A stretch of 64,000 nt of DNA from Haloprofundus halobius (GTDB lineage: Archaea; Halobacteriota; Halobacteria; Halobacteriales; Haloferacaceae). Below are positions 1 through 64,000 of the stretch, piece after piece (the stretch's first letter is position 1; the number at the start of each line of letters is the position of its first letter). Both the position numbers and the translations under genes were made by a program. Under the pieces are notes generated by a model that was not told where the DNA came from, searched no databases, and saw nothing but the letters and a program-made list of their open reading frames with translations. The stretch lies in the NCBI RefSeq assembly GCF_020097835.1, contig NZ_CP083666.1:2170001-2234000 (forward strand). Direction: 5' to 3'.

Positions 1-228
1 ATCACCAGTCGTGAACCACCGAATGTCGAGTCGGGCCGCTGTCACCGAATCTGGGTATCGTCCAGCGTCAAGCAGTCCACGAAGCAGTCGGGGTTCGTAC
101 GTATCCGGGTCGAACGCAGTCTCGGCGACGAGTAAATCCGACGACAGGTGCCGCTCCAGCAGGCGCAGCGTCTGTCGATCCGGTGGGCCTGTCGAGTGTG
201 GGGCCGGATCCTCCGGTGGCTGACTCAT
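1..228 (-). CDS. Partial hypothetical protein, N-terminal 76 residues
   Basis: The frame opens with ATG at 228, directly against the TAG stop (231-229) of the upstream winged-helix gene, so the two genes abut and are probably co-transcribed. The visible residues begin MSQPPEDPAP and include the acidic stretch AETAFDPDTYEPRLLRGL, then run off the left window edge. No known motif is recognisable in this fragment. Small proteins placed directly after this type of haloarchaeal HTH regulator are common, which suggests a two-gene regulatory unit, but that is inference. GC-rich codon use matches a real haloarchaeal gene. Confidence 0.6.
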   Translation of the reverse strand, partial: MSQPPEDPAPHSTGPPDRQTLRLLERHLSSDLLVAETAFDPDTYEPRLLRGLLDAGRYPDSVTAARLDIRWFTTGD

Positions 229-756
229 CTACGCTGGAATCAGATGCCCGTCGTTCTGGGAGAGCTGGCGAGCAAGTTCGTACAGCCTGATGTCGCGAAT
301 CACGCCCTGCCACTCGCTGACTGCGGTCATCCGCTCGTGAATGGTTTCGTGACTATCGTGATCAAACACGTTGACGGCTGTTGGGTCTGACGTTTCGAAT
401 TGGGCTTCGTATTCCGTTCGCTGGGCTTCAAGCGCCTCCACGCGGTCGATGATTGCTTCGACAGAGAGCTCGGTTGCGATTCGACTGGCGTCCTGCCATT
501 CGAGATACCCCTCGTTTCGTTTGTATGTTGCCGGGCGGCTGTCTCTATCGGCTCGGGCGATGCCCATCTCCGCCAAACGGTCGAGATGCTTTTTCGCGGC
601 GTTTGGAGAGCAGTCCGCAAGCTCAGCGATTTCGGTGTACGCAGTCGGAGAGGTGACCCCGAGGACGACGTCGTAGACACGACCAAACGTGTCTGTTCCC
701 ATCTGCCACCGTCGCTGAGCATCGCTGGACGCGGGGGCCGGATCGAACTCGGTCAT
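229..756 (-). CDS. Winged-helix transcriptional regulator (DUF7342-like)
   Basis: A 175-residue protein. Residues about 30-95 form a winged helix-turn-helix: SPTAYTEIAELADCSPNAAK is the recognition region, followed by KHLDRLAEMGIARADR and a wing. The C-terminal half is helical and acidic (SVEAIIDRVEALEAQRTEYE) and could mediate dimerisation. The fold resembles haloarchaeal DUF7342/TrmB-like DNA-binding proteins, which act as gene regulators in the cytoplasm. The ligand and targets are not visible. It is followed without a gap by a second small gene (1-228), and a TATA-like element lies 25-34 bases upstream of the ATG at 756, consistent with leaderless transcription. Confidence 0.8.
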   Translation of the reverse strand: MTEFDPAPASSDAQRRWQMGTDTFGRVYDVVLGVTSPTAYTEIAELADCSPNAAKKHLDRLAEMGIARADRDSRPATYKRNEGYLEWQDASRIATELSVEAIIDRVEALEAQRTEYEAQFETSDPTAVNVFDHDSHETIHERMTAVSEWQGVIRDIRLYELARQLSQNDGHLIPA

Positions 757-1238
757 ACCAATCTGTAGGCGGCTGATCTCAATATATCTTTGGATAACTC
801 ATATATGTGTGAGTGTTCTGGGGTTGGGTCCCTAGAAGGGCAGATTCGGTCTTATTGACCTCCTCCCGCGCCTAAAGACGCGGGTATGCGCTCGATTCTG
901 TATCACGCAGCATTGCGACTGCCTTTCCGACCTGCCGGACGTGCTCACTCCGCTCCAGATCTAACTCCTCCCGCGAGAGACCACAGATGCAGCATCATAT
1001 TTGTACGTCATCGAACCATTCGTTCACGTAAGCACCATGAATTTCAAGAAGACCATTCGAGATCTCGAACGTCGGTACAACTTCGAGAACGGAGAGTACT
1101 GCCGATCGGTCGGTCGGTCGAACGCACACCTCCAAGACTAGAAGCATGAGTGTCTCTCATGTTTGATTCAATACAGTCAAGAAGTTTACTTGTAACTCGG
1201 GTTGGTCAATCGACGTATGCCCTCTTGAGGCCAGAGAC
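757..1238. other. Gene-poor stretch with IS200/IS605-like end
   Basis: No convincing gene. A hairpin with arms CCCGCG (865-870) and CGCGGG (879-884), loop CCTAAAGA, resembles the conserved subterminal hairpin at the right end of haloarchaeal IS200/IS605 (IS1341-type, TnpB-only) elements. No tnpB remains beside it. A 34-codon frame at 1037-1141 (+), starting MNFKKTIRDLERRYNFEN, may be the remnant of some gene, but nothing supports its expression. On the minus strand a short frame near 990-870 (CICGLSREELDLERSE) is also fragmentary. The stretch looks like a graveyard of transposon debris. Confidence 0.45.
781..790 (-). promoter_or_regulatory. TATA-like box for the HTH gene pair
   Basis: Read on the minus strand the sequence is AAGATATATT, 25-34 bases upstream of the ATG at 756, the usual position of an archaeal TATA box for a leaderless transcript. 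The palindrome CATATATG lies just further upstream and could be an operator for self-regulation; that part is a guess. Confidence 0.45.
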
Positions 1239-1780
1239 TCAGAAGCGTCCAGTAAACCGTTGATAAACGGTCGTTTTGACTCCATATGCGAGGTAGCCAG
1301 CCAACCCGAGTGCTAACAGACTCAATGCAAGCGGGAGAATGAACGAGGTTGAAAATCCAAACAGCGGTACTCCGACTACGCTTAGTACGGCCATGCTGAG
1401 GGCCGCCAGTAAATTATGCTGAGGACCGCCAGTAAGTTGAGTGCGAGAAGTGACAAAATCAGGAGTACGATGAATTCTACAGATCGGTCAGCGCTACGCT
1501 CGGTGTCAGAGAGTGCGTAACCTGCGATCGTGCAAAGACACACGGCAATAACGATTCCTGGTGCACCACTGACGCTGAAATTGGTTTCTGTCGCAGCAAG
1601 GTATCCGCCGTAGGCGATCAATCCAATGAAGCCGAGCAGCAACCCGACAAATGCGCCTGTAACTGCGCCCAGAAGTCGACTTCGATGCTCTTGATACCAC
1701 TCTGTGTCGGCTCGATACGCCAGCAAGAATGCACCAAGAAATACAGAGACCGCTGTGAGGGTTGGAAGGACGAAATAGAT
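1239..1780 (-). pseudogene. Membrane protein pseudogene, truncated and frameshifted
   Basis: Hydrophobic reading frame with four or more membrane segments, for example GAVTGAFVGLLLGFIGLIAY and FIVLLILSLLALNLLAVL. At the 5' side the open frame (FVLPTLTAVSVFLGAFLLAYRAD) runs straight into the first CRISPR repeat at 1778-1780 and stops there with no start codon, so the N-terminus is missing. Near the 3' end an imperfect 23-bp tandem duplication (1393-1415 and 1416-1438) shifts the frame and causes early termination at 1382. If one copy is removed the frame continues through another hydrophobic stretch (SVVGVPLFGFSTSFILPLAL) to a stop at 1239-1241. The product is unknown; the gene is almost certainly dead. 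Confidence 0.75.
1393..1438. repeat. 23-bp imperfect tandem duplication
   Basis: Copy one 1393-1415 and copy two 1416-1438 differ at two positions. The 23-bp insertion is not a multiple of three and explains the frameshift in the membrane pseudogene. Confidence 0.9.
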
Positions 1781-1940
1781 TCAGACGAACCCTTGTGGGG
1801 TTGAAGCCCCTCAGCGCGCCCGACGGGCCGACGGTCACGCTTGATTCAGACGAACCCTTGTGGGGTTGAAGCATCGTAACTCGGCGATTCGCCACCGAGA
1901 TTATCGGCATAATTCGGACGAACCTTTGTGAGATTGAAGC
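1778..1940 (+). CRISPR. CRISPR remnant: three repeats, two spacers
   Basis: Three 30-bp repeats lie at 1778-1807, 1843-1872 and 1911-1940. The first two are identical, with core CAGACGAACCCTTGTGGGGT and end TTGAAGC; the third has diverged at several positions (CGGACG, CCTTTGTGAGA), as typical of the leader-distal last repeat. Spacers are 35 bp (1808-1842) and 38 bp (1873-1910). Repeat length, sequence and spacer size match the haloarchaeal type I-B family. There is no leader-like AT-rich region upstream, because a membrane-protein frame occupies that side, and no cas gene in the window. It is best read as a short orphan or deletion remnant; the repeats could still be processed by Cas6 encoded elsewhere. 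Confidence 0.85.
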
Positions 1941-2038
1941 GCCATGGGGGTCGAGAACGGCGAGATACCCAACGAGCGTCACAAACGAACGTCCAATCGA
2001 AATCAAGTAAGTGATCGGCTTTTTCTACATATAGGCGA

Positions 2039-2065
2039 GTGCCTCAGGGCTTGACCCCGAGGCAC
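2039..2065 (-). terminator. Hairpin just after the ATPase gene
   Basis: Arms GTGCCTC (2039-2045) and GAGGCAC (2059-2065) with further GGG/CCC pairing form a stable stem one base beyond the TGA stop (2067-2069) of the minus-strand ATPase gene. On that strand it would sit at the 3' end of the mRNA, followed by a T-rich/A-rich stretch, so it may end or stabilise the transcript. Confidence 0.5.
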
Positions 2066-2066
2066 T

Positions 2067-3479
2067 TCACGTTTGCCGTCGCGAGACCTCTTCGTGAGAA
2101 AACATAGTGTCAATATCTTCGAGCGTGAATAGTGACCACGTTTCGGGAAGATCTTCTTCGAGACCGTCTACGAAGCCACGCTTCGAAAACAGCGCGAATT
2201 GCTCTTCCCGATCACTTGGTCCCCACCGGACGTTCCCCGCTTTCGCGCGTAAATTCTCAACAAGCGCGTCTCCGACAGGTTCTGACGTCCACTTACATTC
2301 AGCAAGCAGTATCCGGTCGTCGTTCGGCGCAAGCCCAACAATATCGATTTCGTCTTCTTTGTACCACCATCGCCCAACTTCTGAATACGGCTCGAACTCA
2401 CCGCGTCGAATCGATTCCCAGACGGCTTCCTGACACACGTCTTCGAACGTGGTTGCGACGTGAGTTGGGAGATCAGGTGCAATCGTTCCGTCATAGACGA
2501 CAGCAGGCGCCTCCTCAATGCTCGAACGATTCGGCTCAACGTACCGAAACCAGAATCGGAGGAACTCGTCGGCAATCCCATACCGTGATCGCTTTGACTT
2601 CTTGCCCGACGCAGTTACAGGGACTTCCCGCTCGATGAGCCGCAGCCGCCGAAGCGTCTGCAAATATTTTGAGAGTGGGCCCGGGTTTATGCCAGTCGTC
2701 CCTGAAATCTCGTTTGGTGTTGTATGCCCGAGTGCGATTGCTTCGAGGATACTCATATACCGGGCTGGACTGCGAAGCTCGGTTCGAAGCAGGAACTCTG
2801 GTTCGTTGTACAACACCGCTGTCGGCGACAATATCTGCGATCGGACGTTTTCTCGGAGTGACTGCTCGTAGTCAAAGAGCGTGAGGTACATCGGTGTCCC
2901 ACCGGTAATCGCGTATGAACGAACTGCATCCACGGCATCGTAGGCGATGACCTCTCGTGCCTGTTTGAATGAGAAGGGCTGTACATCAAGTTGTGCGGTA
3001 CGGCGGCCGTATAACGGACTTTCGTGGCCGAGCACTTCTGACTCCATCGTGCTTACGCTCGAGCCACAGAGGACCAGCATCGAGTCTGTCTCTTGGAGGT
3101 GCTCGTCGACGAATCCTTGCAAGTATGATGGAATCGAGTCATTCTCTGCAACGAGATACGGGAATTCGTCGATGACGACTACCAGGTCGTCGGCGTGGAG
3201 CTTTTCTGCAAGGTATTCGAAGGCGTCGTCCCAACCGTCAATTCGTGGAACGCGTTCGTCGAAGTAGCTCGCGACTTGCTCAACGAACTTTTCACGTTGC
3301 CGATTCTCGGCTTCCTGTGCGGCAAGAAAGTAGATGTGTGGCCGTTCAACACAGAATTCTTTGAGTAGTTCTGTCTTGCCGACGCGGCGTCGTCCGTAGA
3401 CAACAACAAAATCAGAGTTTGGAGATTCAAACGCTGACGTGAGTGCGTTGAGTTCCTCAACCCGGTCGAAAAAGGTCAT
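2067..3479 (-). CDS. Archaeal AAA ATPase with C-terminal DUF234 domain
   Basis: A 470-residue protein, the usual length for the archaeal ATPase (PF01637 type) plus DUF234 family. Walker A is VVYGRRRVGKTELL (residues about 26-39) and Walker B VVVIDEFPYL (about 100-109), followed by an LCGSS sensor-like motif. A helix-turn-helix segment (ISGTTGINPGPLSKYLQTLR) lies near residues 262-281. The C-terminal DUF234 part contains DEIDIVGL and ILLAECKW, the D...ExK arrangement of a PD-(D/E)XK nuclease fold. Members are common in archaeal mobile regions; the exact role is unknown, with DNA processing or defence as possibilities. A TATA-like AATAATCATAAC region lies upstream of ATG 3479. Nothing indicates truncation. 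Confidence 0.85.
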   Translation of the reverse strand: MTFFDRVEELNALTSAFESPNSDFVVVYGRRRVGKTELLKEFCVERPHIYFLAAQEAENRQREKFVEQVASYFDERVPRIDGWDDAFEYLAEKLHADDLVVVIDEFPYLVAENDSIPSYLQGFVDEHLQETDSMLVLCGSSVSTMESEVLGHESPLYGRRTAQLDVQPFSFKQAREVIAYDAVDAVRSYAITGGTPMYLTLFDYEQSLRENVRSQILSPTAVLYNEPEFLLRTELRSPARYMSILEAIALGHTTPNEISGTTGINPGPLSKYLQTLRRLRLIEREVPVTASGKKSKRSRYGIADEFLRFWFRYVEPNRSSIEEAPAVVYDGTIAPDLPTHVATTFEDVCQEAVWESIRRGEFEPYSEVGRWWYKEDEIDIVGLAPNDDRILLAECKWTSEPVGDALVENLRAKAGNVRWGPSDREEQFALFSKRGFVDGLEEDLPETWSLFTLEDIDTMFSHEEVSRRQT

Positions 3480-3678
3480 ACTCTAAATAATCATAACTAC
3501 GGTAATGACTTAGAGGTTGCGGCTTCAGAGTAGTACCTGAACGCAAGTGTCACTCCAGCTCTCAGCCAGTAACGAGGTTGTGGCTGCCGGCTGACCGGAG
3601 GGAAGCCGGGAGCGGTGGGTGGGGAGGTGGGGTTTGGGCCGGTCTGGCAAAGAAAAAGAAAGAACTGCCTTCCTCAGC

Positions 3679-4575
3679 CTACTCCCACCACCGGTCACGC
3701 TCAGGGAACAACACCGTACTCCAGCCGGTCACCGCCAACGAAACACGCCCATTGTACCAATTCCGCGCTGCACCATGAATCCGAACCCGCTCGCCCTCGC
3801 TCATCCACGGCTGATTTGAACGCTCCCAGACGGTCACTTTCGTCTTCCCACTCTCATCACAGATCAGTCCCACCTGCGCAATCTTTGGAGAACTCGGCTC
3901 CCACAACGTCTCGACACGTCCTTCGATGCTCACCTCTCTTCGATTCACGTCCTCAAGCTTCCCAATCGGAACCACGTGCCCAGGTGCCGTCTGCAACTCC
4001 TCGAACACCCCGACGACTGCGCTCATCATATCTTTCCCATCGACCACGACTTCGGCCAACCGCCGACTGACCGCCGCCTGCGACCACCCATCCAACTTCT
4101 CTGCTAATCGCATCGCTTGAGTGTTCACCGCCGCCAACTGCTCTTGGGAAATCTCGACACGAGGGTCCGGACGATCCGGGTCGAACACCGGATTCACGCT
4201 CGCCGCACGCCGCTGGAACTCCACACGCCGTGCTGCGCTCTGTTGTGCAACGACCTCTCGCGTCCGCTTCTCACGACCGTCCTGCGTTCCGAACGTCGCT
4301 CGGGCACTAATACGCTCCAACTCAGTTTCCCGCGCTCTGATGCGCTCTTCTTGTTCGAGGGTTACACCGTAGATTCGTTCCTCGCTGGTGTCGACCATCC
4401 CGTTTGGGTGGTTCGCATCGACTTTCGCCTGAATCTCCATCTGTACCGTTGGCTGGAACTCCGGCGTCTCATCGACGACCTCGAATCCGTCCTCGTCGAC
4501 CGTCTGTCCGTCCGACTGTTCGAATGCCTGTTCATCGACCGAAACTACATTACTGGTTACGTGCTTACTCGACAT
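3679..4575 (-). CDS. RPA-like single-strand DNA-binding protein, OB fold
   Basis: A 298-residue protein. The C-terminal third (about residues 195-290) is an OB-fold: VPIGKLEDVNRREVSIEGRV, then VGLICDESGKTKVTVWERS and GERVRIHGAARNWYNGRVSL, the strand pattern of haloarchaeal Rfa/RPA paralogues. The middle (about 75-190) is charged and helical (LEQEERIRARETELERISAR), while the N-terminus is acidic and low complexity. Proteins of this kind bind single-stranded DNA or RNA and recur on haloarchaeal plasmids and integrated elements, consistent with the replication genes in this region. No zinc-finger cysteines are present. The ATG at 4575 is followed by MSSKHVTSNVVSVDEQ. Confidence 0.75.
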   Translation of the reverse strand: MSSKHVTSNVVSVDEQAFEQSDGQTVDEDGFEVVDETPEFQPTVQMEIQAKVDANHPNGMVDTSEERIYGVTLEQEERIRARETELERISARATFGTQDGREKRTREVVAQQSAARRVEFQRRAASVNPVFDPDRPDPRVEISQEQLAAVNTQAMRLAEKLDGWSQAAVSRRLAEVVVDGKDMMSAVVGVFEELQTAPGHVVPIGKLEDVNRREVSIEGRVETLWEPSSPKIAQVGLICDESGKTKVTVWERSNQPWMSEGERVRIHGAARNWYNGRVSLAVTGWSTVLFPERDRWWE

Positions 4576-4602
4576 TGGAATTCTCCAAGATTCCGAAGGC
4601 GC

Positions 4603-4740
4603 TCACTCGGCGTCTTCTTCCGACACCACGACTCTCCAGCCGTGGCTGTCCACACAAACCAACCATTCATCGCGCGCTCTCGCTCGCGCCTTCACGAGCG
4701 CCCGCTGGGCGCGAGTGAGAGCGCGCCATAGCCAGGACAC
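4603..4740 (-). CDS. Possible small protein upstream of the RPA-like gene
   Basis: A 45-codon frame from GTG 4740 to TGA 4603, ending WLVCVDSHGWRVVVSEEDAE, 27 bases before the ATG of the RPA-like gene. The ending looks protein-like (alternating hydrophobic and polar residues, acidic tail) and the position suggests co-transcription. The N-terminal half (RAQRALVKARARARD) overlaps a 19-bp inverted repeat and could be a by-product of it. The start codon is uncertain and no family is recognised. Confidence 0.35.
   Translation of the reverse strand: MSWLWRALTRAQRALVKARARARDEWLVCVDSHGWRVVVSEEDAE
4672..4726. repeat. 19-bp inverted repeat
   Basis: Arms 4672-4690 (GCGCGCTCTCGCTCGCGCC) and 4708-4726 (GGCGCGAGTGAGAGCGCGC) are complementary except for one mismatch, with a 17-base loop. 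It lies inside the possible small gene upstream of the RPA-like protein. Confidence 0.8.
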
Positions 4741-5237
4741 AGAACCAGCACCGCGCGCCGTCTCACCGAGTGAAGCGAGGTGAGTCTCGGGGCGTGAACG
4801 AAGTGAGCGACCCGGCGTGCACCTGGAGCGAGCGGCCAGCAGAGTGAGGGTGAGCGTGTTCTGAGCACCGTCAGGAGCGCAAGAACTGCCGCCCTCACCC
4901 GCTGGCGTACCGGGAAGGTACGAGTGACGCGTACGTCTCGTGAGTAACACGAACGAGACGTCGGTGAGCTCTGCTCACCAGAAGGCGGCACGCGGCGAGC
5001 GGGGCGAGCCGTAGAGCAACACCAGTAAAGCCAGCAGTACTGGCTTTGACACAGATGGTTCTGCGAATAGAGATCAGATGTGAGTAAATCAGAACACGAA
5101 TCGACGATGCGAGTGTTGAGTTGTTTACGGAAGAAAGAGAGGGGTCATTTCGAGTGTTCACGCTATTCCTCGATTGTAGAGTCACTCGTCTTCGCTGGCA
5201 GTAGAAACGCTAAGCTCCTCACCTACCTATATCACAT
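4741..5237. other. Non-coding stretch rich in short palindromes
   Basis: No gene is supported in these roughly 500 bases. There are repeated GAGCGA/GAGTGA-type words and perfect hairpins: GGTGAGC/GCTCACC (4963-4979, loop TCT) and AAAGCCAG/CTGGCTTT (5027-5047, loop CAGTA). The second could end transcription; the first two hundred bases of palindromes could equally be a protein-binding region such as a partition or regulatory site. Frames through here have arginine- and serine-rich nonsense composition. Confidence 0.5.
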
Positions 5238-6050
5238 ATGACTGCGAGGACCAGAAACATCCAGTTCTTGGCCGCGTCGGCCCACCGTGTTGGCATTCTC
5301 GAAGCATTACACGACGGACCGACTGACCGTCGAGAGCTGTGTGAAGCTACTGGTGCTTCCTCACCGACTGTCGGACGGGTACTCGCCGACTTCGACGAAC
5401 GTAAATGGCTCGTCAGGGACGGCCCCACATACGGACTGACCCCCCTCGGCGAGTACGTCGCCGACCAGTTTCTGACGTTCCGGGACGCGATGGAAATCGA
5501 AGAGAAACTCCGCGATGTCTGGCAGTGGCTGCCGGTCGAAATGCCGGGATTCTCCGTCGACCTCTTCGCCGACGCGGTGGTCTCCTATCCTGGGCCAGGG
5601 TACCCCTACACGCCCGTCGAGCGTCTCGGCCAACTCATTGAGTCGAGTTCGTCGTTGCGCGGGTTCGACAACATCGTCTACAAGTCAAGCAACCTTGAGA
5701 CGGCCTGTGGCGCGGTCCTCAAGGGAATGACGTTCGAGTACGTGTTCACGCCCGAGGCCCTAGAAGGAATGTTCGCCTGGAATCCGGACCGGATTACGGA
5801 AGTCGCCGCCTGCGAGAACGCGACCGTCCTCGTCCACGACAGCCTCCCCGACGACAATCGCTGCGGTCTCGGCATCGTAGACGACCGGGCTGGCATCTGC
5901 TGCCACGACGCCGAAACTGGGGCACTCGTGGCGGTCATCGACACCGACGCCCCGAAGGCCCGAAAGTGGGCCATCTCGGTCTTCGAACAGGTTCGTGCGG
6001 AGGCAACCCCGATAGACCCCGCCGCTCTCGAATCCCGTACGCCTTCATAA
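5238..6050 (+). CDS. Winged-helix regulator with FilR1-like C-terminal domain
   Basis: A 270-residue cytoplasmic regulator. Residues about 10-75 are a winged helix (HRVGILEALHDGPTDRRELC, then ATGASSPTVGRVLADFDERK), with DGPTYGLTPLGEYVADQF as the wing. The remaining roughly 170 residues resemble the FilR1/DUF1724 ligand domain found in many haloarchaeal and methanogen regulators (AVLKGMTFEYVFTPEALEGM, VLVHDSLPDDNRCGLGIVDD). The gene lies 164 bases ahead of a same-strand flavin monooxygenase and may control it. The start is ATG 5238, preceded by CCTATATCACAT, which is too close for an ordinary TATA box unless a short leader is used. Confidence 0.8.
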   Translation: MTARTRNIQFLAASAHRVGILEALHDGPTDRRELCEATGASSPTVGRVLADFDERKWLVRDGPTYGLTPLGEYVADQFLTFRDAMEIEEKLRDVWQWLPVEMPGFSVDLFADAVVSYPGPGYPYTPVERLGQLIESSSSLRGFDNIVYKSSNLETACGAVLKGMTFEYVFTPEALEGMFAWNPDRITEVAACENATVLVHDSLPDDNRCGLGIVDDRAGICCHDAETGALVAVIDTDAPKARKWAISVFEQVRAEATPIDPAALESRTPS

Positions 6051-6214
6051 CGCCTCTGACGACGACCACCGCCATCAGAGACTGGCAGACCACTCAAACG
6101 ATGGCCTCACACAGAGAAGGTACCCAGTCTAACCCGCGATTTCAGGGCGTGAAATCCTGCACGCGGCATCATCACGTCCCTTCGACGCGTACGCTTACCG
6201 AGGAACGAACCCAT

Positions 6215-7402
6215 ATGACCGAACGACACGATACCATCGTCATCGGTGGCGGCCAGGCCGGACTGGTGACAGGGTATTACCTGCAGCAGCACGACGAAGA
6301 ATTCGTCATCCTCGACGCGAGCGACCGCATCGGCGACGCTTGGCGGGCCCGCTGGGATTCCCTTCAGGTATTCACACCAGCCCGCTACTCAAGCCTGCCA
6401 GGGATGGACTATCCGGGCTCACCCTACGCCTTCCCCACGAAGGACGAGGTGGCCAACTACCTGGAGAGCTACGCCCAGCGGTTCGATCTGCCTATCGAAC
6501 TCGGCGTCCGTGTCGACAGCTTAGAACGGAGCGGCGATAGCTTCCTCGTAAGCGCCGGTGAGCGCCGGTTCGAGGCGGACAACGTCATCGTGGCGATGGC
6601 GAGCTACCAAGTCCCGAAGATTCCTCGTTTCGCCTCAGAGCTCTCCGACGACATTCTCCAACTGCACACGAGTGACTACCGCAATCCCGACCAGCTCCAA
6701 GACGGGGACGTGCTCGTCATCGGGGCGGGCAACTCTGGTGCCGAGATCGCCCTCGACATCGTCAACTCGAAGCGCCAAATGCAAGCGAAACACGGAGCGT
6801 CTCGCCCTGTCGCCGACGAACACAAGACGTTGTTGTCGGGTCGGGACGTTGGCAACGTACCGTTCCACATCGACTCGTGGTTCGGCCGTCACCTGGGAGG
6901 CCCGTTCGTACTGCGCGTGCTCTTTCACAGAATCTTCACGACGGGGACACCCATCGGACGCCGGAAGCGCCCGAAGATGCTGTCCCAGGGCATCCAACTG
7001 GTTCGCGTCAAACCAAGTGACCTAACGGCAGCCGGCGTTAAGCGAGTGCCTCGCACGACCGGCGTCCACGATGGTCGCCCGATCGTTGGAGACGACGTCC
7101 TGGATGTCAAGAACGTCATCTGGTGCACCGGCTTCCGCCCTGACTTTTCGTGGATTGACCTCCCGATCTTCGCCGAAAAGGAACAACCAAAGGAACCCAT
7201 CCATGTGCGCGGTGTCGTCCCCGACGAGCCGGGCCTGTATTTCGTCGGCCTATTCTTCCTGTACGCCGCGACTTCGGGGCTATTCACCGGTGTCGGCAGA
7301 GATGCGGAGTATGTCGTCGACCACTTGACCTCGAGAGCGCGACAGCAGCATCCGAGTCCGAGTTCCACCGGATCGGTGGACAGATTCCCACAGCAATCGT
7401 AG
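6215..7402 (+). CDS. Flavin-containing monooxygenase / FAD-NAD(P) oxidoreductase
   Basis: A 395-residue protein when started at ATG 6215 (MTERHDTIVIGGGQAGLVTG); the open frame extends further upstream but without coding character. The first Rossmann motif GGGQAG binds FAD (about residues 10-15). DAWRARWDSLQVFTPARYSS is the conserved CzcO/YlmS-type segment, HTSDYRNP corresponds to the region before the second nucleotide motif, and VLVIGAGNSGAEIALDI (about 165-181) binds NAD(P)H. WCTGFRPDF is the ATG-like motif of the family. Such enzymes oxygenate small N-, S- or carbonyl compounds, or act as Baeyer-Villiger-like enzymes; the substrate is unknown. The upstream regulator gene suggests inducible expression. 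Confidence 0.85.
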   Translation: MTERHDTIVIGGGQAGLVTGYYLQQHDEEFVILDASDRIGDAWRARWDSLQVFTPARYSSLPGMDYPGSPYAFPTKDEVANYLESYAQRFDLPIELGVRVDSLERSGDSFLVSAGERRFEADNVIVAMASYQVPKIPRFASELSDDILQLHTSDYRNPDQLQDGDVLVIGAGNSGAEIALDIVNSKRQMQAKHGASRPVADEHKTLLSGRDVGNVPFHIDSWFGRHLGGPFVLRVLFHRIFTTGTPIGRRKRPKMLSQGIQLVRVKPSDLTAAGVKRVPRTTGVHDGRPIVGDDVLDVKNVIWCTGFRPDFSWIDLPIFAEKEQPKEPIHVRGVVPDEPGLYFVGLFFLYAATSGLFTGVGRDAEYVVDHLTSRARQQHPSPSSTGSVDRFPQQS

Positions 7403-7560
7403 GGAGTTCGGCGGTAGCTTGTTTTCAGTTTCGAACCGATTCTGAGCAGACGGGTAGGCTCGGTGTATTCACGCGAAACGCTTTCCGGAAGGTGGGACGC
7501 GTCGAGTGGGGTTGCCGAGAACGTCAACAGAGGAAAGCTATGAGAGAGCCAACAATCGAT

Positions 7561-8538
7561 TCACGCCCACACAAGCGCCGCGTTGTGCTGCGTCAAATGC
7601 TCCGAACTGAGTCCTACCTCAGAGATGGGTAATTGCTCCCCCGCGCGGTCCAGAATCGTCTGCTTCAGGAGGTCACTCTCAGTCTCGAAAGTAGGATTTA
7701 CGAGCAGTCGGTAGTCGGCGTCGATTGTGAAGAGTTCGCGGTCGAACGCGGCATGATGCGTCTTACTGAGCGCCAAGACGTTCGAAAGATCCGCCCGATA
7801 CGCTGGGTAGTCACTCCAAGAGAGAACGTGTGCGACGTCGAGCAGTCCAGGGTGGTCTACACCTGAGACTGGGCACTGTTGGTCATAACGTGCAAGCGCC
7901 GTTGCACGAAACTCCGGGTCGACCGCCCGCGCATAGGTTACGGTCTCGTACGTGCTGGCCGTCATCGCGTCACTCTGCTCTGTCGTGGATGGTGACGCCC
8001 ACGTTTCGACAGCATCCTCAACGAACTCACGGCCCTGTGTAGTGAGCTCGTACAGATCGCCTTCCTTTTCGACGAGATCCATACTCCGAAGCCAGTTAGC
8101 TCGTTGGTGGGCCATATCCGTTTCACCGCGACTCCACCCCAGTTCCGGGTGGGTATCGAGCTGCTGGTCGCTGATTTCTTCGATGGTCATTGGAGCGACC
8201 GCGAGTGCGTAGAGAAGACTTCTGAGGCCGACGTTGTGATCACACAGAATCTGGAGTAGTGTCGCTGTGTCGTAGTTCTGCGTGTACTTTCGTCCGGAAG
8301 ACCCGAGTGCCCATCCGTCATCTTCCTGCTGTAGAAATCCCATCTGCCAGAGATATCTGATACGCCGCATGATCGACGTTCGGCTAGAGACGTTCGAGAA
8401 GGTCCCACGATGCCAGCCAACAAGCTCGTCCGTCGTTGGCTGATACGAGTCTACGAATTCGAGAATCGCATTCAACGTTTCAACGTACCGAGTCGCTCCA
8501 CCGAACATCGGGACGATACTTCGGAAACGGTCTGTCAT
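7561..8538 (-). CDS. HNH endonuclease with winged-helix N-terminal region
   Basis: A 325-residue protein. The C-terminal 100 residues are an HNH_2-type nuclease: YDQQCPVSGVDHPGLLDVAH, then HVLSWSDYPAYRADLSNVLA and LSKTHHAAFDRELFTID, giving the His-Asn-His arrangement. The N-terminal 200 residues are winged-helix-like repeats (TSIMRRIRYLWQMGFLQQED, GWALGSSGRKYTQNYD, ANWLRSMDLVEKEGDLYELT). This layout is known for haloarchaeal restriction-type proteins of uncertain specificity. It lies next to a VapBC pair, in a mobile region, so a role in defence or element maintenance is plausible. No methyltransferase is beside it, so a modification-dependent or single-protein system is an alternative to classical restriction. 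Confidence 0.8.
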   Translation of the reverse strand: MTDRFRSIVPMFGGATRYVETLNAILEFVDSYQPTTDELVGWHRGTFSNVSSRTSIMRRIRYLWQMGFLQQEDDGWALGSSGRKYTQNYDTATLLQILCDHNVGLRSLLYALAVAPMTIEEISDQQLDTHPELGWSRGETDMAHQRANWLRSMDLVEKEGDLYELTTQGREFVEDAVETWASPSTTEQSDAMTASTYETVTYARAVDPEFRATALARYDQQCPVSGVDHPGLLDVAHVLSWSDYPAYRADLSNVLALSKTHHAAFDRELFTIDADYRLLVNPTFETESDLLKQTILDRAGEQLPISEVGLSSEHLTQHNAALVWA

Positions 8539-8822
8539 TGCGTTGTCTGTTGAGTGGCTACCGTATGATCGTTTACTTTGTAGTCGTCAGAGGGGCACAC
8601 TCAGCGCAAACATCCATCTGCCATAAGAGGACAGAATTCGCTGCTAGTCTCAACGGCGAATTCGACGATAATGGTCGTTGAGACACCGAAAGTCGACACG
8701 GAATTGCAGTAACGGTTTCAGTACCAGTTCTCTGTGCAGCGTCAGTACGGATCTCGGTGTAAGACGAATGAGCACCCGAAATGACCCCTCTGTGAGTCTC
8801 CACAACTTCGTCAAATACGAAC

Positions 8823-9224
8823 TCACTCTTCGAGGTATGTCTCTAACGGAAGTCGGTCCAGACCGATGGTATCGTAGTCTTTCTCGCTGGAGAGTACTGC
8901 CCCGTCTCTCGTCGTAGCGATTCCTGCGTGGAGTGCATCGAACGGAGTCATCTGATACTCATCCAGAAACGCTGCTGCAGCGAGAATTGCGTCCTCGTGT
9001 TTGCTTGGTTGAATCGGAACTAACTCCAGAAGGTTGGCGATAGCTCGTGGTGCATCGATCTCATAGGCTGCCTGTTCACGGTCGTAGAAAAGGACCAGTA
9101 TCTCTGCATACGCCAAAATCGAGGTGTGAATGTCGTCGCGGTCTTCGAGCGCGCGGAGCGAAGATTCACGAAGCCAGTCTTCATCCTTGACTAAGGCTGT
9201 CAGAAAATCGGTCTCTACGTACAC
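8823..9224 (-). CDS. vapC: VapC-type PIN-domain toxin
   Basis: A 133-residue PIN-domain ribonuclease, the usual VapC length. The acidic site residues are visible: D in MYVETDFLTALV (residue 6), E in ILAYAEILVLF, and D in MTPFDALHAGIA, with a late acidic residue in LSSEKDYDTIGL. VapC toxins cleave tRNA or rRNA in the cytoplasm until bound by the VapB antitoxin. The GTG start at 9224 follows the stop of the antitoxin gene by three bases, so the pair is one operon with antitoxin first. GC is lower than in the metabolic genes further right. Confidence 0.85.
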   Translation of the reverse strand: MYVETDFLTALVKDEDWLRESSLRALEDRDDIHTSILAYAEILVLFYDREQAAYEIDAPRAIANLLELVPIQPSKHEDAILAAAAFLDEYQMTPFDALHAGIATTRDGAVLSSEKDYDTIGLDRLPLETYLEE

Positions 9225-9227
9225 AAT

Positions 9228-9494
9228 TTAGTCCTCACGCTCAGATGAACGTTCGGCTGCCTCATCCTCAACCTCTTGTGCGATTCGCTTTCGAGCATCA
9301 GACTTCAGTTGGTCTGCATCATCCCCCTCGAAGGCGTCGCCGACAGCCGCACGGATTCCCTCTAGTGGGTCGTCGTCGACGGGGAACAACGCGATATGGC
9401 TCGGGAGTTCGACGATCCGATACTTGTCTCCGAATCGTTCACGAACGTCTTTCGGGAGGTAGATGCGTCCGCGTTCGTCTGTAGACTTCGACAT
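9228..9494 (-). CDS. vapB: VapB-type AbrB-fold antitoxin
   Basis: An 88-residue protein started at ATG 9494 (MSKSTDERGRIYLPKDVRER). A longer frame to 9578 exists, but the extension lacks family character. The N-terminal AbrB/SpoVT swapped-hairpin motif TDERGRIYLPKDVRERFGDK binds DNA and represses the operon. The acidic C-terminal tail (SDARKRIAQEVEDEAAERSS) would neutralise the PIN toxin. Antitoxin precedes toxin, with a three-base gap. Autoregulation by the VapBC complex is expected from the family. Confidence 0.85.
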   Translation of the reverse strand: MSKSTDERGRIYLPKDVRERFGDKYRIVELPSHIALFPVDDDPLEGIRAAVGDAFEGDDADQLKSDARKRIAQEVEDEAAERSSERED

Positions 9495-9570
9495 AGGTGG
9501 TATGACTAGTACGTGATACGGGAACTTTCTAAAATCTTCCCACTCAATTAGCTGACACCGTGAACCAAGG

Positions 9571-9867
9571 TTAGTCATTTAACTCGCCCATACTGCTCTG
9601 CGCCAATCGACGCCGATCCAACACCTCTCCACAGTACTCACAGGAGCGAATGTACCAGCCTCCGGTGAGGTGGGTTTCTCGGTCAGCGGTTGGATGGTCA
9701 CAGGACACAGGAACTGGTACTGTAGGCTGTCGACCGAGTGATTTCAAACTCCGAATCCAGAGACGAGCGATACGACTGTCGAGTCGCGGGAATTGACGCA
9801 CTAAATAGCCCTCCGCTCCTCCGGGGGCTGATAAACTCGCCGTCGTAAATATCGAACCCGGGCTCAC
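9571..9867 (-). CDS. Possible small Cys-containing protein
   Basis: A 98-codon frame ending CDHPTADRETHLTGGWYIRS followed by CEYCGEVLDRRRLAQSS. The Cys-His and CxxC spacing looks like a small zinc-binding fold, and the composition of the last 60 residues is protein-like; the first 30 residues (SIFTTASLSAPGGAEGYLVR) may not belong, so the start is uncertain. It lies between vapB and orc1 on the same strand. Not recognised as a named family. Confidence 0.4.
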   Translation of the reverse strand: MSPGSIFTTASLSAPGGAEGYLVRQFPRLDSRIARLWIRSLKSLGRQPTVPVPVSCDHPTADRETHLTGGWYIRSCEYCGEVLDRRRLAQSSMGELND

Positions 9868-9900
9868 ATTACGTGGAGAAACCCAAACAACAGTAGTCAG

Positions 9901-11280
9901 TTACTGGTTAGCGATGCTTCGAAGCTGTCGACGCATGTGCGAATCAATGGGGATCTGGGCACACTGATCGTCGAGACCAACCGACTGTAAGAGGAGACTT
10001 GCCTCGTCAAGCAATGAGAGTTGGAGATATGTTCCCTCCCGGTAGCCGTCGCTGGTCCGAGTCATGTCGATGATTTTCAGCGTTTCGTACTCTCGAAGTT
10101 GGTCAGTGATTCGTTTCTGTCCAAGCACAGCCATCCCGATTGCCTCAGCGAATCCACGGTAGACGCGATACATCTGTGTCGCCTTGAAATGCGAACGCTC
10201 TGTGAACTCATCAAGGGCAGCAAGAGCGGCGATTGCGACCTTTGCCTGCGTTGGACATCCGCGAATCAAATCCTGTATCCGCGTCACTTCAGCGTCGTCG
10301 TTAGCCGCGTGGACATGCTCTTCACGGACTTGGTCGGCGTCGTCGTCACGAGCGACCTCACCAGCTAAGCGAAAGAGATCGAGACCACGTCGTGCGTCGC
10401 CGTGTTCCTGCGCAGAAAAGGCCGAACAAAGTGGGATGACGGCGTCTGAGAGCACCCCATCGCGGTAGGCGTCACGTCGTCGGTCGAGTATATCGCCCAG
10501 TTGATTTGCGTCGTACGCTGGGAACACGATTTCATCAGGTGCGAACGAACTCTCAACGCGAGTGTCGAGTCGATCCCCGTATTTGAGGTCGTTGCTGATA
10601 CCGACGACGGTGATGCTGGCCTCAACGTCGTTTTCTTCGCCCGCCCGAGAGAGTTGCATGAGCAGTTTACTGTCGTCAGCTTCCTCTGGAGGGACGTTTT
10701 TCCCGTCATCGGACGGTGCAAGACGGTCGATTTCGTCTAGAACAACGATAACAGCATCGTACAGGGCGTCGATTACGCTCCACAAACGGTCGTAGTAAGC
10801 CCCTGTTGCGATTCCCGAGTGGGGGATCTTGATTCCAGTTTCTGCGGGGTCGTTGAGGCTCTTGGCGAGATGAATGACTGTCTGAACTTCGGAGCGACGT
10901 TGGGCGCAATCGATAACTGCACGTCCGATCCGAACATCGTTGTTTGCAGCACGGTCCTCAACTTCGCGACTGACGTACCGAGTCACAAGCGTCTTTCCCG
11001 ACCCAGATTTGCCTAAGAGGAGAGTTCCTTTCCCAGATCCACCGGTGATCGTTGGTTTGAGTCGACGAGCAACCGTCTCGATCTGACTGTTGCGACCGAC
11101 GATTTTGTCGTGATCCGGGATATGGTCGATACGGAGCAGGTCTTCGTTAGCAAAAATCGGGTCCTCTTCGTCAAGGACTGAGAGTGGATCATCACGAGCG
11201 GTAGAACGAGAGTGCGCAACAGCCCCATGCTCGGCTGCATACTCACCGAGTGTTGACGGCTGTTCCGTCTGTGAAACCAT
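9901..11280 (-). CDS. orc1: Orc1/Cdc6 replication initiator
   Basis: A 459-residue archaeal origin-recognition protein. The AAA+ core has Walker A LLLGKSGSGKTLVTRYV (about residues 88-104), Walker B AVIVVLDEIDRLAP (about 176-189), sensor 1 in ITVVGISNDLKYGDRLD, and the arginine-rich sensor 2 helix in EHGDARRGLDLFRLAGEVAR. The C-terminal winged helix (from about residue 345) binds origin boxes. The family loads MCM at origins and in haloarchaea each copy usually sits beside its own origin. Here the start side faces a roughly 1-kb non-coding region with four matching repeats, so this gene and that region form a replicon module. Plasmid or secondary-chromosome-type copies diverge from Orc1-1, and this one looks accessory. 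Confidence 0.92.
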   Translation of the reverse strand: MVSQTEQPSTLGEYAAEHGAVAHSRSTARDDPLSVLDEEDPIFANEDLLRIDHIPDHDKIVGRNSQIETVARRLKPTITGGSGKGTLLLGKSGSGKTLVTRYVSREVEDRAANNDVRIGRAVIDCAQRRSEVQTVIHLAKSLNDPAETGIKIPHSGIATGAYYDRLWSVIDALYDAVIVVLDEIDRLAPSDDGKNVPPEEADDSKLLMQLSRAGEENDVEASITVVGISNDLKYGDRLDTRVESSFAPDEIVFPAYDANQLGDILDRRRDAYRDGVLSDAVIPLCSAFSAQEHGDARRGLDLFRLAGEVARDDDADQVREEHVHAANDDAEVTRIQDLIRGCPTQAKVAIAALAALDEFTERSHFKATQMYRVYRGFAEAIGMAVLGQKRITDQLREYETLKIIDMTRTSDGYREGTYLQLSLLDEASLLLQSVGLDDQCAQIPIDSHMRRQLRSIANQ

Positions 11281-11287
11281 ATACCGA

Positions 11288-11302
11288 ATTTCAAATGAAT
11301 TC
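11288..11302 (+). repeat. Origin-box-like repeat 1
   Basis: ATTTCAAATGAATTC, 8 bases outside the orc1 start codon; its closeness to the promoter suggests that Orc1 could also regulate its own gene. Confidence 0.65.
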
Positions 11303-11428
11303 GACTTAGGTCTTTCTTGTTCAGCTGAATAGAGCAGCGAAAGACGTAGAAAGAGACCACCTAGATGTCTGCTTTCTCAGTTGTCGGTGATTTGTGGTGC
11401 TGAATAATTGCTTGAGTTACAACACCAC

Positions 11429-11443
11429 ATTTCAATTGAATTC
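11429..11443 (+). repeat. Origin-box-like repeat 2
   Basis: ATTTCAATTGAATTC, preceded by CACCAC; the core is itself a near-perfect palindrome around CAATTG. Confidence 0.65.
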
Positions 11444-11544
11444 GTCTCAAAGCACGTCTTTGACGAGTGAACTCACCACTACAATGCTAACCGAATGTTT
11501 GACTCCCTTGTCGCTTCAGTATGGACAAGACACACCCACACCGG

Positions 11545-11559
11545 ATTTCAGATGAATTC
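11545..11559 (+). repeat. Origin-box-like repeat 3
   Basis: ATTTCAGATGAATTC, same orientation as boxes 1 and 2. Confidence 0.65.
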
Positions 11560-11978
11560 AGCGTTCAGAAAGTAACACAAGACCCCTTCGTTCATGTGTG
11601 ATCTTTCTGTGGTGACCAGATACTCTATAGACAGACTAGTAGCGAGAAATCATCTGAAAGACGGTGTTCTGTAGGTTATGCAATGAGGGGGTTTATAGAA
11701 TCTCGACTTCGCTTCGAACAGAGTATATAAATCCGCATCAGAAAATCCAACCAGCACTAGTTTCTGGCTTCTCATGGCTAGACAAGTACGTCTAGCGGTG
11801 TCTGGATTGTATTATATTTCCTAATCCACAAGATACTATACTATGGAGCGTTCCTCGAACTCTGGCTCTCTGACAATACGTGAGTCGTCGGCAGCAGTAT
11901 ACGTTGTACGCGTTACCTCGGTCTCCGGCATCAAACAGACCCCCGTTGGAAATCTAACTCACCCACTTGTTCAGAAGA

Positions 11979-11993
11979 GAATTCATTCGAAAT
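11979..11993 (-). repeat. Origin-box-like repeat 4, inverted
   Basis: On the minus strand ATTTCGAATGAATTC preceded by CACCAC; on the plus strand it is followed by TGTGGTGTGGGGG, a G-run of the kind seen next to archaeal origin boxes. Confidence 0.65.
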
Positions 11994-12275
11994 GTGGTGT
12001 GGGGGTCTGACCGACTACTGAATTCGAAAACAAGGCTACGGATTCGGTGGGAACGCAGCGTTCACGACACCCCGACCTCCCGGCAGGGTGGGAATGAACG
12101 GGGCCGGTGTCGTCGCAGCCCCCCGACGACGAAAGCACCGAACGGCGTGAGGCGCGCAGCGAGTCGCGGGGCTCGACGACGCCGGGGGCGTTCGAAGACA
12201 GGAGCATTTATGACCGATTCCTGACTCACCAAAATTGCGCACAAACAGACGATTCAACACCTCTAGCTATCGACA

Positions 12276-15200
12276 ATGGCCACCGACGATATTTCTACTA
12301 AAAATCCCGACACAGAAATCGACGACCAATCTCCCAAATATATCGAGATCACACCGAGTGACGACACAGTCAATCCCAATACCGTCGCAAGACACTGGAA
12401 ACGCCTCCACAATCTCGAATACAGCGTCGACGGCAACTGGCTCACCACGCTCTTCACCGACACCCACAAGCCCACTCTCGAATGGTTGCTCGTTAGTGAT
12501 GGTGGCGCAGACCCGAGTGTCACCTACTACGTTGGCCTGACCACAGAAACTGAACCGACAGAATCTCTCGATTCACTCCTCACACAACTCGAACGGATAC
12601 TCCGAGGGTTGTTCCCAGAGACCTACGAGTTCAAGCGAACACAACTCACCGAACACCCACTCGACAACGCCACCGACCCAGAAGCCTGCGCTGCAGTCGA
12701 GTTCTGTGGCGACGTCGACCGCTACGACGACTGGCAGACACAGCTGACACCACTCGCAGACTTCGCCGACGATGACACCGCCCGCGTCCCGCTCGCCGCC
12801 GTCGTCGAAACGATGGCCAATCAACCGCTCCCCGTCGTCTACCAAGCACTTGTCTATCCGTATCGTGACTGGCGTGGTGACGCCAGCTATCGGAAACACC
12901 AACTCAAGAACGGTGAGGACACCGCCACACAGCGTGCTGTTGCGACGCTGTTCGGACCCACAGACAGGGTTCCAGAGAACACGCAGATCCCCGATAGCGC
13001 AAAACCTCGCCTCGAAGAGATCGATGCCCGAGACGCTCGCCATACGTTCGTCGTAAACGCCCGCGCCGTCGCCATCGACCACGCTACCGTCGCGGATGAA
13101 AACACCTCAAGCGTAACTCCCCCAACTCCCGAAAGCGTCGCCCAGGAACTCAGCACGACACTAAGCGACGTTGGCCACACGAACTACGGTGTTACTGGCG
13201 TGGTCCGAACACCCGACTCCAAACGCAGCGCACGTGACGTACTCGACGACGTTCGAACTCAAACAGTCCACCAACCCGACTACGACACCCTCCGAACGCG
13301 ACTTCCCTGGACACCGACGCGCTCGAAAGCCATCATTGCCGACCCCGAGGAACTCGGCAACTTCACCGTCCTCGATGGATCGGCACTCACCACTGCAGCA
13401 AAACGCGCCATCGACCCAACACTCGGGGAACGAACTGCACAACCACGACCCCCAGCAAGCGAACTCACACACTACCACGGAGCAGGCCTCACACTCGGCC
13501 ACCCACTCACCCAGGACGGTACCCCCGACGATGACCCACTTGTCCTTCCACCATCGCTTCAACCACTCCATCTCGCATGGTTCGGGAAAACTGGCTCAGG
13601 GAAATCGACCTCGCTCATCAACGCGATGCTCGCGAACCACGAGGCCACAGACGGCGCGGACATCCTCATCGACCCGAAAGGCGACGGGATGCCCGAAGAG
13701 TATCTCCGAGCACACTACGCCGAATACGGCACCCTCGAGAACGTCTACTACTTTGACTGTGCGAACGTCCTTCCTGCGCTCTCGTTTTTCGATATTCGAG
13801 ATCAACTCGATGCAGGCATCGACCGGACGACTGCCGTCGAAGACGTCGTCGACCACTACATCGAAATCCTGCAGGGCATCATGGGCAGAGACCGTTTTGA
13901 GCAAGCGGTCCGCTCACCGGATATCATTCGGTATCTCGTCAAGGCCCTGTTCGACCCAGTCCACGGCTCAGATGCCTTCAGCCATCGTGAGTTCCAGCAC
14001 GTTACTGGCCGGATGCACCAGACACGCGACGCACCACCAGTGAGCGACCCTGACCTCCAAGGAATGCTCGCTGGTGTGGCATCCAACAGCCAGCGATCCT
14101 TTGACGAACTGATGCAGGGTGTCGCAAACCGTATCGAGAAGGTCCCAATCGACGACCGACTCGGGCGACTGTTCAACCACGTTCCCGAGGACGACACGGA
14201 TCCGGAACTCGACTTTCGAAAACTCATCGACGAGGACGCAGTCATCCTCATCGACACAGGCGGACTCCGCCCAGAGAGTCGCCGTGCCATCACGCTCGTC
14301 CTCCTCTCGAAACTCTGGAGTGCACTCCAGCGTCGTACCCGTGAATCAGACTCGAAAGAGCATCCACTCGTCAACCTCTATCTCGAAGAAGCATCCCAAG
14401 TCGCTGCCACGGGACTGATGACCGATCTACTCGCCCAATCACGGTCGTTCGGCCTCTCAGTCACGCTTTCGATGCAGTTTCCCGCCCAACTCCGAGAGCG
14501 GTCGCGCGAAGCCTACGCGGAACTGTTGAACAACGTCTCGACGATCGTCACGGGGAACGTCGCCGTCGACCGTGACCTCACTCGTCGACTCGCCACCGCG
14601 GACATGGACGCAAAGGACGTTGGAAATCGCCTCCGGGCACTCCGTCGTGGCCAGTGGCTCGTCAGTCTCCCTGCGCCGTTCGACGAATCCGAACCACGAC
14701 CGTTCCTCGTGGGGTCGGCACCACTCCCACCAGGCCACCCAGACGGAGACAACCCACTCGGACACGCAGGCCAAACCGCGTTCGATGCGGCCTTCGACGT
14801 TGTGCGTGACCGGACACGCCTCGATTACGGCCTCGAACTCTCTGCCCCCGAGGGACGCTCCAGCACGAATCTCACTACTGACGAGTTCGACAGTTCGCAT
14901 CCACCATTGGACACGGCATTCCCACTCACGAATCGCCTTCCCGACGCGATTACGTACGATATCGGCGCACACGCACTCGTCTGTGAGAACTGTGAAACGA
15001 GATACGACCCAACACAACAGGGTATCCTTCGCGGGATTCAGTGCTGTCACTCACTCGCCGAGGTCGACCGAGACGATATCCCTGTCTGTGATGTGAATCT
15101 CAAGCTCTCGACTGCAGAGCGCCGTCAAAGCGAGTACACGGATCGCCAACTCGCGTTCCTCCAAGTCGTCTACAACGCTCACCAGAAGCGCTACGATACC

Positions 15201-15869
15201 GAGTGGGAGTACGACATCACCCGCGATAGTATGGTCCGACTCATCGAGTACGTCGGTATTGAGCGCGACGCCGTCGACGAACTCATCGATGACGGACTAC
15301 TCAACGAGGACTGCACGCATCCGTACAAACTCTACACCGTTACACCGGAGGGCCGAGCCGAAATCCAAGTAGGTCACCGCGAGGGGATCGCGCACGGCGA
15401 TGGCCGAGGTGACCTCAGCGAGTCGAGTCTACACGTGGCGATGGTCGAAGTGGGACGACAGTATCTCGAACAGGCGTTCGTCGAGAATCCGGAGTCGGAG
15501 GCAGTCGAGGTCGTCACCTACTACAGCGACGAGAATGACGACCACCGTCTCGACGCCGTCTGTCTCGACGAGGACGGGGAAGTTGTCGTGACCCTCGAAG
15601 CCGAACGCATCAATAACGACCGGCGTCGCGCCATCCCCGAAGACTTCGACAAGATGGCAGCGTTCGACCCCGAAGCCGCGATTTGGATTGTTCGGACGCG
15701 AGATGATGCCCACGACATCATCGAGATGCTCAACGACCCACCTGAGGGTGAGCCGCGTGTCGAAAAGACCTACAGCCGTAATTCGCCGCCGCAACGATTC
15801 AGTATCGACCAACCAGGACTGAGTGAGATTGGGACAATGCGATACGTTCGGGATACGTTGCTTCGGTAG
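12276..15869 (+). CDS. VirD4/TraG-like DNA-translocating ATPase, large
   Basis: A 1197-residue protein. Residues about 430-800 are a HerA/VirD4-type motor: Walker A LAWFGKTGSGKSTSLINAML (about 434-453), the adjacent ILIDPKGDG motif, Walker B-like DAVILIDTGG, and the late LYLEEASQVAATGLMTDLLA with AQSRSFGLSVTLSMQFPAQL. The first 400 residues are specific to haloarchaeal members. After the motor come a CxxC pair (CENCETRYDP) with a later CC, then a winged helix (about 960-1045). The end holds HRLDAVCLDEDGEVVVTLEAE, a D-x(n)-ExE pattern like a PD-(D/E)XK nuclease. It probably pumps DNA during plasmid transfer or partition. The origin and orc1 lie immediately upstream. No relaxase or pilus genes are visible. 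Confidence 0.8.
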   Translation: MATDDISTKNPDTEIDDQSPKYIEITPSDDTVNPNTVARHWKRLHNLEYSVDGNWLTTLFTDTHKPTLEWLLVSDGGADPSVTYYVGLTTETEPTESLDSLLTQLERILRGLFPETYEFKRTQLTEHPLDNATDPEACAAVEFCGDVDRYDDWQTQLTPLADFADDDTARVPLAAVVETMANQPLPVVYQALVYPYRDWRGDASYRKHQLKNGEDTATQRAVATLFGPTDRVPENTQIPDSAKPRLEEIDARDARHTFVVNARAVAIDHATVADENTSSVTPPTPESVAQELSTTLSDVGHTNYGVTGVVRTPDSKRSARDVLDDVRTQTVHQPDYDTLRTRLPWTPTRSKAIIADPEELGNFTVLDGSALTTAAKRAIDPTLGERTAQPRPPASELTHYHGAGLTLGHPLTQDGTPDDDPLVLPPSLQPLHLAWFGKTGSGKSTSLINAMLANHEATDGADILIDPKGDGMPEEYLRAHYAEYGTLENVYYFDCANVLPALSFFDIRDQLDAGIDRTTAVEDVVDHYIEILQGIMGRDRFEQAVRSPDIIRYLVKALFDPVHGSDAFSHREFQHVTGRMHQTRDAPPVSDPDLQGMLAGVASNSQRSFDELMQGVANRIEKVPIDDRLGRLFNHVPEDDTDPELDFRKLIDEDAVILIDTGGLRPESRRAITLVLLSKLWSALQRRTRESDSKEHPLVNLYLEEASQVAATGLMTDLLAQSRSFGLSVTLSMQFPAQLRERSREAYAELLNNVSTIVTGNVAVDRDLTRRLATADMDAKDVGNRLRALRRGQWLVSLPAPFDESEPRPFLVGSAPLPPGHPDGDNPLGHAGQTAFDAAFDVVRDRTRLDYGLELSAPEGRSSTNLTTDEFDSSHPPLDTAFPLTNRLPDAITYDIGAHALVCENCETRYDPTQQGILRGIQCCHSLAEVDRDDIPVCDVNLKLSTAERRQSEYTDRQLAFLQVVYNAHQKRYDTEWEYDITRDSMVRLIEYVGIERDAVDELIDDGLLNEDCTHPYKLYTVTPEGRAEIQVGHREGIAHGDGRGDLSESSLHVAMVEVGRQYLEQAFVENPESEAVEVVTYYSDENDDHRLDAVCLDEDGEVVVTLEAERINNDRRRAIPEDFDKMAAFDPEAAIWIVRTRDDAHDIIEMLNDPPEGEPRVEKTYSRNSPPQRFSIDQPGLSEIGTMRYVRDTLLR

Positions 15870-15885
15870 GTGTCAGCGAGATAAT

Positions 15886-15938
15886 GACTCTGTTTGAACC
15901 CCTAGAATATGACAGAAAACCGTGATGAATACAGAGAG
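15886..15938 (+). repeat. Degenerate IS-type terminal repeat
   Basis: GACTCTGTTTGAACCCCTAG followed by GAATATGACAGAAAACCGT and GATGAATACAGAG aligns with the right end of the 5-kb element at 22751-22800 (reverse complement GGCTCTGTTGAAACCCTTAG ... GTGCTGAATAGAG). It is a mutated third copy of the same transposon end, with no transposase beside it. Confidence 0.6.
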
Positions 15939-16059
15939 TGGATACACAAAATCAATCGGCTATTCTGTTGTGCAACCGTGAAAATACCACCTAGTGAAAG
16001 ACCCTACGACGACCCCAACTGGAGAGTAACCCCGTGACTGCAGCGTCAGGGATGTTAGC

Positions 16060-16656
16060 TTACTGGTTTTCGAGGGCGTCAAGGATACACGCGGCGGCGA
16101 TCACCGCCTCTTTCGGGACGTTGCTGGCGTCGTCGATGCTGACCGTGTAGGTGTCCCGCAGCGAGAACTGCCCCTCGATGTCGCCGACGTGGTTTCCGTC
16201 GGCGTCGAATATCTCGTACTTGTTCGGAACGAAGTTCGCCACGGAGATGAGGTGTCGGAGTGCCGAGAGGACCTTGTTTTTAGATTGAATGGTCGCTAGC
16301 GGCTCTCCCGTCTCGGGGTCTCGAACCGTCCAGTTCTCCACGAACAGCGAGAAGTCCTCGTCGAGGACGACGACCTCTTCGCCGGTGCCCGCATCTCTGA
16401 TGGCGTAGTTCCCTGCGACGTCCATAATGCCGCCAGCCTTCACAGTAAACGCGTCCTCGCCGTCGCCAGTTACGAACGGGAACTCCTCTTTCAGCTTGAA
16501 CAGCTTCTGCTTCCCGCGCAGGACGACGTTGCCAGCGCTGTCGCGGACGACGTACTTGTTCCGGATCGCGGACTGTTTGACCTCGTAACGGTCGTCGTCG
16601 AGATCGACCGTGGAGATATCGTAGGTCCCCGACTCGAATTTGGAGGGCTCGACCAT
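16060..16656 (-). CDS. LURP-one/scramblase-like protein (DUF567 family)
   Basis: A 198-residue Tubby-like barrel protein. The diagnostic pattern of short antiparallel strands is clear: DDRYEVKQSAIRNKYVVRDS, NVVLRGKQKLFKLKEEFPFV, then GNYAIRDAGTGEEVVVLDED, FVENWTVRDPETGEPLATIQ and YEIFDADGNHVGDIEGQFSL. The end has VSIDDASNVPKEAVIAAACI, an amphipathic or membrane-associated helix as in phospholipid scramblases. The length fits the family. Biological role in archaea is unknown; membrane association is inferred. ATG 16656 is preceded by an AT-containing upstream stretch. No obvious operon partner. Confidence 0.8.
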   Translation of the reverse strand: MVEPSKFESGTYDISTVDLDDDRYEVKQSAIRNKYVVRDSAGNVVLRGKQKLFKLKEEFPFVTGDGEDAFTVKAGGIMDVAGNYAIRDAGTGEEVVVLDEDFSLFVENWTVRDPETGEPLATIQSKNKVLSALRHLISVANFVPNKYEIFDADGNHVGDIEGQFSLRDTYTVSIDDASNVPKEAVIAAACILDALENQ

Positions 16657-16906
16657 AGGTAACTCGTGAACTACATTCTGAAAACCCTTCTGTTCAGGCC
16701 GATACGTTTCAAAATGGGCGGTCCTCGAACTATTATCCCAGAAGTCTCTCTGTACTTACCACTCCTTCGACCGTCTACGAGATCGCGCGTAGGCAGTACA
16801 CAGGAGTTACCCCCCGATTCTGAACTACACGGGAGGGGACTAACCGGCCTTCAAGTCACCCTCAAATTTTCAAATATTCAGGCGGCGCAAAGAGGTCTCA
16901 ACGCCT

Positions 16907-17689
16907 TCAGCTAGCTGGGTCGTGACGTTCCTCGTCGTCCTCTCGGGAGGAAGCCTCACTAAGGGTCTGGATGTGAACAGGGTGCCGGTAGAGGAACACT
17001 CCAACGGCGACGATCCAAATTACGCCCGGCATCAACCCAGTCTGGAATGTCATCGACAGATCGGTGTACCCATGGGCTTGCACGATCGCAAAGGAGAGTG
17101 CTCCGAGACTGGCCATGGCACTCAAAATTCCCATGCCACTAAACCAGTCAAGACGAGCCGACGACTCGGAACTTGTGAAGAACGCCCCCGCGAAGAGCCC
17201 CGCTGCGATACCAAACATGAACCACTGGATACTGAAGAGTCCGCCTTCGATTTGCCGTACTGCAAAGGCCGTCTCGTAGAGCAATTCCTGTTGTTCGGGG
17301 CCCGCCGCCGCCCATCGATCAACCATGACCCCGAGGGCGACGCCGTCAACCGCGGCGAAAATGCCGTAAACGCCCACACACACCACCATCGCAGCACCAC
17401 CAAGCGTCGCCCACACCCCGGAAACTCCTCTGCGGAGGCGGAAGGCCAGGGAGATGATAGCGGCACCCATCAATAGCATGCCGAGGAACTCTCCGAGGTG
17501 GTAAATTGCCCAAAGCGATTCGACCGCGTAATCCGAGAAGGCATCACGTGTATGGTGGGGCGGCGTAAACGGGTGTAAGTAGGCCGACACACTATAGACA
17601 CCAAGTCCCAGAATCGCTGTCAAGGCCCCAAGATTCGAAAAATACCGTTCAGAAGGACCGACTGTCGTTATTTCTTTGTCAATTGACAT
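16907..17689 (-). CDS. Multi-pass membrane protein, unknown function
   Basis: A 260-residue integral membrane protein with six or seven predicted helices: LGALTAILGLGVYSVSAYL, LGEFLGMLLMGAAIISLAF, WATLGGAAMVVCVGVYGIFA, IQWFMFGIAAGLFAGAFF, GILSAMASLGALSFAIVQA and PGVIWIVAVGVFLYRH. The tail is acidic and cytoplasmic (SSREDDEERHDPAS). The pattern resembles bacterial and archaeal DUF4386-like proteins but no signature residue decides the family. The start is ATG 17689 (MSIDKEITTVGPSERYFSNL). It lies just outside the left end of the 5-kb mobile segment, with its 5' side toward it. Confidence 0.7.
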   Translation of the reverse strand: MSIDKEITTVGPSERYFSNLGALTAILGLGVYSVSAYLHPFTPPHHTRDAFSDYAVESLWAIYHLGEFLGMLLMGAAIISLAFRLRRGVSGVWATLGGAAMVVCVGVYGIFAAVDGVALGVMVDRWAAAGPEQQELLYETAFAVRQIEGGLFSIQWFMFGIAAGLFAGAFFTSSESSARLDWFSGMGILSAMASLGALSFAIVQAHGYTDLSMTFQTGLMPGVIWIVAVGVFLYRHPVHIQTLSEASSREDDEERHDPAS

Positions 17690-17814
17690 CTGTAATCCAC
17701 CATGCTAAGTCTCCTCATGGGGTGATAAACCTACTTTCAAGTATTCGAAGTATCCCGCAGCAGACATCGAAGCAGAGACCGTTACGGTTCAGTACATCTT
17801 GAGCGGTGTATTTC

Positions 17815-17823
17815 ATTTATTAA
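17815..17823. repeat. Target-site duplication, left copy
   Basis: ATTTATTAA, identical to 22801-22809 on the other side of the 5-kb segment. Confidence 0.7.
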
Positions 17824-17880
17824 GGCTCTGTTGAAACCCTCAATGGGTGATAGTTTTCCGGAGTGGTGCTGAATACAGAG
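17824..17880 (+). repeat. Left inverted end of the 5-kb segment
   Basis: Starts GGCTCTGTTGAAACCCT and continues to GTGCTGAATACAGAG. The 17 terminal bases match the right end exactly in inverted orientation; the middle has diverged. The terminal sequence resembles IS6- or IS5-type haloarchaeal ends, but the family is not certain. Confidence 0.75.
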
Positions 17881-18038
17881 CGCTTATCTCGCACAGAGAT
17901 TCCGTCTACAAGGCCACGAGATTGAATACGATACATGGTATTTAAATAGATTATTCTATCCGGATTTGAATCGGGCTTCATTACGCGCCAAGCAATTTTA
18001 CCGGAGAGATTTTGGTAGATGAGCCGAATAAAGTGCGT

Positions 18039-18494
18039 ATGACTAGCGACATTTTCGACAAAGTAATCGTCCCAATTGCTGGTCCAGACGACGCAGCGAA
18101 CACTGCTCGAATCGTCTATCACTATGCCCATGAAGATTCACAGGTCATTGTGGTTCACGTCATCGAGAAGGGCGAAGGAGTACCCGACAAGGCATCCGTT
18201 GACCAGCGTCAAGAGTTCGCTGAGAAGGCATATGAATCCTTTTTGGAGATATTCCCGGATGACGGGCCCACACTCGAATTCCGCACGTTATATGGACGGA
18301 ACGTCGGAGAGACGATCCGAAACGCCGCTGAAGAAGAAAGTGCGACCGCAATCGCGTTCGTCCCTCGAGCCGGGAGCCGCTGGATAAAATTCCTCACCGG
18401 AGATGTCACGACTCAGCTCCTCAAAGGGAGCAAAATTCCAGTAATTGCACTCCCGAAGGAAGAAAAGAGGATGGTTTTCACCCACGAGGCGTGA
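18039..18494 (+). CDS. Universal stress protein (UspA family)
   Basis: A 151-residue cytoplasmic protein when started at ATG 18039 (MTSDIFDKVIVPIAGPDDAA); an in-frame TTG at 18012 is less likely. It has the Usp core: VIVPIAGPDDAANTARI at the start, VIVVHVIEKGEGVPDKASV, TLYGRNVGETIRNAAEEESA and the C-terminal TQLLKGSKIPVIALPK. The ATP-binding loop G-2x-G-9x-G(S/T) is partly altered (RAGSRWIKFLTGDVTTQLL), so nucleotide binding may be weak. It is followed by a zinc micro-protein and trkH; Usp proteins often sit beside K+ transporters and modulate them. Part of the mobile segment. Confidence 0.85.
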   Translation: MTSDIFDKVIVPIAGPDDAANTARIVYHYAHEDSQVIVVHVIEKGEGVPDKASVDQRQEFAEKAYESFLEIFPDDGPTLEFRTLYGRNVGETIRNAAEEESATAIAFVPRAGSRWIKFLTGDVTTQLLKGSKIPVIALPKEEKRMVFTHEA

Positions 18495-18530
18495 ACGGAG
18501 AGTATCAGAGGTAACCGTTCAGGACCAATT

Positions 18531-18650
18531 ATGAAATGTGAGCGTTGTGGGGACGATACAAGCGTTCAGAGATACGACGTAGATGGGTTTACAGGATTTC
18601 TCTGTGAAAGCTGTGTGGAAGAATGGGACCGAATCCAAGACCAAGAGTGA
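18531..18650 (+). CDS. CxxC-type zinc-finger micro-protein, 39 residues
   Basis: ATG 18531 to TGA 18650 encodes MKCERCGDDTSVQRYDVDGF and ends CESCVEEWDRIQDQE. Two CxxC pairs (CERC and CESC) about 25 residues apart make a four-cysteine zinc site typical of the many very small haloarchaeal zinc-finger proteins. It sits 36 bases after the usp stop and 88 bases before trkH on the same strand, so the three genes may be one unit. Function is unknown; such proteins often act as regulators or partner subunits. Confidence 0.7.
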   Translation: MKCERCGDDTSVQRYDVDGFTGFLCESCVEEWDRIQDQE

Positions 18651-18738
18651 CCCTGCGATGAAACGATGAAGAGTCTCCCCGTAGAGCTACCGAACCGAAA
18701 CGTCCATCCGTTCATCGCTTAACCGTTATAGACGTTCA

Positions 18739-20286
18739 ATGGCCCGCACACCGAGCGTCTATGTCGATTATAGGGTAAGCGTGGCCCTTGTCGGGACCGT
18801 TCTCAAATACATCGGCATTACACCGCTGTTCCCGCTTGCTCTGGCGCTCTTTTACGGCGAAGATCCGACTCCCTTCATCACCACCAGTGTGGTCATGGTG
18901 GGCGGTGGGTTCCTCTTAGAGCGAGTTCGCAACGATGGCGAGTTGAGACACCGGGAGGCGTTCCTCTTGGTAAGTCTTGCATGGCTGGTTGTGCCGTTGG
19001 TGGGGATGGTTCCGTACCTCGTCGCCGGAACAGGCACTATTGCAAATCCCGTCAACGCCTTGTTCGAGAGCATGAGTGGGTTTACGACGACCGGTGCAAC
19101 CGTTCTCGGGGAGATCTCGGTTGAGCGCCACGGGTACGCGATGCTGATGTGGCGCCAGCTCACACAATGGCTCGGTGGTATGGGTATCCTCGTGTTGATG
19201 GTCGCCATCCTGCCAGGACTATCCGTTGGGGGTGCTCAGATCATGAATCAGGAAGCACCAGGAATTTCGCTGGAGAAGCTGACACCGCGTATTCAGCATA
19301 CTGCGCGGGGGCTATGGGGCATCTACGCCGGATTCACCGTTCTCGCGATTGCCGTCTATTACGGGTTGCATCTAGGTGGGTTGGCCCCGAACATGACTCT
19401 CTACAACGCGGTTGCGCATGCACTCACGACACTACCTACCGGTGGATTCTCCCCAGAGGCACGGAGCGTAGAGGCGTTCACGCCTGCGGTCCAATGGGCA
19501 GTGATGCCGTTCATGGTCGTCGCAGGGACGAACTTCGCCCTGTTCTGGTATGTATTTCGGGGAGACCCTCGCCGGTTGACTAACAATATAGAGTTCCGTG
19601 CGTACCTACTCGCCATTCTCGGCTTCGGGGCCGTTATCTCGGCAGTGCTCTTTCTCGGCGTTGGACTCGCTGAACCGCCGGCAAAGCTCGACATCGTTCC
19701 TGGAAACCTCGAAAATTCGCTCCGGCAGGGACTCTTTCAGGTGATTGCCATCGTGACGACGACCGGGTACGCGAGTATGGATTTCAATACCTGGGATGCC
19801 TCTGCACAGACGATACTGTTGTTTGCGTATTTCCTCGGTGGATCTGCGGGATCGGCAGCCGGTTCGATCAAGATTGTCCGGTGGGTTCTCGTCAAAAAGA
19901 CAATCTTCCGAACGCTGTTCACCTCCGTCCATCCTGAGGCCGTCAAACCGCTACGACTCGACGAGGAAGTTGTTGACGAGCAAACTATCCGAGATGTCCT
20001 CGTGTTCATACTGCTCTTTGTGACGATATTTGCCCTCTCGACGGTGCTTCTGTATCTCGACAGCCTACGAACAGCCGGGGTGTCGTTATCTGGGCTTGAG
20101 GCGATGAGCGTCGCCATTGCTACGCTGGGGAACATTGGTCCAGGCTTCGGTGTTGTTGGTCCGATGAACAGCTTTCTGCCGTTCTCGGATGCCGCAAAAC
20201 TCTACATGGTGTTTCTAATGTGGATTGGCCGCTTGGAAGTACTCTCAGTACTGGTCATCCTCACACCGACATTTTGGCGGCAGTGA
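18739..20286 (+). CDS. trkH: TrkH-type potassium transporter subunit
   Basis: A 515-residue membrane protein with the four pore repeats of the Trk/Ktr/HKT superfamily. Filter loops are visible in order: SGFTTTGATVL (about residue 114), TLPTGGFS (about 230), AIVTTTGYASMDF (about 338) and ATLGNIGPGFGVVG (about 460). Helices include ALVGTVLKYIGITPLFPLAL and QWLGGMGILVLMVAILPGLS. It imports K+ across the cytoplasmic membrane, central to salt-in osmoadaptation. A gating TrkA/RCK partner is not in the window; the adjacent universal stress protein may play a regulatory role. Length and ends look intact. Its location inside an element with target duplications marks it as transferable cargo. Confidence 0.9.
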   Translation: MARTPSVYVDYRVSVALVGTVLKYIGITPLFPLALALFYGEDPTPFITTSVVMVGGGFLLERVRNDGELRHREAFLLVSLAWLVVPLVGMVPYLVAGTGTIANPVNALFESMSGFTTTGATVLGEISVERHGYAMLMWRQLTQWLGGMGILVLMVAILPGLSVGGAQIMNQEAPGISLEKLTPRIQHTARGLWGIYAGFTVLAIAVYYGLHLGGLAPNMTLYNAVAHALTTLPTGGFSPEARSVEAFTPAVQWAVMPFMVVAGTNFALFWYVFRGDPRRLTNNIEFRAYLLAILGFGAVISAVLFLGVGLAEPPAKLDIVPGNLENSLRQGLFQVIAIVTTTGYASMDFNTWDASAQTILLFAYFLGGSAGSAAGSIKIVRWVLVKKTIFRTLFTSVHPEAVKPLRLDEEVVDEQTIRDVLVFILLFVTIFALSTVLLYLDSLRTAGVSLSGLEAMSVAIATLGNIGPGFGVVGPMNSFLPFSDAAKLYMVFLMWIGRLEVLSVLVILTPTFWRQ

Positions 20287-21029
20287 CGGCCACAAGTAGA
20301 TGCACTACTCTCAGAACATCCTTTATCTGCCATACAACCTCTGTATCCAGCACACACGTTCTGACAGAGACTGGGTAGTTCGTTGTGGCCGTGCTGAATA
20401 GAAGGTGCATATTCAGCAAATGGTTGTATCAGGGTTTGTCCGTATCGAGGTCAAGAGAACATCGGAAGTAGCCGCTACCACAAAAAGAACGTTCTGTGGG
20501 CTCGTCTTGAGGAACCGTCCGGGTCGATTGCTCGGTAACAGGGGCAGGAGGTTTGTATGTACCGAAGTGGGATAGGTTTCTTCCATCAAGAATAATATCA
20601 TTGAATAATAATAATAATAATAGACAATCGGCCGTCATTTTCGTTGCAGGTTTTCATAGGTTCGTCTGATACCTTGAACATCTCGCGTCCCAGTTGTCTC
20701 CTCAAGTAGAGTTGGTGACTGCGACGAGTCGCAAACACAGCGCCAGAAACACCTGCACTCGTGCGTGGACGCGGCCTCGGGCACATCCGCGCCCGAGGCC
20801 GTAGTCTTTGACCGCATCGTTCGTTCAACCTGTGTCCGGCGGTTATACGTTTCGTCTGAGACCGATTGCTTTAGCTGAACATCTTCGCTGTCTCCCTCGA
20901 TACGATCTTCAAGAGGGGTATAGAACGGTTCTCACAGCCCCGAATTGGCAATCCGAGAAACGATAGATGCGGAGTCTGTCGTGAGCGATGTCCTCCGCGG
21001 CGAAACGAGTTCGGTATCGCTAGCCCGTC
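20287..21029. other. Gene-free stretch inside the 5-kb segment
   Basis: About 740 bases without a supported gene. It contains an inverted repeat GCTGAATA/TATTCAGC (20393-20400 and 20410-20417, 9-base loop), which might end the trkH transcript or be two facing transposon-end fragments, and an (AAT)n tract at about 20604-20622. Minus-strand frames (20429-20638, 20598-20828) lack family features. A GC-rich palindrome GCCTCGGGC...GCCCGAGGC lies near 20774-20800. Confidence 0.5.
20393..20417. repeat. Perfect inverted repeat after trkH
   Basis: Arms GCTGAATA and TATTCAGC with loop GAAGGTGCA. The arm is the same word found in the subterminal part of the IS-type ends of this region. Confidence 0.65.
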
Positions 21030-21845
21030 CTACTCGATGTCGTGCCCGTGCCCGACTACGTCGAGCCCGCCGTCGACGTGGAGGTTCGTCCCTGTGATAT
21101 AGGATGCGCGCTCCGAAGCGAGGAACAGAACCGCCTCGGCTTGTTCTTCGGGCATGGCGTTGCGCTTCAGGATGCCAGGTCCGTCGGAACGGCGCGACGA
21201 CCACTCCTGGATGATGGGTTCGGCCTCCTCGTCGTCCGCGGGGAGATGGTAATCCGTGATGGTCCACCCGGGGGAAACGGCGTTCACGCGGATGTCGTCC
21301 GCTGCGTGGTCGGCAGCCATGTCACGGGTGAGCGCCAAGAGGCCTGCCTTCGACGCGTCGTAAGGTCCCCAGCCCGAGCGGCCGACTTCCGCGTTCGCCG
21401 ACGAGATGTTGACTATCGCACCGCCGCCCGTGTTAGCCATGAGGGGGACGAGATGTTTACACGCTCGCATGACTCCAGTAAGATTCACGTCGACGATTCG
21501 CTCGATCGCCGCGGTATCGACGTCGGTCAGCGGCCCTCCTTCGATCCTGATGCCGGCATTGTTCACGAGGACATCGAGACGACCGAATCGTTCCTCGACG
21601 GCGTCTCCAAGGGCAGCAACGGCCTCGCCGTCGGTGAGGTCGGTCTCGACCGCGACTGCCTCGCCGCCGTTCTCCTCGATCAACTGTACGGTTCGCTCGG
21701 CCAGTTCCCCGTCAACGTCGACCGCGACGACTGTCGCACCCGCATCCGCAAACCGGATCGCCGTGGTCTCACCGATGCCCAACGCACGGTCGGAGCGTGC
21801 GCCGGCGCCGGTCACGACTGCAATCTTATCTTCGAGTTCAGCCAT
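21030..21845 (-). CDS. Short-chain dehydrogenase/reductase
   Basis: A 271-residue SDR when started at ATG 21845 (MAELEDKIAVVTGAGARSDR). The cofactor site is VVTGAGARSDRALGIG, an extended version of TGxxxGxG with an insert, seen in some classical SDRs. The NNAG motif is in VLVNNAGIRIEGGP, the catalytic Ser in AIVNISSANAEVG, the Tyr-Lys pair in WGPYDASKAGLLAL, and the C-terminal motif ASYITGTNLHVDGG. Aspartate in VAVDVDG after the second strand favours NAD+ over NADP+. The substrate (an alcohol, sugar or hydroxyacid) is not known. Transcribed toward trkH, opposite strand, inside the mobile segment. Confidence 0.88.
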   Translation of the reverse strand: MAELEDKIAVVTGAGARSDRALGIGETTAIRFADAGATVVAVDVDGELAERTVQLIEENGGEAVAVETDLTDGEAVAALGDAVEERFGRLDVLVNNAGIRIEGGPLTDVDTAAIERIVDVNLTGVMRACKHLVPLMANTGGGAIVNISSANAEVGRSGWGPYDASKAGLLALTRDMAADHAADDIRVNAVSPGWTITDYHLPADDEEAEPIIQEWSSRRSDGPGILKRNAMPEEQAEAVLFLASERASYITGTNLHVDGGLDVVGHGHDIE

Positions 21846-22284
21846 GCCGAACTGGTACCCGAACAACAGTATAAAACGGATGGTTCCACGGGGGGTCGGG
21901 TGACATCACAGAAACTCCCTACATGAAAATCCATACTACACCATTGTAGGTGTAGTCTCTCCGGCTCGAAAGATAGGAAAACTCCTAGTGCTGCTGAGTG
22001 CCGACTACTGTACCGGTACTGAAGGGCTAGTTCGAGCACTTCCGGGCTGAACAACGCTCAAATGCGTGGTGAATCCACTCTCTGTATGCTGCACGCCGCT
22101 TCTAGCTACTCTCGGGGAGTTTCCTACGGTAGTGCTGAATAGAGCGCACGTATCTTGCACACTGCCTTTGCGAAAAACGGCGTCATCTAGAGTCGGCCTC
22201 GTGTTCGACATCGAGAACGACGTCGAACGTTCCTGGTTATTATCGGAGCGCGTTCGGAATCGTGAGTTCCTAGTTGCAGGCCGT
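21846..22284. other. Gene-free stretch with an internal transposon-end fragment
   Basis: No gene is supported. At 22132-22170 the sequence GTGCTGAATAGAGCGCACGT followed by ATCTTGCACA matches the subterminal part of the left end (GTGCTGAATACAGAGCGCTT, then ATCTCGCACA), so an older insertion end was left here. Confidence 0.5.
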
Positions 22285-22680
22285 TCACGGACTCGTCGTC
22301 GTGTGCGTACCGCGGATGAACTGGATCACAGCAGCGAGGAGGACGAGACAGATGACGATCATCGTACCCTGTGAGGCGGCCGCGATGGTCGATTCGACTG
22401 CGTCACCGGTTAGCAACGCGAGTATGTCTGGAATTCCACGCGTCGATCCCAGCACTCCGAGCACCGCCAGCAGACCGATTCCGTAGGCCGCCAGTCGTTG
22501 CCGATCCGTCTGTTGGTTTCCCACCATGCCCAGGATAGCGATGAGAAGGCCGAAGAAGACTGGAATGAGCGCCGTGATACTCGCAAAGTCGGAGAGAACG
22601 TAGGCAGCGACGCCCAAGACGACGAGTGCGATCCCAAGCACGATGCTCAGCAGAAATACGGACGTCCTGGAGCTCGCCAT
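22285..22680 (-). CDS. Small four-helix membrane protein
   Basis: A 131-residue protein when started at ATG 22680 (MASSRTSVFLLSIVLGIALV); an upstream in-frame start at 22731 would add a poorly conserved-looking 17 residues. Four membrane helices are clear: VFLLSIVLGIALVVLGVAAY, ALIPVFFGLLIAILGMVG, LAAYGIGLLAVLGVLG and MIVICLVLLAAVIQFIRG. Short polar loops and no catalytic residues. It resembles small haloarchaeal membrane proteins of unknown function. It is the last gene before the right end of the mobile segment and is transcribed away from it. Confidence 0.65.
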   Translation of the reverse strand: MASSRTSVFLLSIVLGIALVVLGVAAYVLSDFASITALIPVFFGLLIAILGMVGNQQTDRQRLAAYGIGLLAVLGVLGSTRGIPDILALLTGDAVESTIAAASQGTMIVICLVLLAAVIQFIRGTHTTTSP

Positions 22681-22750
22681 GTACGGGACCTTGTACGGGG
22701 GAGGCGTATAGGTTTCTATACGATATCTCATACTTTGATGAACTCACCCT

Positions 22751-22800
22751 CTCTATTCAGCACGCTATTCCTGTTACGTTCTAAGGGTTTCAACAGAGCC
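22751..22800 (-). repeat. Right inverted end of the 5-kb segment
   Basis: On the minus strand it begins GGCTCTGTTGAAACCCTTAG and reaches GTGCTGAATAGAG, matching the left end for the first 17 bases exactly. Confidence 0.75.
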
Positions 22801-22809
22801 ATTTATTAA
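22801..22809. repeat. Target-site duplication, right copy
   Basis: ATTTATTAA directly after the right inverted end, identical to 17815-17823. Confidence 0.7.
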
Positions 22810-22996
22810 TGAGATTGCTTCACCCCGCTTCGAGATGCCTCCATGATGAATACGCGCGCTGTAGTTGGTACAATTTCATCCTTTTCTCTGTGACGCTTCT
22901 CCACCCTCCACATACCCCTCTCTGTATGTATCGAGTAACCGAATAGTGTGATTTGGGACCAAAATCTCTTTTGACTACTCTCTGGAACTTTCCTGT

Positions 22997-23473
22997 ATGA
23001 GTGACCGTGATCTCGATGCCGTTGACCGCGGAATCATTTATCTTCTACAACAGGACGCTCGGCGTACGATCACCGATATCGCAGAGACTGTGAATGTCTC
23101 TGCCAATACCGTGCGGAATCGTATTGACCGCCTGGAGAGTCGAGGAGTCATTGAAGGATATTCTGTGGACGTCGACTTCAACAAGACACACAGTCAACAC
23201 TACTATCAGTTTGTCTGTACTACCCCGGTGAGTGATCGCGAAGAAAGGGTTGAGGAAATCCTCAGTATTGATGGAATTCTGAAAGTAAGAACGTTGATGA
23301 CTGGAACGCGAAACTTGCTTGTGACAGCCGTTGGAGAAACAAGTGACGAAATCACCGACATAGCCAAAGAACTCGATAGCAGAGACCACGTAGATATAGA
23401 GTTTGAGGATCTGATCCGTATCGAAAAGTGCCAACCTTTGAGCAAATATAATATTAAAAATATTACTAATTAG
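22997..23473 (+). CDS. Lrp/AsnC-family transcriptional regulator
   Basis: A 158-residue regulator. The N-terminal HTH is LDAVDRGIIYLLQQDARRTI and TDIAETVNVSANTVRNRIDR, with LESRGVIEGYSVDVDFNKTH leading into the RAM-type ligand domain (YYQFVCTTPVSDREERVEEI, LMTGTRNLLVTAVGETSDEI). Such proteins bind DNA as octamers or dimers and respond to amino acids or act as global regulators. Codon use is clearly AT-richer than in most of the window (ending KYNIKNITN, with an AT-rich 3' flank), which points to recent acquisition. It lies 100 bases upstream of the HalOD1 gene on the same strand. Confidence 0.9.
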   Translation: MSDRDLDAVDRGIIYLLQQDARRTITDIAETVNVSANTVRNRIDRLESRGVIEGYSVDVDFNKTHSQHYYQFVCTTPVSDREERVEEILSIDGILKVRTLMTGTRNLLVTAVGETSDEITDIAKELDSRDHVDIEFEDLIRIEKCQPLSKYNIKNITN

Positions 23474-23543
23474 CCTTATATTATAAGATATTTTCTTCGA
23501 ATCTAGTTGCATAATTCTCAATATATCCATCTAAGGTTGAGTT

Positions 23544-23550
23544 TTTTATA
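23544..23550 (+). promoter_or_regulatory. TATA-like box for the HalOD1 gene
   Basis: TTTTATA lies 24-30 bases before ATG 23574, the standard archaeal spacing for a leaderless transcript. Confidence 0.5.
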
Positions 23551-23573
23551 CACCAGGAGCATAGTTAAGCGAC

Positions 23574-23888
23574 ATGGCCCACACCCAGCATCAGGCAACC
23601 CTCTCTCCAGACACTAGTGCAAGTGTGACGCTTATTCAATTGATTTCTTCCTGTGAAAATATCGATCCTGCGGCTCTCGATCCACTCTATCAAACGGTCG
23701 ATACAGAGGCATTAGACGAACTCGTAGCGTCGCTCCAATCACGGGATGAGGAGTTCGCTGTTCAATTCACTTATCAAGAATATGAAGTTATAATACAGGA
23801 TAACGAGATTACCGCTACTCCCGCGTCTGCCACAGCAGACACCACCGAATCATCAAGAATGCAGTTTTCCCACGCTGACGATGCGTAA
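23574..23888 (+). CDS. HalOD1 output-domain protein
   Basis: A 104-residue protein of the HalOD1 family (haloarchaeal output domain 1). Typical sequence: SVTLIQLISSCENIDPAALD, then PLYQTVDTEALDELVASLQ and FTYQEYEVIIQDNEITATPA. The family occurs alone or fused to receiver and PAS domains in haloarchaeal signalling; biochemical activity is unknown. Here a receiver-domain remnant follows at once (23924), consistent with a signalling cassette that has broken down. GC is low, as in the adjacent Lrp gene. Start ATG 23574 fits the TATA-like box. Confidence 0.85.
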   Translation: MAHTQHQATLSPDTSASVTLIQLISSCENIDPAALDPLYQTVDTEALDELVASLQSRDEEFAVQFTYQEYEVIIQDNEITATPASATADTTESSRMQFSHADDA

Positions 23889-23923
23889 GAGGGAAAAGGG
23901 GAGAAAGGTATGCCGCGGAGGAT

Positions 23924-24138
23924 TTGTTGACGATTGACATCCTCCTCGTTGAGGACAACCCCAGCGATGCGCGTCTAGTCCGGGAAGCGTTCAAAGAGAC
24001 TACTGGCAAGACGGACCTCCACCTTGTCACCAACGGCCACGACGCGATTACCTCACCCGAACAGCGACAGACGACCCTCGATCCCTCCCGGACCTCGTCC
24101 TCTTGAATCTAAATCTTCCCCACATCAACGGGTTCTAG
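23924..24138 (+). pseudogene. Broken response-regulator receiver domain
   Basis: The frame starts with TTG and reads DILLVEDNPSDARLVREAF, a textbook receiver N-terminus with the acidic pair. It continues to VTNGHDAI, then shifts frame. In the new frame the segment PDLVLLNLNLPHINGF is recognisable, where the phospho-acceptor Asp of LLDLNLP has become Asn, followed by a stop at 24136-24138. The second half of the domain is missing. The gene is dead, and was probably part of a HalOD1-linked signalling pair. Confidence 0.8.
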
Positions 24139-24213
24139 GTCGGATGCTGTCGGGCGGCGGTTCGGACTGGTCAGTACAGAAGAGATATTATCGTCCGCTG
24201 AACAGTCGTGTCT

Positions 24214-24651
24214 ATGCCCTCCCTGAATCGGTCGTACGCCCTCGCGGCTTTCGCCGTGCTCTCCGGTGTCACCGCAGTTTTCGGGGCATATCTGTTCCTG
24301 CTCAACATCCCCGACCCGCCAGCGGGAAGTGACGGGTTCGCGCACGGACTGGCCGGGGGCGGAGCAATCTTGTACGGCCTGGCGGGCTTCGTCGTTGTGG
24401 GCGTCGGCGTTGCCTTGGCAGCACTTGAGGCGTTCGACGCCGGCACACCGTACCACCGACTCGTCGCACAGGTCGGAGCCGGCCTTGCTGGGGCTGGGCC
24501 GCCACTTGTCTTTGTGTGGGTTCACCTCGACGGGCCCGTTGAGCTAACTGGCGTGGCCTTCGTGTGTATCGTCGTGGGTACGCTGTTTGTTGGTCTCGTG
24601 TCTGGGTGGGTGAGTGCCACTACGGTGATCCGCACTCTTCGTAGCGGGTAA
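24214..24651 (+). CDS. Four-helix membrane protein, unknown function
   Basis: A 145-residue protein when started at ATG 24214 (MPSLNRSYALAAFAVLSGVT); GTG 24208 is also possible. Helices: ALAAFAVLSGVTAVFGAYLF, AILYGLAGFVVVGVGVALAA, LVAQVGAGLAGAGPPLVFVW and GVAFVCIVVGTLFVGLVSGW. No catalytic or binding motif. The high-GC codon use differs from the AT-rich HalOD1 gene just before it, so this gene probably has another origin. A homologous family in haloarchaea is likely but I do not recognise a name. Confidence 0.6.
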   Translation: MPSLNRSYALAAFAVLSGVTAVFGAYLFLLNIPDPPAGSDGFAHGLAGGGAILYGLAGFVVVGVGVALAALEAFDAGTPYHRLVAQVGAGLAGAGPPLVFVWVHLDGPVELTGVAFVCIVVGTLFVGLVSGWVSATTVIRTLRSG

Positions 24652-24907
24652 ATCAGCTGACGCTCCTGGCGGGAAGTCGCCGTCTTGTCTGGCAGCTGTA
24701 TCGAACGACCCAATCGGTTCTATTGCGTCTACTCGCGCATAACCGAGTCACGCCGTGTATTCAGCAGTCGGTGAATGGACTCCTCAACCAGGATCTGTAA
24801 CGGAGTGCGAGATACAGAGAATGTATTCAACAGACCAATGCTGTGTTTTCACTTGTCTGATACTGGGTACCAATACCCTCGATTTCAAAACACAAATCAA
24901 GGAGAGA
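24652..24907. other. Intergenic region with a weak transposon-end match
   Basis: At 24804-24836 GTGCGAGATACAGAGAATGT then ATTCAACAGACC resembles, on the minus strand, the subterminal part of the IS-type ends. No gene is present. The match is partial. Confidence 0.35.
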
Positions 24908-26224
24908 CTACGTCCACGACAGAACCGAGCGAAGACGAGTAAGGAAACTCTCTAAGGTGCCAGTACTGGCTCCGGTCTGCTCCTGTTCGAGTGCTCGTCG
25001 ACGAGAACGCTCAGCTTCCAGCTCTGTCTCTAAGTCCTCAGTCTCGCTACGAAGCTGTTGAATCATCTGCTCTAACTCTGTAATCGTCTCCATTCGTGCT
25101 TGCTCACGCTCTCGAACGTTTTCGAGATGCGCTGAGTTAGCTGGATGCTCCGTTACTGACTCAGAGCCCCGACCGCTTTCAACAGATGGGGACGAGGTAG
25201 GGGTTACCTCTGTTGAGTGCATTTCCGTTTGTTCAGTAGAGGTCTGCGGACTGTAGAATTCACTCGTCCCTGAAATCGCTCGTTCGACCGTTTTCTCACC
25301 GTACGTACTCCCGTCGGCAAAGTGCCGCTCGTCCCATTTCTCACGCATCAATTCGGAATCGCGGAACAACAGATCGACGCGTCGCTCGTCACCGCCCGTC
25401 CAGAAGGCAAGGAGAGAACACAGCGCGAAATCTGCCTCCGACTGGCTTTCATAGCCGCTCGTGTCACCACGCCAGAGCCGGGCGAATTTCTCGCCGTTTC
25501 CGGCTGTCCGTGCTTTCTGGAGGAGCGTGTCGTCGTCCAAATCGACTACTGGACTCGATGGCGATGGTGATGCTGTCGACTCGCCTGAATCCTCCTCGCT
25601 CTCAGAGCGATTCACAGGCCTACTGTCGTCGTTTTCATTCGACGTGTCCGAACAGTCACTCTCAGCGGAAGACGCTGGTGTCGTCGCAACGTATGCTTCG
25701 TGGACCGCTCTGAGTTCCTCATCTCGATCACAGACTGTCGATGAAGTTCCATCGGCGTGGTCACCGGTGACGGTGAAGAAGCGTGCATCCTCGTATAGTT
25801 CGACGTCTCCCGATCGGTTTCTGTCACCAGGCAGTTCGCCGTGGACTATCACGTGATAGCCAGTTCCTGAGGGGCTAATTTCGGTGTACGAGTCAAGTGT
25901 GTCGATGATCTCGGTCGCCCACTCAGCTGCTTCTTCGGTTTCGGGATTTCGGCAGTCGTCGAGGTCGACACCGACGAGTGAATCCTCTGCGGTGAATACG
26001 AACCCAACTCCGTACCCAGATTTTTTAGTCGCTGTTTCGTGAGCCATCTCGAACGAGGCCCACGTGTCGGGATCGGTCGTCGACGCGTAGCGTTTCGTCT
26101 CGGGATTGACAGGGATTTTCGTTGGCTTCCCGCTGCGATCCTCCTCGCGCCAGCACACCCATTGGTCACGAGAAACGAGCGCTTCGGGGAGCACCGCCCG
26201 GCTTGGCAACTCCACTATCGTCAT
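24908..26224 (-). CDS. Primase-polymerase-like replication protein
   Basis: A 438-residue protein of the bifunctional primase/polymerase type. The N-terminal domain has the archaeo-eukaryotic primase signatures: DQWVCWREEDRSGKPTKIPV, VGVDLDDCRNPET (the metal-binding DxD, about residues 90-100) and EISPSGTGYHVIVHG (the downstream motif), with ARFFTVTGDHADG. Residues about 230-320 (LLQKARTAGNGEKFARLWRG, ADFALCSLLAFWTGGDERRV) match the NrS-1-polymerase-like helicase-binding domain. The C-terminus is a coiled coil (ETEDLETELEAERSRRRALE). No helicase domain follows. It primes or copies DNA for a virus or plasmid replicon, and about 1 kb of non-coding DNA lies upstream. Confidence 0.8.
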   Translation of the reverse strand: MTIVELPSRAVLPEALVSRDQWVCWREEDRSGKPTKIPVNPETKRYASTTDPDTWASFEMAHETATKKSGYGVGFVFTAEDSLVGVDLDDCRNPETEEAAEWATEIIDTLDSYTEISPSGTGYHVIVHGELPGDRNRSGDVELYEDARFFTVTGDHADGTSSTVCDRDEELRAVHEAYVATTPASSAESDCSDTSNENDDSRPVNRSESEEDSGESTASPSPSSPVVDLDDDTLLQKARTAGNGEKFARLWRGDTSGYESQSEADFALCSLLAFWTGGDERRVDLLFRDSELMREKWDERHFADGSTYGEKTVERAISGTSEFYSPQTSTEQTEMHSTEVTPTSSPSVESGRGSESVTEHPANSAHLENVREREQARMETITELEQMIQQLRSETEDLETELEAERSRRRALEQEQTGASTGTLESFLTRLRSVLSWT

Positions 26225-27225
26225 CTCTGTTCACTCGATGCAGATAGCGACTGACGCAATGAGCACTTCGAATTCGACTCTCGATGATGTATTGAGAACG
26301 GGCGGTACACACGTGTTTTCATGTCGAATTCATGGTTATCGGGGCAGTTCGAAGCTAGTTCTTGATAGGTTTGGTGGCTGTACAGCGAGACGCCCATCCG
26401 GAATAGACTAGTCTAAATAGTGTGTACAGGGTAGGTTACCGACGAAGAGCCAAGCGTGAGCTGAGCGAAGCAGCGCCAAAAAGATAGATCGTTGCATAGA
26501 GAGTCTCTGAGTTACGTTTCGTGCGCTGGTTAATAATCGAAGGAGAGAGAGCAAAGTAGGTGACCTACGAATCCGACAAATCGCGGTACTCGATGGAGTT
26601 GTACGCTCGTAACGGAGTGGAGAATAGAGGAATACACGATAGCAAAACTAGACTGTTGAGGCGATCATCCGTCTATTCGTGGGATAGAGAAGCGCTGATG
26701 GCGCCGTTTCTGAGTTAATAATTGGCCTCCGTCGACGACGTCATCGGAAACTCGTTCTTCCATGAAATCATGGTCGAGAGGCTGTTTGTATGGAGAATTC
26801 TGGTTTGACGGAATCGAGACGTTGGTCGCTCAATACGATGTCGACTCGTCAATAGGTTCCCTGAGCCGAACCAGCGTAGAGGTCTCTGATCGCAATGTCG
26901 CTGGCGCGTTTCTTCGACGGTAGTCGTGCGCACAAACTTAGACTGAGTCTGGACAATCCACGCTGTACACATCGGATACATAGCAATGTTTCCGGATACA
27001 GGGTGATTGTACACCCCTGTGGTTGTCCAGGACTCAGGTTGCGACGTACGGCTCTGCTGGAAGTCCTCAGAGCAGACACAGCATGCTGAGCAGAGGGTAC
27101 AATCGACACGGGTTCAGCACACCCTCGGCAAACGGTCGGCACCTAAGAATTCTCGCAGATGGAATGTACTATCTATTCAATAAGGCTCGAGAAAAGCGAT
27201 ATTTTGCCTACAGAGACCCACGTGG
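26225..27225. other. 1-kb non-coding or decayed stretch upstream of the primase
   Basis: No intact gene. Minus-strand frames at 26715-27014 and 26849-27142 together contain several Cys pairs (CRGCAEPV; in another frame CTLCSACCVCSED) followed by low-quality sequence, so a frameshifted zinc-finger gene may once have been here. AT-rich stretches near 26500-26560. It could also hold the replication site used by the primase; nothing specific is visible. Confidence 0.4.
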
Positions 27226-27687
27226 CTAGGTTTCCTCACACTTACCAGCAATGTGACTCGGCAATCCACCCTTTTTGACTTCCTCTCCACAAAACGGGCA
27301 GTCCTGTGTCTGACCACCGAATCCAGTCGGCCCACGGGAGCCGACATTCTCATAGTAGTCATCAAGCACTTCGCTCGAAAGCTTCGACCACGAGCGACCC
27401 ATCTGACCGAGTAATTGTGTGAGCGCACGGCGATTTTTTGCTTCCACCAATTGTGAATTCTCATCGAGAAACTCTCGGAGGACGGTTTCACGGTCGTGAT
27501 CTTCCAGATAGGCGATTTTGGTAACAACACCGTTGAACGCCTGTGTCCCACCTTGACCTCTCCTCACAGCAAAGAACCGGAGTCCGGCTTCTCGATGCCG
27601 GGCTCGTGGGGTCGTCGGTAACTCATCTTCTGGTGACGGACCATGCTCCTGAAGATAGGCGATATTGTAGATTGGACGGATTGGCAT
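27226..27687 (-). CDS. Hypothetical protein with C-terminal C2HC zinc finger
   Basis: A 153-residue protein. The end carries DCPFCGEEVKKGGLPSHIAG then KCEET, a CxxC...H...C zinc finger of the kind found in haloarchaeal DNA-associated proteins. The rest is charged and mainly helical (YLEDHDRETVLREFLDENSQ, AKNRRALTQLLGQMGRSWSK). The first residues MPIRPIYNIAYLQEHGPSPE suggest a correct ATG start. I know no named function; nucleic-acid binding is inferred from the finger. It lies divergent from the intein-like gene, in a mobile region. Confidence 0.65.
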   Translation of the reverse strand: MPIRPIYNIAYLQEHGPSPEDELPTTPRARHREAGLRFFAVRRGQGGTQAFNGVVTKIAYLEDHDRETVLREFLDENSQLVEAKNRRALTQLLGQMGRSWSKLSSEVLDDYYENVGSRGPTGFGGQTQDCPFCGEEVKKGGLPSHIAGKCEET

Positions 27688-27886
27688 GATAGGGGTTCGA
27701 GGAATCGCCTGTGTTACTTTTTCGCTTTGGTGATCCTATCTCGTCTGTCTCTCGTGCCGAGTCTTGTGGTCCAACTTCTGTGTTCGGCAGTATCTGTGAA
27801 TTACTGACTTCGGTGGCACCCACGACTGCCAGATCTCTGAAAGATGCGCTTTGAGAGTTTATCTACGGGCACAAGCAGTGCCCCGT

Positions 27887-29125
27887 ATGAAATCAAGACC
27901 TGAAGATAGAGATACGTCTAAAGGGAATAACCAAATTGGAAGACAACTCACAAAAGGTGGCTTTAGCGAAGACACGGAGATAATGACGGTACGCGGTCCC
28001 GTCACGGTATCGAAACTCTCTCAGAATGAGCTGGTCTACGTACTCAATCCAACAACTCTGGTGACCAAGACGAAGCCAGTTACAGCAATTCAGACCGTCA
28101 GTAGTGAGTCAGAGGTTATTGAGATAGATACAAAGCGGTCGAATCTTCGAGTTGCCGTAAAACAGCGAATTCCGTTCCAGACAAAGGGCATCTCGATACC
28201 ACGGATTGAGACAGCAGAGAATCTCAGAAAACGGCAGTACTTCAAATTCGTCAAAGAGTGGAGTCGAGTGCCTCGAAAACGGGTCGAGCAGTTCGATATC
28301 ACTCGGTTCTTAGATGACTACGAAATCTGTGCGATATCGGAAGTCCACGGCCACACCTTTCGTGCGTCTCTCCCTGACAGATGTGAGCCCCAGCGAAACA
28401 ACAGCTATACTGGATACTGTTTTACCCCGACTGTGTTTGAGCAGTACCAATCCGAAATCGAGGCTACTGCCGACACAGTACTAATTCGGGGAGGGCCGAA
28501 TCAGCGTGGTCGTCCATATCAGTTCGACGGTGACGATTTCATTGCGTTCATCGGGTGGTTTGTGACTGAGGGCAGTGTCTACTGGCCACCCGAAAAGAAC
28601 ACCGCACAGGTGCAGATCGCTCAGGAAATCGAGTGCCACCGAAGCGCGATTGCAACACTTCTTGAGCGAATGAACCTGGACTTCCATTCTAATGAGCGTC
28701 GATATGAGATGGGTTCTGAGATATTCGGACGACTTTTGGTGAGTCTCTGTGGTGAAAAGAGTGCGAACAAACGACTCCCTGCGTTCGTGTGGAATCTCGC
28801 GGATGAGCAGATTGAACTACTTCTCGAAGTCTTGCTCTGGGGCGACGGAAACGATCGTCGGACCTACTACACAGCAAGTGAGCGACTCGCAGGCGACGTG
28901 CTTCGATTGGCTCTCGAATTAGGCTACAAACCTCGCTACACACGCCGTCGAGGAATTTGGCAAATATACATTCGAGAGGTGTTCGACGGCGTACAGCCGA
29001 AGGAACACATGTCTCGGAAAACGACGTCGGAGAATTTGTATCGACTCACAGTTGCGGATTATAGTGTGGTCATGGCTGGTCGGAATGGGAAGTTCCAGTG
29101 GGTCGGTGTTAGCAACGTTTCCTGA
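27887..29125 (+). CDS. Free-standing intein-like LAGLIDADG homing endonuclease
   Basis: A 412-residue protein when started at ATG 27887. Residues about 24-100 form the N-terminal half of a Hint domain (GGFSEDTEIMTVRGPVTVSK, then LVYVLNPTTLVTKTKPVTAI), but the Cys that begins an intein is Gly and the usual TxxH motif is replaced (LRVAVKQRIPF). Two LAGLIDADG motifs follow: FIGWFVTEGSVYW (about 221-233) and LLEVLLWGDGNDR (about 313-325). The end has the C-terminal intein block LYRLTVADYSVVMAGRNGKF then QWVGVSN. No exteins flank it, so splicing is impossible; it should still be able to cut DNA. It abuts a truncated gene at 29126. Confidence 0.8.
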   Translation: MKSRPEDRDTSKGNNQIGRQLTKGGFSEDTEIMTVRGPVTVSKLSQNELVYVLNPTTLVTKTKPVTAIQTVSSESEVIEIDTKRSNLRVAVKQRIPFQTKGISIPRIETAENLRKRQYFKFVKEWSRVPRKRVEQFDITRFLDDYEICAISEVHGHTFRASLPDRCEPQRNNSYTGYCFTPTVFEQYQSEIEATADTVLIRGGPNQRGRPYQFDGDDFIAFIGWFVTEGSVYWPPEKNTAQVQIAQEIECHRSAIATLLERMNLDFHSNERRYEMGSEIFGRLLVSLCGEKSANKRLPAFVWNLADEQIELLLEVLLWGDGNDRRTYYTASERLAGDVLRLALELGYKPRYTRRRGIWQIYIREVFDGVQPKEHMSRKTTSENLYRLTVADYSVVMAGRNGKFQWVGVSNVS

Positions 29126-29617
29126 CTAACTCACGCCGCCGCGGTCATCGCCATCGCACTTGTCCCGATGGCGCTCGCGTACCACCAACTCGGCTACCAC
29201 GACGACGTGTCCGCGAGCGCGGAGACGACCGCCAACGGCGAGAACGTCGAACGCGCGCTCGACAGAGCGGTCCACGCGTCCGCGACGCAGCACGACGGCG
29301 AGTACGCGTGGGAGGAGCGCGACGCCGCCGCCTCCGCGTTCGACGGGACGTTCTCGGGATACGTCGACGAAATCGAGTCGTCACGGGTCGAACGCGGCGT
29401 CGTCTACCGGATCGACGCGAACGAGACCGCGGGTCGGCGGTGGGCCGAGACGGACTGTCCGCGCGGGCCGAACCGCGAGTTCGGTCCCTGCGAATCGCTC
29501 GGCGGCGTCGTCGTCCAAGAACGGGCGGGAGACGCCGTCGTCGTGGCCGTGGGCCTGGACGTCCGGGTGACGACCGACCGAGGCGATGTCGCGATGACGC
29601 GCGTGACGACTATCTGA
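29126..29617 (+). pseudogene. 5'-truncated DUF7261-type protein gene
   Basis: The frame resumes immediately after the stop of the homing endonuclease, in the same phase, with AAAVIAIALVPMALAYHQLG and YHDDVSAS, the end of an N-terminal membrane helix and the start of the extracellular part of a haloarchaeal DUF7261-like protein. The rest is full length (ESSRVERGVVYRIDANETAG, GPCESLGGVVVQERAG, ending AMTRVTTI). The first 15-20 residues and the promoter are missing. An ATG at 29168 could restart translation but would lack the membrane anchor. DUF7261 genes normally sit in type IV pilus-like clusters, absent here. Codon use switches abruptly to very GC-rich at this point. Confidence 0.7.
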
Positions 29618-30018
29618 GGTCAGGGGACCGACGGAACGACGGCTAGAGGGGCGTTGAACGGTATGGAGGCTGGGAGAGGGGTCGATAATGGTGTATTTTC
29701 GGCCGAATCGCCTGCCACAGCGTCTCGACGCCTCGGTCGATCGCCCTTCGCTCGTGAAGACGACGAGCGAGTTCCTGAGTGCGCAAATCGACTGACCGCC
29801 CGTCGGTGCGCCGCCCTACCGTTTGACTGAATCGTGTGATTCTACCGTCTCGACCCCTAATATTGCGTTTTCAAAGACAACACGGAAGACAGAACGGCGT
29901 TCGTGAAAGTTTCAACTGATAATCACGTCTTTCGGCCGACGGCTGTCGATGGCCCTGATGGCTATGGACTCCATAACAAGATAGCCGTCTGCTATCCAAC
30001 ACGTGAGGGTTAACACGG
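29618..30018. other. Intergenic region before the polysaccharide locus
   Basis: About 400 bases. A 35-codon frame (29688-29795, +, ending SEFLSAQID) has no support. From about 29860 the sequence is AT-rich (TAATATTGCGTTTTCAAAG), fitting a promoter region for the glycosyltransferase gene at 30019. Confidence 0.45.
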
Positions 30019-31353
30019 ATGGATGGGAGCTACATCGAAAACAATCACTCAGGCACGGTAGCGGTTTCTCCGCGCCGTGCGTACGCGCTCGGTCTCGTGA
30101 TGGGTGAGAGCGAGGAGCGGCACCTTCTCCGCATTCTCGCTCGCGCAGTACAGTACGGTTATCCACTATTTGCGGTCCGGCGGGACGGATCGGTGCTTCA
30201 CGCCATCGGATTCGACGACGAGCCGGTAGAGGTCCGACTGCAGACGGAATCGCCCGTCGCCGACGCCGAGACGGCGCGACAGACGCTCGTCGAACTCGCG
30301 CAGGCGTACGGTATGCGCGGCCTCGTCATTCACGAGAACCCGGCGACGCGCATCGACTTTCAGGCGAGTTTCGACGCGCTCGAAGCCGGTGAGGAGTTCG
30401 CCATCGAAGCGTACGCCGAGGCGCAAAAGCGTGAACCGGTCGAAGCGCCCATCGTCGTCGGCATTCCCGCGTACAACGAGGAGAAGGCCGTCGGCCCCGT
30501 CGTCGCCGAGGCGAGCGAGTACGCCGACATCGTCGTCGTCGTCGACGATGGGAGCGTCGACGAGACGGCCGAACGAGCCGCCGAGGCCGGAGCCGTCGTG
30601 GTCGAGCACCCGGAGAATCGGGGGTACGGAGCGGCGCTCCGGACGCTGTTCGAGGAGGGACATCGCCGAAACGCGTCGAGTCTCGTCGTCCTCGACGCCG
30701 ACGGTCAACACAACGCCAGCGACGTGCAACGACTGCTACGGCGTCAGCAGGAGTGCAATGCCGACATCGTCATCGGCAGCCGTTTCACCGGAAGCGTCAC
30801 GAGCGACATCCCGCTGTACCGTCGGTTCGGCATCTGGATAATCAACGTCCTCACGAACGTCGGACTCGGGAGCCTTCGGAAGGAGAACCGAATCAGCGAC
30901 ACGCAGAGCGGGTTCCGCGCGTACGGACCGAGAGCGATCTGGACACTCGCCGAAGACGAGACGCTCGGAGAGAACATGCGAGCGAGCACGGACATCCTGT
31001 TTCACGCACGAAAGCGCGGTTATCAGATCGACGAAGTCGGTATCAAAGTGCGCTACGACCTCGAAGACACGTACACCGAAAATCCCGTGACGCACGGCTA
31101 CTCCGTCGTCAACGGAGTTCTCCGGCTCATCGAGCAGGACCGCCCGCTGACGACGCTCGGCGTTCCCGGCTTCGTCAGCGCGTTCGCCGGACTGAGCGTC
31201 GGCTACTGGTCGGTGTTCGAGTACGGCCAGAGCGGCGTGTTCCCGGTGGGAATCGTCAGTCTCTCCGTGTTGTTGCTTCTCGTCGGCTTCGTCGCCAGCG
31301 TCGTCGCTATCGTCCACCAATCGCTTCGCGGAGTACCACGAACGGAGTCATGA
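30019..31353 (+). CDS. GT2 glycosyltransferase with two membrane helices
   Basis: A 444-residue protein. Residues 1-145 are a haloarchaeal N-terminal domain (YALGLVMGESEERHLLRILA, then RAVQYGYPLFAVRRDGS). Residues about 150-350 are a GT-A glycosyltransferase of the dolichyl-phosphate sugar synthase type: VVGIPAYNEEKAVGPVVAEA, VVVDDGSVDETAERAAEAG, VVLDADGQHNASDV (the DXD), DTQSGFRAYGPRAI. Two C-terminal helices (VPGFVSAFAGLSVGYWSVF and GIVSLSVLLLLVGFVASVVA) anchor it. It would load a sugar onto a lipid carrier for N-glycan or polysaccharide assembly, as AglJ/AglD do. Its stop overlaps the next start (ATGA, 31350-31353). Confidence 0.88.
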   Translation: MDGSYIENNHSGTVAVSPRRAYALGLVMGESEERHLLRILARAVQYGYPLFAVRRDGSVLHAIGFDDEPVEVRLQTESPVADAETARQTLVELAQAYGMRGLVIHENPATRIDFQASFDALEAGEEFAIEAYAEAQKREPVEAPIVVGIPAYNEEKAVGPVVAEASEYADIVVVVDDGSVDETAERAAEAGAVVVEHPENRGYGAALRTLFEEGHRRNASSLVVLDADGQHNASDVQRLLRRQQECNADIVIGSRFTGSVTSDIPLYRRFGIWIINVLTNVGLGSLRKENRISDTQSGFRAYGPRAIWTLAEDETLGENMRASTDILFHARKRGYQIDEVGIKVRYDLEDTYTENPVTHGYSVVNGVLRLIEQDRPLTTLGVPGFVSAFAGLSVGYWSVFEYGQSGVFPVGIVSLSVLLLLVGFVASVVAIVHQSLRGVPRTES

Positions 31354-31973
31354 GCGGACGTATCTCGGCACTTCTGAACCGCGTCTCCGGCGGGGACTCC
31401 GACGCCGACCGACGCCTCGACGTGAGTCGGCTTCGGTCCTGGTTCGGGGTCGTCGTTCGCTCGGTGTCGATAGCGAACGTCGTGCTCGCCGCCGCCGTCG
31501 TCTTCTCGGTCGGCGCCGTCGCCTACAGCGTCGGAGCCGGCGGGGAGAGCAGCCAGCACACAGAACTGTACGTGCTCGGCGAGAACGAGGACGGGACCGC
31601 CGACGCGTCGACGTATCCGGACGAACTCGTCGTCGGCGAACCCACCCGGTTGACCGCCGCCGTCGACAACCACGAGCGGACTGCGCAGTCGTACACGCTG
31701 GTCGTCCAGTTAGACCGCGTCAACCCCGACGCGGAGAGCGAGTCGGGACCGGTGGTGACGGCGACACAGCGGGTCGGAACGTACGAGCGGACCGTCGGCG
31801 CCGGCGAGACGTGGCGCATCTCGAACCGAATCGTCGCCGACGAGAGCGTCGTCGGCGACCGCGTCAGGCTCACGTATCTCCTCTACCGCGGCGAGCCACC
31901 ACGAGAGCCGACCGTCGAGAACGCGTACCGAACCGTCCACATCTGGGTGAGCGTCGACGACACCGCGTCGTGA
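31350..31973 (+). CDS. DUF1616-like single-pass membrane protein
   Basis: A 207-residue protein starting ATG 31350 inside the stop of the preceding glycosyltransferase gene. One membrane helix (IANVVLAAAVVFSVGAVAYS, about residues 40-60) leads to an extracellular beta domain: TELYVLGENEDGTADASTYP, VVGEPTRLTAAVDNHERTAQ, SYTLVVQLDRV, and VRLTYLLYRGEPPREPTVEN then AYRTVHIWV. This is the C-terminal half of haloarchaeal DUF1616 proteins, which are common in glycosylation and surface loci; the usual multi-helix N-terminal half is absent. Translational coupling suggests it works with the glycosyltransferase. Confidence 0.75.
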   Translation: MSGRISALLNRVSGGDSDADRRLDVSRLRSWFGVVVRSVSIANVVLAAAVVFSVGAVAYSVGAGGESSQHTELYVLGENEDGTADASTYPDELVVGEPTRLTAAVDNHERTAQSYTLVVQLDRVNPDAESESGPVVTATQRVGTYERTVGAGETWRISNRIVADESVVGDRVRLTYLLYRGEPPREPTVENAYRTVHIWVSVDDTAS

Positions 31974-32171
31974 GTGAGCTCCACGATTCGAAATCTCGGG
32001 TGAATCGGACTGTGACCCGAACGACGACTCGGGATGGCTCCCTCCGCCCGGCTTTCGTATCAGTATCGAGTTACTTGTCGGCAGACAGGATCGAAGCGTG
32101 CGGAAAGCCGGCATTGTCAGCGGTACGATGGCGCTAACAATGTGGTTGTACGCAGACACCACCTCAGAACA

Positions 32172-33074
32172 GTGTCACATCACCAACTAACGAACGTACT
32201 CAGTTTCGACGTCGAACACTGGTATTCGGCGACGTTGCTCGCCGACAGCGTCGAGGACCCGGAGGACCGAATCGCCGAGTCGACCGACATCGTTCTCGAC
32301 GTTCTCAACCGCTACGACGTCCGTGCGACGTTCTTCGTCGTCGGCGAAGTCGCCGAGCAGTTCCCGTCTCTCGTCGGACGAATCGCCGACGACGGGCACG
32401 AAGTCGCCTCCCACGGACAGACGCACACGCCGCTTTTCGACCTGACGCCCGACACCTTCGAGCGCGAACTGGCGGCGTCGGCGGACGCGATAGAGCGGGC
32501 CTGCGGTCGGCGTCCCCGCGGCTTTCGCGCGCCGAACTTCTCGATAACGCGCCAGACAGAGTGGGCGTTCAAGGTTCTCGAAGACAGCGGCTACCGATAC
32601 GATTCGAGCGTGTTCCCGATGCGGACGCCGATGTACGGCGTCTCGAACGCGCCGCTTCGACCGTATCGAGTCCCGGAGAACGCGCCGTTTCGGCCGCCGA
32701 AGGCGAACACGCCGACGACCGGACTCGTCGAGTATCCGCTGGCGGTCACGGATACGTCCGTCAGACTCCCCGTCGCCGGCGGGTTCTACGCGCGCCTGCT
32801 GCCGACTCGCGTCGTCGAGTGGGGCATCCGCAGTCTCAACCGCCGGGGCATTCCGGCGACGATCTACTTCCATCCCTGGGAGTTCAACCCCGCCGTGGCG
32901 ACGCCGGAGCCGTCGCTGCCGAAGCGGTTCGTCAGCTTCCACGGCATCGAACGCACCGTCGAGAAACTGGAGCGGTTGCTGCGGACGTTCGAGTTCGGAA
33001 CGATACGCGACGAACTCGACGCTCGCGACTGGGCGGAACCGCGCGAAGCGACCACGACCGGAGAATCCGCATGA
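32172..33074 (+). CDS. Polysaccharide deacetylase, DUF3473 (XrtA-associated) type
   Basis: A 300-residue NodB-fold enzyme when started at GTG 32172 (VSHHQLTNVLSFDVEHWYSA); the frame extends upstream without coding character. Metal and catalytic motifs: LSFDVEHWYSATLL (DE pair), EVASHGQTHTPLFDL (HxxxH) and GFRAPNFSITRQ. The C-terminal part ending TIYFHPWEFNPAVATPEPS is the DUF3473 signature found in deacetylases of bacterial exosortase/XrtA polysaccharide loci. It would remove N-acetyl groups from surface glycan. Its TGA overlaps the ATG of the FemAB-like gene (33071-33074), so the genes are translationally coupled. Confidence 0.85.
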   Translation: MSHHQLTNVLSFDVEHWYSATLLADSVEDPEDRIAESTDIVLDVLNRYDVRATFFVVGEVAEQFPSLVGRIADDGHEVASHGQTHTPLFDLTPDTFERELAASADAIERACGRRPRGFRAPNFSITRQTEWAFKVLEDSGYRYDSSVFPMRTPMYGVSNAPLRPYRVPENAPFRPPKANTPTTGLVEYPLAVTDTSVRLPVAGGFYARLLPTRVVEWGIRSLNRRGIPATIYFHPWEFNPAVATPEPSLPKRFVSFHGIERTVEKLERLLRTFEFGTIRDELDARDWAEPREATTTGESA

Positions 33075-34153
33075 GCGACTCACGAACCACACGTTCGACG
33101 AGCGAGGAACCGACTATCGAACGCTGCGCCGATTCTACGGCGTGGGATCGCTTCGTCGAACGCGCCGACGGGCCGCCGTTCGCGCTGTGGGCGTGGGGCG
33201 ACGCCGCCGAGGCGTACGGCCACGACCGGTGGTATCTCGTCGCCCGCGAGGACGGCGACATCGTCGCCGGCCTCCCGCTCGTCCACATGACGAGCAGGCT
33301 GTTCGGCTCGAAACTCGTCTCGCCGCCGTACGGCGAGCGCGGGTCGGTGTTGCTCCGCGACGGTGATTCGGACGCCGCCACCGACCGCGCCGTCGACCGC
33401 CTCCTCGAACGGACCCGGGCGCTGGCGGACGCGCTCGGCGTCGAGTTCGTCAGCCTCCGCGGAAGTCGGGTCACCGAGATGCCGGGGTTCGAGCACAAAA
33501 ACCGGTTCGTCACGTTCCAGATTCCGCTGGAGTCGACGGAGGGCGTCTGGGAGGGCATCAAAGACAGCCGACAGCGCCAGGTCGCACAGGCCGAGGACGC
33601 CGGACTCACCTACCGAACCGGCGAGACGCTGGCAGACCTCGAAGCGTACTACGAGTTGTCGCTGCGGTCGATGCGCGGACACGGGACGCCGCCGCACTCG
33701 TTCGGATTTCACCGAACCATCTGGGAGGGCCTCGGCGACGACAACGTCCACCTCGGGATGGTCGAGTACGAGGGCGAGTTGATAAACGCGATTCTGGACT
33801 TCTCGCTCGGGTCGACCGTCCACCAGTGGGGCGTCGTCAACGACTACGAGTACCGCGACCTGAACGGGGGAAGTCTCGCGCTCTGGAAGTCGCTCGAACG
33901 CGCTAGCGAGGCGGGCCACGACACCTACGAGTTCGGCCGGACCCGCGAAGGCACGGGCGTCTACCTGTTCAAGAAGAGCTTCGGCGGGCGGAAGACGTGG
34001 TACGACGACTACCATTACTTCCCGACCGGTACCGGCGACCTGCCGCACCCCGACGACGACACGTACGACCGGGCCAAGGAGGTCTGGCAGCGACTGCCGA
34101 TTCCGGTGACACAGTACGTCGGCCCGCGGATTCGAAAGGAGATAAGCCTGTGA
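33071..34153 (+). CDS. FemAB-like GNAT transferase
   Basis: A 360-residue protein with tandem GNAT-like domains of the FemAB family: FALWAWGDAAEAYGHDRWYL, VAREDGDIVAGLPLVHMTSR, VWEGIKDSRQRQVAQAEDAG, LRSMRGHGTPPHSFGFHRTI, and VHQWGVVNDYEYRDLNGGSL with FGRTREGTGVYLFKKSFGG. In bacteria the closest type is the FemAB protein of XrtA/PEP-CTERM polysaccharide loci, which is thought to add an aminoacyl group to a sugar; here it follows the matching deacetylase, which would expose a free amino group. That pairing is inference. It overlaps its neighbours on both sides (ATGA and GTGA). Confidence 0.82.
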   Translation: MSDSRTTRSTSEEPTIERCADSTAWDRFVERADGPPFALWAWGDAAEAYGHDRWYLVAREDGDIVAGLPLVHMTSRLFGSKLVSPPYGERGSVLLRDGDSDAATDRAVDRLLERTRALADALGVEFVSLRGSRVTEMPGFEHKNRFVTFQIPLESTEGVWEGIKDSRQRQVAQAEDAGLTYRTGETLADLEAYYELSLRSMRGHGTPPHSFGFHRTIWEGLGDDNVHLGMVEYEGELINAILDFSLGSTVHQWGVVNDYEYRDLNGGSLALWKSLERASEAGHDTYEFGRTREGTGVYLFKKSFGGRKTWYDDYHYFPTGTGDLPHPDDDTYDRAKEVWQRLPIPVTQYVGPRIRKEISL

Positions 34154-35343
34154 CGCTGCACGTCGCGTACGTCGTCGGGCAGAGCACCGGCGGACTCCCC
34201 CATTACACCGCCGAACTCGCCAACGCCGTCTCGAAACACGCCGACGTCACGGTGTTGAAGCCCAAAGAGACCAGCGCCGACGACCTCTTCGCCGACAGCG
34301 TCGACGTCGTCGACGCCTTCGAGGCCATCAGCGTCTCGATGCCGAAGCTCTACAGTTTCGACGTCAACCCGCTCGACTTCGTCCGCGGGGTTCGTTCGTA
34401 CGCCAACCTCGAACTCCTCGACGAACTCGACCCCGACGTCGTCCACGACACGACGGATCTGTTCCCCCAGATGAAACTGTACGCCGGACTGCAGAACATC
34501 GGACGGCGGTGGCCGTTTGTCGTCACCCGTCACGAGGTGCCCGTCAGTCGGTTCTCGCTCTCGCGACCGCCGGTGCTGGTCGAGGAGCTGTTGAACGCCG
34601 CGCTGCCGAACGTCCACGAGTCGCAGTACGTCGTCCACTCGAAGAGGCAGAAAGCCGCTCTGGAGAGACAGGGCGTCGACGCCGACATCATCGAAGTCAT
34701 CCCCCACGGCGCGTACGCGGTGTTCGGCACCCACGAGGACGTGGAAGTCGAAAACGAGCCCAACAGTTTGCTGTTCTTCGGCAACATCGTTCCGCCGAAG
34801 GGACTCGACACGCTCGCGGAGGCGCTCCCGCTCGTCAAGCGCGAAGTGCCGGACGTGAAGCTGATGGTCGCCGGGGAGGGTCACCTGCCGCGTAAACTGA
34901 AGCGAGTGCGAAACGCGCACCCCGAGAACGTCGAGGTGCACAACTACTACCTGCCGAACGCCGAGGTGAAACACCTGTTCGGCCGCGCCGGAATCGTCGT
35001 CGCCCCGTACCGCAGTCAGGGCGGGACGAAGGGACACAGCGGCGCGGTGTCGACGGCGTTCTCGTTCGGCAATCCCATCGTCGCGTCGACGGCCGGGGAG
35101 TTCAAAGAACAGGTTCAGGAGACGGGCGCGGGGTTGGTCGTGCCGCCGGAGGACCCCGAGCGACTGGCGGCGGCCATCGTGAAGATACTGACGGACGACG
35201 AACTGCGCGAGTCGATGCGGCAGAACAGTCTGAAGATGGCCCAGCGACTCTCCTGGAGCAGCATCGCCGAACGTCACCTCGAACTGTACGAGCGACTCGC
35301 CGAGCGGACGCAGACGGCCGATTCGCCGGTGATCGAGGGATGA
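34150..35343 (+). CDS. GT4-family glycosyltransferase
   Basis: A 397-residue GT-B enzyme started at GTG 34150, overlapping the previous stop (GTGA). The N-terminal acceptor domain begins HVAYVVGQSTGGLPHYTAEL. The C-terminal nucleotide-sugar domain shows LLFFGNIVPPKGLDTLAEAL, VKLMVAGEGHLPRKLKRV, and VVAPYRSQGGTKGHSGAVST then AFSFGNPIVAS, the variant of the E-x7-E region of GT4. It transfers a sugar in the cytoplasm to a growing surface polysaccharide. It is central in a four-gene coupled unit (deacetylase, FemAB, GT4, GH16). Confidence 0.88.
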   Translation: MTLHVAYVVGQSTGGLPHYTAELANAVSKHADVTVLKPKETSADDLFADSVDVVDAFEAISVSMPKLYSFDVNPLDFVRGVRSYANLELLDELDPDVVHDTTDLFPQMKLYAGLQNIGRRWPFVVTRHEVPVSRFSLSRPPVLVEELLNAALPNVHESQYVVHSKRQKAALERQGVDADIIEVIPHGAYAVFGTHEDVEVENEPNSLLFFGNIVPPKGLDTLAEALPLVKREVPDVKLMVAGEGHLPRKLKRVRNAHPENVEVHNYYLPNAEVKHLFGRAGIVVAPYRSQGGTKGHSGAVSTAFSFGNPIVASTAGEFKEQVQETGAGLVVPPEDPERLAAAIVKILTDDELRESMRQNSLKMAQRLSWSSIAERHLELYERLAERTQTADSPVIEG

Positions 35344-36191
35344 GCCCGAGGAGGACTCCATCGAAGCGACTGTCGCGCCGCCGGCTCCTGCAGTCGGGTG
35401 CGATAGCGGCCACTCAGTTCGGGGCCGGATGTGTCACCGCCGGGAACGGTGGGCTCTCCGCCACTCGAAACCGGACCGACCAACAGGAGCCTCCGCCGAC
35501 CGCGCCGCAGAACCGACCAGTCGACACCTCCGACATGACGCTCGTCTTCGAGGACTGGTTCGAGGGCGACTCGCTCGACCGCTCGAAGTGGATGACGAAG
35601 TTCCCGTGGGACACGCGGACGCACAACTTCGACGCCTACGCCGCCGACGAGAACGCGTACGTCGAAGACGGTAAACTCGTACTCCTGGCGGAGGACAAAC
35701 CACGAGAGGAGATGTCGTACACGACGGGCGTCGTCGCGGCGGATTGGATTTTCGGCCCCGGTTACTTCGAGGGCGTGATGAAGGTGCCGCCACGGTTCCC
35801 GGGGTCGTGGCCCGCGTTTTGGCTCACGTCGGCGTCGGTTTGGCCGCCGGAGGTGGACATCTTCGAGTTCTTCGGCGATGACCCGAAGGCGTACATGAGT
35901 TACCACTACAACGGAGAGGACAACGAGATCGAGAGGGTGTACGACTCGTACGACGGGGGCGACTACAGCGACGGTTTCCACGAGTTCAGCGTCGACTGGG
36001 ACCCGCCCGAACGCATCGTCTGGTACATCGATGGCGAGGAGCGGTTCCGCTACACCGGCGACTACATCAAATTCGAGCACATGCACCTCATCTTGAACTT
36101 CGGCCTCGGAGCCGACTTCCTGGGGTATCCGAGTTCGGAATACCTGCCGTCGACGTACGAAATAGAACGCATCAGAGCGTGGGAGCGATGA
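35340..36191 (+). CDS. GH16 endoglycanase, Tat-exported lipoprotein
   Basis: A 283-residue protein. The N-terminus SRRRLLQSGAIAATQFGAGC is a Tat signal ending in a lipobox-like cysteine, so it is exported folded and likely anchored by lipid. The GH16 jelly roll spans about residues 65-283: DWFEGDSLDRSKWMTKF, FGPGYFEGVMKVPPRFPGSW, catalytic PPEVDIFEFFGDDP (E-x-D-x-x-E), FHEFSVDWDPPERIVWYIDG. GH16 enzymes cut or remodel beta-1,3/1,4 glycans. ATG 35340 overlaps the GT4 stop; its coupling to biosynthesis genes suggests trimming or release of the locus polysaccharide. Confidence 0.88.
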   Translation: MSPRRTPSKRLSRRRLLQSGAIAATQFGAGCVTAGNGGLSATRNRTDQQEPPPTAPQNRPVDTSDMTLVFEDWFEGDSLDRSKWMTKFPWDTRTHNFDAYAADENAYVEDGKLVLLAEDKPREEMSYTTGVVAADWIFGPGYFEGVMKVPPRFPGSWPAFWLTSASVWPPEVDIFEFFGDDPKAYMSYHYNGEDNEIERVYDSYDGGDYSDGFHEFSVDWDPPERIVWYIDGEERFRYTGDYIKFEHMHLILNFGLGADFLGYPSSEYLPSTYEIERIRAWER

Positions 36192-36251
36192 CGAGAACAA
36201 AAGAAACGCGGCGTGGCAGTCTGCTGTGGGCGCTCGGGCCCGAGTCCGACC

Positions 36252-39116
36252 TCAGTTGGCGAAGTCGGTCTCGGTGCCGTCGAGCGTCGTGACGACGTCG
36301 CCGCCGAACGTCGAGACGTCGGTGATTTCGCCCCCGACGAGCCAGTAGGCGTCGGTTCCGCTGACGACCTTACCGAAGACTTTGCCGCCGTTTACCTCGT
36401 CGTCCGGGTTGATGGACGAGCGAGGCACGTCCGCCTTCAGAAGTCTCCCCGTCGACTCGACCATGTACTTGACGAGGCCGTCGCTGTCGGCCGCGCGCTG
36501 GACGCGGAACAACTGGACTGGTTGCCCGTCGAGCGTGACAGTCGCGTCACCGTCGAGCGAGAGCCCTTCGAGTTCGCCCTCGAAGCCGAAGACGGCCTGA
36601 CCGTCGCTCACGGATCCGCTGGCGGAGCCGTCCGAGATAGACGCCTCGTCGCTCGCACCGCTGTCGGCTTCGAGCGCTCCGCTGACGGAGAACTCGTAGT
36701 TGGTCGTCCCCGAGGAACCGCTGCCGTCGACGGTGAGCGTGTTCGGCAGCGACGAACCCGACTCCTCGTCGTCGCCGTCCTCGCCGTCGGTGTCGCCTCT
36801 CCCGTCGTCTCCCGATTCGACCAGTTCGTCGGGTTCGACGTACTCGTTGTCGAGGTAAATCTCCAGACTCCCGGAGTAGTCGAACGACGTGATTTCGCCA
36901 TCGCAGTAGAATCCGGGGAGTTGACCGTTCTGCGAGTCAGCGGTCCCGCGTGCGGTCGTGTAGTCGGACGAGACGCTGTAGTCGTTCGACGCGGGGTTAG
37001 AGAGTTCCTGCTTCACAACAGCGCCGTCGACGGTAAACTCGAACTCTCCCGTTCCGTCCGAATCGGCACGAATCCAGATGAAGTGTTCGTCGGGAGACGG
37101 TGCGTCCTGCGAAGAGTCCTGCGAGGAGCCTTCCGAGGAGTCCTGCGAGGAGTCTTCCGAAGAGTCCTGCGAGGAGTCTTCCGAAGAGTCCTGCGAGGAA
37201 CCTCCCGAGGAGTCCTGTGAGGAGTCTTCCGAAGAGTCTCCCGTGTTTCCACCGGAGAAACGCCCGTCGATATTCAGGTCTACCGACCACTGACTGCCTT
37301 CATCGGTCTGATACTCGTCGAGATGCGGCGAGTAGGTCGTGGCTTCGACGGTGAGCGTATCGGCGGACTCCTCCAATCCGAGAAGGCGGAGCCATCCGTT
37401 CCCTCCGTTGTCACGGGTCTGGTAGTTCGCGAGCATTTCGAGCACGTCGTTCCCCGCGTCGTTTTGGCTGACTTGGTGGTACTCGCCCGCTTCGTCCGGG
37501 TCGTCGCCGTCGTATTCGTGTCCACAGAGGACCATCACGATCTGGTCGTTCTGTGAGACGAAGTCCTCCCAAATCTCTTCGCCCGAATACCCGTCCTCGT
37601 TCTCTTCGTCTTCCCACGTTTTTCGACCCGTCTGCCCGGGGATATCGGTGAGGTATTCGTGCGTAGAGACAATCGTCGGCAGACCCGAGTGGTCGTCGAC
37701 GACGCTCTGTGCCCACTCTAACGCCCCTCGGGACGGTGCACCCTCCCATTCGAGCGCGATGTTCAGCCACTCGCGGCCGCCGGCCTCGAAGATCTGGTAG
37801 TGGCTGAAATCTTCGTGAGAACCACCGTACCACGAGTAGTCGCTGTACCGAGACTCGCCGAAGTATTCGGGATAGAGCGACTCTCCGCTCCGGTCTCCGT
37901 AAGGTTCCCAGTCGTGGTTCCCGTTACAGACGGAGTAGGGGAGTTCCCCGTCGAGAACACTCAACACACCGTCTAAGTCCTCGTACTCGCTCTGTGAGTC
38001 CCCGTTCTCGACTACGTCACCGACGTGGGTGGCGAAGGCGATGGACTCGCTGTCGGCGTTATCGACTATCCACTCCGTCTGCGAGCGGGCGATATCGACG
38101 CCATCACCGCTAAAGACGTACTTCTGCGTGTCGGGGATGTGAGCGATAGTGAACGGTCCGTCGACGTCTTCGGACGTCTCTTCGGTGTCGTCGCCGTCGC
38201 TTGACTCGTTCGATGATCCGCTGCTCGACTCGCCGTCGTTGCCGTACTCCCAGACGCGGACCCAGTCGACCGCCATCTCCTCGTCCCAGTTCTCCGACTT
38301 GTCGGTCGTTCCGACGCGGTCGATGTGGATGGAGAGCATCATGTAGAACGGCGCGCCGTTGTTGCAGGACTCGACGATGGTGTCGGCGGTGCGCTCCGCG
38401 ACGAGTTGACCGTCGACGTAGTGTCGAATCGCGTCCTCCTGCCACTCGCAGCCGTAGACGTGGAAGTTCTCGCAGAGGTCGTTCCCCACGTCGTAGCTGG
38501 CCCCGTCGTCCTCGTGCGGACCGTTCGGTTCCGTGTCCGACGAGTAGTGGATGTGGTGGTGCGACTGCGTGTAGTCGTCCGACGAACCGTCCGTCTGGAA
38601 CAGTTCGACGAAGTCGATCTCGGGCGGCCAGTCCTCGCTGTCCGGCTTCGCCCAGAACGCCGGCAGGAAGCCGACGCGCTTGGGGAACCGAATCTTCGCC
38701 TCCCAGTAGCTGCCGGGGCCGAACGTCTGCAGCCCCTTCGTGTTCACCGCGCCCGCTTCGATGCCGTTGTCGGGCGACGCCCCTATTCGAAGCTGACCGT
38801 CGGTGACGTTAACGTACTCCTCTGAGATGCTCTCCGGCGAGGCGTCAGTCTCCATGCCCCATCCGAATCCGACTCCCCAGTTCGAGGTGTCGAGCGACCC
38901 GCTGTCGAAGGTGTCCTCGAAGGCGAGCGTCCACTCGTTCTGGTTCGACGGGCCTCCCTCGCTCACGTCTGCAACACCACTCGTGCTGGCGCCGAGTCCG
39001 CCGAGCAAGGCGGCGCTCGCGCCCGTGAGTTTGAGGTAGCCCCGCCGGTCGATAAGCTTGCTGTCGTCCGAGTCTTCGCTACTGTACGTGTCGTCTGACA
39101 GTTGTTCGCGTGCCAT
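36252..39116 (-). CDS. Secreted GH16-metallophosphoesterase fusion with Ser-rich linker
   Basis: A 954-residue protein. Residues 22-45 (DRRGYLKLTGASAALLGGLG) are a Tat signal. A GH16 domain follows (about 58-290; EAKIRFPKRVGFLPAFWAK, catalytic PPEIDFVELF at about 165-174). Next is a calcineurin-type metallophosphoesterase (about 318-620): IAHIPDTQKY, ATHVGDVVENGD, VCNGNHDWEPYG, VMVLCGHEYDGDDP. Then a 45-residue linker of SSQD/SSED units (about 625-675) and two copies of the local beta module (EFEFTVDGAVVKQEL... and NYEFSVSGALEADSG...). A glycan hydrolase joined to a phosphoesterase suggests attack on a phosphorylated extracellular polymer. Transcribed convergently to the GH16 lipoprotein gene. 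Confidence 0.85.
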   Translation of the reverse strand: MAREQLSDDTYSSEDSDDSKLIDRRGYLKLTGASAALLGGLGASTSGVADVSEGGPSNQNEWTLAFEDTFDSGSLDTSNWGVGFGWGMETDASPESISEEYVNVTDGQLRIGASPDNGIEAGAVNTKGLQTFGPGSYWEAKIRFPKRVGFLPAFWAKPDSEDWPPEIDFVELFQTDGSSDDYTQSHHHIHYSSDTEPNGPHEDDGASYDVGNDLCENFHVYGCEWQEDAIRHYVDGQLVAERTADTIVESCNNGAPFYMMLSIHIDRVGTTDKSENWDEEMAVDWVRVWEYGNDGESSSGSSNESSDGDDTEETSEDVDGPFTIAHIPDTQKYVFSGDGVDIARSQTEWIVDNADSESIAFATHVGDVVENGDSQSEYEDLDGVLSVLDGELPYSVCNGNHDWEPYGDRSGESLYPEYFGESRYSDYSWYGGSHEDFSHYQIFEAGGREWLNIALEWEGAPSRGALEWAQSVVDDHSGLPTIVSTHEYLTDIPGQTGRKTWEDEENEDGYSGEEIWEDFVSQNDQIVMVLCGHEYDGDDPDEAGEYHQVSQNDAGNDVLEMLANYQTRDNGGNGWLRLLGLEESADTLTVEATTYSPHLDEYQTDEGSQWSVDLNIDGRFSGGNTGDSSEDSSQDSSGGSSQDSSEDSSQDSSEDSSQDSSEGSSQDSSQDAPSPDEHFIWIRADSDGTGEFEFTVDGAVVKQELSNPASNDYSVSSDYTTARGTADSQNGQLPGFYCDGEITSFDYSGSLEIYLDNEYVEPDELVESGDDGRGDTDGEDGDDEESGSSLPNTLTVDGSGSSGTTNYEFSVSGALEADSGASDEASISDGSASGSVSDGQAVFGFEGELEGLSLDGDATVTLDGQPVQLFRVQRAADSDGLVKYMVESTGRLLKADVPRSSINPDDEVNGGKVFGKVVSGTDAYWLVGGEITDVSTFGGDVVTTLDGTETDFAN
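37105..37239 (-). repeat. Coding tandem repeat of 12-bp units (SSQD/SSED)
   Basis: About eleven imperfect 12-bp units encode alternating SSQD and SSED blocks, a flexible acidic linker between the phosphoesterase and beta modules. The near-identity of units indicates slippage-type expansion and predicts length variation between strains. Confidence 0.85.
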
Positions 39117-39622
39117 GCGTACGGATTCGAGAATATCCTGGGTATTAATAGTTCTTTTCTTTGAGAAAGTGTTTGCCTCGTGTTACTAGATTACTCCACC
39201 TAGTGTATCTAGTCTAGAAAACAACTTATTGTGGAGAATAATATTAGTTAGGATATAACTAATAAAAAAGACCACCACAGTCCGAGCTTATCTGAAATAC
39301 GATATGTCTGTATAAAGGTATTGTGGCTCATAAAGTGACTAAAACCGGCGTTAACAGTCTAGATACAATTATCTAGAATAGCCAATTATTCTATGAATTC
39401 GAACAGTACTCGCCTCGTACGGAACGGGCAGGAGATGTCACGCAGTTTTCTGTGCCCCTCCGTTCGAATCAGTAGTGATTGGACGGCCACTACAGATAAA
39501 TTCAGGAAAGTAATCTGATATGGAAAGATGTGGATCCTACATTTAGAATATGATATGTTCTCGGATAGATTGCGTTCCGGGAACTACCGAACAGCTAACA
39601 CTGTCGAGCGACTCGACTACGT
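39117..39622. promoter_or_regulatory. AT-rich divergent promoter region with CTAG palindromes
   Basis: About 500 bases between the minus-strand GH16 fusion gene and the plus-strand DUF457 gene, far more AT-rich than its surroundings. It contains perfect inverted repeats ATTAGTTA/TAACTAAT (39243-39263, 5-base loop) and TCTAGAT/ATCTAGA (39358-39377), plus several further CTAG words. CTAG is usually avoided in such genomes, so the cluster is notable. It probably carries both promoters and operators; no coding frame is supported. Confidence 0.55.
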
Positions 39623-40207
39623 ATGTGGCCTTGGGGACACCTCGCGTTCGGATACGTCTGTTACTCGCTGTGGTCGCGTCTCGACGCGGGCAGTCCGCCG
39701 AGCGGCGTCGCGACGCTCGCGCTCGCGTTCGGCACCCAGTTTCCGGACTTGGTCGACAAACCGTTGGCGTGGACGCTTCGGTTGCTCCCGAGCGGTCGCT
39801 CGCTCACCCACTCGGCGTTCACGATGGTGTTCGTCGTCGCCGCCGTCTACGTCTACGCTCGCCGACGCGGAAAGCGAGAACTCGCCGTGGCCTTCGGAGT
39901 CGGGTACGCTTCGCATCTGCTCGGCGATTCGCTGTACTCGTTGCTCAGCGGAGAGTACTGGGAACTGGCGTTTCTGCTTTACCCGCTGACCTACACCGAC
40001 TACGGCGTCGAGTACGGTTTTCTGTACCACCTCTCGATGTTGAGTGTGTCGAGTATCTCCAGCCCCGAGGTCGGCCTCGTTCTCGCCGTCACCGCGCTGT
40101 GGGTTCTCGACGGCGCACCGGGGCCGCTGGCACTCAAATCGCTGCTGGAACGGGCGTACGGGCGTTTCCTCCGCGCGTCAGAAAGCGAGGTCGGACGAAG
40201 CGGGTGA
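39623..40207 (+). CDS. Membrane-bound metal-dependent hydrolase (DUF457/YdjM-like)
   Basis: A 194-residue multi-pass protein with the family metal ligands in order: WPWGHLAFGYVCYSL (His), FGTQFPDLVDKPLAW (Asp), LLPSGRSLTHSAFTMVFVV (His) and VGYASHLLGDSLYSLL (His, Asp). Helices alternate with these motifs, so the active site lies in the membrane interface. Related proteins include LexA-controlled YdjM; substrates are mostly unknown. Position in a surface-polysaccharide locus suggests a lipid-linked or membrane substrate, which is inference. Start ATG 39623 (MWPWGH) is preceded by the AT-rich region. Confidence 0.85.
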   Translation: MWPWGHLAFGYVCYSLWSRLDAGSPPSGVATLALAFGTQFPDLVDKPLAWTLRLLPSGRSLTHSAFTMVFVVAAVYVYARRRGKRELAVAFGVGYASHLLGDSLYSLLSGEYWELAFLLYPLTYTDYGVEYGFLYHLSMLSVSSISSPEVGLVLAVTALWVLDGAPGPLALKSLLERAYGRFLRASESEVGRSG

Positions 40208-40399
40208 ACTACCTCCACCCTACTCGCTCACGGCTTGCGCCGTTCGTTCGGTGAGGATAGGGGTCGTTCGTGAAGGCTCGGACACCGGTGGCGGCGACGG
40301 AACCGACGAATCAGATGGAGTGACTGTTCCGACCTCGCGAACATATATTAATTAGCTGTCAGTTCGTGTCTATCCACAGCATTTGGAGTATCCACACTA

Positions 40400-41002
40400 A
40401 TGATAGCAACTACCGGCCTCTGGGATTCGGTCGGCGCCCCGACTAGCTTTTCGACGAACGCAGTCGCGTGTGTTCGGTCTCTCGGGTCACAGAACGACCA
40501 CGCCATCGTCGCCTCCGAACACGACGACGTGTCGGCGTTCGCCTCCCGAAGCTGCGACGAGACCCCACCGATACCGTTGCCGAACGACGACTTCCCGGCG
40601 TACGAGAACGCGCCGCCCGCGGTCGCGCCTCGTTTCGACGTTCGGAAGGTCGGTCCGACACGGGAGATGGACGCGTACAACCTCTCGAAGTGCCGCTCTG
40701 AGGTCGCCGAGGGGAGCGGGGTGCCGACACCGAAAACCGAGACGCTCGACGCAGTCGGCGACTGGGGCCGCAAACTCATCGCCAAGCAACGTTGCCCGAT
40801 TCTGGCCGAGAGGTGCGTCGACTGCCACGAATCGGGCACCTGCGAGGGGCGAGTCGAGTCGAGAGACCTCGAATCGGTCGTCGAACCGGAGACGGAGACG
40901 AAAATCGAGCGGAGGCGCGATACCCACTTTGGCCTCCTGAGCATCGACACTCCGCACCGCTTTGTTCGAGGTGTCGTCGACACGCTATCGAGAGGTCGGT
41001 AA
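40400..41002 (+). pseudogene. Remnant of an ATP-grasp (carboxylate-amine ligase-like) gene
   Basis: The 200-codon frame retains pieces of a haloarchaeal ATP-grasp protein: FSTNAVACVRSLGSQNDHAI at the N-terminal domain, then EMDAYNLSKCRSEVAEGSGV and PTPKTETLDAVGDWGRKLIA at the start of the ATP-binding domain. The segment between them is about 60-70 residues shorter than expected, and the lysine strand reads LIAKQRCP where the family has LIVKPRY. After that the sequence drifts and stops, so over half of the catalytic domain is absent. It is most likely a deletion remnant; intact members of the family are common next to polysaccharide genes. Confidence 0.6.
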
Positions 41003-41122
41003 TCTGTGTGGACGGACAGCGGTGGTCGACAGTCGAACGCGGCGAGTGATCGAACACAGCCGCGGAGACTGGACAGTATCGGGCCGACAGTAAAACCGCG
41101 AAAAACGAGACGGAGCTAATCA

Positions 41123-42556
41123 ATGGACCTTGGTCGCTCGTCGTTCAGCATGGTGCTCTCGAAGAGTGGTAACGCTCTCCTGATGTTCGGCGCCATCACC
41201 TTCTTCGCTCGGGCGCTCGACTCGACGCAGTTGGGGATCTTCTTTCTCTTCTTCGCCGTACAGGGACTTCTGTCGATTCCGGCCGATCTGGGTCTCCGTG
41301 GAGCACTGGAGAAGCGCCTCAGCGAGGGGGGAGACGTGGAGACGATACTCGGCTCCGCTCTCGCGTTCAAAATGGTACTGTTGGGGGTCGTCTCGCTGGC
41401 GATTCTCGCGTTTCGACCGTGGATAAACGACTACCTCGGTGCCGACCTCGCGGGACTCCTCATAATCACCCTGGTGCTCCGAGAGCTCGGAATGCTGTAC
41501 ATTCGCGCGGTACGCGGCGAACTCCGCGTCGGCGAAACCGCACCCATCGAGTTCGCCCGGCGGTTCGTCTGGGTCGCGGTCGGAGTGATCCTCGTCACGC
41601 AGGGGTTCGGTATCCTCGGCATCGTATACGGCCTCATACTCGGTTCTGCGGTCTCGCTGATTTGGGCGTACGCGAAGTGTAGCATCGCCATCGGGAGCCC
41701 CTCGATGGTGGAGGTGAAGTCGCTTTTCGCCTTCTCGAAGTACGACACCATCACCTCGGTCGGCGGCGAAATCTACCAGTGGATGGACTCGGCGTTCATC
41801 GGATTCTTCCTCGCCGCCCATTTCGTCAGCGTGTACGAGATCGCGTGGCAGATCACGCTGCTCGTCATCCTGGTGAGCAGGTCCATCTCGCTGACGCTGT
41901 TCCCGCAGATAAGCCAGTGGAACGCCACCGCCTCGAACGACCTCATCGAGGAGACCCTCTCGAACGCTGTCGGCTTCGCCGTCTTCGTTTCGATTCCGGC
42001 CATCGTCGGCTCGATGCTCTACTCGACGGAGATTCTCCACTACATCTTCGGACCGGAGTACACCGTCGCCTCGCTCGTACTCGTAATTCTGATGATAGAG
42101 AAGCTGTTTCAGTCGTTCAACGACATCGTCGGCAGAACCGTCCGGGCGATAGATCGCCCTGACCTCGCCGCGAAAGCGACGGTCGTCTCCGTCAGTATGA
42201 ACCTGGTTCTCAACCCGATACTCATCGTCTCCATCGGGTTCGTCGGTGCGGCTATCGCTACCACCATCTCGTGGTTCTTCAACATGCTCCTCCACACCCA
42301 CTATCTCTCCCGGTACATCACCATCCAGATTCCGTACCGGCTCATCGGGTGGTACACGGTCATGTCGCTGGTGATGGGCGGGGTTCTCCTCGTGGTCAAG
42401 TCGGCGCTGCCCGTGACTGGACTCTCCCTCTTGATCGGACAGATCGGACTCGGCACCGCCATCTATTTCGCCGCGGCAGTCGTCGTGCCCGACGTCCGGA
42501 GACGGATCGTCGTTCCGGGGCTCCGAATCATCGGGATACGGGTCGACTGGCGCTGA
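41123..42556 (+). CDS. Oligosaccharide flippase (polysaccharide biosynthesis protein)
   Basis: A 477-residue multi-pass protein of the MOP superfamily (Wzx/AglR type) with about 14 helices. It starts MDLGRSSFSMVLSKSGNALL and shows LLSIPADLGLRGALEKRLSE, FALASKYD-like FAFSKYDTITSVGGEIYQWM, ISLTLFPQISQWNA and ILIVSIGFVGAAIATTISWF, all typical of lipid-linked oligosaccharide flippases. It would turn the lipid-bound sugar units made by the locus glycosyltransferases to the outer face. Length is normal. It stands between the ATP-grasp remnant and the DUF2206 gene on the same strand. Confidence 0.88.
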   Translation: MDLGRSSFSMVLSKSGNALLMFGAITFFARALDSTQLGIFFLFFAVQGLLSIPADLGLRGALEKRLSEGGDVETILGSALAFKMVLLGVVSLAILAFRPWINDYLGADLAGLLIITLVLRELGMLYIRAVRGELRVGETAPIEFARRFVWVAVGVILVTQGFGILGIVYGLILGSAVSLIWAYAKCSIAIGSPSMVEVKSLFAFSKYDTITSVGGEIYQWMDSAFIGFFLAAHFVSVYEIAWQITLLVILVSRSISLTLFPQISQWNATASNDLIEETLSNAVGFAVFVSIPAIVGSMLYSTEILHYIFGPEYTVASLVLVILMIEKLFQSFNDIVGRTVRAIDRPDLAAKATVVSVSMNLVLNPILIVSIGFVGAAIATTISWFFNMLLHTHYLSRYITIQIPYRLIGWYTVMSLVMGGVLLVVKSALPVTGLSLLIGQIGLGTAIYFAAAVVVPDVRRRIVVPGLRIIGIRVDWR

Positions 42557-42740
42557 GTCGGCTGGCCGTCCCCGACCGTTCAGTCGTCGAAAAACTCTTC
42601 CGAGTACGACGTAACTCCCAAAGTGAGAGAAATTATATGTAAATCACGCTGGTAGAACCATTATATCTGGTTGTCACGTCGTGTGGCCCGAGTCGACGCG
42701 CTCGGCCTTCGACATCGCAACCGGAGCGGATATCAAACCT

Positions 42741-45098
42741 ATGGCACAAAATATCTCCCAAACAGAGATGCAGGTGGCGTGGAGCCCGATCGCAATCGTC
42801 ACCGTCGTCGGTGGTCTGCTCGTCGCCTTCTGGGCAAGCACGCTCGTCTCGGCATCCACGCCCGTCTTCTCGGGTGTTCGAGTGCTCACCGCGAGCCTCC
42901 TCTTTCTGTTCTTCCCCGGTGCGTTGGTGATTCGCCTGCTCGACCTTCGAGTGCGTTCGTTCGGTCCGTTCGTCGTGCTCTCCGTCGGATTGAGTTTCGC
43001 CATCCTCTCGGCGGTAACGATCACGACGAGTGTCGCCTTGCCGGCTCTCGGCGTGACGGCGCCGCTGGCGTTGGTGCCGCTCGGGGTCGTGCTCTCGCTC
43101 GTCGTCGCGGGCCTGGTCGCGCTCGTCTCCTCGACGGACACCGAACTCCCGAGGCTGAACACCGACTTCGGGGTGTCGACGCCCGTACTCGCACTCGTCA
43201 CGTTCCTGCCGACCGTCGCCGCCGTCGCGACCATCCTCATGGACAGCAGCGGCAACAACGCCGGGATGTTCCTGTTCGTCGTCGCGACCGCGTTCGTCGC
43301 CGTTCTCGCGTCGGTTCGACACCTCCCGTCGACGTTCTATCCGCTCACCGTCTTCTCGGTCGCGCTCTCGATGGTCCTGCACCGGAGCCTGTTGACCGAC
43401 CACGTCGTCGGAGCGGACATCCAGAACACCTTCTTCGTCTCGTCGGTCATCGGCCGCGCGGGCGTGTGGAGTCCGGAGATAAACGGGACGTCGATGGCCG
43501 TTCCGATGATGACGTCGGTCCCGGTATCGGTGACGGTGCTCACCGGTATCGGACTGCCGACGACGTTCAAGGTGACCTACGCGCTTCTGTTCGCACTCGT
43601 CCCGGTCGGGATGTACTACATCGCGCGTGAAGTGTTCGACTCGAACATCGCGCTGTTCGGAAGCCTCTTCATCTCGTTCTACCACCTCTCGTTTTACTTC
43701 ACGCCCGGCAAGCAGTTGGTCTCGCAACTGTTCGTCGTCGGACTGATGCTGCTCTACGTTCGGACACGGCTCGCCACGACCGGGAGTAAAGCCGCCGCGG
43801 TTCTCCTGGCAGTCGGGCTTGTCCACAGTCACTACGCGGTGACGTACGTGCTCGGAATCTCGCTTCTCGTCGCCGTCACCGGGCTCTTTCTGACGCGACG
43901 GATCGTCGGCAAGTTCGACCACGGACTCTCGTTTAGCTACCCGCTGATTCTCCTCGGCGGAGCGACGGCGTGGTACGTCTACTCTTCACAAGAGCTGGTT
44001 TCGACGCTCGCGTCCATCCCGATAAGCCTCCGCGACCAGATAATCACACTCCTTCTGACCGGGATCGTCCAGGGGTCGGGCAGCAGCTACGTCGCCGGCC
44101 CGTCGACGTACCTCGACGACCTCCGTCTCCTGCTCTACGTGGTGTTCTCGTTACTGCTGACGGTCGGGCTAGCCCGGCACGCCCTCACCCAACTGCGCCA
44201 GATCTGGGACGGTGAGGCCCCCGACTACGTGGAGTACACGGCGTTGGCGGTCCCGCTCCTCGTCTTCCTGTGTTCGGCGTACTTTTTCACCATCAACCTC
44301 TGGGCCGACAGAGCGTACCAGTTGGTGCTCGTCGTCCTCGCGCCGTTCATGCCGCTCGGCTATCGAATCCTCGTCGAGGATTTCAACACCGTCCGCAGCG
44401 CCATCTCCTCGCGCGACTTCTCGCCGGAACGGGCCTCGATCGGACGGGGCAGTTGGACCGTCCTCGCAGTACTTCTCGCGGTGCTTCTGGCGTTCAACTC
44501 CGGTATGGTGTTCGCGGTCGCCGGCCCCGCCCAGACGGCGTCGTTCAACCCCGAGGCGCACGACTATGCGTTCAGCGAGGACGAGCGCGCCGGCGCGAAC
44601 TGGCTGCTCGTGAACACCAACATCACGGAAACCGAGGCGTACACGCCGGACCAGACTGACAACTCGGACGAGGTTCCGGTGTTCACCGACTCCGTCAGCA
44701 GTCAGATGTTCAGGTCGGAACTCCCCGACAGCTACTACACCAGCGAGACGATCGACCTCAAGGATCGCTGGGACCCCCAACTGGATCTCGACCGGGTAGA
44801 CAGGGGGTACGTCTACCTCCGCCACCGTAGCGTCGTCGACGTCGACCCCGACGAACCCGTGTCGACGGACCACCTCTCGAAAGCCAACGAGACGGTGATA
44901 ACGTCGACGCACCACGTCGTCTACAGCAACGGGAACGCCAGCGTCGTCAAGGTCCAACCGGAGATGGTCGGCAACGAGACGCAACCGTGGAACGACTCCT
45001 CGAACGTGTCGCCGCCGCCGGCAGAACTCACGGCGGCGGAGACGACGCGTTCCGACGTTTCTCATGCGCGGCACTCGAACGGGGGAAGTCGACGGTGA
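42741..45098 (+). CDS. DUF2206-type large membrane protein
   Basis: A 785-residue protein from ATG 42741 (MAQNISQTEMQVAWSPIAIV); an in-frame GTG at 42681 would add 20 residues. About 14 helices come first (VTVVGGLLVAFWASTLVS, FLFFPGALVIRLLDLRV, LLYVVFSLLLTVGLARHAL), then an extracellular C-terminal domain (SEDERAGANWLLVNTNITET, YVYLRHRSVVDVDPDEPVST). The pattern, including the early aspartate-containing loop DHVVGADIQNTFF, resembles DUF2206 and GT-C glycosyltransferases, so it may transfer or polymerise sugars outside the membrane. Several NxS/T sites are present. Its stop overlaps the next start (GTGA, 45095-45098). Confidence 0.8.
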   Translation: MAQNISQTEMQVAWSPIAIVTVVGGLLVAFWASTLVSASTPVFSGVRVLTASLLFLFFPGALVIRLLDLRVRSFGPFVVLSVGLSFAILSAVTITTSVALPALGVTAPLALVPLGVVLSLVVAGLVALVSSTDTELPRLNTDFGVSTPVLALVTFLPTVAAVATILMDSSGNNAGMFLFVVATAFVAVLASVRHLPSTFYPLTVFSVALSMVLHRSLLTDHVVGADIQNTFFVSSVIGRAGVWSPEINGTSMAVPMMTSVPVSVTVLTGIGLPTTFKVTYALLFALVPVGMYYIAREVFDSNIALFGSLFISFYHLSFYFTPGKQLVSQLFVVGLMLLYVRTRLATTGSKAAAVLLAVGLVHSHYAVTYVLGISLLVAVTGLFLTRRIVGKFDHGLSFSYPLILLGGATAWYVYSSQELVSTLASIPISLRDQIITLLLTGIVQGSGSSYVAGPSTYLDDLRLLLYVVFSLLLTVGLARHALTQLRQIWDGEAPDYVEYTALAVPLLVFLCSAYFFTINLWADRAYQLVLVVLAPFMPLGYRILVEDFNTVRSAISSRDFSPERASIGRGSWTVLAVLLAVLLAFNSGMVFAVAGPAQTASFNPEAHDYAFSEDERAGANWLLVNTNITETEAYTPDQTDNSDEVPVFTDSVSSQMFRSELPDSYYTSETIDLKDRWDPQLDLDRVDRGYVYLRHRSVVDVDPDEPVSTDHLSKANETVITSTHHVVYSNGNASVVKVQPEMVGNETQPWNDSSNVSPPPAELTAAETTRSDVSHARHSNGGSRR

Positions 45099-46087
45099 CC
45101 GACTCGAACGACCGTCCGCTGGTCTCGTACATCGTTGCGACGTTCAATAGAGCCGACGACCTGGCGGACGCCGTCGACTCCGTTCTCGCCCAGCAGTACC
45201 GACCGCTCGAGGTGGTCGTCGTCAGCAACTCGACGGACCGAGCGCGGGAGGCCGAACTGTTCGAGGACGGCGGTCGGTTCGACCTCGACTGCGTGCAGTA
45301 CCACCACTACCCGGAGCGGATGGGCGCGCCGGGCGCGAAGAACGTCGCAATCGAACACGCCTCCGGCGAGTTCGTCGTCCAGATAGACGACGACGCCGTG
45401 ATGGTCGACGAGGACGCGACCGACGAAGTGCTCAGACTGTTTGAGCGGTACGAGGACGTCGGAATCTTGGCGTTCAAGTCGCTCGACTACTACACCGGCG
45501 AGGTGAAAGTCGACGAGACGCCCGACGCGCCGGAGTTCCACATCTCCCCGGAGGAGCAGTACCGGACCACGAGCTTCATCGGTATGGGGACCGCGTTCCG
45601 GCGCGAGATGTTCGAGACGACCGGACTGTACCCCGACAACTTCGTCTACGGATTCGAGGAGATGGACCTCTCGATACGGGCGCTCGACGCCGGCTACGAC
45701 ATCCTCTACGCGCCCTCGGTCGCGGTGTACCACAAGAAGACGCCCGAGGGGAGAATTCCCGACACGGAGACCAAAGAACGCCTCGTCGAGAATCGCATCA
45801 ACATCGCCGTCCGCAACCTCCCGTGGCGGTACGTCCTGTTCACGACGCTCATCTACTCCGTCTACGTGGTGTTCCTCACGAAGAGCGTCTCGTCGCTCGC
45901 GAACGTGTACCGCCGACTGTACGGGAAGCGGGACCGACTCCGCGCCGAACGGAATGTCGTCGACAGACGGACCATCGAGCGCATCAAGTCGCGAAAGACG
46001 ATGCTGTTTCTCTGGTGGTACGGACCGCACCCGAAGCGAATCTTCGGCCCGGACGGTGACCTCGGTCGACTGAAGTGGGAAGCATAA
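45095..46087 (+). CDS. GT2 glycosyltransferase, rhamnosyltransferase-like
   Basis: A 330-residue GT-A enzyme started at GTG 45095, overlapping the DUF2206 stop. Motifs: SYIVATFNRADDLADAVDSV, VVVSNSTDRAREAELFEDGG, ASGEFVVQIDDDAVMVDED (DXD region), FIGMGTAFRREMFETTGLYP and GFEEMDLSIRALDAGYDILY (the ED motif of inverting GT2). A C-terminal hydrophobic stretch (YVLFTTLIYSVYVVFL) associates it with the membrane. It would add a sugar to the locus glycan. Translational coupling links it to DUF2206. Confidence 0.88.
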   Translation: MTDSNDRPLVSYIVATFNRADDLADAVDSVLAQQYRPLEVVVVSNSTDRAREAELFEDGGRFDLDCVQYHHYPERMGAPGAKNVAIEHASGEFVVQIDDDAVMVDEDATDEVLRLFERYEDVGILAFKSLDYYTGEVKVDETPDAPEFHISPEEQYRTTSFIGMGTAFRREMFETTGLYPDNFVYGFEEMDLSIRALDAGYDILYAPSVAVYHKKTPEGRIPDTETKERLVENRINIAVRNLPWRYVLFTTLIYSVYVVFLTKSVSSLANVYRRLYGKRDRLRAERNVVDRRTIERIKSRKTMLFLWWYGPHPKRIFGPDGDLGRLKWEA

Positions 46088-46470
46088 ACAGGAAGCATAA
46101 CTAAATTGACTGTTTTTGGGGAGCTCCGGAAGAACCCTCCAATCGAGAAGAACGTAGTCCCCGATTATAGACAGTAGGCGGAGAAAACGCCCGAGCGAAG
46201 CGCCGAGAGACCACCCCGCTCGGCTTCGAAACAGTCCGGTAGCGCCCCGCTAGAGACGGTATCACCGGGCCTAGTCGGGAGAACGTATCAGCTACCGATC
46301 CCGCGCGAGGAATCGTCAGCGCCGCAGAAGGACCATCAGTCGACGAGCGGGTTTCGTGTGTCAGACGAATCGGCGAATACGAGACGTACCAGTTGGAATG
46401 CACTTACGCGTAGATAGCCTGACAATACTAAATTCGGACAGTTCCGTGTGTCCTGTCGGAATCAAAGTGC
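46088..46470. other. Intergenic region upstream of the secreted-repeat genes
   Basis: About 380 bases with no supported gene. The minus-strand frame at 46101-46403 lacks protein character. AT-rich words near 46410-46440 (ACAATACTAAATTCGG) may be the promoter of the gene at 46471. Confidence 0.4.
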
Positions 46471-48066
46471 ATGACACGACAGAATCAGACCCGAAGGCGG
46501 TTTCTCGCGGGGAGTGCAGCAACGCTCGGTTCGCTGTCAGTTCTGACCGGCGGGGCGGGCGCCCGGACGTCGACGCGGATACTTGCGGTCGTCAACGCGA
46601 CCGGTGACGGTCCGGCGAAGTACCGATTCAGCGTCGACGGCGACGTCGAGAAGACGACGGAGACCGGCGGCGCGCCGAACGGATTCGCCTCGCTCAACGA
46701 CGACGACCGTCTCACCGAGACGACCGCCGAAGGACGCGTCCACGGCGGTGCGGACGCGTACCGCATCTCCGGTTCTCTGACCAGTCTGGTCGTCGAGGGC
46801 GGCGCGGGCGTCTACGTCGACGGCGAGGAGATCGACGCGGGCGACTACCCGTCCCCGAGCGTACTCGCGATGACGGGAGACGGCGAGTACACGTTCTCGG
46901 CTGACGGCAGCGTCGCGAAGACGATACTGACCGGCGGCGCGGACGTGCCGCCCGCGTCGCTCAACGACGCCGACACCGTCGACGGCACCGACGTCTCGGG
47001 GTCGACGTTCGGCGGCACCGACGCGTACGTCGTCGACGGCGAGCTCACCGAGTTCGATCCGGCGGACGGACTCACCGCGTTCCTCGACGGCGAGGAGTAC
47101 ACGGGGCCGTCGGACGGGCGAGGCGAGACCGGTGGCACCGACGACGCCGACGACACCGGCGGTGACGAAGACGATGGCGGAGAGACGGCCGCCCCCGAAC
47201 TGTCGTTCCCCGACTGTACGACCGTCGAGATATCGGGGTCGTTCGAGGCGGCGTCGCTGGAAGTACTGGTCGAGGACGACGACCCCGAGACGACGCCGAT
47301 GGAGCAGGTGTACGAGTACGAGAACGACGACGGCGCAACCGAAGCGACCGTCTCGGTTCCGGCGGACGAGTTCGGTCCGTATCAGGTCGTCGAGTACGCA
47401 ATTGTCACCTACGGCGACGGGCGGACCGTCGAGGCGACGAATCCGGACGCGGGCGCGTGTCGCGACGAGACGTTCCCGGCGACGGAACCGACCGTCGAGT
47501 TCCCCGACTGTACGACTGTCGAGATATCGGGGTCGTTCGAGGCGGCGTCGCTGGAGGTACTGGTCGAAGACGACGATCCCGAGACGACGCCGATGGAGCA
47601 GGTGTACGAGTACGAACACGACGGCGAGTCCGAGGACGCGACGGTGAGCGTCCCCGACGACGAGTTCGGCCCGTACCAGGTCGTCGAGTACGCCACCGTC
47701 ACCTACGACGACGGGCGGACCGTCGAGGCGACGAATCCGGACGCGGGCGCGTGCCGGGACGAGACGTTCCCCGTCGAGCGAAGCCTCGAGTTCGTCGACT
47801 GCACCACCGTACACGTCGCGGGCGCGTTCGACGACCTCTCCATCGAAGTGCTCGTTCGGGACGACATGCCGACGACGCCGATGGAACAGGTGTACGAACA
47901 CGAGGGCGACGGCGAGTCCGAGGAGACGACGGTGAGCGTCCCCGACGGTGAGTTTGGCCCGTACCAAGTCGCCGAGAGAGCGACCGTGGTCTACCCCGAC
48001 GGCGAAGTCGTCGAGGCGACGAACCCCGACGCGGGCACGTGTCGAGACGAGACGTTCCCGGAATGA
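46471..48066 (+). CDS. Tat-exported repeat protein with two beta modules and three C-terminal repeats
   Basis: A 531-residue secreted protein. QTRRRFLAGSAATLGSLSVL is a Tat signal. Two beta modules follow (about 35-118 and 128-212), with KYRFSVDGDVEKTTETGG and YTFSADGSVAKTILTGG as hallmark strands and the ends VYVDGEE and AFLDGEEYTGP. After an acidic linker come three tandem repeats of 97-98 residues (from about 244, 342 and 439), each starting PDCTTV or VDCTTV and ending VEATNPDAG then CRDETFP. Paired Cys in each repeat could form disulphides. No catalytic motif. It looks like a structural or adhesive cell-surface protein; this is inference. Next to a paralogue and a glycan locus. Confidence 0.75.
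   Translation: MTRQNQTRRRFLAGSAATLGSLSVLTGGAGARTSTRILAVVNATGDGPAKYRFSVDGDVEKTTETGGAPNGFASLNDDDRLTETTAEGRVHGGADAYRISGSLTSLVVEGGAGVYVDGEEIDAGDYPSPSVLAMTGDGEYTFSADGSVAKTILTGGADVPPASLNDADTVDGTDVSGSTFGGTDAYVVDGELTEFDPADGLTAFLDGEEYTGPSDGRGETGGTDDADDTGGDEDDGGETAAPELSFPDCTTVEISGSFEAASLEVLVEDDDPETTPMEQVYEYENDDGATEATVSVPADEFGPYQVVEYAIVTYGDGRTVEATNPDAGACRDETFPATEPTVEFPDCTTVEISGSFEAASLEVLVEDDDPETTPMEQVYEYEHDGESEDATVSVPDDEFGPYQVVEYATVTYDDGRTVEATNPDAGACRDETFPVERSLEFVDCTTVHVAGAFDDLSIEVLVRDDMPTTPMEQVYEHEGDGESEETTVSVPDGEFGPYQVAERATVVYPDGEVVEATNPDAGTCRDETFPE
47200..48063 (+). repeat. Three tandem coding repeats of about 294 bp
   Basis: Units begin near 47200, 47494 and 47785. The first two are almost identical at the DNA level over long stretches, which indicates a recent duplication or gene conversion; the third has diverged. 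Confidence 0.88.
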
Positions 48067-48332
48067 CGGCCGTTCGACCGACGGAGACGTAACACTTCGT
48101 TGTCGTACTCCAGTCGTCGATTGAGAGCCGCTGTCGGGGACGGCGACGGCTCCAATCCGGACGTTTTCGTCGCTGTTGCGTCCGACCCCGCCGAAACAAC
48201 GCGGGGTTGAGAGACCGGTCCGGACGGTAACGTTCACGAACGGCGGATAGTCAGATAAATACACAAGTACTCGGTGCTGAATAAAGCTTAAGATGCAACT
48301 CAATGTGGCCTTAGCCGGAAGCGAAGAAGTCA

Positions 48333-49340
48333 ATGAAGGAAACACATACAAGCCGCCGGACGTTCCTCGCTGGCAGTCTCACAGCCCTCGGCGCAACCGC
48401 GACAACGATGACCGTACACGCACAAGAAACTGAGTGGAGAAACGTGGTCGTCTCGGGTACTCCCGGGTCCGGGCCGGTTCGCTACGAACTGGAGTCCGAC
48501 GGAACCGTCGAGAAGACGACCGAGACGGGCAGCGCGCCGGTCGACGGCGCGTCGATAAACGCCAACGACACGCTCGAAGGGAGCTACGCGAGCGGGGTCG
48601 TCGTCGGGGGCGTCGACGCATACCGGTACACCGGCGAACTGACGCTGCTGTCGGTGGAGGGCGACGCGACTGTCTACCTCGACGGCTCACAGACCGACCC
48701 CGACAGCGTCGGCGAGAGCTACGACTACCTCACGGTCGTCGGCGACGGACCGCGGACGGAGTACAGCTTCGAAACCGACGGCGACGTGGCGAAAACGAAC
48801 ATGACCGGCGGCGCGCCGAAGAGCTACGCGTCGATTCAGGGCGGCGACACCGTCGACGGCGGGTCGGTCAGCGGCACGGTGCTCGGCGGCGTCGACGCCT
48901 TTCGCGTCTCCGGCGACATCACCGCCTTCGAGCTCTCGGGCGGGACCGCGTACCTCAACGGGCAGGAGTACACGGGACCGGGCGGCGACGACGAAGACGA
49001 CGACCGCGGCGGGGATTCGGACGCGGCGATTCGATTTACGGGCTGTACGGGCGTCGAAGTGGACGGGAAGTTCGATCAGGTGTCGCTGTCGGTGCTCGCC
49101 GCCGACGCGGGCTGTCAGACGGGGACTCGCTACTACGAACAGGAGTACGTCTACGGGTTGGCCGAGAGCGAAACCATCGAAGGGACGACGGCGGTCGACC
49201 TCCCGGACGGCCACTTCGCGGAGTACCAGATGGTCGAATCGGCGACCGCGGAGGGAGACGAGACCGTCGAGGTGACGAACCCCGACGCCGACGCCTGCCG
49301 CGACGAGATGGAGTCGCAGCTCGAATCGGCCTGCGACTAA
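48333..49340 (+). CDS. Tat-exported paralogue with two beta modules and one C-terminal repeat
   Basis: A 335-residue secreted protein. TSRRTFLAGSLTALGATATT is a Tat signal. Two beta modules follow (about 35-125 and 130-214): VRYELESDGTVEKTTETGSA, then VVVGGVDAYRYTGELTLLSV; and YSFETDGDVAKTNMTGGAPK, ending AYLNGQEYTGP. After an acidic linker there is one diverged copy of the C-terminal repeat (GCTGVEVDGKFDQVSLSVLA ... VEVTNPDADACRDEM). It is a clear paralogue of the gene just upstream. No enzyme motif; a surface role is inferred. A TATA-like ATAAATAC lies near 48253. Confidence 0.75.
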   Translation: MKETHTSRRTFLAGSLTALGATATTMTVHAQETEWRNVVVSGTPGSGPVRYELESDGTVEKTTETGSAPVDGASINANDTLEGSYASGVVVGGVDAYRYTGELTLLSVEGDATVYLDGSQTDPDSVGESYDYLTVVGDGPRTEYSFETDGDVAKTNMTGGAPKSYASIQGGDTVDGGSVSGTVLGGVDAFRVSGDITAFELSGGTAYLNGQEYTGPGGDDEDDDRGGDSDAAIRFTGCTGVEVDGKFDQVSLSVLAADAGCQTGTRYYEQEYVYGLAESETIEGTTAVDLPDGHFAEYQMVESATAEGDETVEVTNPDADACRDEMESQLESACD

Positions 49341-49346
49341 CGTCGC

Positions 49347-50078
49347 TCAACCGTCCGAATGTTCCAACTCCCTCCGAGCACGACGGAGGAGCCGTTCCCA
49401 GACGTCGAACAGCGTACTGTCGAGTCCGTACTTCTCGTCGATATCTCGAACCCACGCGTCGTCGGCGAACAGCAGGCGCTGAAACCGCCGAACGTCCGGC
49501 GAGAGTGACTCTCGACGACCCGCGTAGTACGCGACGGTCTCCGCTCGCGTGCGCGAAACGAGCGTTTGGGGTACGTCGACGCCCGACTCGCGCGCGACGT
49601 GGACGAACCACTCGAGATGGAGAACCGCGTCTGCGAGGACGAACCGCTCGGCGAACCCCGAGACGTGTTCGAGCGCCGGTCGACCCTCGACCAGCACGTC
49701 GTTCGGCGTGCTGAAGTGCGGAACGGAGACGTGCGGCAGATCTCCGGCGTACGCGCGTGCGAGACGGGTGAGTCGGTAGTCCGCGAGTGTGACCGGTCCA
49801 GCCAACGCGAGTTCGTACCACAGCGGCAACCACTCGCAGAACGGTTCGGAGAACGCGGCGTCGGCCAGAAGCGTCGCCGCGATGGAGCGCGCGATTCGGG
49901 GTTCGACGTCGGTCCGCCCCGCTCGCATCGCGTCGACGCCCGCCGCGGCGTCCTCGCGGAACGACCCGAGTTCGAGTTCCATCCCGTCGGCGACGTGGAC
50001 GACGTAGTCGGCCCCGATTCGGTACCAGTCGGCGAACTCCTCGGGCGTTCGGAGCGCGGCGAGTCGGAGAACGGTCAC
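49347..50078 (-). CDS. Conserved-looking hypothetical protein
   Basis: A 243-residue soluble, largely helical protein: LRTPEEFADWYRIGADYVVH, LWYELALAGPVTLADYRLTR, LEHVSGFAERFVLADAVLHL, and DSTLFDVWERLLRRARRELE at the end. GC-rich codon use is fully consistent with a real gene. I do not recognise a family. It is transcribed toward the secreted paralogue with only six bases between stops, so the genes are convergent. No membrane helix or signal is present. Confidence 0.65.
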   Translation of the reverse strand: MTVLRLAALRTPEEFADWYRIGADYVVHVADGMELELGSFREDAAAGVDAMRAGRTDVEPRIARSIAATLLADAAFSEPFCEWLPLWYELALAGPVTLADYRLTRLARAYAGDLPHVSVPHFSTPNDVLVEGRPALEHVSGFAERFVLADAVLHLEWFVHVARESGVDVPQTLVSRTRAETVAYYAGRRESLSPDVRRFQRLLFADDAWVRDIDEKYGLDSTLFDVWERLLRRARRELEHSDG

Positions 50079-50199
50079 GGCGGGAGTACGGGACGCACCG
50101 ATATGAACGGGACGCTCTCGTAGAGTCTCCCCGCTTCGAGACGGTCCCTATCGTTGGTAGTTCCGCGAAACTATAGCCGACGCCGTAGCACGAACCCCG

Positions 50200-50988
50200 A
50201 TGACGGATTCACGAACGAACGCGCTCCGAGAGACGGTCGACTCCGGCGGCGTCGCCCTCGGCGTGCTCGACGGGATGTACAACCCCGACGTGGTCGAACT
50301 CTGCGGCGACCTCGGCGTCGACTTCGTCTGGCACGACCTCGAACACGCGGGACCGAGTCCGTGGGACGCGACGACGCTCTCGAACCTGCTACGGGCCGCC
50401 GACGCGACCGACACCGAACTACTGGTTCGCATCCCGGTCACCGAACCCGCGCTGATGCGGAAGGTGCTGGACGCGGGCGTCCGCAACGTCTTCCTCTCGC
50501 GGGTCCGCTCGGCGGCCGAACTCCGCGAGGCGGTCCGCGCCGCGCGATTCGAGTACGACGGCGAACCCGGCCAGCGCGGCCTGGCCGCGCCGCGGGCGAG
50601 TCGCTGGGGTCTCGCCGACGACTACCCGGCGACCGAGGACGAGGAGATCTTCGTCGGGGTCACCGTCGAGAACCAGCGGGCGGTCGACGAGATCGGCGAG
50701 ATTCTCTCGGTGCCGGAACTGGGGTTCGTCTTCGTCGGCCCGTACGACCTCTCGGTCGACACCGGCCACCCCGGCGAGGTGGACCACGAGGAGGTGCAGG
50801 CGCGCGTGGAGACGATTCGAGACGCGACGCTCGACAGCGACGTCGCCCTCGGCGGTCTCGGCTTCGGGATGGACGACGTGAACGAGAAAGCCGACCAGGG
50901 CTACCAGATTCTCAACGTCGGTAGCACGATGGCCGGCGTCTCCGAGATGGTGTCGTCGCGACTCGACGCGTTCGAGGGCGAGCGGTAG
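50200..50988 (+). CDS. HpcH/HpaI-family aldolase
   Basis: A 262-residue TIM-barrel aldolase of the HpcH/HpaI type. Motifs: GVALGVLDGMYNPDVVELCG, VDFVWHDLEHAGPSPWD (metal and base region), VRIPVTEPALMRKVLDAGVR, EEIFVGVTVENQRAVDEIGE and GFVFVGPYDLSVDTGHPGEV (metal-binding and catalytic loop). The family cleaves or forms 4-hydroxy-2-oxo acids with pyruvate as one part, using a divalent metal. The exact substrate is not deducible. Stands alone on the plus strand; ATG 50200. The stop is seven bases from the convergent gene at 50996. Confidence 0.88.
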   Translation: MTDSRTNALRETVDSGGVALGVLDGMYNPDVVELCGDLGVDFVWHDLEHAGPSPWDATTLSNLLRAADATDTELLVRIPVTEPALMRKVLDAGVRNVFLSRVRSAAELREAVRAARFEYDGEPGQRGLAAPRASRWGLADDYPATEDEEIFVGVTVENQRAVDEIGEILSVPELGFVFVGPYDLSVDTGHPGEVDHEEVQARVETIRDATLDSDVALGGLGFGMDDVNEKADQGYQILNVGSTMAGVSEMVSSRLDAFEGER

Positions 50989-50995
50989 TCACGGT

Positions 50996-51589
50996 TCAGT
51001 CCGCGTTCGACTCGCCGTCGGCCAACTGCTCCGTCAGTCCCCACTGCTCGGCGCGGGCTTCGGCCTCGGTGCGGGCCTGCTCGCGAATCGCGTCGAGTTT
51101 CGCCTCGTCTTCGAGGAACGCCTCCACCGCGCTCGCGCCGTCCTCGCCCCGCCGTGACCACTCGTCGGGCGCGGCGTCGCGCATTCGGGCCGCGAGTTCC
51201 GGCGCGTCCGCCAGCGTCTCCGCGGGCGACCCCGGCGGCACGAGGAGGTCGTCGGTCTCGTGTGTCTCCGAGAGCGCCGACACCGGGAGTTCGTAGACGT
51301 CGACGCGGAACGGTCCGGGGACGGCCAAGTCGGCCAAGGCGTCCGTCCCGCCGCGGTCCGTCTCGACGCTGTAGGCCAGCGCCGGCACCCCTGCCTCGAA
51401 CGTGAGCACGCCGCGCGTCTCGCCGTCGAGCAGCAGCGCGTCCTGCGGTTCGAGGACGGCGTAGCCGGTCAGTTCGCGCTCCAGCGCCGTCGAGAGCGCG
51501 GTTCCGACGTCGGCGACGACCCGAGAGCGGACGAGGTCGCCGCGAGGGATGGAGAGTCGGTCGTCCGGGGGGTCGTCGAGCGCGTTCAT
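50996..51589 (-). CDS. Haloarchaeal protein coupled to MinD-like ATPase (DUF8054-like)
   Basis: A 197-residue soluble acidic protein started at ATG 51589, four bases overlapping the MinD-type stop (ATGA). Sequence: IPRGDLVRSRVVADVGTALS, TALERELTGYAVLEPQDALL, LDGETRGVLTFEAGVPALAY, then FRVDVYELPVSALSETHETD and a C-terminal helix (KLDAIREQARTEAEARAEQW). No catalytic motif. The strict coupling with a ParA/MinD ATPase suggests a partner or cargo for that motor. I assign the family name only loosely. Confidence 0.7.
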   Translation of the reverse strand: MNALDDPPDDRLSIPRGDLVRSRVVADVGTALSTALERELTGYAVLEPQDALLLDGETRGVLTFEAGVPALAYSVETDRGGTDALADLAVPGPFRVDVYELPVSALSETHETDDLLVPPGSPAETLADAPELAARMRDAAPDEWSRRGEDGASAVEAFLEDEAKLDAIREQARTEAEARAEQWGLTEQLADGESNAD

Positions 51590-52359
51590 GGCGTGTCGGG
51601 GACGACGGCGCTGCGAAAGCGGTCCGCCACGTCGCCCTCGTCGCCCGCGTGAACGTCGATTCGGCCGGCCGCTTTCCGATAGGCGGCGGCTGGGGCGGAG
51701 TCCGGCGCGTGCGCCAGTAGCGGTTCGCCCGCGCGTCTGGCCGCGCGAACCACGTCGCTGTCGGGGACTGTCGCGAGCGTCTGCCCGCCGAAGTACTCGC
51801 TCGCACGGTCGACGACGCGGTCGATTCCGGCGTCGTCGTGGACTCTGTTGAACAGCACGCCCGCCGTCTCGGTGCCGTAGGACCGCGCGTACTCCTGAAC
51901 CTTCAGGCCGTCCGAGAGCGCCGGCACCGTCGGTTGGAGGACGACGACGATTCGGTCGGCGAGGACGATGGGGAGGACGGCGCTCTTCGACCCGAGCGCG
52001 GCGGGCGAGTCGAGAAGGAGCACGTCGGTGTCGCTCGCGAGGTCGGCGACCACGTCCCGCAGGCGGGCGGGATCGGCCGCCTCGAACGCCGCGAGACTCG
52101 TCCCGCAGGGGACGACCGACATCCCGAACCGCTCGTACGTCGCCTCCGACACCTCGGTTCCGGTCTCCTCGACGAGCAGGTCGTGTAGCGTCACCTCCAC
52201 GTCGTCGAGACCGGCGTGAAACAGCAGGTTCGCCATCCCGGTGTCGGCGTCGACGACGGTGACGTCGTGTTCGGCGGCGAGTGCCATCCCCAGCGCGAGC
52301 GTGCTCGTCGTCTTCCCGGTGCCGCCCTTCCCGCTGGCGACGGCGAACGCCTCGACCAT
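51586..52359 (-). CDS. MinD/ParA-type P-loop ATPase
   Basis: A 257-residue deviant Walker A ATPase: VASGKGGTGKTTSTLALGMA (residues 7-26) with the signature lysine, VTVVDADTGMANLLFHAG as the switch, and VLLLDSPAALGSKSAVLPIV as Walker B. The C-terminal part lacks a clear amphipathic membrane helix, although AAAYRKAAGRIDV is near the end. Haloarchaea have many MinD paralogues that place surface structures or chemosensory arrays rather than divide cells. The downstream partner gene overlaps by four bases. Starts ATG 52359. Confidence 0.88.
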   Translation of the reverse strand: MVEAFAVASGKGGTGKTTSTLALGMALAAEHDVTVVDADTGMANLLFHAGLDDVEVTLHDLLVEETGTEVSEATYERFGMSVVPCGTSLAAFEAADPARLRDVVADLASDTDVLLLDSPAALGSKSAVLPIVLADRIVVVLQPTVPALSDGLKVQEYARSYGTETAGVLFNRVHDDAGIDRVVDRASEYFGGQTLATVPDSDVVRAARRAGEPLLAHAPDSAPAAAYRKAAGRIDVHAGDEGDVADRFRSAVVPDTP

Positions 52360-52490
52360 GCGTTTCGTTACCCGCCTTCCCTAATTTAAACACTCCGTCT
52401 CCGCCCGGGAGCGGAGGGCCGCCTGACGTCGATCCCGTCCGACGTCGATCCCCCCGAACGCCTATCGTCGCGTTCGACGAACCGACACCC

Positions 52491-52682
52491 ATGTTCGGAG
52501 AGAGCGCGAACGGTGCGAGTCGGCGTCGAACCATCTCGGTCGTCACGATAGCGGCGATGCTCGTCGGGGTGACGCTCGTCTGGCTGTGGCGCGAGCACGC
52601 CCCGCTGTCGCGTCGCGTTCGTCGGAGTCGGGCGTCGCGCTCTGCGGCGACTCGGAAATCGAGGCTCGCACCGCCGTTCTGA
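52491..52682 (+). CDS. Small single-pass membrane protein
   Basis: A 63-residue frame: MFGESANGASRRRTISVVTI, then AAMLVGVTLVWLWREHAPLS and an arginine-rich tail. One membrane helix with positive residues on both sides. Haloarchaea encode many such mini-proteins, but this one lies alone between divergent genes and its tail (RRSRASRSAATRKS) has a composition also produced by chance in GC-rich DNA. Confidence 0.4.
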   Translation: MFGESANGASRRRTISVVTIAAMLVGVTLVWLWREHAPLSRRVRRSRASRSAATRKSRLAPPF

Positions 52683-52755
52683 CTGTTGGTGACGAATCGA
52701 ACAGTCATCCAGTTCGGAGTAACCCTTTCGTGACACGGCGACGCACGTACACGAG

Positions 52756-54291
52756 ATGACAGACCACACGGAATCGAACGCCGTCGTCCGCGTCTGCGTC
52801 GGCGGGTCGACAGACGGGGCGAGCGCGACGGCGGACGCCGCGCGGGCAGCCGCGGACGACGCGCGCGTGGTCGGGGTCGGACCGACCGGCATCGACGGCG
52901 ACGCGCCGCTCGTACTGGTGACGCGGGGGGGTGAGACGACGTTCTACCGCGACTGCGGACCGGAGCGGGCGACGCGCGTCGTCGAGTCGCTCGAAGACGG
53001 CGGGGTCGAACCGGGCGACGCGACGGTCGAACACGACGCCGAGCGTCGAACGCTGCCGGTTCCCGAACTCGGTCCGCTGGCGGTGGGTGACCGGCGCGTG
53101 CTCGGACGATGCGGCTGGGTCGACCCGGCCGACGCCGGTGCGTACGACGAGTGGGCCACCGACGTGGTCGGCGACACCGACGCCGCGATGGAACAAGTCC
53201 GCGAGGTCGGACTACTGGGCCGGGGACGAGGCGACGCGACGCACGACGATCCCGTCGCCGTCGAGTGGGACGTCGCGCGCGAGACGCCGGGCGACCCGGT
53301 GCTCGTCGTCAACGCCAACGAGAGCGACCGGCGAAACGAGACGGACAAAACGCTCGTCGAGGGCGATTCCGTCGCGGTCCTCGACGGGGCACTCGCCGTC
53401 GCCGAACTGGTGGGCGTCGAGGCGAGTGACATCGTCGTCTACCTCAACGAGGCCGACACCCTGGCGCAGGACCGGGTGCGCGCGGCCGTCGATTCGCTGA
53501 CCGAGGCGCGTGACATCGACGGGAAGCCGCAGGTCGTCGCCGGCCCGGATCTGTACATCGCGGGCGAACCGACGATGGCGCTCGAATCGCTGGAGGGCAA
53601 CGACCGACTGGAAGCACGCCTCCGGCCACCCTCGCCCGCGCGCCACGGCCTGTACGGCCGCCCGACGCTGATTCACACGCCGCGGACGCTCGCGCAGGTC
53701 CGCGAACTGCTACTCCGACCCGAGAACTTCGACGCCGACGACGCCGACCCGGGAACCCGTCTCGTGACCGTCACCGGCGACGTCGCCGCGCCCGCGACGG
53801 TCGAACTGCCGACCGGCGGGTCGCTGTCGGCGGTTCGTAACGCCGTCGAATTCGATGGGCCGCTGAAGATGGCCTGCGTCGGCGGGCAGTTCGGCGGGTT
53901 CACGCGCACACTCGATCACACGCCGAGCGCGCCGGCGCTCGCGGGCGCGGAACTCGGCACGGAGGGCGTCGTCGAACTGTTCGACGACTCCCACTGCGCG
54001 GTGGCGACGGCGGGCGGGCGGTCGCGGTTCGCCCGCGACGAGAACTGCGGCCGCTGCGTCCCCTGCCGCGAGGGGTCGAAACAACTTTTGAACAAACTGC
54101 GCGGCGTCTACGACGGCGAGTTCGACGACGACGGCCTCCGAGAGCTAACGCGCGTGATGCGGACGACGAGCACCTGTGTGTTCGGATCGTCGGCCGCGCG
54201 CGCCGTCACGACGGCGATGGACGAGTTCGAGACCGAGTTCCGCGCGCACGCCGACGGGCGCTGTCCGAGCGGCGCGTGCGAGGAGGCCTGA
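52756..54291 (+). CDS. NuoF-like subunit of a formate dehydrogenase
   Basis: A 511-residue protein. The middle matches NuoF/HydB flavoproteins: GDPVLVVNANESDRRNETDK, YGRPTLIHTPRTLAQVRELL, then an SLBB-like part (VTVTGDVAAPATVELPTGGS, MACVGGQFGGFTR). The [4Fe-4S] domain at the end has ENCGRCVPCREGSKQLLN and TSTCVFGSSA. The normal FMN loop GRGGAGFPTG is changed to GRGRGDATHDD, so flavin or NADH binding may be altered or lost. In a usual NAD-linked formate dehydrogenase this subunit passes electrons from the catalytic subunit to NAD+. The catalytic subunit gene starts one base after this stop. Confidence 0.85.
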   Translation: MTDHTESNAVVRVCVGGSTDGASATADAARAAADDARVVGVGPTGIDGDAPLVLVTRGGETTFYRDCGPERATRVVESLEDGGVEPGDATVEHDAERRTLPVPELGPLAVGDRRVLGRCGWVDPADAGAYDEWATDVVGDTDAAMEQVREVGLLGRGRGDATHDDPVAVEWDVARETPGDPVLVVNANESDRRNETDKTLVEGDSVAVLDGALAVAELVGVEASDIVVYLNEADTLAQDRVRAAVDSLTEARDIDGKPQVVAGPDLYIAGEPTMALESLEGNDRLEARLRPPSPARHGLYGRPTLIHTPRTLAQVRELLLRPENFDADDADPGTRLVTVTGDVAAPATVELPTGGSLSAVRNAVEFDGPLKMACVGGQFGGFTRTLDHTPSAPALAGAELGTEGVVELFDDSHCAVATAGGRSRFARDENCGRCVPCREGSKQLLNKLRGVYDGEFDDDGLRELTRVMRTTSTCVFGSSAARAVTTAMDEFETEFRAHADGRCPSGACEEA

Positions 54292-54292
54292 T

Positions 54293-57200
54293 ATGAGCAC
54301 CGACAATCCCGAAGATATGAGCACCGAACCGAGCAGACCGGGGCCGGGCGACTCCGCCCCCGCCGAATCGCTCCCGGGCGTCCCGACCCTGGACGACCCC
54401 CGACCGAGCACGCCGCTGACCGAGGACTTCGTCACCGGAACGGCCAACGACCCCGAAGTGGGGTCCGCCGGTCCGGCGATGACCACCGTCACCGTCGACG
54501 GCGAACCCATCGCGTTGCCGCCGGGGTCGACGCTGCTCGACGCCGTCGAGGCGCTCGACACCGAGAGCTACGTCCCGGCGCTCTGCAGCTACGACCGCGA
54601 CACCGAGCAGGGCGAGAACGTCGGCCCGCGCTCGGAGTGTCGGACGTGCATGGTCGACACCGACGAGCACGGCCTCGTTCCGTCGTGCAGTTTCCCCGCC
54701 GAGGACGACCTGACGGTCCGCACCGACGCGACCGACGCGAAGGAGGCCCGCGACGTGAACCTCGACCTCGTGCTGTCGAACCACAACCTCCGGTGTACGA
54801 CCTGCGGGCAGAACGGCCGCTGCGAACTGCAGGACGTCTCCATCGACAACGGGGTGCAGGAACCACGTTACGGTGTCTTCGACGACCGCGACGAGTACGA
54901 ACCGCTCGACGACACGTCGTCGGTCATCCAGATAGACCGCAACAAATGCATCCTCTGTAACCGCTGTGTCGAGGCCTGCAACGACGTGCAGGTCGAGGGC
55001 GTCCTCCGCATCGAGGGGCAGGGACCGGACACTCGAATCGGTTTCCAGAAGCCCGAGGCGGAGACGATGAGCGAGTCGACCTGCGTCTCCTGCGGGCACT
55101 GTGCGACAGTCTGTCCGACCGGGTCCTTGGTCGAGAAGGGACTCGTCGACGCGACGACCATCCCGTTTCCCGGGTTCACCCAGAAGAATTCGATTGGCAA
55201 AGTCATCGAACACGAGGCCGCCGAGACCGCCGACACCTCACCGTCGCCGAACCGCCGCGTGCCCGGCGAGTTCGAAGGCCTCGGCGGCGAGAGCGACGCG
55301 GAGGTCACCGAGAAATCCGGCGTCGCGCGCTTCATGGCGAAGGCGAGACAGCACGCGCAGTCGGCGGCCTCGCGCGTCGCCGACGAGTCGCTCGAACGGT
55401 TCGAACGCGTCGCGGAGGAGACGGCGGCGAACACCCTCGAAGTCGGACAGCTGTTCGACGTAGCGAAGGTCGTCAGCACCGGCCGGATGCAGCGCGTCAC
55501 GAAGGCCGAGACGACCTGTCAGTACTGCGCCGTCGGCTGTCGATTCGAACTGTACGGCAAAGACGGCGAGGTGCTCGGTGTTCGACCGGCCGACACCGAC
55601 GTGACCCCCGCGAACGACTTCTCGACCTGCGTGAAGGGGAAGTTCGGCTACGAGTTCGTCGACAGTCCGAATCGGCTGAAGACGCCGCTCGTCAAGGAGG
55701 ACGGGGAGTTCCGCGAGGCGTCGTGGGACGAGGCGCTCGACCGCGTCGTCTCGGAACTGCGCGCCATCCAGCGCGAACACGGCGACGACGCCGTCGCCGT
55801 CACCTCCTCTTCGAAGGCGACCAACGAGGAGAACTTCCTGAACCAGAAGTTCGCCCGACAGGTGCTCGGGACGCCGCACGTCGACAACTGCGCGCGACTC
55901 TGTCACTCCTCGACCGTCGCCGGATTGAAACAGACCGTCGGCTACGGCGCGATGACGAATCGAATAAACGAGGACATCGGGAAAACCGACTGCTACCTCA
56001 TCACCGGGTCGAACACCACCGAGAGCCACCCCGTGTTGGCGACGCGCATCAAGCAGAACGTCCGCGACGGCGCGGAGCTCATCGTCTTCGACCCGCGGAA
56101 GATCGGCCTCGCCGAGCACGCCAACCAGTACACCCGGACGCAACCCGGACAGGACATCGCGTGGCTCAACGGGATGGTGCGCCACATCATCGCTGAGGAC
56201 CTCCACGACCGCGAGTTCATCGAGGAGCGCACGACCGGATTCGAGGAACTGAAGGAGAAGGTCGAGCCGTTCACCCCCGAGAAGGTCGAGGAACTCGCGG
56301 GCGTCGCTCCCGAGGACCTGAAGCGGGCGGCCGAGACCGTCGCGACGGCGGACACCTGCATCTTCGGCTGGGCGATGGGGATGACCCAGCACGCCCACGG
56401 GACGCGGAACGTGCTTGCCATCACGAACCTCGCGCTCGTGACGGGGAATCTCGGCAAACCGCGGGCAGGACTGTCGCCGTTCCGCGGGCAGAACAACGTC
56501 CAGGGCGGCGGCGGCGACATGGGACCCGCGCCGCACAACCTGCCGGGGTACCAGGACCTCACCGACGACGACGTGCTCGACAAGTTCGAGGAGGCGTGGG
56601 GCGTCCGCCCGCCGTCGCAGGTCGGCCTCTACCTGCCCGAGCAGTACGAGGCCATCCACGACGGGAACATCCGCGGGATGTTCGTGATGGGCGAGAACCC
56701 CGTTCTGTCGGAACCGGACGTCCGCGAGGCCGAGGAGGCCGTCGAGGAACTCGACTTCCTCGTCGTGCAGGACATCTTCCTCACCGAGACGGCCGAGCAC
56801 GCCGACGTCGTCCTTCCGGCGGCCTCCGCCGCCGAGAAGTACGGCACGTTCACCAACACCGAGCGCCGCATCCAGATGGTTCGACCGGCCGTCGAGCCGC
56901 CGGGCGAGGCGCGGACGGACATGGAGATCCTCTCCGATTTGGCCGGTCGCTTCGGCTACGAGTGGGCGTACGACGGTCCGGCGGACGTGATGGACGAGAT
57001 CGCGTCGCTCGTCCCCATCTACGGCGGCGTCAGCTTCGATCGCCTCGAATCGACGTCCGACGGCCTCCAGTGGCCCTGCGGGGACGCCGAGGACCCCGGT
57101 ACGCCGTTCCTCTACGAAGACGAGTTCAACTTCGACGACGGCCTCGCGCGGTTCGTGCCGGCGGACTACGCCGGGCCGGTCGAGATGCCCGACGAGGAGT

Positions 57201-57643
57201 TCCCGCTGATGCTCACGACGGGACGGGTGCTCTACCACTGGCACACGGGGACGATGACCCGGCGCGTCGAGGCGCTGATGCACCACGTCCCCGAGAGCTT
57301 CGTCACCATCCACCCGAAGATGGCCGAAGACCTCGGCGTCGACGACGGCGAGTACGTCCGGGTCGCCTCCCGCCGCGGCGACATCGTCGTGAAGGCGAAC
57401 GTCGAGGAAACCTCCGACCCGGGAGTCGTCTTCGTCCCGATGCACTTCGCGCAGGGGGCGGTCAACGAACTCACGCAGGCCGAACTCGACTCGACGTCGT
57501 TCATCCCCGAGTTCAAAGTGACGAGCGTCCGCATCGCGCCGCTGGGTACCGACCCCGCCGAGGAGCCGCTGACGTTCGAGCGGCCCGACTTCGGCGCGGA
57601 CGCCGACGAGGACCCCGAGCGCGCCGGCGCAGACGACGACTGA
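54293..57643 (+). CDS. Formate dehydrogenase catalytic subunit, NuoG-like N-terminus and molybdopterin domain
   Basis: A 1116-residue cytoplasmic enzyme started at ATG 54293. The N-terminal ferredoxin domain has CSYDRD, SECRTCMV and a later Cys for [2Fe-2S]; HNLRCTTCGQNGRCELQD is the His-Cys [4Fe-4S] site; CILCNRCVEACN and CVSCGHCATVCPTG bind two more clusters. An acidic helical linker follows (about 330-395). The molybdopterin domain begins with CQYCAVGCRFELYG, has the active-site Cys in NCARLCHSSTVAG (in place of selenocysteine), FRGQNNVQGGGGDMG, and ends with the dinucleotide-binding domain (MLTTGRVLYHWHTGTMTRR). It oxidises formate to CO2. Upstream is the NuoF-like gene, one base away. 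Confidence 0.9.
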   Translation: MSTDNPEDMSTEPSRPGPGDSAPAESLPGVPTLDDPRPSTPLTEDFVTGTANDPEVGSAGPAMTTVTVDGEPIALPPGSTLLDAVEALDTESYVPALCSYDRDTEQGENVGPRSECRTCMVDTDEHGLVPSCSFPAEDDLTVRTDATDAKEARDVNLDLVLSNHNLRCTTCGQNGRCELQDVSIDNGVQEPRYGVFDDRDEYEPLDDTSSVIQIDRNKCILCNRCVEACNDVQVEGVLRIEGQGPDTRIGFQKPEAETMSESTCVSCGHCATVCPTGSLVEKGLVDATTIPFPGFTQKNSIGKVIEHEAAETADTSPSPNRRVPGEFEGLGGESDAEVTEKSGVARFMAKARQHAQSAASRVADESLERFERVAEETAANTLEVGQLFDVAKVVSTGRMQRVTKAETTCQYCAVGCRFELYGKDGEVLGVRPADTDVTPANDFSTCVKGKFGYEFVDSPNRLKTPLVKEDGEFREASWDEALDRVVSELRAIQREHGDDAVAVTSSSKATNEENFLNQKFARQVLGTPHVDNCARLCHSSTVAGLKQTVGYGAMTNRINEDIGKTDCYLITGSNTTESHPVLATRIKQNVRDGAELIVFDPRKIGLAEHANQYTRTQPGQDIAWLNGMVRHIIAEDLHDREFIEERTTGFEELKEKVEPFTPEKVEELAGVAPEDLKRAAETVATADTCIFGWAMGMTQHAHGTRNVLAITNLALVTGNLGKPRAGLSPFRGQNNVQGGGGDMGPAPHNLPGYQDLTDDDVLDKFEEAWGVRPPSQVGLYLPEQYEAIHDGNIRGMFVMGENPVLSEPDVREAEEAVEELDFLVVQDIFLTETAEHADVVLPAASAAEKYGTFTNTERRIQMVRPAVEPPGEARTDMEILSDLAGRFGYEWAYDGPADVMDEIASLVPIYGGVSFDRLESTSDGLQWPCGDAEDPGTPFLYEDEFNFDDGLARFVPADYAGPVEMPDEEFPLMLTTGRVLYHWHTGTMTRRVEALMHHVPESFVTIHPKMAEDLGVDDGEYVRVASRRGDIVVKANVEETSDPGVVFVPMHFAQGAVNELTQAELDSTSFIPEFKVTSVRIAPLGTDPAEEPLTFERPDFGADADEDPERAGADDD

Positions 57644-57670
57644 GCAGCGCGTCGTCGACCGCTGGACGGA

Positions 57671-59275
57671 CTACTCCGGCAGTCCGAGCGCCGCGAGGTC
57701 GATGTGCCTCTCGACGAGGTGCGCCGCGCGGTCGTACGGCGACCGTGAGTCGCCGTCCACCGTCGCCGGTCGCTCCCTCCCGGCCGACGCGAACACCGAA
57801 TCCACGAACGCCTCCCGCGCCTGCTCGTTCTCGAAGAGGCCGTGGAGGTACGTGCCGATCACCTGCCCCGAGGCTGCGCCGAGCGCCGCAGACGCCTCGC
57901 CGTTGCGCGAAAAGGGAGCCTCTACGTCGCAGACACCGTCGACAGCGCGCGTCTCCCCGGCGTGTATCTCGTAGCCCGAGACCTCGCCGTCGACGCCAGC
58001 GAGCGGCCCGACCCCCGACAGAAGAAGCGTCGACTGCTCGACGCGCTTGTCGGTCGAAAACGCGGTTTCGACCGGCAGGAGGCCGAAGCCCGCCACTTCG
58101 TCGTCGACGCCGTCGTCGGCGCTCTCGACACTCGCATTGGTGATGCGCTCGCCGAGCATCTGATAGCCGCCGCAGAGGCCGACGACTGGGCCTTCGAACG
58201 CCGCGAGCGCGTCGTCGAAACCGGCCTCGCGGAGCGTCAGCAGGTCGTCGACGGTGTTCTTCGTGCCGGGGAGGACGACGGCGTCGGCGTCCGAGAGGTC
58301 GTCGGAGAGCGGGACGTAGGCGACCCGGACGCCGGGTTCGTCCGCGAGCGGTTCGAGGTCGGTGACGTTCGAGGCGCGTGGCAGGCGCGGAGCGGCGACC
58401 GTCACCGTCGACTCGGCTTCGACACCGTCGTCGTCGCCGACGACCGCTCGGTCGCCTTCGGCGGGTAGCGAGACGCTATCTTCCTCGGGTAACCCGGGGT
58501 CGTCGTACGGGAGAACGCCGAGGACGGGGACGCCCGTGCGCTCCTCGAACGCGTCGAGGCCAGGGTCGAGCAGCGAGACGTCGCCGCGGAACTTCGTGAT
58601 AACCGCGCCGACGACGCGCTCGCGGAGGTCGTCGGGCAGCAGTTCGAGCGTGCCGACGAGGCTGGCGAAGACGCCGCCGCGCTCGATGTCGGCGACGAGC
58701 AGAATCTCGGTACTTCGCGGCTTCGCCGCCCCGTCTCGATTCGTTTCCGACGAATCGCTTCCAAACCGGGCGGTTTCCACGTTCGCCAGATCCCGGTGGT
58801 GAAGATTTATCTCGGCGATAGAGCCCGCGCCCTCGGCGACGACGACGTCGTGCTCGGCGGCGAGTCGGGCGTGCGCCGCTTCGGCGGCGTCGCGGGCGCG
58901 GGCCCAGCGCTCCTCGTAGTAGCTCCCCGCGGCGAAGTGGCCGACTGCGACGCCGTCCACGACGAGTTGCGACTCGCCGTCACCGCGAGGCTTCAGGAGC
59001 ACGGGATTGTGGTCGGTCGTCGGCGCGACGCCGGCGGCCCGCGCCTGCACGTACTGGGAGACGCCGATTTCGCCGAACGCCTCGCTCCCTTCGAGCGCGG
59101 GTGACCGCGAGACGGCCCGGGCGTTGTTGCTCATGTTCTGTGCCTTGAACGGCGCGACCGAGACGCCACAGTCGGCGAGGTGGCGACAGAGACCGGCGGC
59201 GACGGTGCTCTTGCCGACGTGAGAGGCGGTCCCGGCGACGAGGAGCGTCCGCGTGGCGTCGCTGGAGTTCGACAC
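57671..59275 (-). CDS. cobQ: Adenosylcobyric acid synthase
   Basis: A 534-residue CobQ/CbiP. N-terminal P-loop amidoligase domain: [20 protein letters not shown] and [15 protein letters not shown]. The catalytic core continues with [20 protein letters not shown] and [20 protein letters not shown]. The C-terminal glutaminase domain has [19 protein letters not shown] with the nucleophilic Cys and [11 protein letters not shown] with the His. It amidates the b, d, e and g carboxylates of adenosylcobyrinic acid diamide. GTG start at 59275, one base after the btuR stop; last gene of the four-gene cobalamin operon. The insert around residues 165-185 ([15 protein letters not shown]) is not in most CobQ. 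Confidence 0.93.
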
Positions 59276-59276
59276 G

Positions 59277-59969
59277 TCAGTACTCGGTACCGCGTCGCGC
59301 CCGCTGTCCGGCGTCGATCGGGTGTTTCTCCTTTTTCACTCGTGTCACGAGGTCGGCGTGGTCGTACAGATACTCGGGTTTCGTGTGACTCCCCGCCAGC
59401 ACGAGTTCGAGGTTCTCGGGCTTCGATTCGACGAGTTCGAGCAGTTCTTCCTCGTCGAGCAGTCCCTGGTCGACGGCGTACAACACCTCGTCGAGGATGA
59501 GCATGTGAGCACCGTCTTCGGGTGGACCGTCGAGCGCGAGCGGCGATTCGAGGTCCGCGTCACTCGCGGCGTCGACGAGCTCCCGCGCGCGTTCGAGTCC
59601 GCCCTGCGCCTTCGCGCGGTGGTCGTCGTCGTCGCTGCCGTCTCTGAGGCCGTGCCAGCCGTAGTGGCCGGTGTTCTCGTAGCTGTACCCGGGCATCGCC
59701 GCGATGGCGTTGTACTCGCCGCGGACGGCGTCGACGCTGTCCGCGCCGCCCTTCATGAACTGGAGCATGTGGACGCGGAAGCCGTGGCCCGCGGCGCGAA
59801 AGCCCATCCCCATCGCGGCGGTGGTCTTCCCCTTCCCGTCGCCCCACCACACCTGCACGAGACCGAACTCCTCGGGTGCGCTCGGCTCGATCCGGTGGGC
59901 CTCGGGCGTGATTCCCCTGCCGGGGGTGTTCTTTCGCAGTTCGTCTTTTTTCGGTGTTTCGTCGGTCAT
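59277..59969 (-). CDS. cobO: Cob(I)alamin adenosyltransferase
   Basis: A 230-residue CobA/BtuR/CobO-type enzyme. The P-loop is [20 protein letters not shown] (about residues 38-57), followed by [38 protein letters not shown] and [20 protein letters not shown], the family's conserved C-terminal block. It adds the upper adenosyl group from ATP to the corrinoid. The N-terminal 30 residues ([20 protein letters not shown]) are the haloarchaeal/CobO extension. It lies between the glycosidase and cobQ genes on the same strand, seven bases after the former. Confidence 0.93.
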
Positions 59970-59976
59970 GAGTGGG

Positions 59977-61272
59977 TTACGCTGAATCGGTCAGTTCGAG
60001 GTACAACGCCGCGCTCCACGAGAAACGGTCGCTGCCCCGACCCTCGCCCGTCTCGGGGTTGAAGTACTCGAAAAAGCCCTCGCGTTCGACGAGGCGGCGG
60101 CTGTCCCGGTCGATCCGGTCGGCGAGGTCGGCCGAGCCGTAGCGGCGCAGGCCGTCGGCGACGAGCCAGTTCGTGTTTATCCACACCGGCCCGCGCCAGT
60201 AGCGGTCGGGGTCGAACGCGTCGCCGACGTAGGAGGGGACGGCGAACTCGTAGGCGAGCAAGTCGTCGCGGAGCGTCCGGCGGAGGCGTTCGAACTGCTG
60301 CTTCGTCGGAATCTCGCCGAAGACGCTCGCGAGTCCGGCGACGGAATTCGCTTCGAGTTTGCGGTCGCCGACGCGGTCGTAGGAGACGAACGTCCCCAAC
60401 TCCTCGTCCCAGAGTCGGTCGCGAATCGCCTCGCGCGACTGCTCGGCCTGCTCGCGCCACGTCGTCGCCGCCGTGTCGTCGCCGCGGGCGGCGGCGAGCG
60501 CCGCGAAGTCGTCGCAGGCGCGGACGAAGATGGCGTTCGTCAGCGCGTCCTCGACGAGGAACGGGCAGGACTCGCGGAGGTCGAACTCGTCCCAGTCGAC
60601 GGCGCGGGCCTCGCGGACGAGCGAGACGTACCGGTCGTAGTCCCAGTCGGTCGGTCGCTGGTCGGCTAACTCGTCGGACTTGCGGTCTTCGCGCTCGTAC
60701 ACGACCTCCCCGGGGTCGAACGCGGCGAGCGGGTCGGTCCACGCCGGCGAGTCGTCCATCCCGGTCTCCCACGGGTGGCGGACGTAAACCACCGAGGTGT
60801 CGAACGACCGCTCACGCACCCACCACTCCAAGTGGCGTTCCAGCGCTGGATACACTCGATCGAGGAACCCGTCGTCGCCCGTCTCCTCGTAGATACGGCG
60901 GACCGCCGGGACGACCATCGGCGGTTGGGTGATGCCGCTGGTGGCAGTTTCCTCGACGTCGACGCCCCACTCCTCGGGACCGGGGAAGTAGCCCTCGGCG
61001 TCGGTGTGGAAGACGATGTGCGGCAGCAGACCGCTCTCCCACGTCGCCGCGCAGAGCGATTCTACCTCCTCTTTCGCGGCCGCGGGTTCGACGCCCGCGA
61101 GGCCGAGCGCGATGAAGGCGGAATCCCAGTTCCACTGGAACGGGTAGAGCGTCGCCGACGGGATGGTGTACCCCTCGGCGCGGTTCGACCGGAGCACGTC
61201 GAGCGCCTCGGTGCGGCGCTCTTCGGTGGCGGCGCGGTCAGCGTTCGTGTCCTCGTCGCGTCCGTCGTCCAT
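59977..61272 (-). CDS. GH63/trehalase-like (alpha/alpha)6 glycosidase
   Basis: A 431-residue protein started at ATG 61272, one base after the cobB stop; the longer frame upstream is cobB read in another phase. Motifs of the MGH1-like/GH63 group: LYPFQWNWDSAFIALGLAGV, WESGLLPHIVFH, GITQPPMVVPAVRRIYEETG, VVYVRHPWETGMDDSPAWTD (containing the catalytic region of ENSPxWD type), VGDAFDPDRYWRGPVWINTN and FFEYFNPETGEGRGSDRFSW. It should hydrolyse alpha-linked glucose- or mannose-containing solutes such as mannosylglycerate or trehalose. No signal peptide, so it works inside the cell. It sits unexpectedly inside the cobalamin operon. Confidence 0.85.
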   Translation of the reverse strand: MDDGRDEDTNADRAATEERRTEALDVLRSNRAEGYTIPSATLYPFQWNWDSAFIALGLAGVEPAAAKEEVESLCAATWESGLLPHIVFHTDAEGYFPGPEEWGVDVEETATSGITQPPMVVPAVRRIYEETGDDGFLDRVYPALERHLEWWVRERSFDTSVVYVRHPWETGMDDSPAWTDPLAAFDPGEVVYEREDRKSDELADQRPTDWDYDRYVSLVREARAVDWDEFDLRESCPFLVEDALTNAIFVRACDDFAALAAARGDDTAATTWREQAEQSREAIRDRLWDEELGTFVSYDRVGDRKLEANSVAGLASVFGEIPTKQQFERLRRTLRDDLLAYEFAVPSYVGDAFDPDRYWRGPVWINTNWLVADGLRRYGSADLADRIDRDSRRLVEREGFFEYFNPETGEGRGSDRFSWSAALYLELTDSA

Positions 61273-61273
61273 G

Positions 61274-62677
61274 TTAGTGGTGGGCACGCGAACCGCCGTG
61301 ACCGTTTCGGCCTGCGTCAGCGAACGCTGCCACCTCGTCGACGAACCGGTCGAACGCCCCGCTCTCGGGGTGGACGTGCGCGTACGTGCCGAGCGTCCGG
61401 TACTCCGTGAGGCCGTCGTGCTCGCCGTCGATACCCTTGCCGCGAACGACATCGAACGCGAAGCGGGCGTCGGTCGCCGGGTCCGCCTCGGAGTAGTGGA
61501 ACTCGTGGCCGCGGAGCGTCCGCCCTTCGGGACAGGTGAGCGTCTCGTCTCTTCCTCGGAGTTCGACGTGGTCGAGCGCCTGATATCGATTGCGCATCGT
61601 CACGTCGGCCGGGAGGATGCCCGCCATCTCGTAGGTGTCGCCGTCGGTCGTCGTTAGCGACTCAGTCAAGGTCATCAGGCCGCCGCACTCGCCGAGGATG
61701 GGCAGGCCGTCGGCGGCCCGGTCGGCGAGCGTCGCCAGCGCGGGACTCTCGGAGAGGGCGGCGGCGTGTAGTTCGGGGTAGCCGCCGGGGAGGTAAACGC
61801 CGTCGCAGTCGGGCAGGTCGTCGCCCGCCGTCGGCGCGAAGGTGACTATCTCGGCGCGCTCGTCGAGGCGTTCGCGCGTCGCCGCGTAGACAAACCGGAA
61901 GGCGTCGTCGCTGGCGACGGCGATTGTGGGGAGGTCGTCGGCCTCGTCGGGGTGGGACGTGGCGTCGTCCTCGACCGCCGCGAACCACTCGGGTCCGCTC
62001 GCCACCTCGACGAACTCTTCGACGCGGATGCCCTCAGCCGCCGCGTCGAGCGCTTCGGCGGACAGCGGCGATTCGTCGCCCATCTCCAACCCGAGGTGGC
62101 GCTCGGGGATTTCGAGGTCCTCGCGCGGTGGAATCCGCCCGAAGTACGTCAGGTCGTCGGGGAGCGCCTCGCGGATGCCCGTTTCGTGTCGTCCTTCGTG
62201 TGCGCGCGAGGCGAGGACGCCCGCGACGTCGATATCGAGGCCGGCGCGCGCGGCGTACTCGCGGAAGCCGAGCGCCGTCGCGGCGACGCTCTCCATTCCC
62301 GCGCTCGCGTCGACGACGAGGGCGACCGGCAGGTCGAGTAACTCGGCGACTTTCGCGGTGCTCGTATCCACCTCGTCGACGCCAGCCCGACTCGTCGTGC
62401 TCCCATCGTACAGTCCCATCATCCCTTCGACGACGCAGACGTCGCCCGACCCGCGGGCGTAGTTGCGGCGCATCCCCGCCTCGCCTTCGAGCCACGGGTC
62501 GAGCGTTCTGGAGGCGCGCCAGGTCGCCGCCTCGTGGTGACTCGGGTCGATGAAGTCCGGCCCGGCCTTCGCCGGTTGGACGATCCGCCCCGTCCGCTGC
62601 AGAGCCCGACAGACGGCCAGCGTCGCGACGGTCTTTCCGACGCCGGAGGCGACCCCGGCGATGACGACTCCGTTCAT
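61274..62677 (-). CDS. cobB: Cobyrinic acid a,c-diamide synthase
   Basis: A 467-residue CobB/CbiA. The P-loop GVVIAGVASGVGKTVATLAV opens the amidoligase domain, with KAGPDFIDPSHH, VVEGMMGLYDGSTTSRAGVD and VALVVDASAGMESVAATALG. The glutaminase domain has LPDCDGVYLPGGYPELHAAA, GLPILGECGGLMTLTESLTT (nucleophile Cys) and LRGHEFHYSEAD. It amidates the a and c side chains of cobyrinic acid. First gene of the operon cobB-glycosidase-cobO-cobQ. The promoter must lie in the AT-rich 40 bases just upstream of ATG 62677 (CTATTCAGATAGTTTTACTG). Confidence 0.93.
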   Translation of the reverse strand: MNGVVIAGVASGVGKTVATLAVCRALQRTGRIVQPAKAGPDFIDPSHHEAATWRASRTLDPWLEGEAGMRRNYARGSGDVCVVEGMMGLYDGSTTSRAGVDEVDTSTAKVAELLDLPVALVVDASAGMESVAATALGFREYAARAGLDIDVAGVLASRAHEGRHETGIREALPDDLTYFGRIPPREDLEIPERHLGLEMGDESPLSAEALDAAAEGIRVEEFVEVASGPEWFAAVEDDATSHPDEADDLPTIAVASDDAFRFVYAATRERLDERAEIVTFAPTAGDDLPDCDGVYLPGGYPELHAAALSESPALATLADRAADGLPILGECGGLMTLTESLTTTDGDTYEMAGILPADVTMRNRYQALDHVELRGRDETLTCPEGRTLRGHEFHYSEADPATDARFAFDVVRGKGIDGEHDGLTEYRTLGTYAHVHPESGAFDRFVDEVAAFADAGRNGHGGSRAHH

Positions 62678-62880
62678 ATTCTATTCAGATAGTTTTACTG
62701 CAACTGTATTTGAGTTGTTCGGTGGAGGGGTATTCGGTGAGGTGGTGTTCGAGAAAGTGGTATCCGGGGAGGAACCGACCGCGACTCCCGTGCACACCGA
62801 GATGCCTCATCCCCCGCAATCGACTGCGTTGCTCGGTCGCTTCGCTCTCTGCGCTACTCGACCCTCGCACGGAAACGACA

Positions 62881-62970
62881 CGGACGGAGCCGCGCCGTGG
62901 CACGCGCCGGCGGTCGGCTCCGTCCGACCGACAGATGCGTGAGGGAGTCGGGCGCGTTCATGCGCCCGAC
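62881..62970. ncRNA. Possible structured RNA or terminator: two perfect long hairpins
   Basis: First stem: CGGACGGAGCCG (62881-62892) pairs perfectly with CGGCTCCGTCCG (62915-62926), 12 bp, and its loop can form a further CGCCG/CGGCG stem. Second stem: GTCGGGCGC (62947-62955) with GCGCCCGAC (62962-62970), 9 bp with a six-base loop. Two such stems 20 bases apart, in DNA without a gene, suggest a structured RNA, a leader, or a two-sided terminator. No known RNA family is recognised. Confidence 0.4.
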
Positions 62971-63034
62971 GAGGCTGGGGAGGTCTGAGGTGGTGCTGCG
63001 GTCTCTCGGTGCGCCCGGCAGTCGTGGTCGACTC

Positions 63035-63079
63035 GGACTCCAAGAACTCGGACTCCAAGAACTCGGACTCCAAGAACTC
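63035..63079. repeat. Three perfect tandem 15-bp repeats
   Basis: GGACTCCAAGAACTC occurs three times head to tail at 63035, 63050 and 63065. It is in frame with the SDR gene and would encode DSKNS units if translation began upstream at about 63009 instead of 63117. Confidence 0.9.
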
Positions 63080-63116
63080 AGACCCAGACCCCACCGAGGC
63101 GACAGTCCCGAATATT

Positions 63117-63905
63117 ATGTTGTTTCCCCGTGAACTCGATGCCGTGCAACTGAATGGACGGACCGCCATCGTCACCGGTGCGGCATCGGGAATAGGCAGA
63201 GCGACCGCTTCGCGACTCGCGGAGGCGGGTGCACACGTCGTCGTCACCGACGTGGACACCCACGGCGGCGAGGAGACGGTCGACCGAATCGAGCGCGACG
63301 GCGGCAGCGCGAAGTTCTCGGAACTCGACGTTCGCGACCGAGAGGCGTTCGTCTCGGTGGTCGAGGCTGTCGACGAGGAGTACGGACTCGACGTACTGGT
63401 CAACAACGCGGGCGTCGGCCACCCCCCGAAACCGGTCGAGGACGTCCCCGAGGCCGAACGCGAGTTCGTCTTCGACGTGAACGTTTCGGGCGTGTGGAAC
63501 GGCTGTGCGGCAGCGCTTCCGACGATGAAAGCCCGCGGCTCGGGCGCTATTGTCAACGTCGCCTCGCTGGCGGGTGTCATCGGGTCGCCGCACCTCGGTG
63601 CGTACTCGCTGTCGAAGGGTGCGGTCGTCAACTTCACCAGAACCGTGGCCGTCGAAGCGGGCTCCAACGGCGTCCGCGCGAACGCGGTCTGCCCCGGATT
63701 CGTCGAGGGTGGGCTCGGCGAGCAGTATTTCGACTCGTTCGAGGACCCCGAAGCGGCCCGTGAACGCGCGCGCCGCGGCTACGCGCTCGGCCGCCTCGGC
63801 GAACTCGACGAAGTCGCTGACGCCATCACGTTCCTCGCCAGCGACGAGGCGTCTTTCATCACTGGCGAGTCGCTGATGGTCGACGGCGGGTTCTCGATTC
63901 AGTGA
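63117..63905 (+). CDS. Short-chain dehydrogenase/reductase
   Basis: A 262-residue classical SDR from ATG 63117 (MLFPRELDAVQLNGRTAIVT); GTG 63144 is an alternative giving a start closer to the family norm. Cofactor motif TGAASGIGRA, with VVTDVDTHG after strand two (Asp, so NAD+ is preferred), VLVNNAGVGHPP, Ser in AIVNVASLAGVIGSPH, Tyr-Lys in GAYSLSKGAVVNFTR, and the end SFITGESLMVDGGFSIQ. The substrate is unknown; beta-ketoacyl reductase-like and sugar-dehydrogenase members share this pattern. It has no operon partner in the window. Confidence 0.9.
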   Translation: MLFPRELDAVQLNGRTAIVTGAASGIGRATASRLAEAGAHVVVTDVDTHGGEETVDRIERDGGSAKFSELDVRDREAFVSVVEAVDEEYGLDVLVNNAGVGHPPKPVEDVPEAEREFVFDVNVSGVWNGCAAALPTMKARGSGAIVNVASLAGVIGSPHLGAYSLSKGAVVNFTRTVAVEAGSNGVRANAVCPGFVEGGLGEQYFDSFEDPEAARERARRGYALGRLGELDEVADAITFLASDEASFITGESLMVDGGFSIQ

Positions 63906-63952
63906 CCGCGTAACTCGACGGTCGGCCTCCCGTTCGAGAGAGCCCGATTCGC

Positions 63953-64000
63953 TTACGTCTCGGTTGGATCGTTCTCCATCGATCTCCAGAAGAACGTCGC
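63953..64000 (-). CDS. Possible C-terminal end of a gene running off the window
   Basis: The minus strand ends in a frame reading ATFFWRSMENDPTET then TAA (stop 63955-63953). The acidic tail is typical of haloarchaeal C-termini, and convergent placement against the SDR gene makes sense, but only 15 residues are visible, so the call is weak. Confidence 0.25.
   Translation of the reverse strand, partial: ATFFWRSMENDPTET

Follow-up and report, generated by a model that had tools for sequence, protein, structure and literature searches.

Does a single exported haloarchaeal protein join a glycoside hydrolase to a metallophosphoesterase, and if so, how did the combination arise and on what might it act? 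The question is raised by a gene on the minus strand of the window, the 64,000-nucleotide stretch of Haloprofundus halobius DNA that was analysed. The gene (36252..39116; the coordinates of all parts of the protein given below refer to the same strand) encodes 954 amino acids in a single open frame, in the order Tat signal, GH16 domain, linker, phosphoesterase, Ser-Asp-Gln (SDQ) linker, and beta modules A, B and C. The choice of start codon is supported because the N-termini of the orthologues are collinear with it. The N-terminal region (38967..39116) contains the residues RRGYLKLTG (24-32, with the RR pair at 24-25), conserved in the orthologues, which we take to be a Tat-type motif, and on this motif the fusion protein is predicted to be exported. 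A miscalled frame or two adjacent genes are ruled out by the open frame and the collinear orthologues: GH16 and phosphoesterase are fused in one chain, in line with the original prediction of a single exported protein.

The GH16 assignment of the original prediction is borne out by Pfam. The domain comprises residues 59-292 (38241..38942, GC3 0.91) and matches PF00722 at residues 121-286 (E 2.8e-15; 56.6 bits, the cut-off being 22) as well as PDB laminarinases (E about 1e-10). The E-x-D-x-x-E pattern is present as EIDFVE (residues 166-171, 38604..38621; E166, D168 and E171), presumably the GH16 catalytic motif. The closest curated NCBIfam models, EglC (6.3e-14; 51.7 of 700 bits) and the ExoK equivalog NF052392 (5.1e-9; 36 of 350 bits), both stayed far under their cut-offs, and in PHROGs only an unnamed family was matched, over the GH16 part.

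For the second catalytic-type domain (residues 320-628, 37233..38159), the domain search that the original prediction proposed as a check found nothing in the protein itself: no Pfam family was matched over this region when the whole protein was searched (E<=1), or by the domain alone (E<=0.1). The assignment stands on the family and on the model. The domain is homologous from end to end with haloarchaeal "DTQ" phosphoesterases, retains their family-wide invariant residues, and is the sole exception among 24 aligned family members, the other 23 of which (41-48% identical to it) match PF00149. Its AlphaFold2 model (pLDDT 90.1, pTM 0.91) has a clear calcineurin-like fold, with Foldseek matches down to E 1.6e-10 and VIA matches, at only 11-16% sequence identity, to 2xmo (Lmo2642; Z 21.3, rmsd 3.6, 257 aligned), 2bq8 (purple acid phosphatase; Z 20.0, rmsd 3.7, 248 aligned), 2nxf (dimetal phosphatase; Z 19.8, rmsd 3.1, 239 aligned), SMPDL3A (Z 19.4, rmsd 3.6, 263 aligned) and GpdQ (Z 19.2, rmsd 3.1, 224 aligned), where Z values within 1 of each other count as tied. 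A different fold, which the missing Pfam match suggested and which the original prediction had named as the outcome that would tell against it, is ruled out by the model and these structural matches. By eye, the residues THEYL of this domain look bacterial.

An acidic Ser/Gly linker (linker 1, residues 293-319, 38160..38240), delimited by DNA alignment with two orthologues, precedes the phosphoesterase, and a Ser-Asp/Glu-Gln linker (linker 2, 37101..37232) built on a 12/24-nt tandem array (11 units of 12 nt at 37104-37238) follows it. Where two copies of a beta module had been predicted, phmmer comparison between copies finds three, namely A (residues 673-766, 36819..37100), B (residues 790-869, 36510..36749) and C (residues 868-954, 36255..36515; 8.4e-11 to a neighbouring copy). 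The fold of the module had no Foldseek match at E<=0.001, and since its best VIA score (DUF4425; Z 5.6, rmsd 2.8, 74 aligned) lies within the range regarded as unspecific, we claim neither a fold family nor a new fold; the module could belong to a CBM or adhesin family.

The origin of the fusion can be read from the congeners. Three of the four (G010, G070 and G055) have an orthologue in the same exopolysaccharide (EPS) cluster, and in all three the phosphoesterase is absent. Compared with G010, the window protein is identical at 254 of 292 positions in the N-terminus and GH16 domain, at 63 of 76 in module B and at 72 of 86 in module C, whereas in module A only 42 of 87 positions (48%) agree; between G010 and G070 identity is 96% in GH16 and in module A alike. 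GC3 is 0.91 in GH16 and 0.87 across modules B and C; it falls to 0.82 in linker 1, which has 27 residues, and to 0.75 in linker 2, the phosphoesterase and module A. The low GC3 of the block, together with a module A at 48% identity between flanks at 83-87%, makes it well supported from sequence comparison that phosphoesterase, linker and module A are a captured cassette and that the fusion is recent and local. The block (36810..38220, from linker 1 to the end of module A; edges approximate) has its left edge in or near linker 1 according to the DNA alignment with two orthologues. In the well-supported reconstruction, the ancestor would have been GH16, linker, and modules A, B and C, and a block consisting of linker, phosphoesterase, SDQ linker and a different module A would have taken the place of the resident module A, by recombination at two places, in the linker and in the acidic spacer that precedes module B.

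An old, established fusion is ruled out by the congeners and outgroups without phosphoesterase. The claim that the combination is undescribed has held so far: no second frame with GH16 and phosphoesterase was found among the scored candidates of 391 haloarchaeal genomes, no fusion spanning both domains was among the matches listed for 384 genomes from the bacterial class to which locus L061 belongs, and in the open PMC literature, judged by titles and abstract openings, no fusion of GH16 with a metallophosphoesterase is described. Because the combination is limited to one searched genome and goes back to the capture of a block, it does not represent an established enzyme type. The donor of the block was not found in 170 genomes of the family and 392 of the order (overlapping sets), where the best identities among scored candidates were 48-50% for the phosphoesterase and 44% for module A, and none of the 43 plasmid records with a match covered 80%. 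Misses are possible in the genome searches, as scoring took in just the 3 to 9 best candidates of each genome.

The gene is embedded in a set of EPS genes, all on the plus strand, the order of which is largely kept in G010: family 2 glycosyltransferases (30019..31353 and 44987..46087), a polysaccharide deacetylase with DUF3473 (32034..33074), a frame with a FemAB-like acetyltransferase (PF13480; 32561..34153) and a family 4 glycosyltransferase (33997..35343), the true starts of the last two being probably internal, a polysaccharide flippase (41123..42556) and a DUF2206 membrane protein (42681..45098). Two exported proteins without Pfam match (46471..48066 and 48333..49340, plus strand) each contain the beta module of the fusion protein twice. 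Convergent with the fusion gene lies a companion GH16 gene (35340..36191, plus strand; PF00722, 7.9e-18) with a lipobox-like RR...C signal, which also adjoins the orthologue in a congener. We favour, with a probability of roughly 0.5, the reading that an ExoK-like exported glycanase, whose target is the EPS of its own cell, has acquired a surface phosphoesterase. The GH16 part, with its companion alongside, would cut the polymer whose synthesis the surrounding genes encode, by analogy with ExoK and ExsH, EPS glycanases of rhizobial loci (PMC4916376). The role of the second domain is more tentative: through a putative two-metal site (D329/Q331/D367/N400/H486/H533), it may cleave phosphomonoesters or phosphodiesters within the EPS matrix, either phosphate substituents of the EPS or trapped nucleic-acid and other phosphoesters, with the modules perhaps anchoring both putative activities to the cell surface or to the matrix.

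The ligand places of the second domain are occupied by D329, Q331, D367, N400, H401, H486, H533 and, in last place, Y535. The ligands of the GD, GNHD and H motifs are all present (D367, N400-H401 and H486). DxH is replaced by DTQ, invariant in every row of a 24-row alignment (the window domain and 23 of 26 other matches; L024 was dropped as a spurious kinase match, L023 and L032 as two pieces of one gene) and of a 27-row alignment (the window domain and 26 of 27 loci; L072, at 29% identity, was dropped). GHxH is replaced by CGHEY, the last His being retained in 17 of the 24 and 16 of the 27 rows, respectively. The loss of metal-binding residues that the original prediction named as evidence against it has thus occurred in part: the last His is a Tyr in the window protein, His being absent from this place in 11 of the 27 rows, but the remaining positions are kept in the window protein, and the Gln that stands for the first His is family-wide. 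A Gln ligand also occurs in 2nxf, which we take to be an ADP-ribose/CDP-alcohol diphosphatase. In a tree of 52 rows, the window domain falls within an almost wholly haloarchaeal set of 40 rows (support 90/87; one row nanohaloarchaeal), in which it is not placed more finely, on a long branch (0.83). Because of this branch, the Tyr ligand and the missing Pfam match, the domain may be weakened or altered, and these features, like the restriction of the event to a single genome, would suit a weak or dead passenger or a binding module that was brought in with module A and left GH16 as the only active part. We consider this a tenable but rather unlikely explanation, as the fold is kept together with D, Q, D, N, H and H at the remaining ligand positions, and the 11 family members without His at the last place suggest that the site may work regardless.

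The surroundings of the free-standing relatives, which are Tat-exported proteins with CBM96/DNRLRE and dockerin tails, bear on the substrate. A dockerin-like tail, called by a purpose-made pattern, is present in 14 of 19 haloarchaeal relatives, and a cohesin-like gene lies directly downstream in 13 of these 14 and in none of the five without the tail, although six of the 13 matches hold by construction because the same six built the cohesin profile. Among 143 neighbouring ORFs (from 19 haloarchaeal loci of 27, chosen by a home-made score of acidity and GC3), Cohesin (10), GT2 (9), UDP-Glc/GDP-Man dehydrogenase (6) and Sulfatase (5) were tallied. A GT2 gene lies within 10 kb of four of ten phosphoesterase loci in six hand-picked genomes, and of none of the other six loci (5.8% expected; P 0.0018, a rough value because several loci come from one genome). 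A phosphorylated extracellular glycan is a possible target, given the position of the gene in an EPS cluster and of the relatives near glycosyltransferases, cohesins and sulfatases. We know of no phosphate in the polymer of this strain. No report of phosphate in haloarchaeal EPS was found among the papers listed or in passages of the EPS paper PMC5467301, and no usable open PMC paper on phosphatases in polysaccharide utilisation was found by title. Phosphate scavenging, in which the enzyme would serve to release phosphate from glycans or nucleic acids outside the cell so that it can be taken up, had been offered by the original prediction as a second option. It would fit an exported phosphoesterase domain with purple acid phosphatases and GpdQ among its close structural relatives, but it is improbable and finds no support in the neighbourhoods, since the gene is convergent within a conserved EPS cluster and the 25 commonest of the 147 Pfam families in the tally include none for phosphate uptake. 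That two genes were wrongly joined by assembly or annotation, as the single occurrence and the sharp GC3 step might suggest, is highly improbable with a frame open through both junctions, a block that brings a divergent module A and continues in frame into modules B and C, a contig of 3.2 Mb and a surrounding cluster collinear with that of a congener.

The congeneric species offer a natural before-and-after pair, one locus with the same flanks in which a second catalytic-type domain is either present or absent, which leads to the testable prediction of a phosphate difference between their surface polymers. To our knowledge, EPS processing is hardly known in haloarchaea. More speculatively, and with little confidence, the EPS might bear phosphoester bonds and the newly assembled enzyme cut both the sugar backbone and the phosphoesters at the cell surface, the polymer of the block-less congeners being without them and the fusion replacing a dockerin-cohesin tether. 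That haloarchaea have an exported phosphoesterase family associated with a dockerin and with a cohesin gene as its partner is a family-wide clue to its site of work; by title, no open PMC paper among those listed dealt with haloarchaeal cohesin-dockerin systems or with an archaeal metallophosphoesterase bearing a dockerin.

With the GH16-A-B-C orthologues of its congeners, the window protein shares the locus and 83-87% identity outside the block (G010 and G070), but these lack the phosphoesterase and their module A is of another type. The haloarchaeal DTQ phosphoesterases have the same invariant residues and 41-48% identity over the whole domain but are free-standing (a GH16-like stretch is absent from all those whose sequences were read), and they would reach the same surface position probably through dockerin and cohesin, whereas the window protein ends in module C, and neither a dockerin by Pfam nor the pairing with cohesin is found in it. 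The calcineurin-like metallophosphoesterases Lmo2642, purple acid phosphatase, 2nxf, GpdQ and SMPDL3A share the fold; the window domain differs in having DxQ for DxH and GHxY for GHxH, and in its position behind a GH16 domain. Finally, GH16 glycanases of the ExoK, ExsH and EglC type share the GH16 fold and catalytic motif, export (predicted here from the Tat-type motif) and a gene inside a polysaccharide cluster, from which the window protein departs in being an archaeal Tat protein that carries three beta modules and an added phosphoesterase domain.

The gene at 36252-39116 (minus strand), lying on a stretch of a 3.2-Mb contig, is a single open frame of 954 codons, and the original prediction of a glycoside hydrolase joined to a metallophosphoesterase in one exported protein was confirmed with small corrections. 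The first domain is a GH16 (PF00722, E 2.8e-15 in a Pfam search of the window protein); it carries EIDFVE at residues 166-171 and is matched by solved laminarinase-type enzymes at about 1e-10. The domain search proposed for both catalytic domains succeeded for GH16 but gave no Pfam match in the phosphoesterase region, which was identified instead by its homologues and by a model. It is homologous end to end (41-48% identity) to exported haloarchaeal proteins, and PF00149 was matched by 23 of the 24 rows of the smaller family alignment, the window row being the sole exception. The structure predicted from the 27-row alignment (pLDDT 90.1, pTM 0.91) resembles purple acid phosphatases (Foldseek E 1.6e-10) and Lmo2642 (VIA Z 21.3, rmsd 3.6, 257 aligned; rows no more than 1 Z apart in this ranking are ties). 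No other single match spanning GH16 and the phosphoesterase was found among the best-scoring candidates in 391 genomes of the class, or among the matches listed for 384 genomes of one bacterial class (misses are possible in both searches). No GH16-like stretch was seen by eye in 27 named phosphoesterase loci, where the domain starts 15 to 144 residues into the protein, or in the free-standing relatives examined. The novelty of the protein lies in how known kinds are combined, rather than in the type of enzyme.

The repeated beta module is present in three copies (A, B and C; 36255-37100) rather than the two first proposed. It is about 90 residues long and has no Pfam family, and the window holds seven copies in all, the others being paired in neighbouring exported proteins at 46471-48066 (copies within 46576-47112) and 48333-49340 (copies within 48435-48983). 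The former, without a Pfam match, ends in three similar repeats, each some 95 residues long and bearing DCTTV, and the latter seems to end in one related repeat (both by eye). A model from the seven-copy alignment, folded on a neighbouring protein's copy, is all-beta (pLDDT 93.5), and structure comparisons gave no confident relative. Since the module profile found matches in 79 of the 116 class genomes sampled, representing 40 of 46 genera, often on exported proteins, we regard it as a common haloarchaeal accessory module. Among ten module-bearing frames scanned, three match beta-helix or pectate-lyase-like Pfam families, six match none, and one gives a weak hit with no obvious meaning.

The congeners G010, G070 and G055 have orthologues with matching N-terminus, GH16 and modules but without the phosphoesterase; a fourth, G036, has a module match only, and the genome search found no GH16 there. 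The window protein and its G010 orthologue are 87% identical in N-terminus plus GH16, 83% in module B and 84% in module C, but only 48% in module A (G010 vs G070: GH16 97%, module A 95.5%). GC3 is 0.91 in GH16, 0.82 in linker 1 and 0.87 from module B onward, falling to about 0.75 in the phosphoesterase, linker 2 and module A, a dip missing from the orthologues' module A (0.82-0.86). In DNA alignments one junction falls within linker 1 and the other in the acidic spacer that precedes module B. The simplest account is replacement of module A by a linker-phosphoesterase-linker-module A block. No donor was found; because the closest matches to this module A are the A modules of orthologous GH16 proteins (44% in G010, 36-41% in the haloarchaeon G092), the block may have come from a protein of that type that already carried a phosphoesterase.

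Position by position, DxH is replaced by DxQ in every row of both alignments, neither GD nor the THxY histidine varies, Asn of GNHD is Asp in two rows of each, and the second His of GHxH is kept in 17/24 and 16/27 rows. As DxQ is universal, the last GHxH His variable and the other ligand positions mostly kept, the alignments indicate a family-specific, non-canonical metal site. Loss of metal-binding residues touches that last His, which is Tyr in the window protein, and spares GD and THxY. Gln is known as a ligand in ADP-ribose/CDP-alcohol diphosphatase, and the predicted phosphoesterase activity is therefore likely.

A dockerin-like tail was found in 14 of 19 haloarchaeal phosphoesterase loci. 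Of these 14, 13 are immediately followed by a cohesin-like gene at a distance of about 10 bases or less, vs none of the five others (the pair lies at L048:4749-8041 and in 12 further loci). When four relatives were scanned with Pfam, three gave Dockerin_1 (two of them just below the curated cut-off) and three CBM96, and Cohesin was matched on several neighbouring genes; a hydrophobic tail closes some of the cohesin-like proteins. The pair looks like a two-gene surface-tethering unit. The commonest Pfam families in 143 neighbouring ORFs were Cohesin (10), GT2 (9), GT2-like (7), UDP-Glc/GDP-Man dehydrogenase (6) and Sulfatase (5), and 4 of 10 loci have a GT2 no more than 10 kb away vs 5.8% of the genome (P 0.0018, a rough value). 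The dockerin/cohesin pairing and glycosyltransferase-rich neighbourhoods point to enzymes that act at the cell surface, on its glycans or close to them, and not to a part in phosphate uptake; they give no support to the scavenging role first suggested. A second, distant haloarchaeal phosphoesterase clade (L159-L163; 30-35% identity, frames of 371-401 aa) is set off from the main family by a long branch.

Most likely, the window protein would work as an exopolysaccharide (EPS) glycanase with an acquired surface phosphoesterase. The first step of this account is shown and the second well supported: one exported chain combines GH16, a phosphoesterase-fold domain and three beta modules, the captured block having replaced module A of an ancestral GH16-A-B-C gene. 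The GH16 part would then cut the polymer made by the surrounding EPS cluster, and the phosphoesterase may cleave phosphoester groups in the same matrix, where the modules, plausibly serving matrix or surface attachment, would keep both activities. The altered ligand, the occurrence in a single genome and the lack of any phosphate known in the polymer count against this model; a phosphorylated extracellular glycan, as first predicted, may exist, the gene lying in an EPS cluster.

The gene's neighbours encode two GT2, one GT4, a polysaccharide deacetylase, a flippase, a DUF2206 membrane protein and, in one frame, a FemAB-like acetyltransferase. The stretch that runs from the deacetylase through the second GT2 keeps its gene order in G010 (52-80% identity); the GT2 at 30019 had no match within the G010 stretch examined. 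A second, convergent GH16 gene (35340-36191) has a lipoprotein-like RR...C signal and is 71% identical to a copy adjoining the orthologue in a congener. Elsewhere in haloarchaea, such GH16 matches occur in twos or threes within a few kilobases of one another (G161:C1:390907-394055, whose first part is locus L080; G092:C3:85531-91088; G129:C4:201689-204473), and one holds an internal stop codon, a pattern suggestive of local duplication and decay. PMC5467301 describes EPS clusters of haloarchaea that contain glycosyltransferases together with a sulfatase-family gene. The placement of GH16 genes within EPS clusters has a precedent in Sinorhizobium, whose exoK and exsH glycanases yield low-molecular-weight succinoglycan (PMC4916376).

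Follow-up and report, generated by a model that had tools for sequence, protein, structure and literature searches.

Three proteins of secreted type, encoded around a glycan assembly operon, carry copies of one small module in the window, i.e., the whole 64,000-nucleotide stretch of Haloprofundus halobius DNA that was analysed here. What is this module, and does it make the three proteins parts of one system? A sequence-only reading had located the genes (P0001, the GH16 protein, and the two paralogues P0002 and P0003; P1, P2 and P3 below) and described six copies of the module. We have found the genes at the same positions (Table 1), and the module is indeed common to all three proteins, as leave-one-out profiles link them far beyond chance. 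A profile from the four P2/P3 copies alone recovers the GH16 protein among the 577 window ORFs at E=4.5e-22, and a profile from two GH16-protein copies alone recovers P3 at 2.3e-15 and P2 at 6.2e-12, while no unrelated ORF among the 577 reaches better than E about 1. The count should be seven rather than six, because a third copy lies at the very C-terminal end of the GH16 protein; that is, this protein has three in tandem, and P2 and P3 have two each. The hallmark motifs proposed earlier match P2/P3 well, whereas the GH16 protein has eroded versions of them, and its modules are just 23-27% identical to the first P2 module (P2a). The copies were also described as lying in one locus; seven do, but six more are found elsewhere in the genome, which holds 13 copies in five proteins. 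Of these six, four belong to a beta-helix protein of 886 aa and two to a protein of 509 aa. The 886-aa protein is encoded on a small 49 kb replicon (G000 contig C5:7758-8864, locus L010), and the corresponding gene on an H. salinisoli plasmid has glmS, glmM and a glycosyltransferase gene nearby.

Table 1. Features of the window (positions are those of the window).
Feature	Position	Strand	Evidence or content
GT2	30019-31353	+	
DUF1616	30753-31973	+	
Polysaccharide deacetylase/DUF3473	32034-33074	+	
GT4	33997-35343	+	
Second GH16, secreted type	35340..36191	+	EVDIFE motif, no module
P0001 (GH16 protein)	36252..39116	-	Tat-type leader, GH16 domain, metallophosphatase-like domain, Ser/Asp-rich linker, three modules
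Module copy 3 of P0001, C-terminal	36255..36515	-	six-copy profile, domain E 3.2e-12
Module copy 2 of P0001	36504..36746	-	profile match
Module copy 1 of P0001	36822..37091	-	profile match
Metallophosphatase-like segment, P0001 linker	37272..38159	-	motifs read by eye
GH16 catalytic domain of P0001	38247..38939	-	PF00722 2.8e-15
Oligosaccharide flippase	41123-42556	+	
DUF2206 membrane protein	42681-45098	+	
GT2, last gene of operon	44987-46087	+	
P0002 (P2)	46471..48066	+	Tat-type leader, two modules, three copies of second ('CTT') domain
Module copy 1 of P0002	46576..46845	+	profile match
Module copy 2 of P0002	46855..47112	+	profile match
Three tandem CTT domains of P0002, two conserved Cys	47200..48060	+	
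P0003 (P3)	48333..49340	+	Tat-type leader, two modules, one CTT domain, C-terminal helix in model
Module copy 1 of P0003	48435..48707	+	profile match
Module copy 2 of P0003	48717..48983	+	profile match
CTT domain of P0003	49026..49316	+	

Tat export had been proposed for all three proteins. A twin-arginine leader is visible in each of the sequences, although the Tat models score P0001, P0002 and P0003 under their cut-offs. The membership of P1 in GH16 is clear from its Pfam match, the E-[ILV]-D-x-x-E motif is intact as EIDFVE at residue 166, and the NCBIfam ExoK and EglC models match the protein below cut-off. Its GH16 domain is 86-87% identical (~290 aa) to the orthologues of two congeners and 52% identical to that of a third. 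ExoK/ExsH-type GH16 glycanases are encoded in exopolysaccharide clusters. P1 resembles them in that its catalytic motif is intact and its gene lies in a biosynthetic cluster of exopolysaccharide type, and differs from them in its three module copies and in the metallophosphatase-like insertion of this strain. The latter was recognised by eye from the motifs PDTQ, GDVVENG, GNHDW and GHE, and no metallophosphatase family model of Pfam matches the middle of P1 at E<=1; the orthologues in the three congeners (591-630 aa) all lack the segment, so that among these genomes it is present in this strain only. P2 and P3 in turn contain a second uncatalogued domain, CTT, which is ~93 aa long with two conserved Cys ('DCTTVE..GSF....NPDAGACRDE') and is present three times in P2 and once in P3. 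This domain is rarer than the module, being found in 26/194 haloarchaeal genomes of 13 genera, and it meets the module again at two other loci (L165 and L090).

The module itself is a discrete, uncatalogued domain of about 85 residues. It had been called undescribed, and our searches agree with this: no family in Pfam, NCBIfam or PHROGs matches it, the PHROG viral tail and host-range proteins included, and the profile search of PDB sequences gives nothing significant, its top hits being chains with BNR/Asp-box repeats of the sialidase type (E 0.026). Among 21 diverse modules, none is matched by a CBM family of Pfam (as distinct from CAZy's own models) at E<=0.1, or by the cadherin-like Pfam models. 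The beta character proposed earlier is borne out by structure prediction, in which a single module, modelled by AlphaFold with a 21-sequence alignment, is predicted as all beta with high confidence (mean pLDDT 96.2, pTM 0.86). A Foldseek search of this model against PDB gives no match at E<=0.001, with the best TM-score <0.5. Below that threshold, the top match is the CBM2 of Cellulomonas fimi (6qfs; E 0.02, probability 0.85, TM 0.36), followed by DUF4425 (probability 0.93, TM 0.49) and, lower, a Pyrococcus chitin-binding domain (2czn), all of them weak; the search with the whole P0003 returned multi-domain beta noise only. The predicted fold leans towards a CBM-like beta fold, though this proves nothing. 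Across 272 modules, conservation is seen at G7, Y16, G22, G47, D54 (Asp in 81%), Y/F56, F58, G60 and D81-P82 (Asp in 78%), and the modules are strongly acidic, with a mean net charge of about -13.7. They have no invariant Trp, unlike typical type A CBMs, and the conserved aromatics Y16, Y/F56 and F58 sit in strands, where they may just form the core.

Whole-genome profile searches detect the module at E<=1e-3 in 204/292 haloarchaeal genomes, with up to at least 17 copies per genome in this survey, and give no match in the remaining 88. In a phylum-wide draw, the 35 matching genomes all belong to one order, and about 240 genomes of the same phylum from outside the class have no module. The genus g39 appears to have expanded the family, since one of its genomes (G044, contigs C15, C16, C27 and C30) has 26 copies, including a 1348-aa carrier and carriers of PPC type. 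Most carriers have one to four copies in tandem arrays, and one has nine; 84% have a twin-arginine leader by a loose pattern. In a sample of 38 carriers, one per genome, Pfam recognises a right-handed beta-helix in 17, GH16 in two, and polysaccharide deacetylase, CBM35/CBM6 and PKD domains in one each. Beta-helix and RHGA/pectate-lyase types also occur among other carriers, and thioredoxin-like or PPC domains in a few. The module is C-terminal in most carriers, while in L185, L192 and L204 it is N-terminal of deacetylase or lyase-like domains (the latter as read from sequence). In P2/P3 and in L206, the modules make up a large share of the protein. That is, the module is found at either end of glycan-active domains that are unrelated to one another, and also on proteins in which no enzyme is recognised; an accessory binding module behaves in this mobile way.

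The enrichment of carriers near glycan loci, which the sequence-only reading implied, holds in other genomes. Glycan-assembly genes (any of GT2, GT4, flippase, DUF2206, DUF1616 and deacetylase, by profiles seeded from annotated glycan genes) lie near 46/79 carrier loci versus 6/59 controls (p=4.9e-9); carriers themselves are excluded from the neighbour counts, and controls are other positions of these genomes, for the most part on the contig of the carrier. The proportions are 22/40 versus 4/40 in a first sample, which was drawn from high-scoring matches, and 24/39 versus 2/19 in a second, with one locus per genome from genomes of 29 genera; in both, related genomes do not count as independent. 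The flippase alone is found at 26/79 carrier loci versus 1/59 controls, and FemAB/GNAT at 17/79 versus 0/59. For about 42% of carriers, no glycan gene was detected within 8-9 kb. The co-occurrence with GH16 also recurs: GH16 plus modules is found inside exopolysaccharide-type clusters of three other genera. In Halobaculum marinum and at L207 the combination lies with GT2, DUF2206 and flippase genes, and at L195 with GT2, GT4 and deacetylase genes. We do not claim a locus on the H. mediterranei megaplasmid as the genetically proven exopolysaccharide cluster of that species.

Since the module is found on enzymes of sugar polymers across most haloarchaea and next to exopolysaccharide genes, it is probably a polysaccharide-binding tag. 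Our main reading, to which we give a probability of roughly 0.6, is that it is an uncatalogued haloarchaeal CBM-like accessory domain which binds exopolysaccharide by avidity. Avidity for the acidic exopolysaccharide of the cell itself would come from several weakly binding copies in a row; the modules of P1 would hold the GH16 glycanase on its substrate, where chains might be trimmed or released, and P2/P3 may be matrix proteins without enzymatic activity. As read from sequence, the three proteins have no evident membrane anchor at their ends, which makes it plausible that they are retained by binding the polymer. Like CBM2, CBM40 and CBM35/6, the module is a discrete beta domain that occurs in tandem and is appended to diverse carbohydrate-active domains. 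It is a discrete domain also in the CAZy sense of a CBM, having a confidently predicted fold and being attached to GH16, deacetylase and beta-helix proteins. Against this reading stand the lack of a sequence link to CBM families and of a significant fold match, the resemblance to CBM2 being weak, as well as the missing invariant Trp, the carriers with no glycan gene nearby and the few thioredoxin-like or PPC carriers, and the genomic linkage would be the same for a passive spacer. Overall, the module belongs to a familiar kind of domain, and as a family it is new and uncatalogued.

The closest parallel in function is the Ply/Rap system of Rhizobium leguminosarum, where Ra/CHDL domains are common to the PlyA/PlyB glycanases and RapA/RapD, bind the acidic exopolysaccharide of the producer itself and shape the matrix (PMC9298526). 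These domains are C-terminal on the exopolysaccharide-cleaving enzymes, while the non-enzymatic proteins consist of two of them or of one plus an unknown domain (PMC9298526). In both cases one small beta-domain family would serve glycan enzymes and non-enzymatic proteins alike, which is a functional parallel: by analogy the module would work like that system, but it is no member of it by sequence, having no match to the cadherin-like models. Further differences are the Tat-type export of module carriers instead of type I secretion and the longer tandems, and the module is known here from sequence and model. The wider proposal is that the family is haloarchaea-specific and acts as a common matrix address tag on beta-helix lyases, GH16 glycanases, deacetylases and non-enzymatic matrix proteins, i.e., as an independently evolved archaeal counterpart of Ply/Rap; this we regard as tentative, with the odds somewhat against it.

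Whether P1 and P2/P3 serve the same polymer is a separate matter, and here the genes around them have to be considered. The GH16 protein and its operon are conserved together in three congeners, with the P2/P3 pair about 24-38 kb away, and in a fourth (G022) the pair is present while 18 kb upstream and 14 kb downstream of it contain no GH16 operon. The homology of the P2/P3 block begins sharply at 46,129-46,147 in all four and continues through 59 kb. As it starts just past the last gene of the operon, an exopolysaccharide island meets another, conserved chromosomal block in the window, with a sharp boundary of homology at 46082-46147. The proposal of one system and one polymer for all three proteins is not supported, since the pair is never beside the GH16 operon in the four congeners. 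It is close to an even call, if a little short of one, that there are two separate stories which the window merely joins: a GH16 protein in the island, and a duplicated, lineage-specific pair that belongs to the neighbouring block and has another ligand. The restriction of P2/P3 relatives to Haloprofundus and the low identity between the P1 and P2 modules agree with this as well. On the other side, the region left of the block in congeners is a different one but again of glycan type (GT4, DUF1616, PL14-like, beta-helix and FemAB-type genes), so that P1 and P2/P3 may share a ligand after all. With the seed HMMs, the pair in G022 had seemed to lack glycan neighbours, which was overturned when Pfam identified GT4, DUF1616, PL14-like and FemAB-type genes there. 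The pair is therefore glycan-associated in general, while no observation connects it with the polymer made by the GH16 operon. Two separate stories would be compatible with exopolysaccharide binding by the module and limit the same-polymer claim only. Overall, the earlier observation was essentially right apart from a small undercount, and its interpretation is partly supported, being of the right kind but unproven as regards the specific local claim. As for the rest of the window, the ORFs at 39550-40254 and 40400-41002 are probably not genes, and the real gene there seems to be the frame 39623-40207, which encodes a small membrane protein. Positions 1-30000 have a lower GC (50-60% versus 58-70% beyond) and genes for Cdc6/Orc1, a TraG/TrwB-like 1197-aa ATPase, and HNH and LAGLIDADG-type proteins; this part looks like an integrated mobile element.

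Two further explanations do without exopolysaccharide binding, and both retain some probability because linkage and architecture look alike for them and for binding. The module might be an Ig/PKD-like stalk adapted to halophiles, which would stiffen or lengthen secreted proteins and have no specific ligand. Tandem arrays of up to nine copies in variable number, the strong acidity, the one carrier that also has PKD domains, and conservation mainly at Gly and possibly core aromatics would all suit such a spacer; yet there is a strong bias of carriers towards glycan-active folds and glycan loci, modules are much of the protein in P2/P3 and L206, and the conserved Asp at D54 and D81 exceed what a spacer needs, which makes this explanation unlikely. 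It is decidedly improbable that the module instead tethers enzymes to the cell by binding the S-layer glycoprotein, its glycans or another module, since an enrichment at exopolysaccharide-type loci is unexpected for a general surface anchor and many haloarchaea have no module, even though the missing membrane anchors of P1-P3 and the spread of the module among unrelated secreted proteins would fit.

Irrespective of the ligand, the module marks hundreds of secreted haloarchaeal proteins, many of them annotated as hypothetical, and ties them to polysaccharide processing, and its profile can be added to domain databases. If the module does bind exopolysaccharide, it would offer a handle on how archaeal biofilm matrices hold together, as well as a salt-stable binding domain that may be used at high ionic strength.
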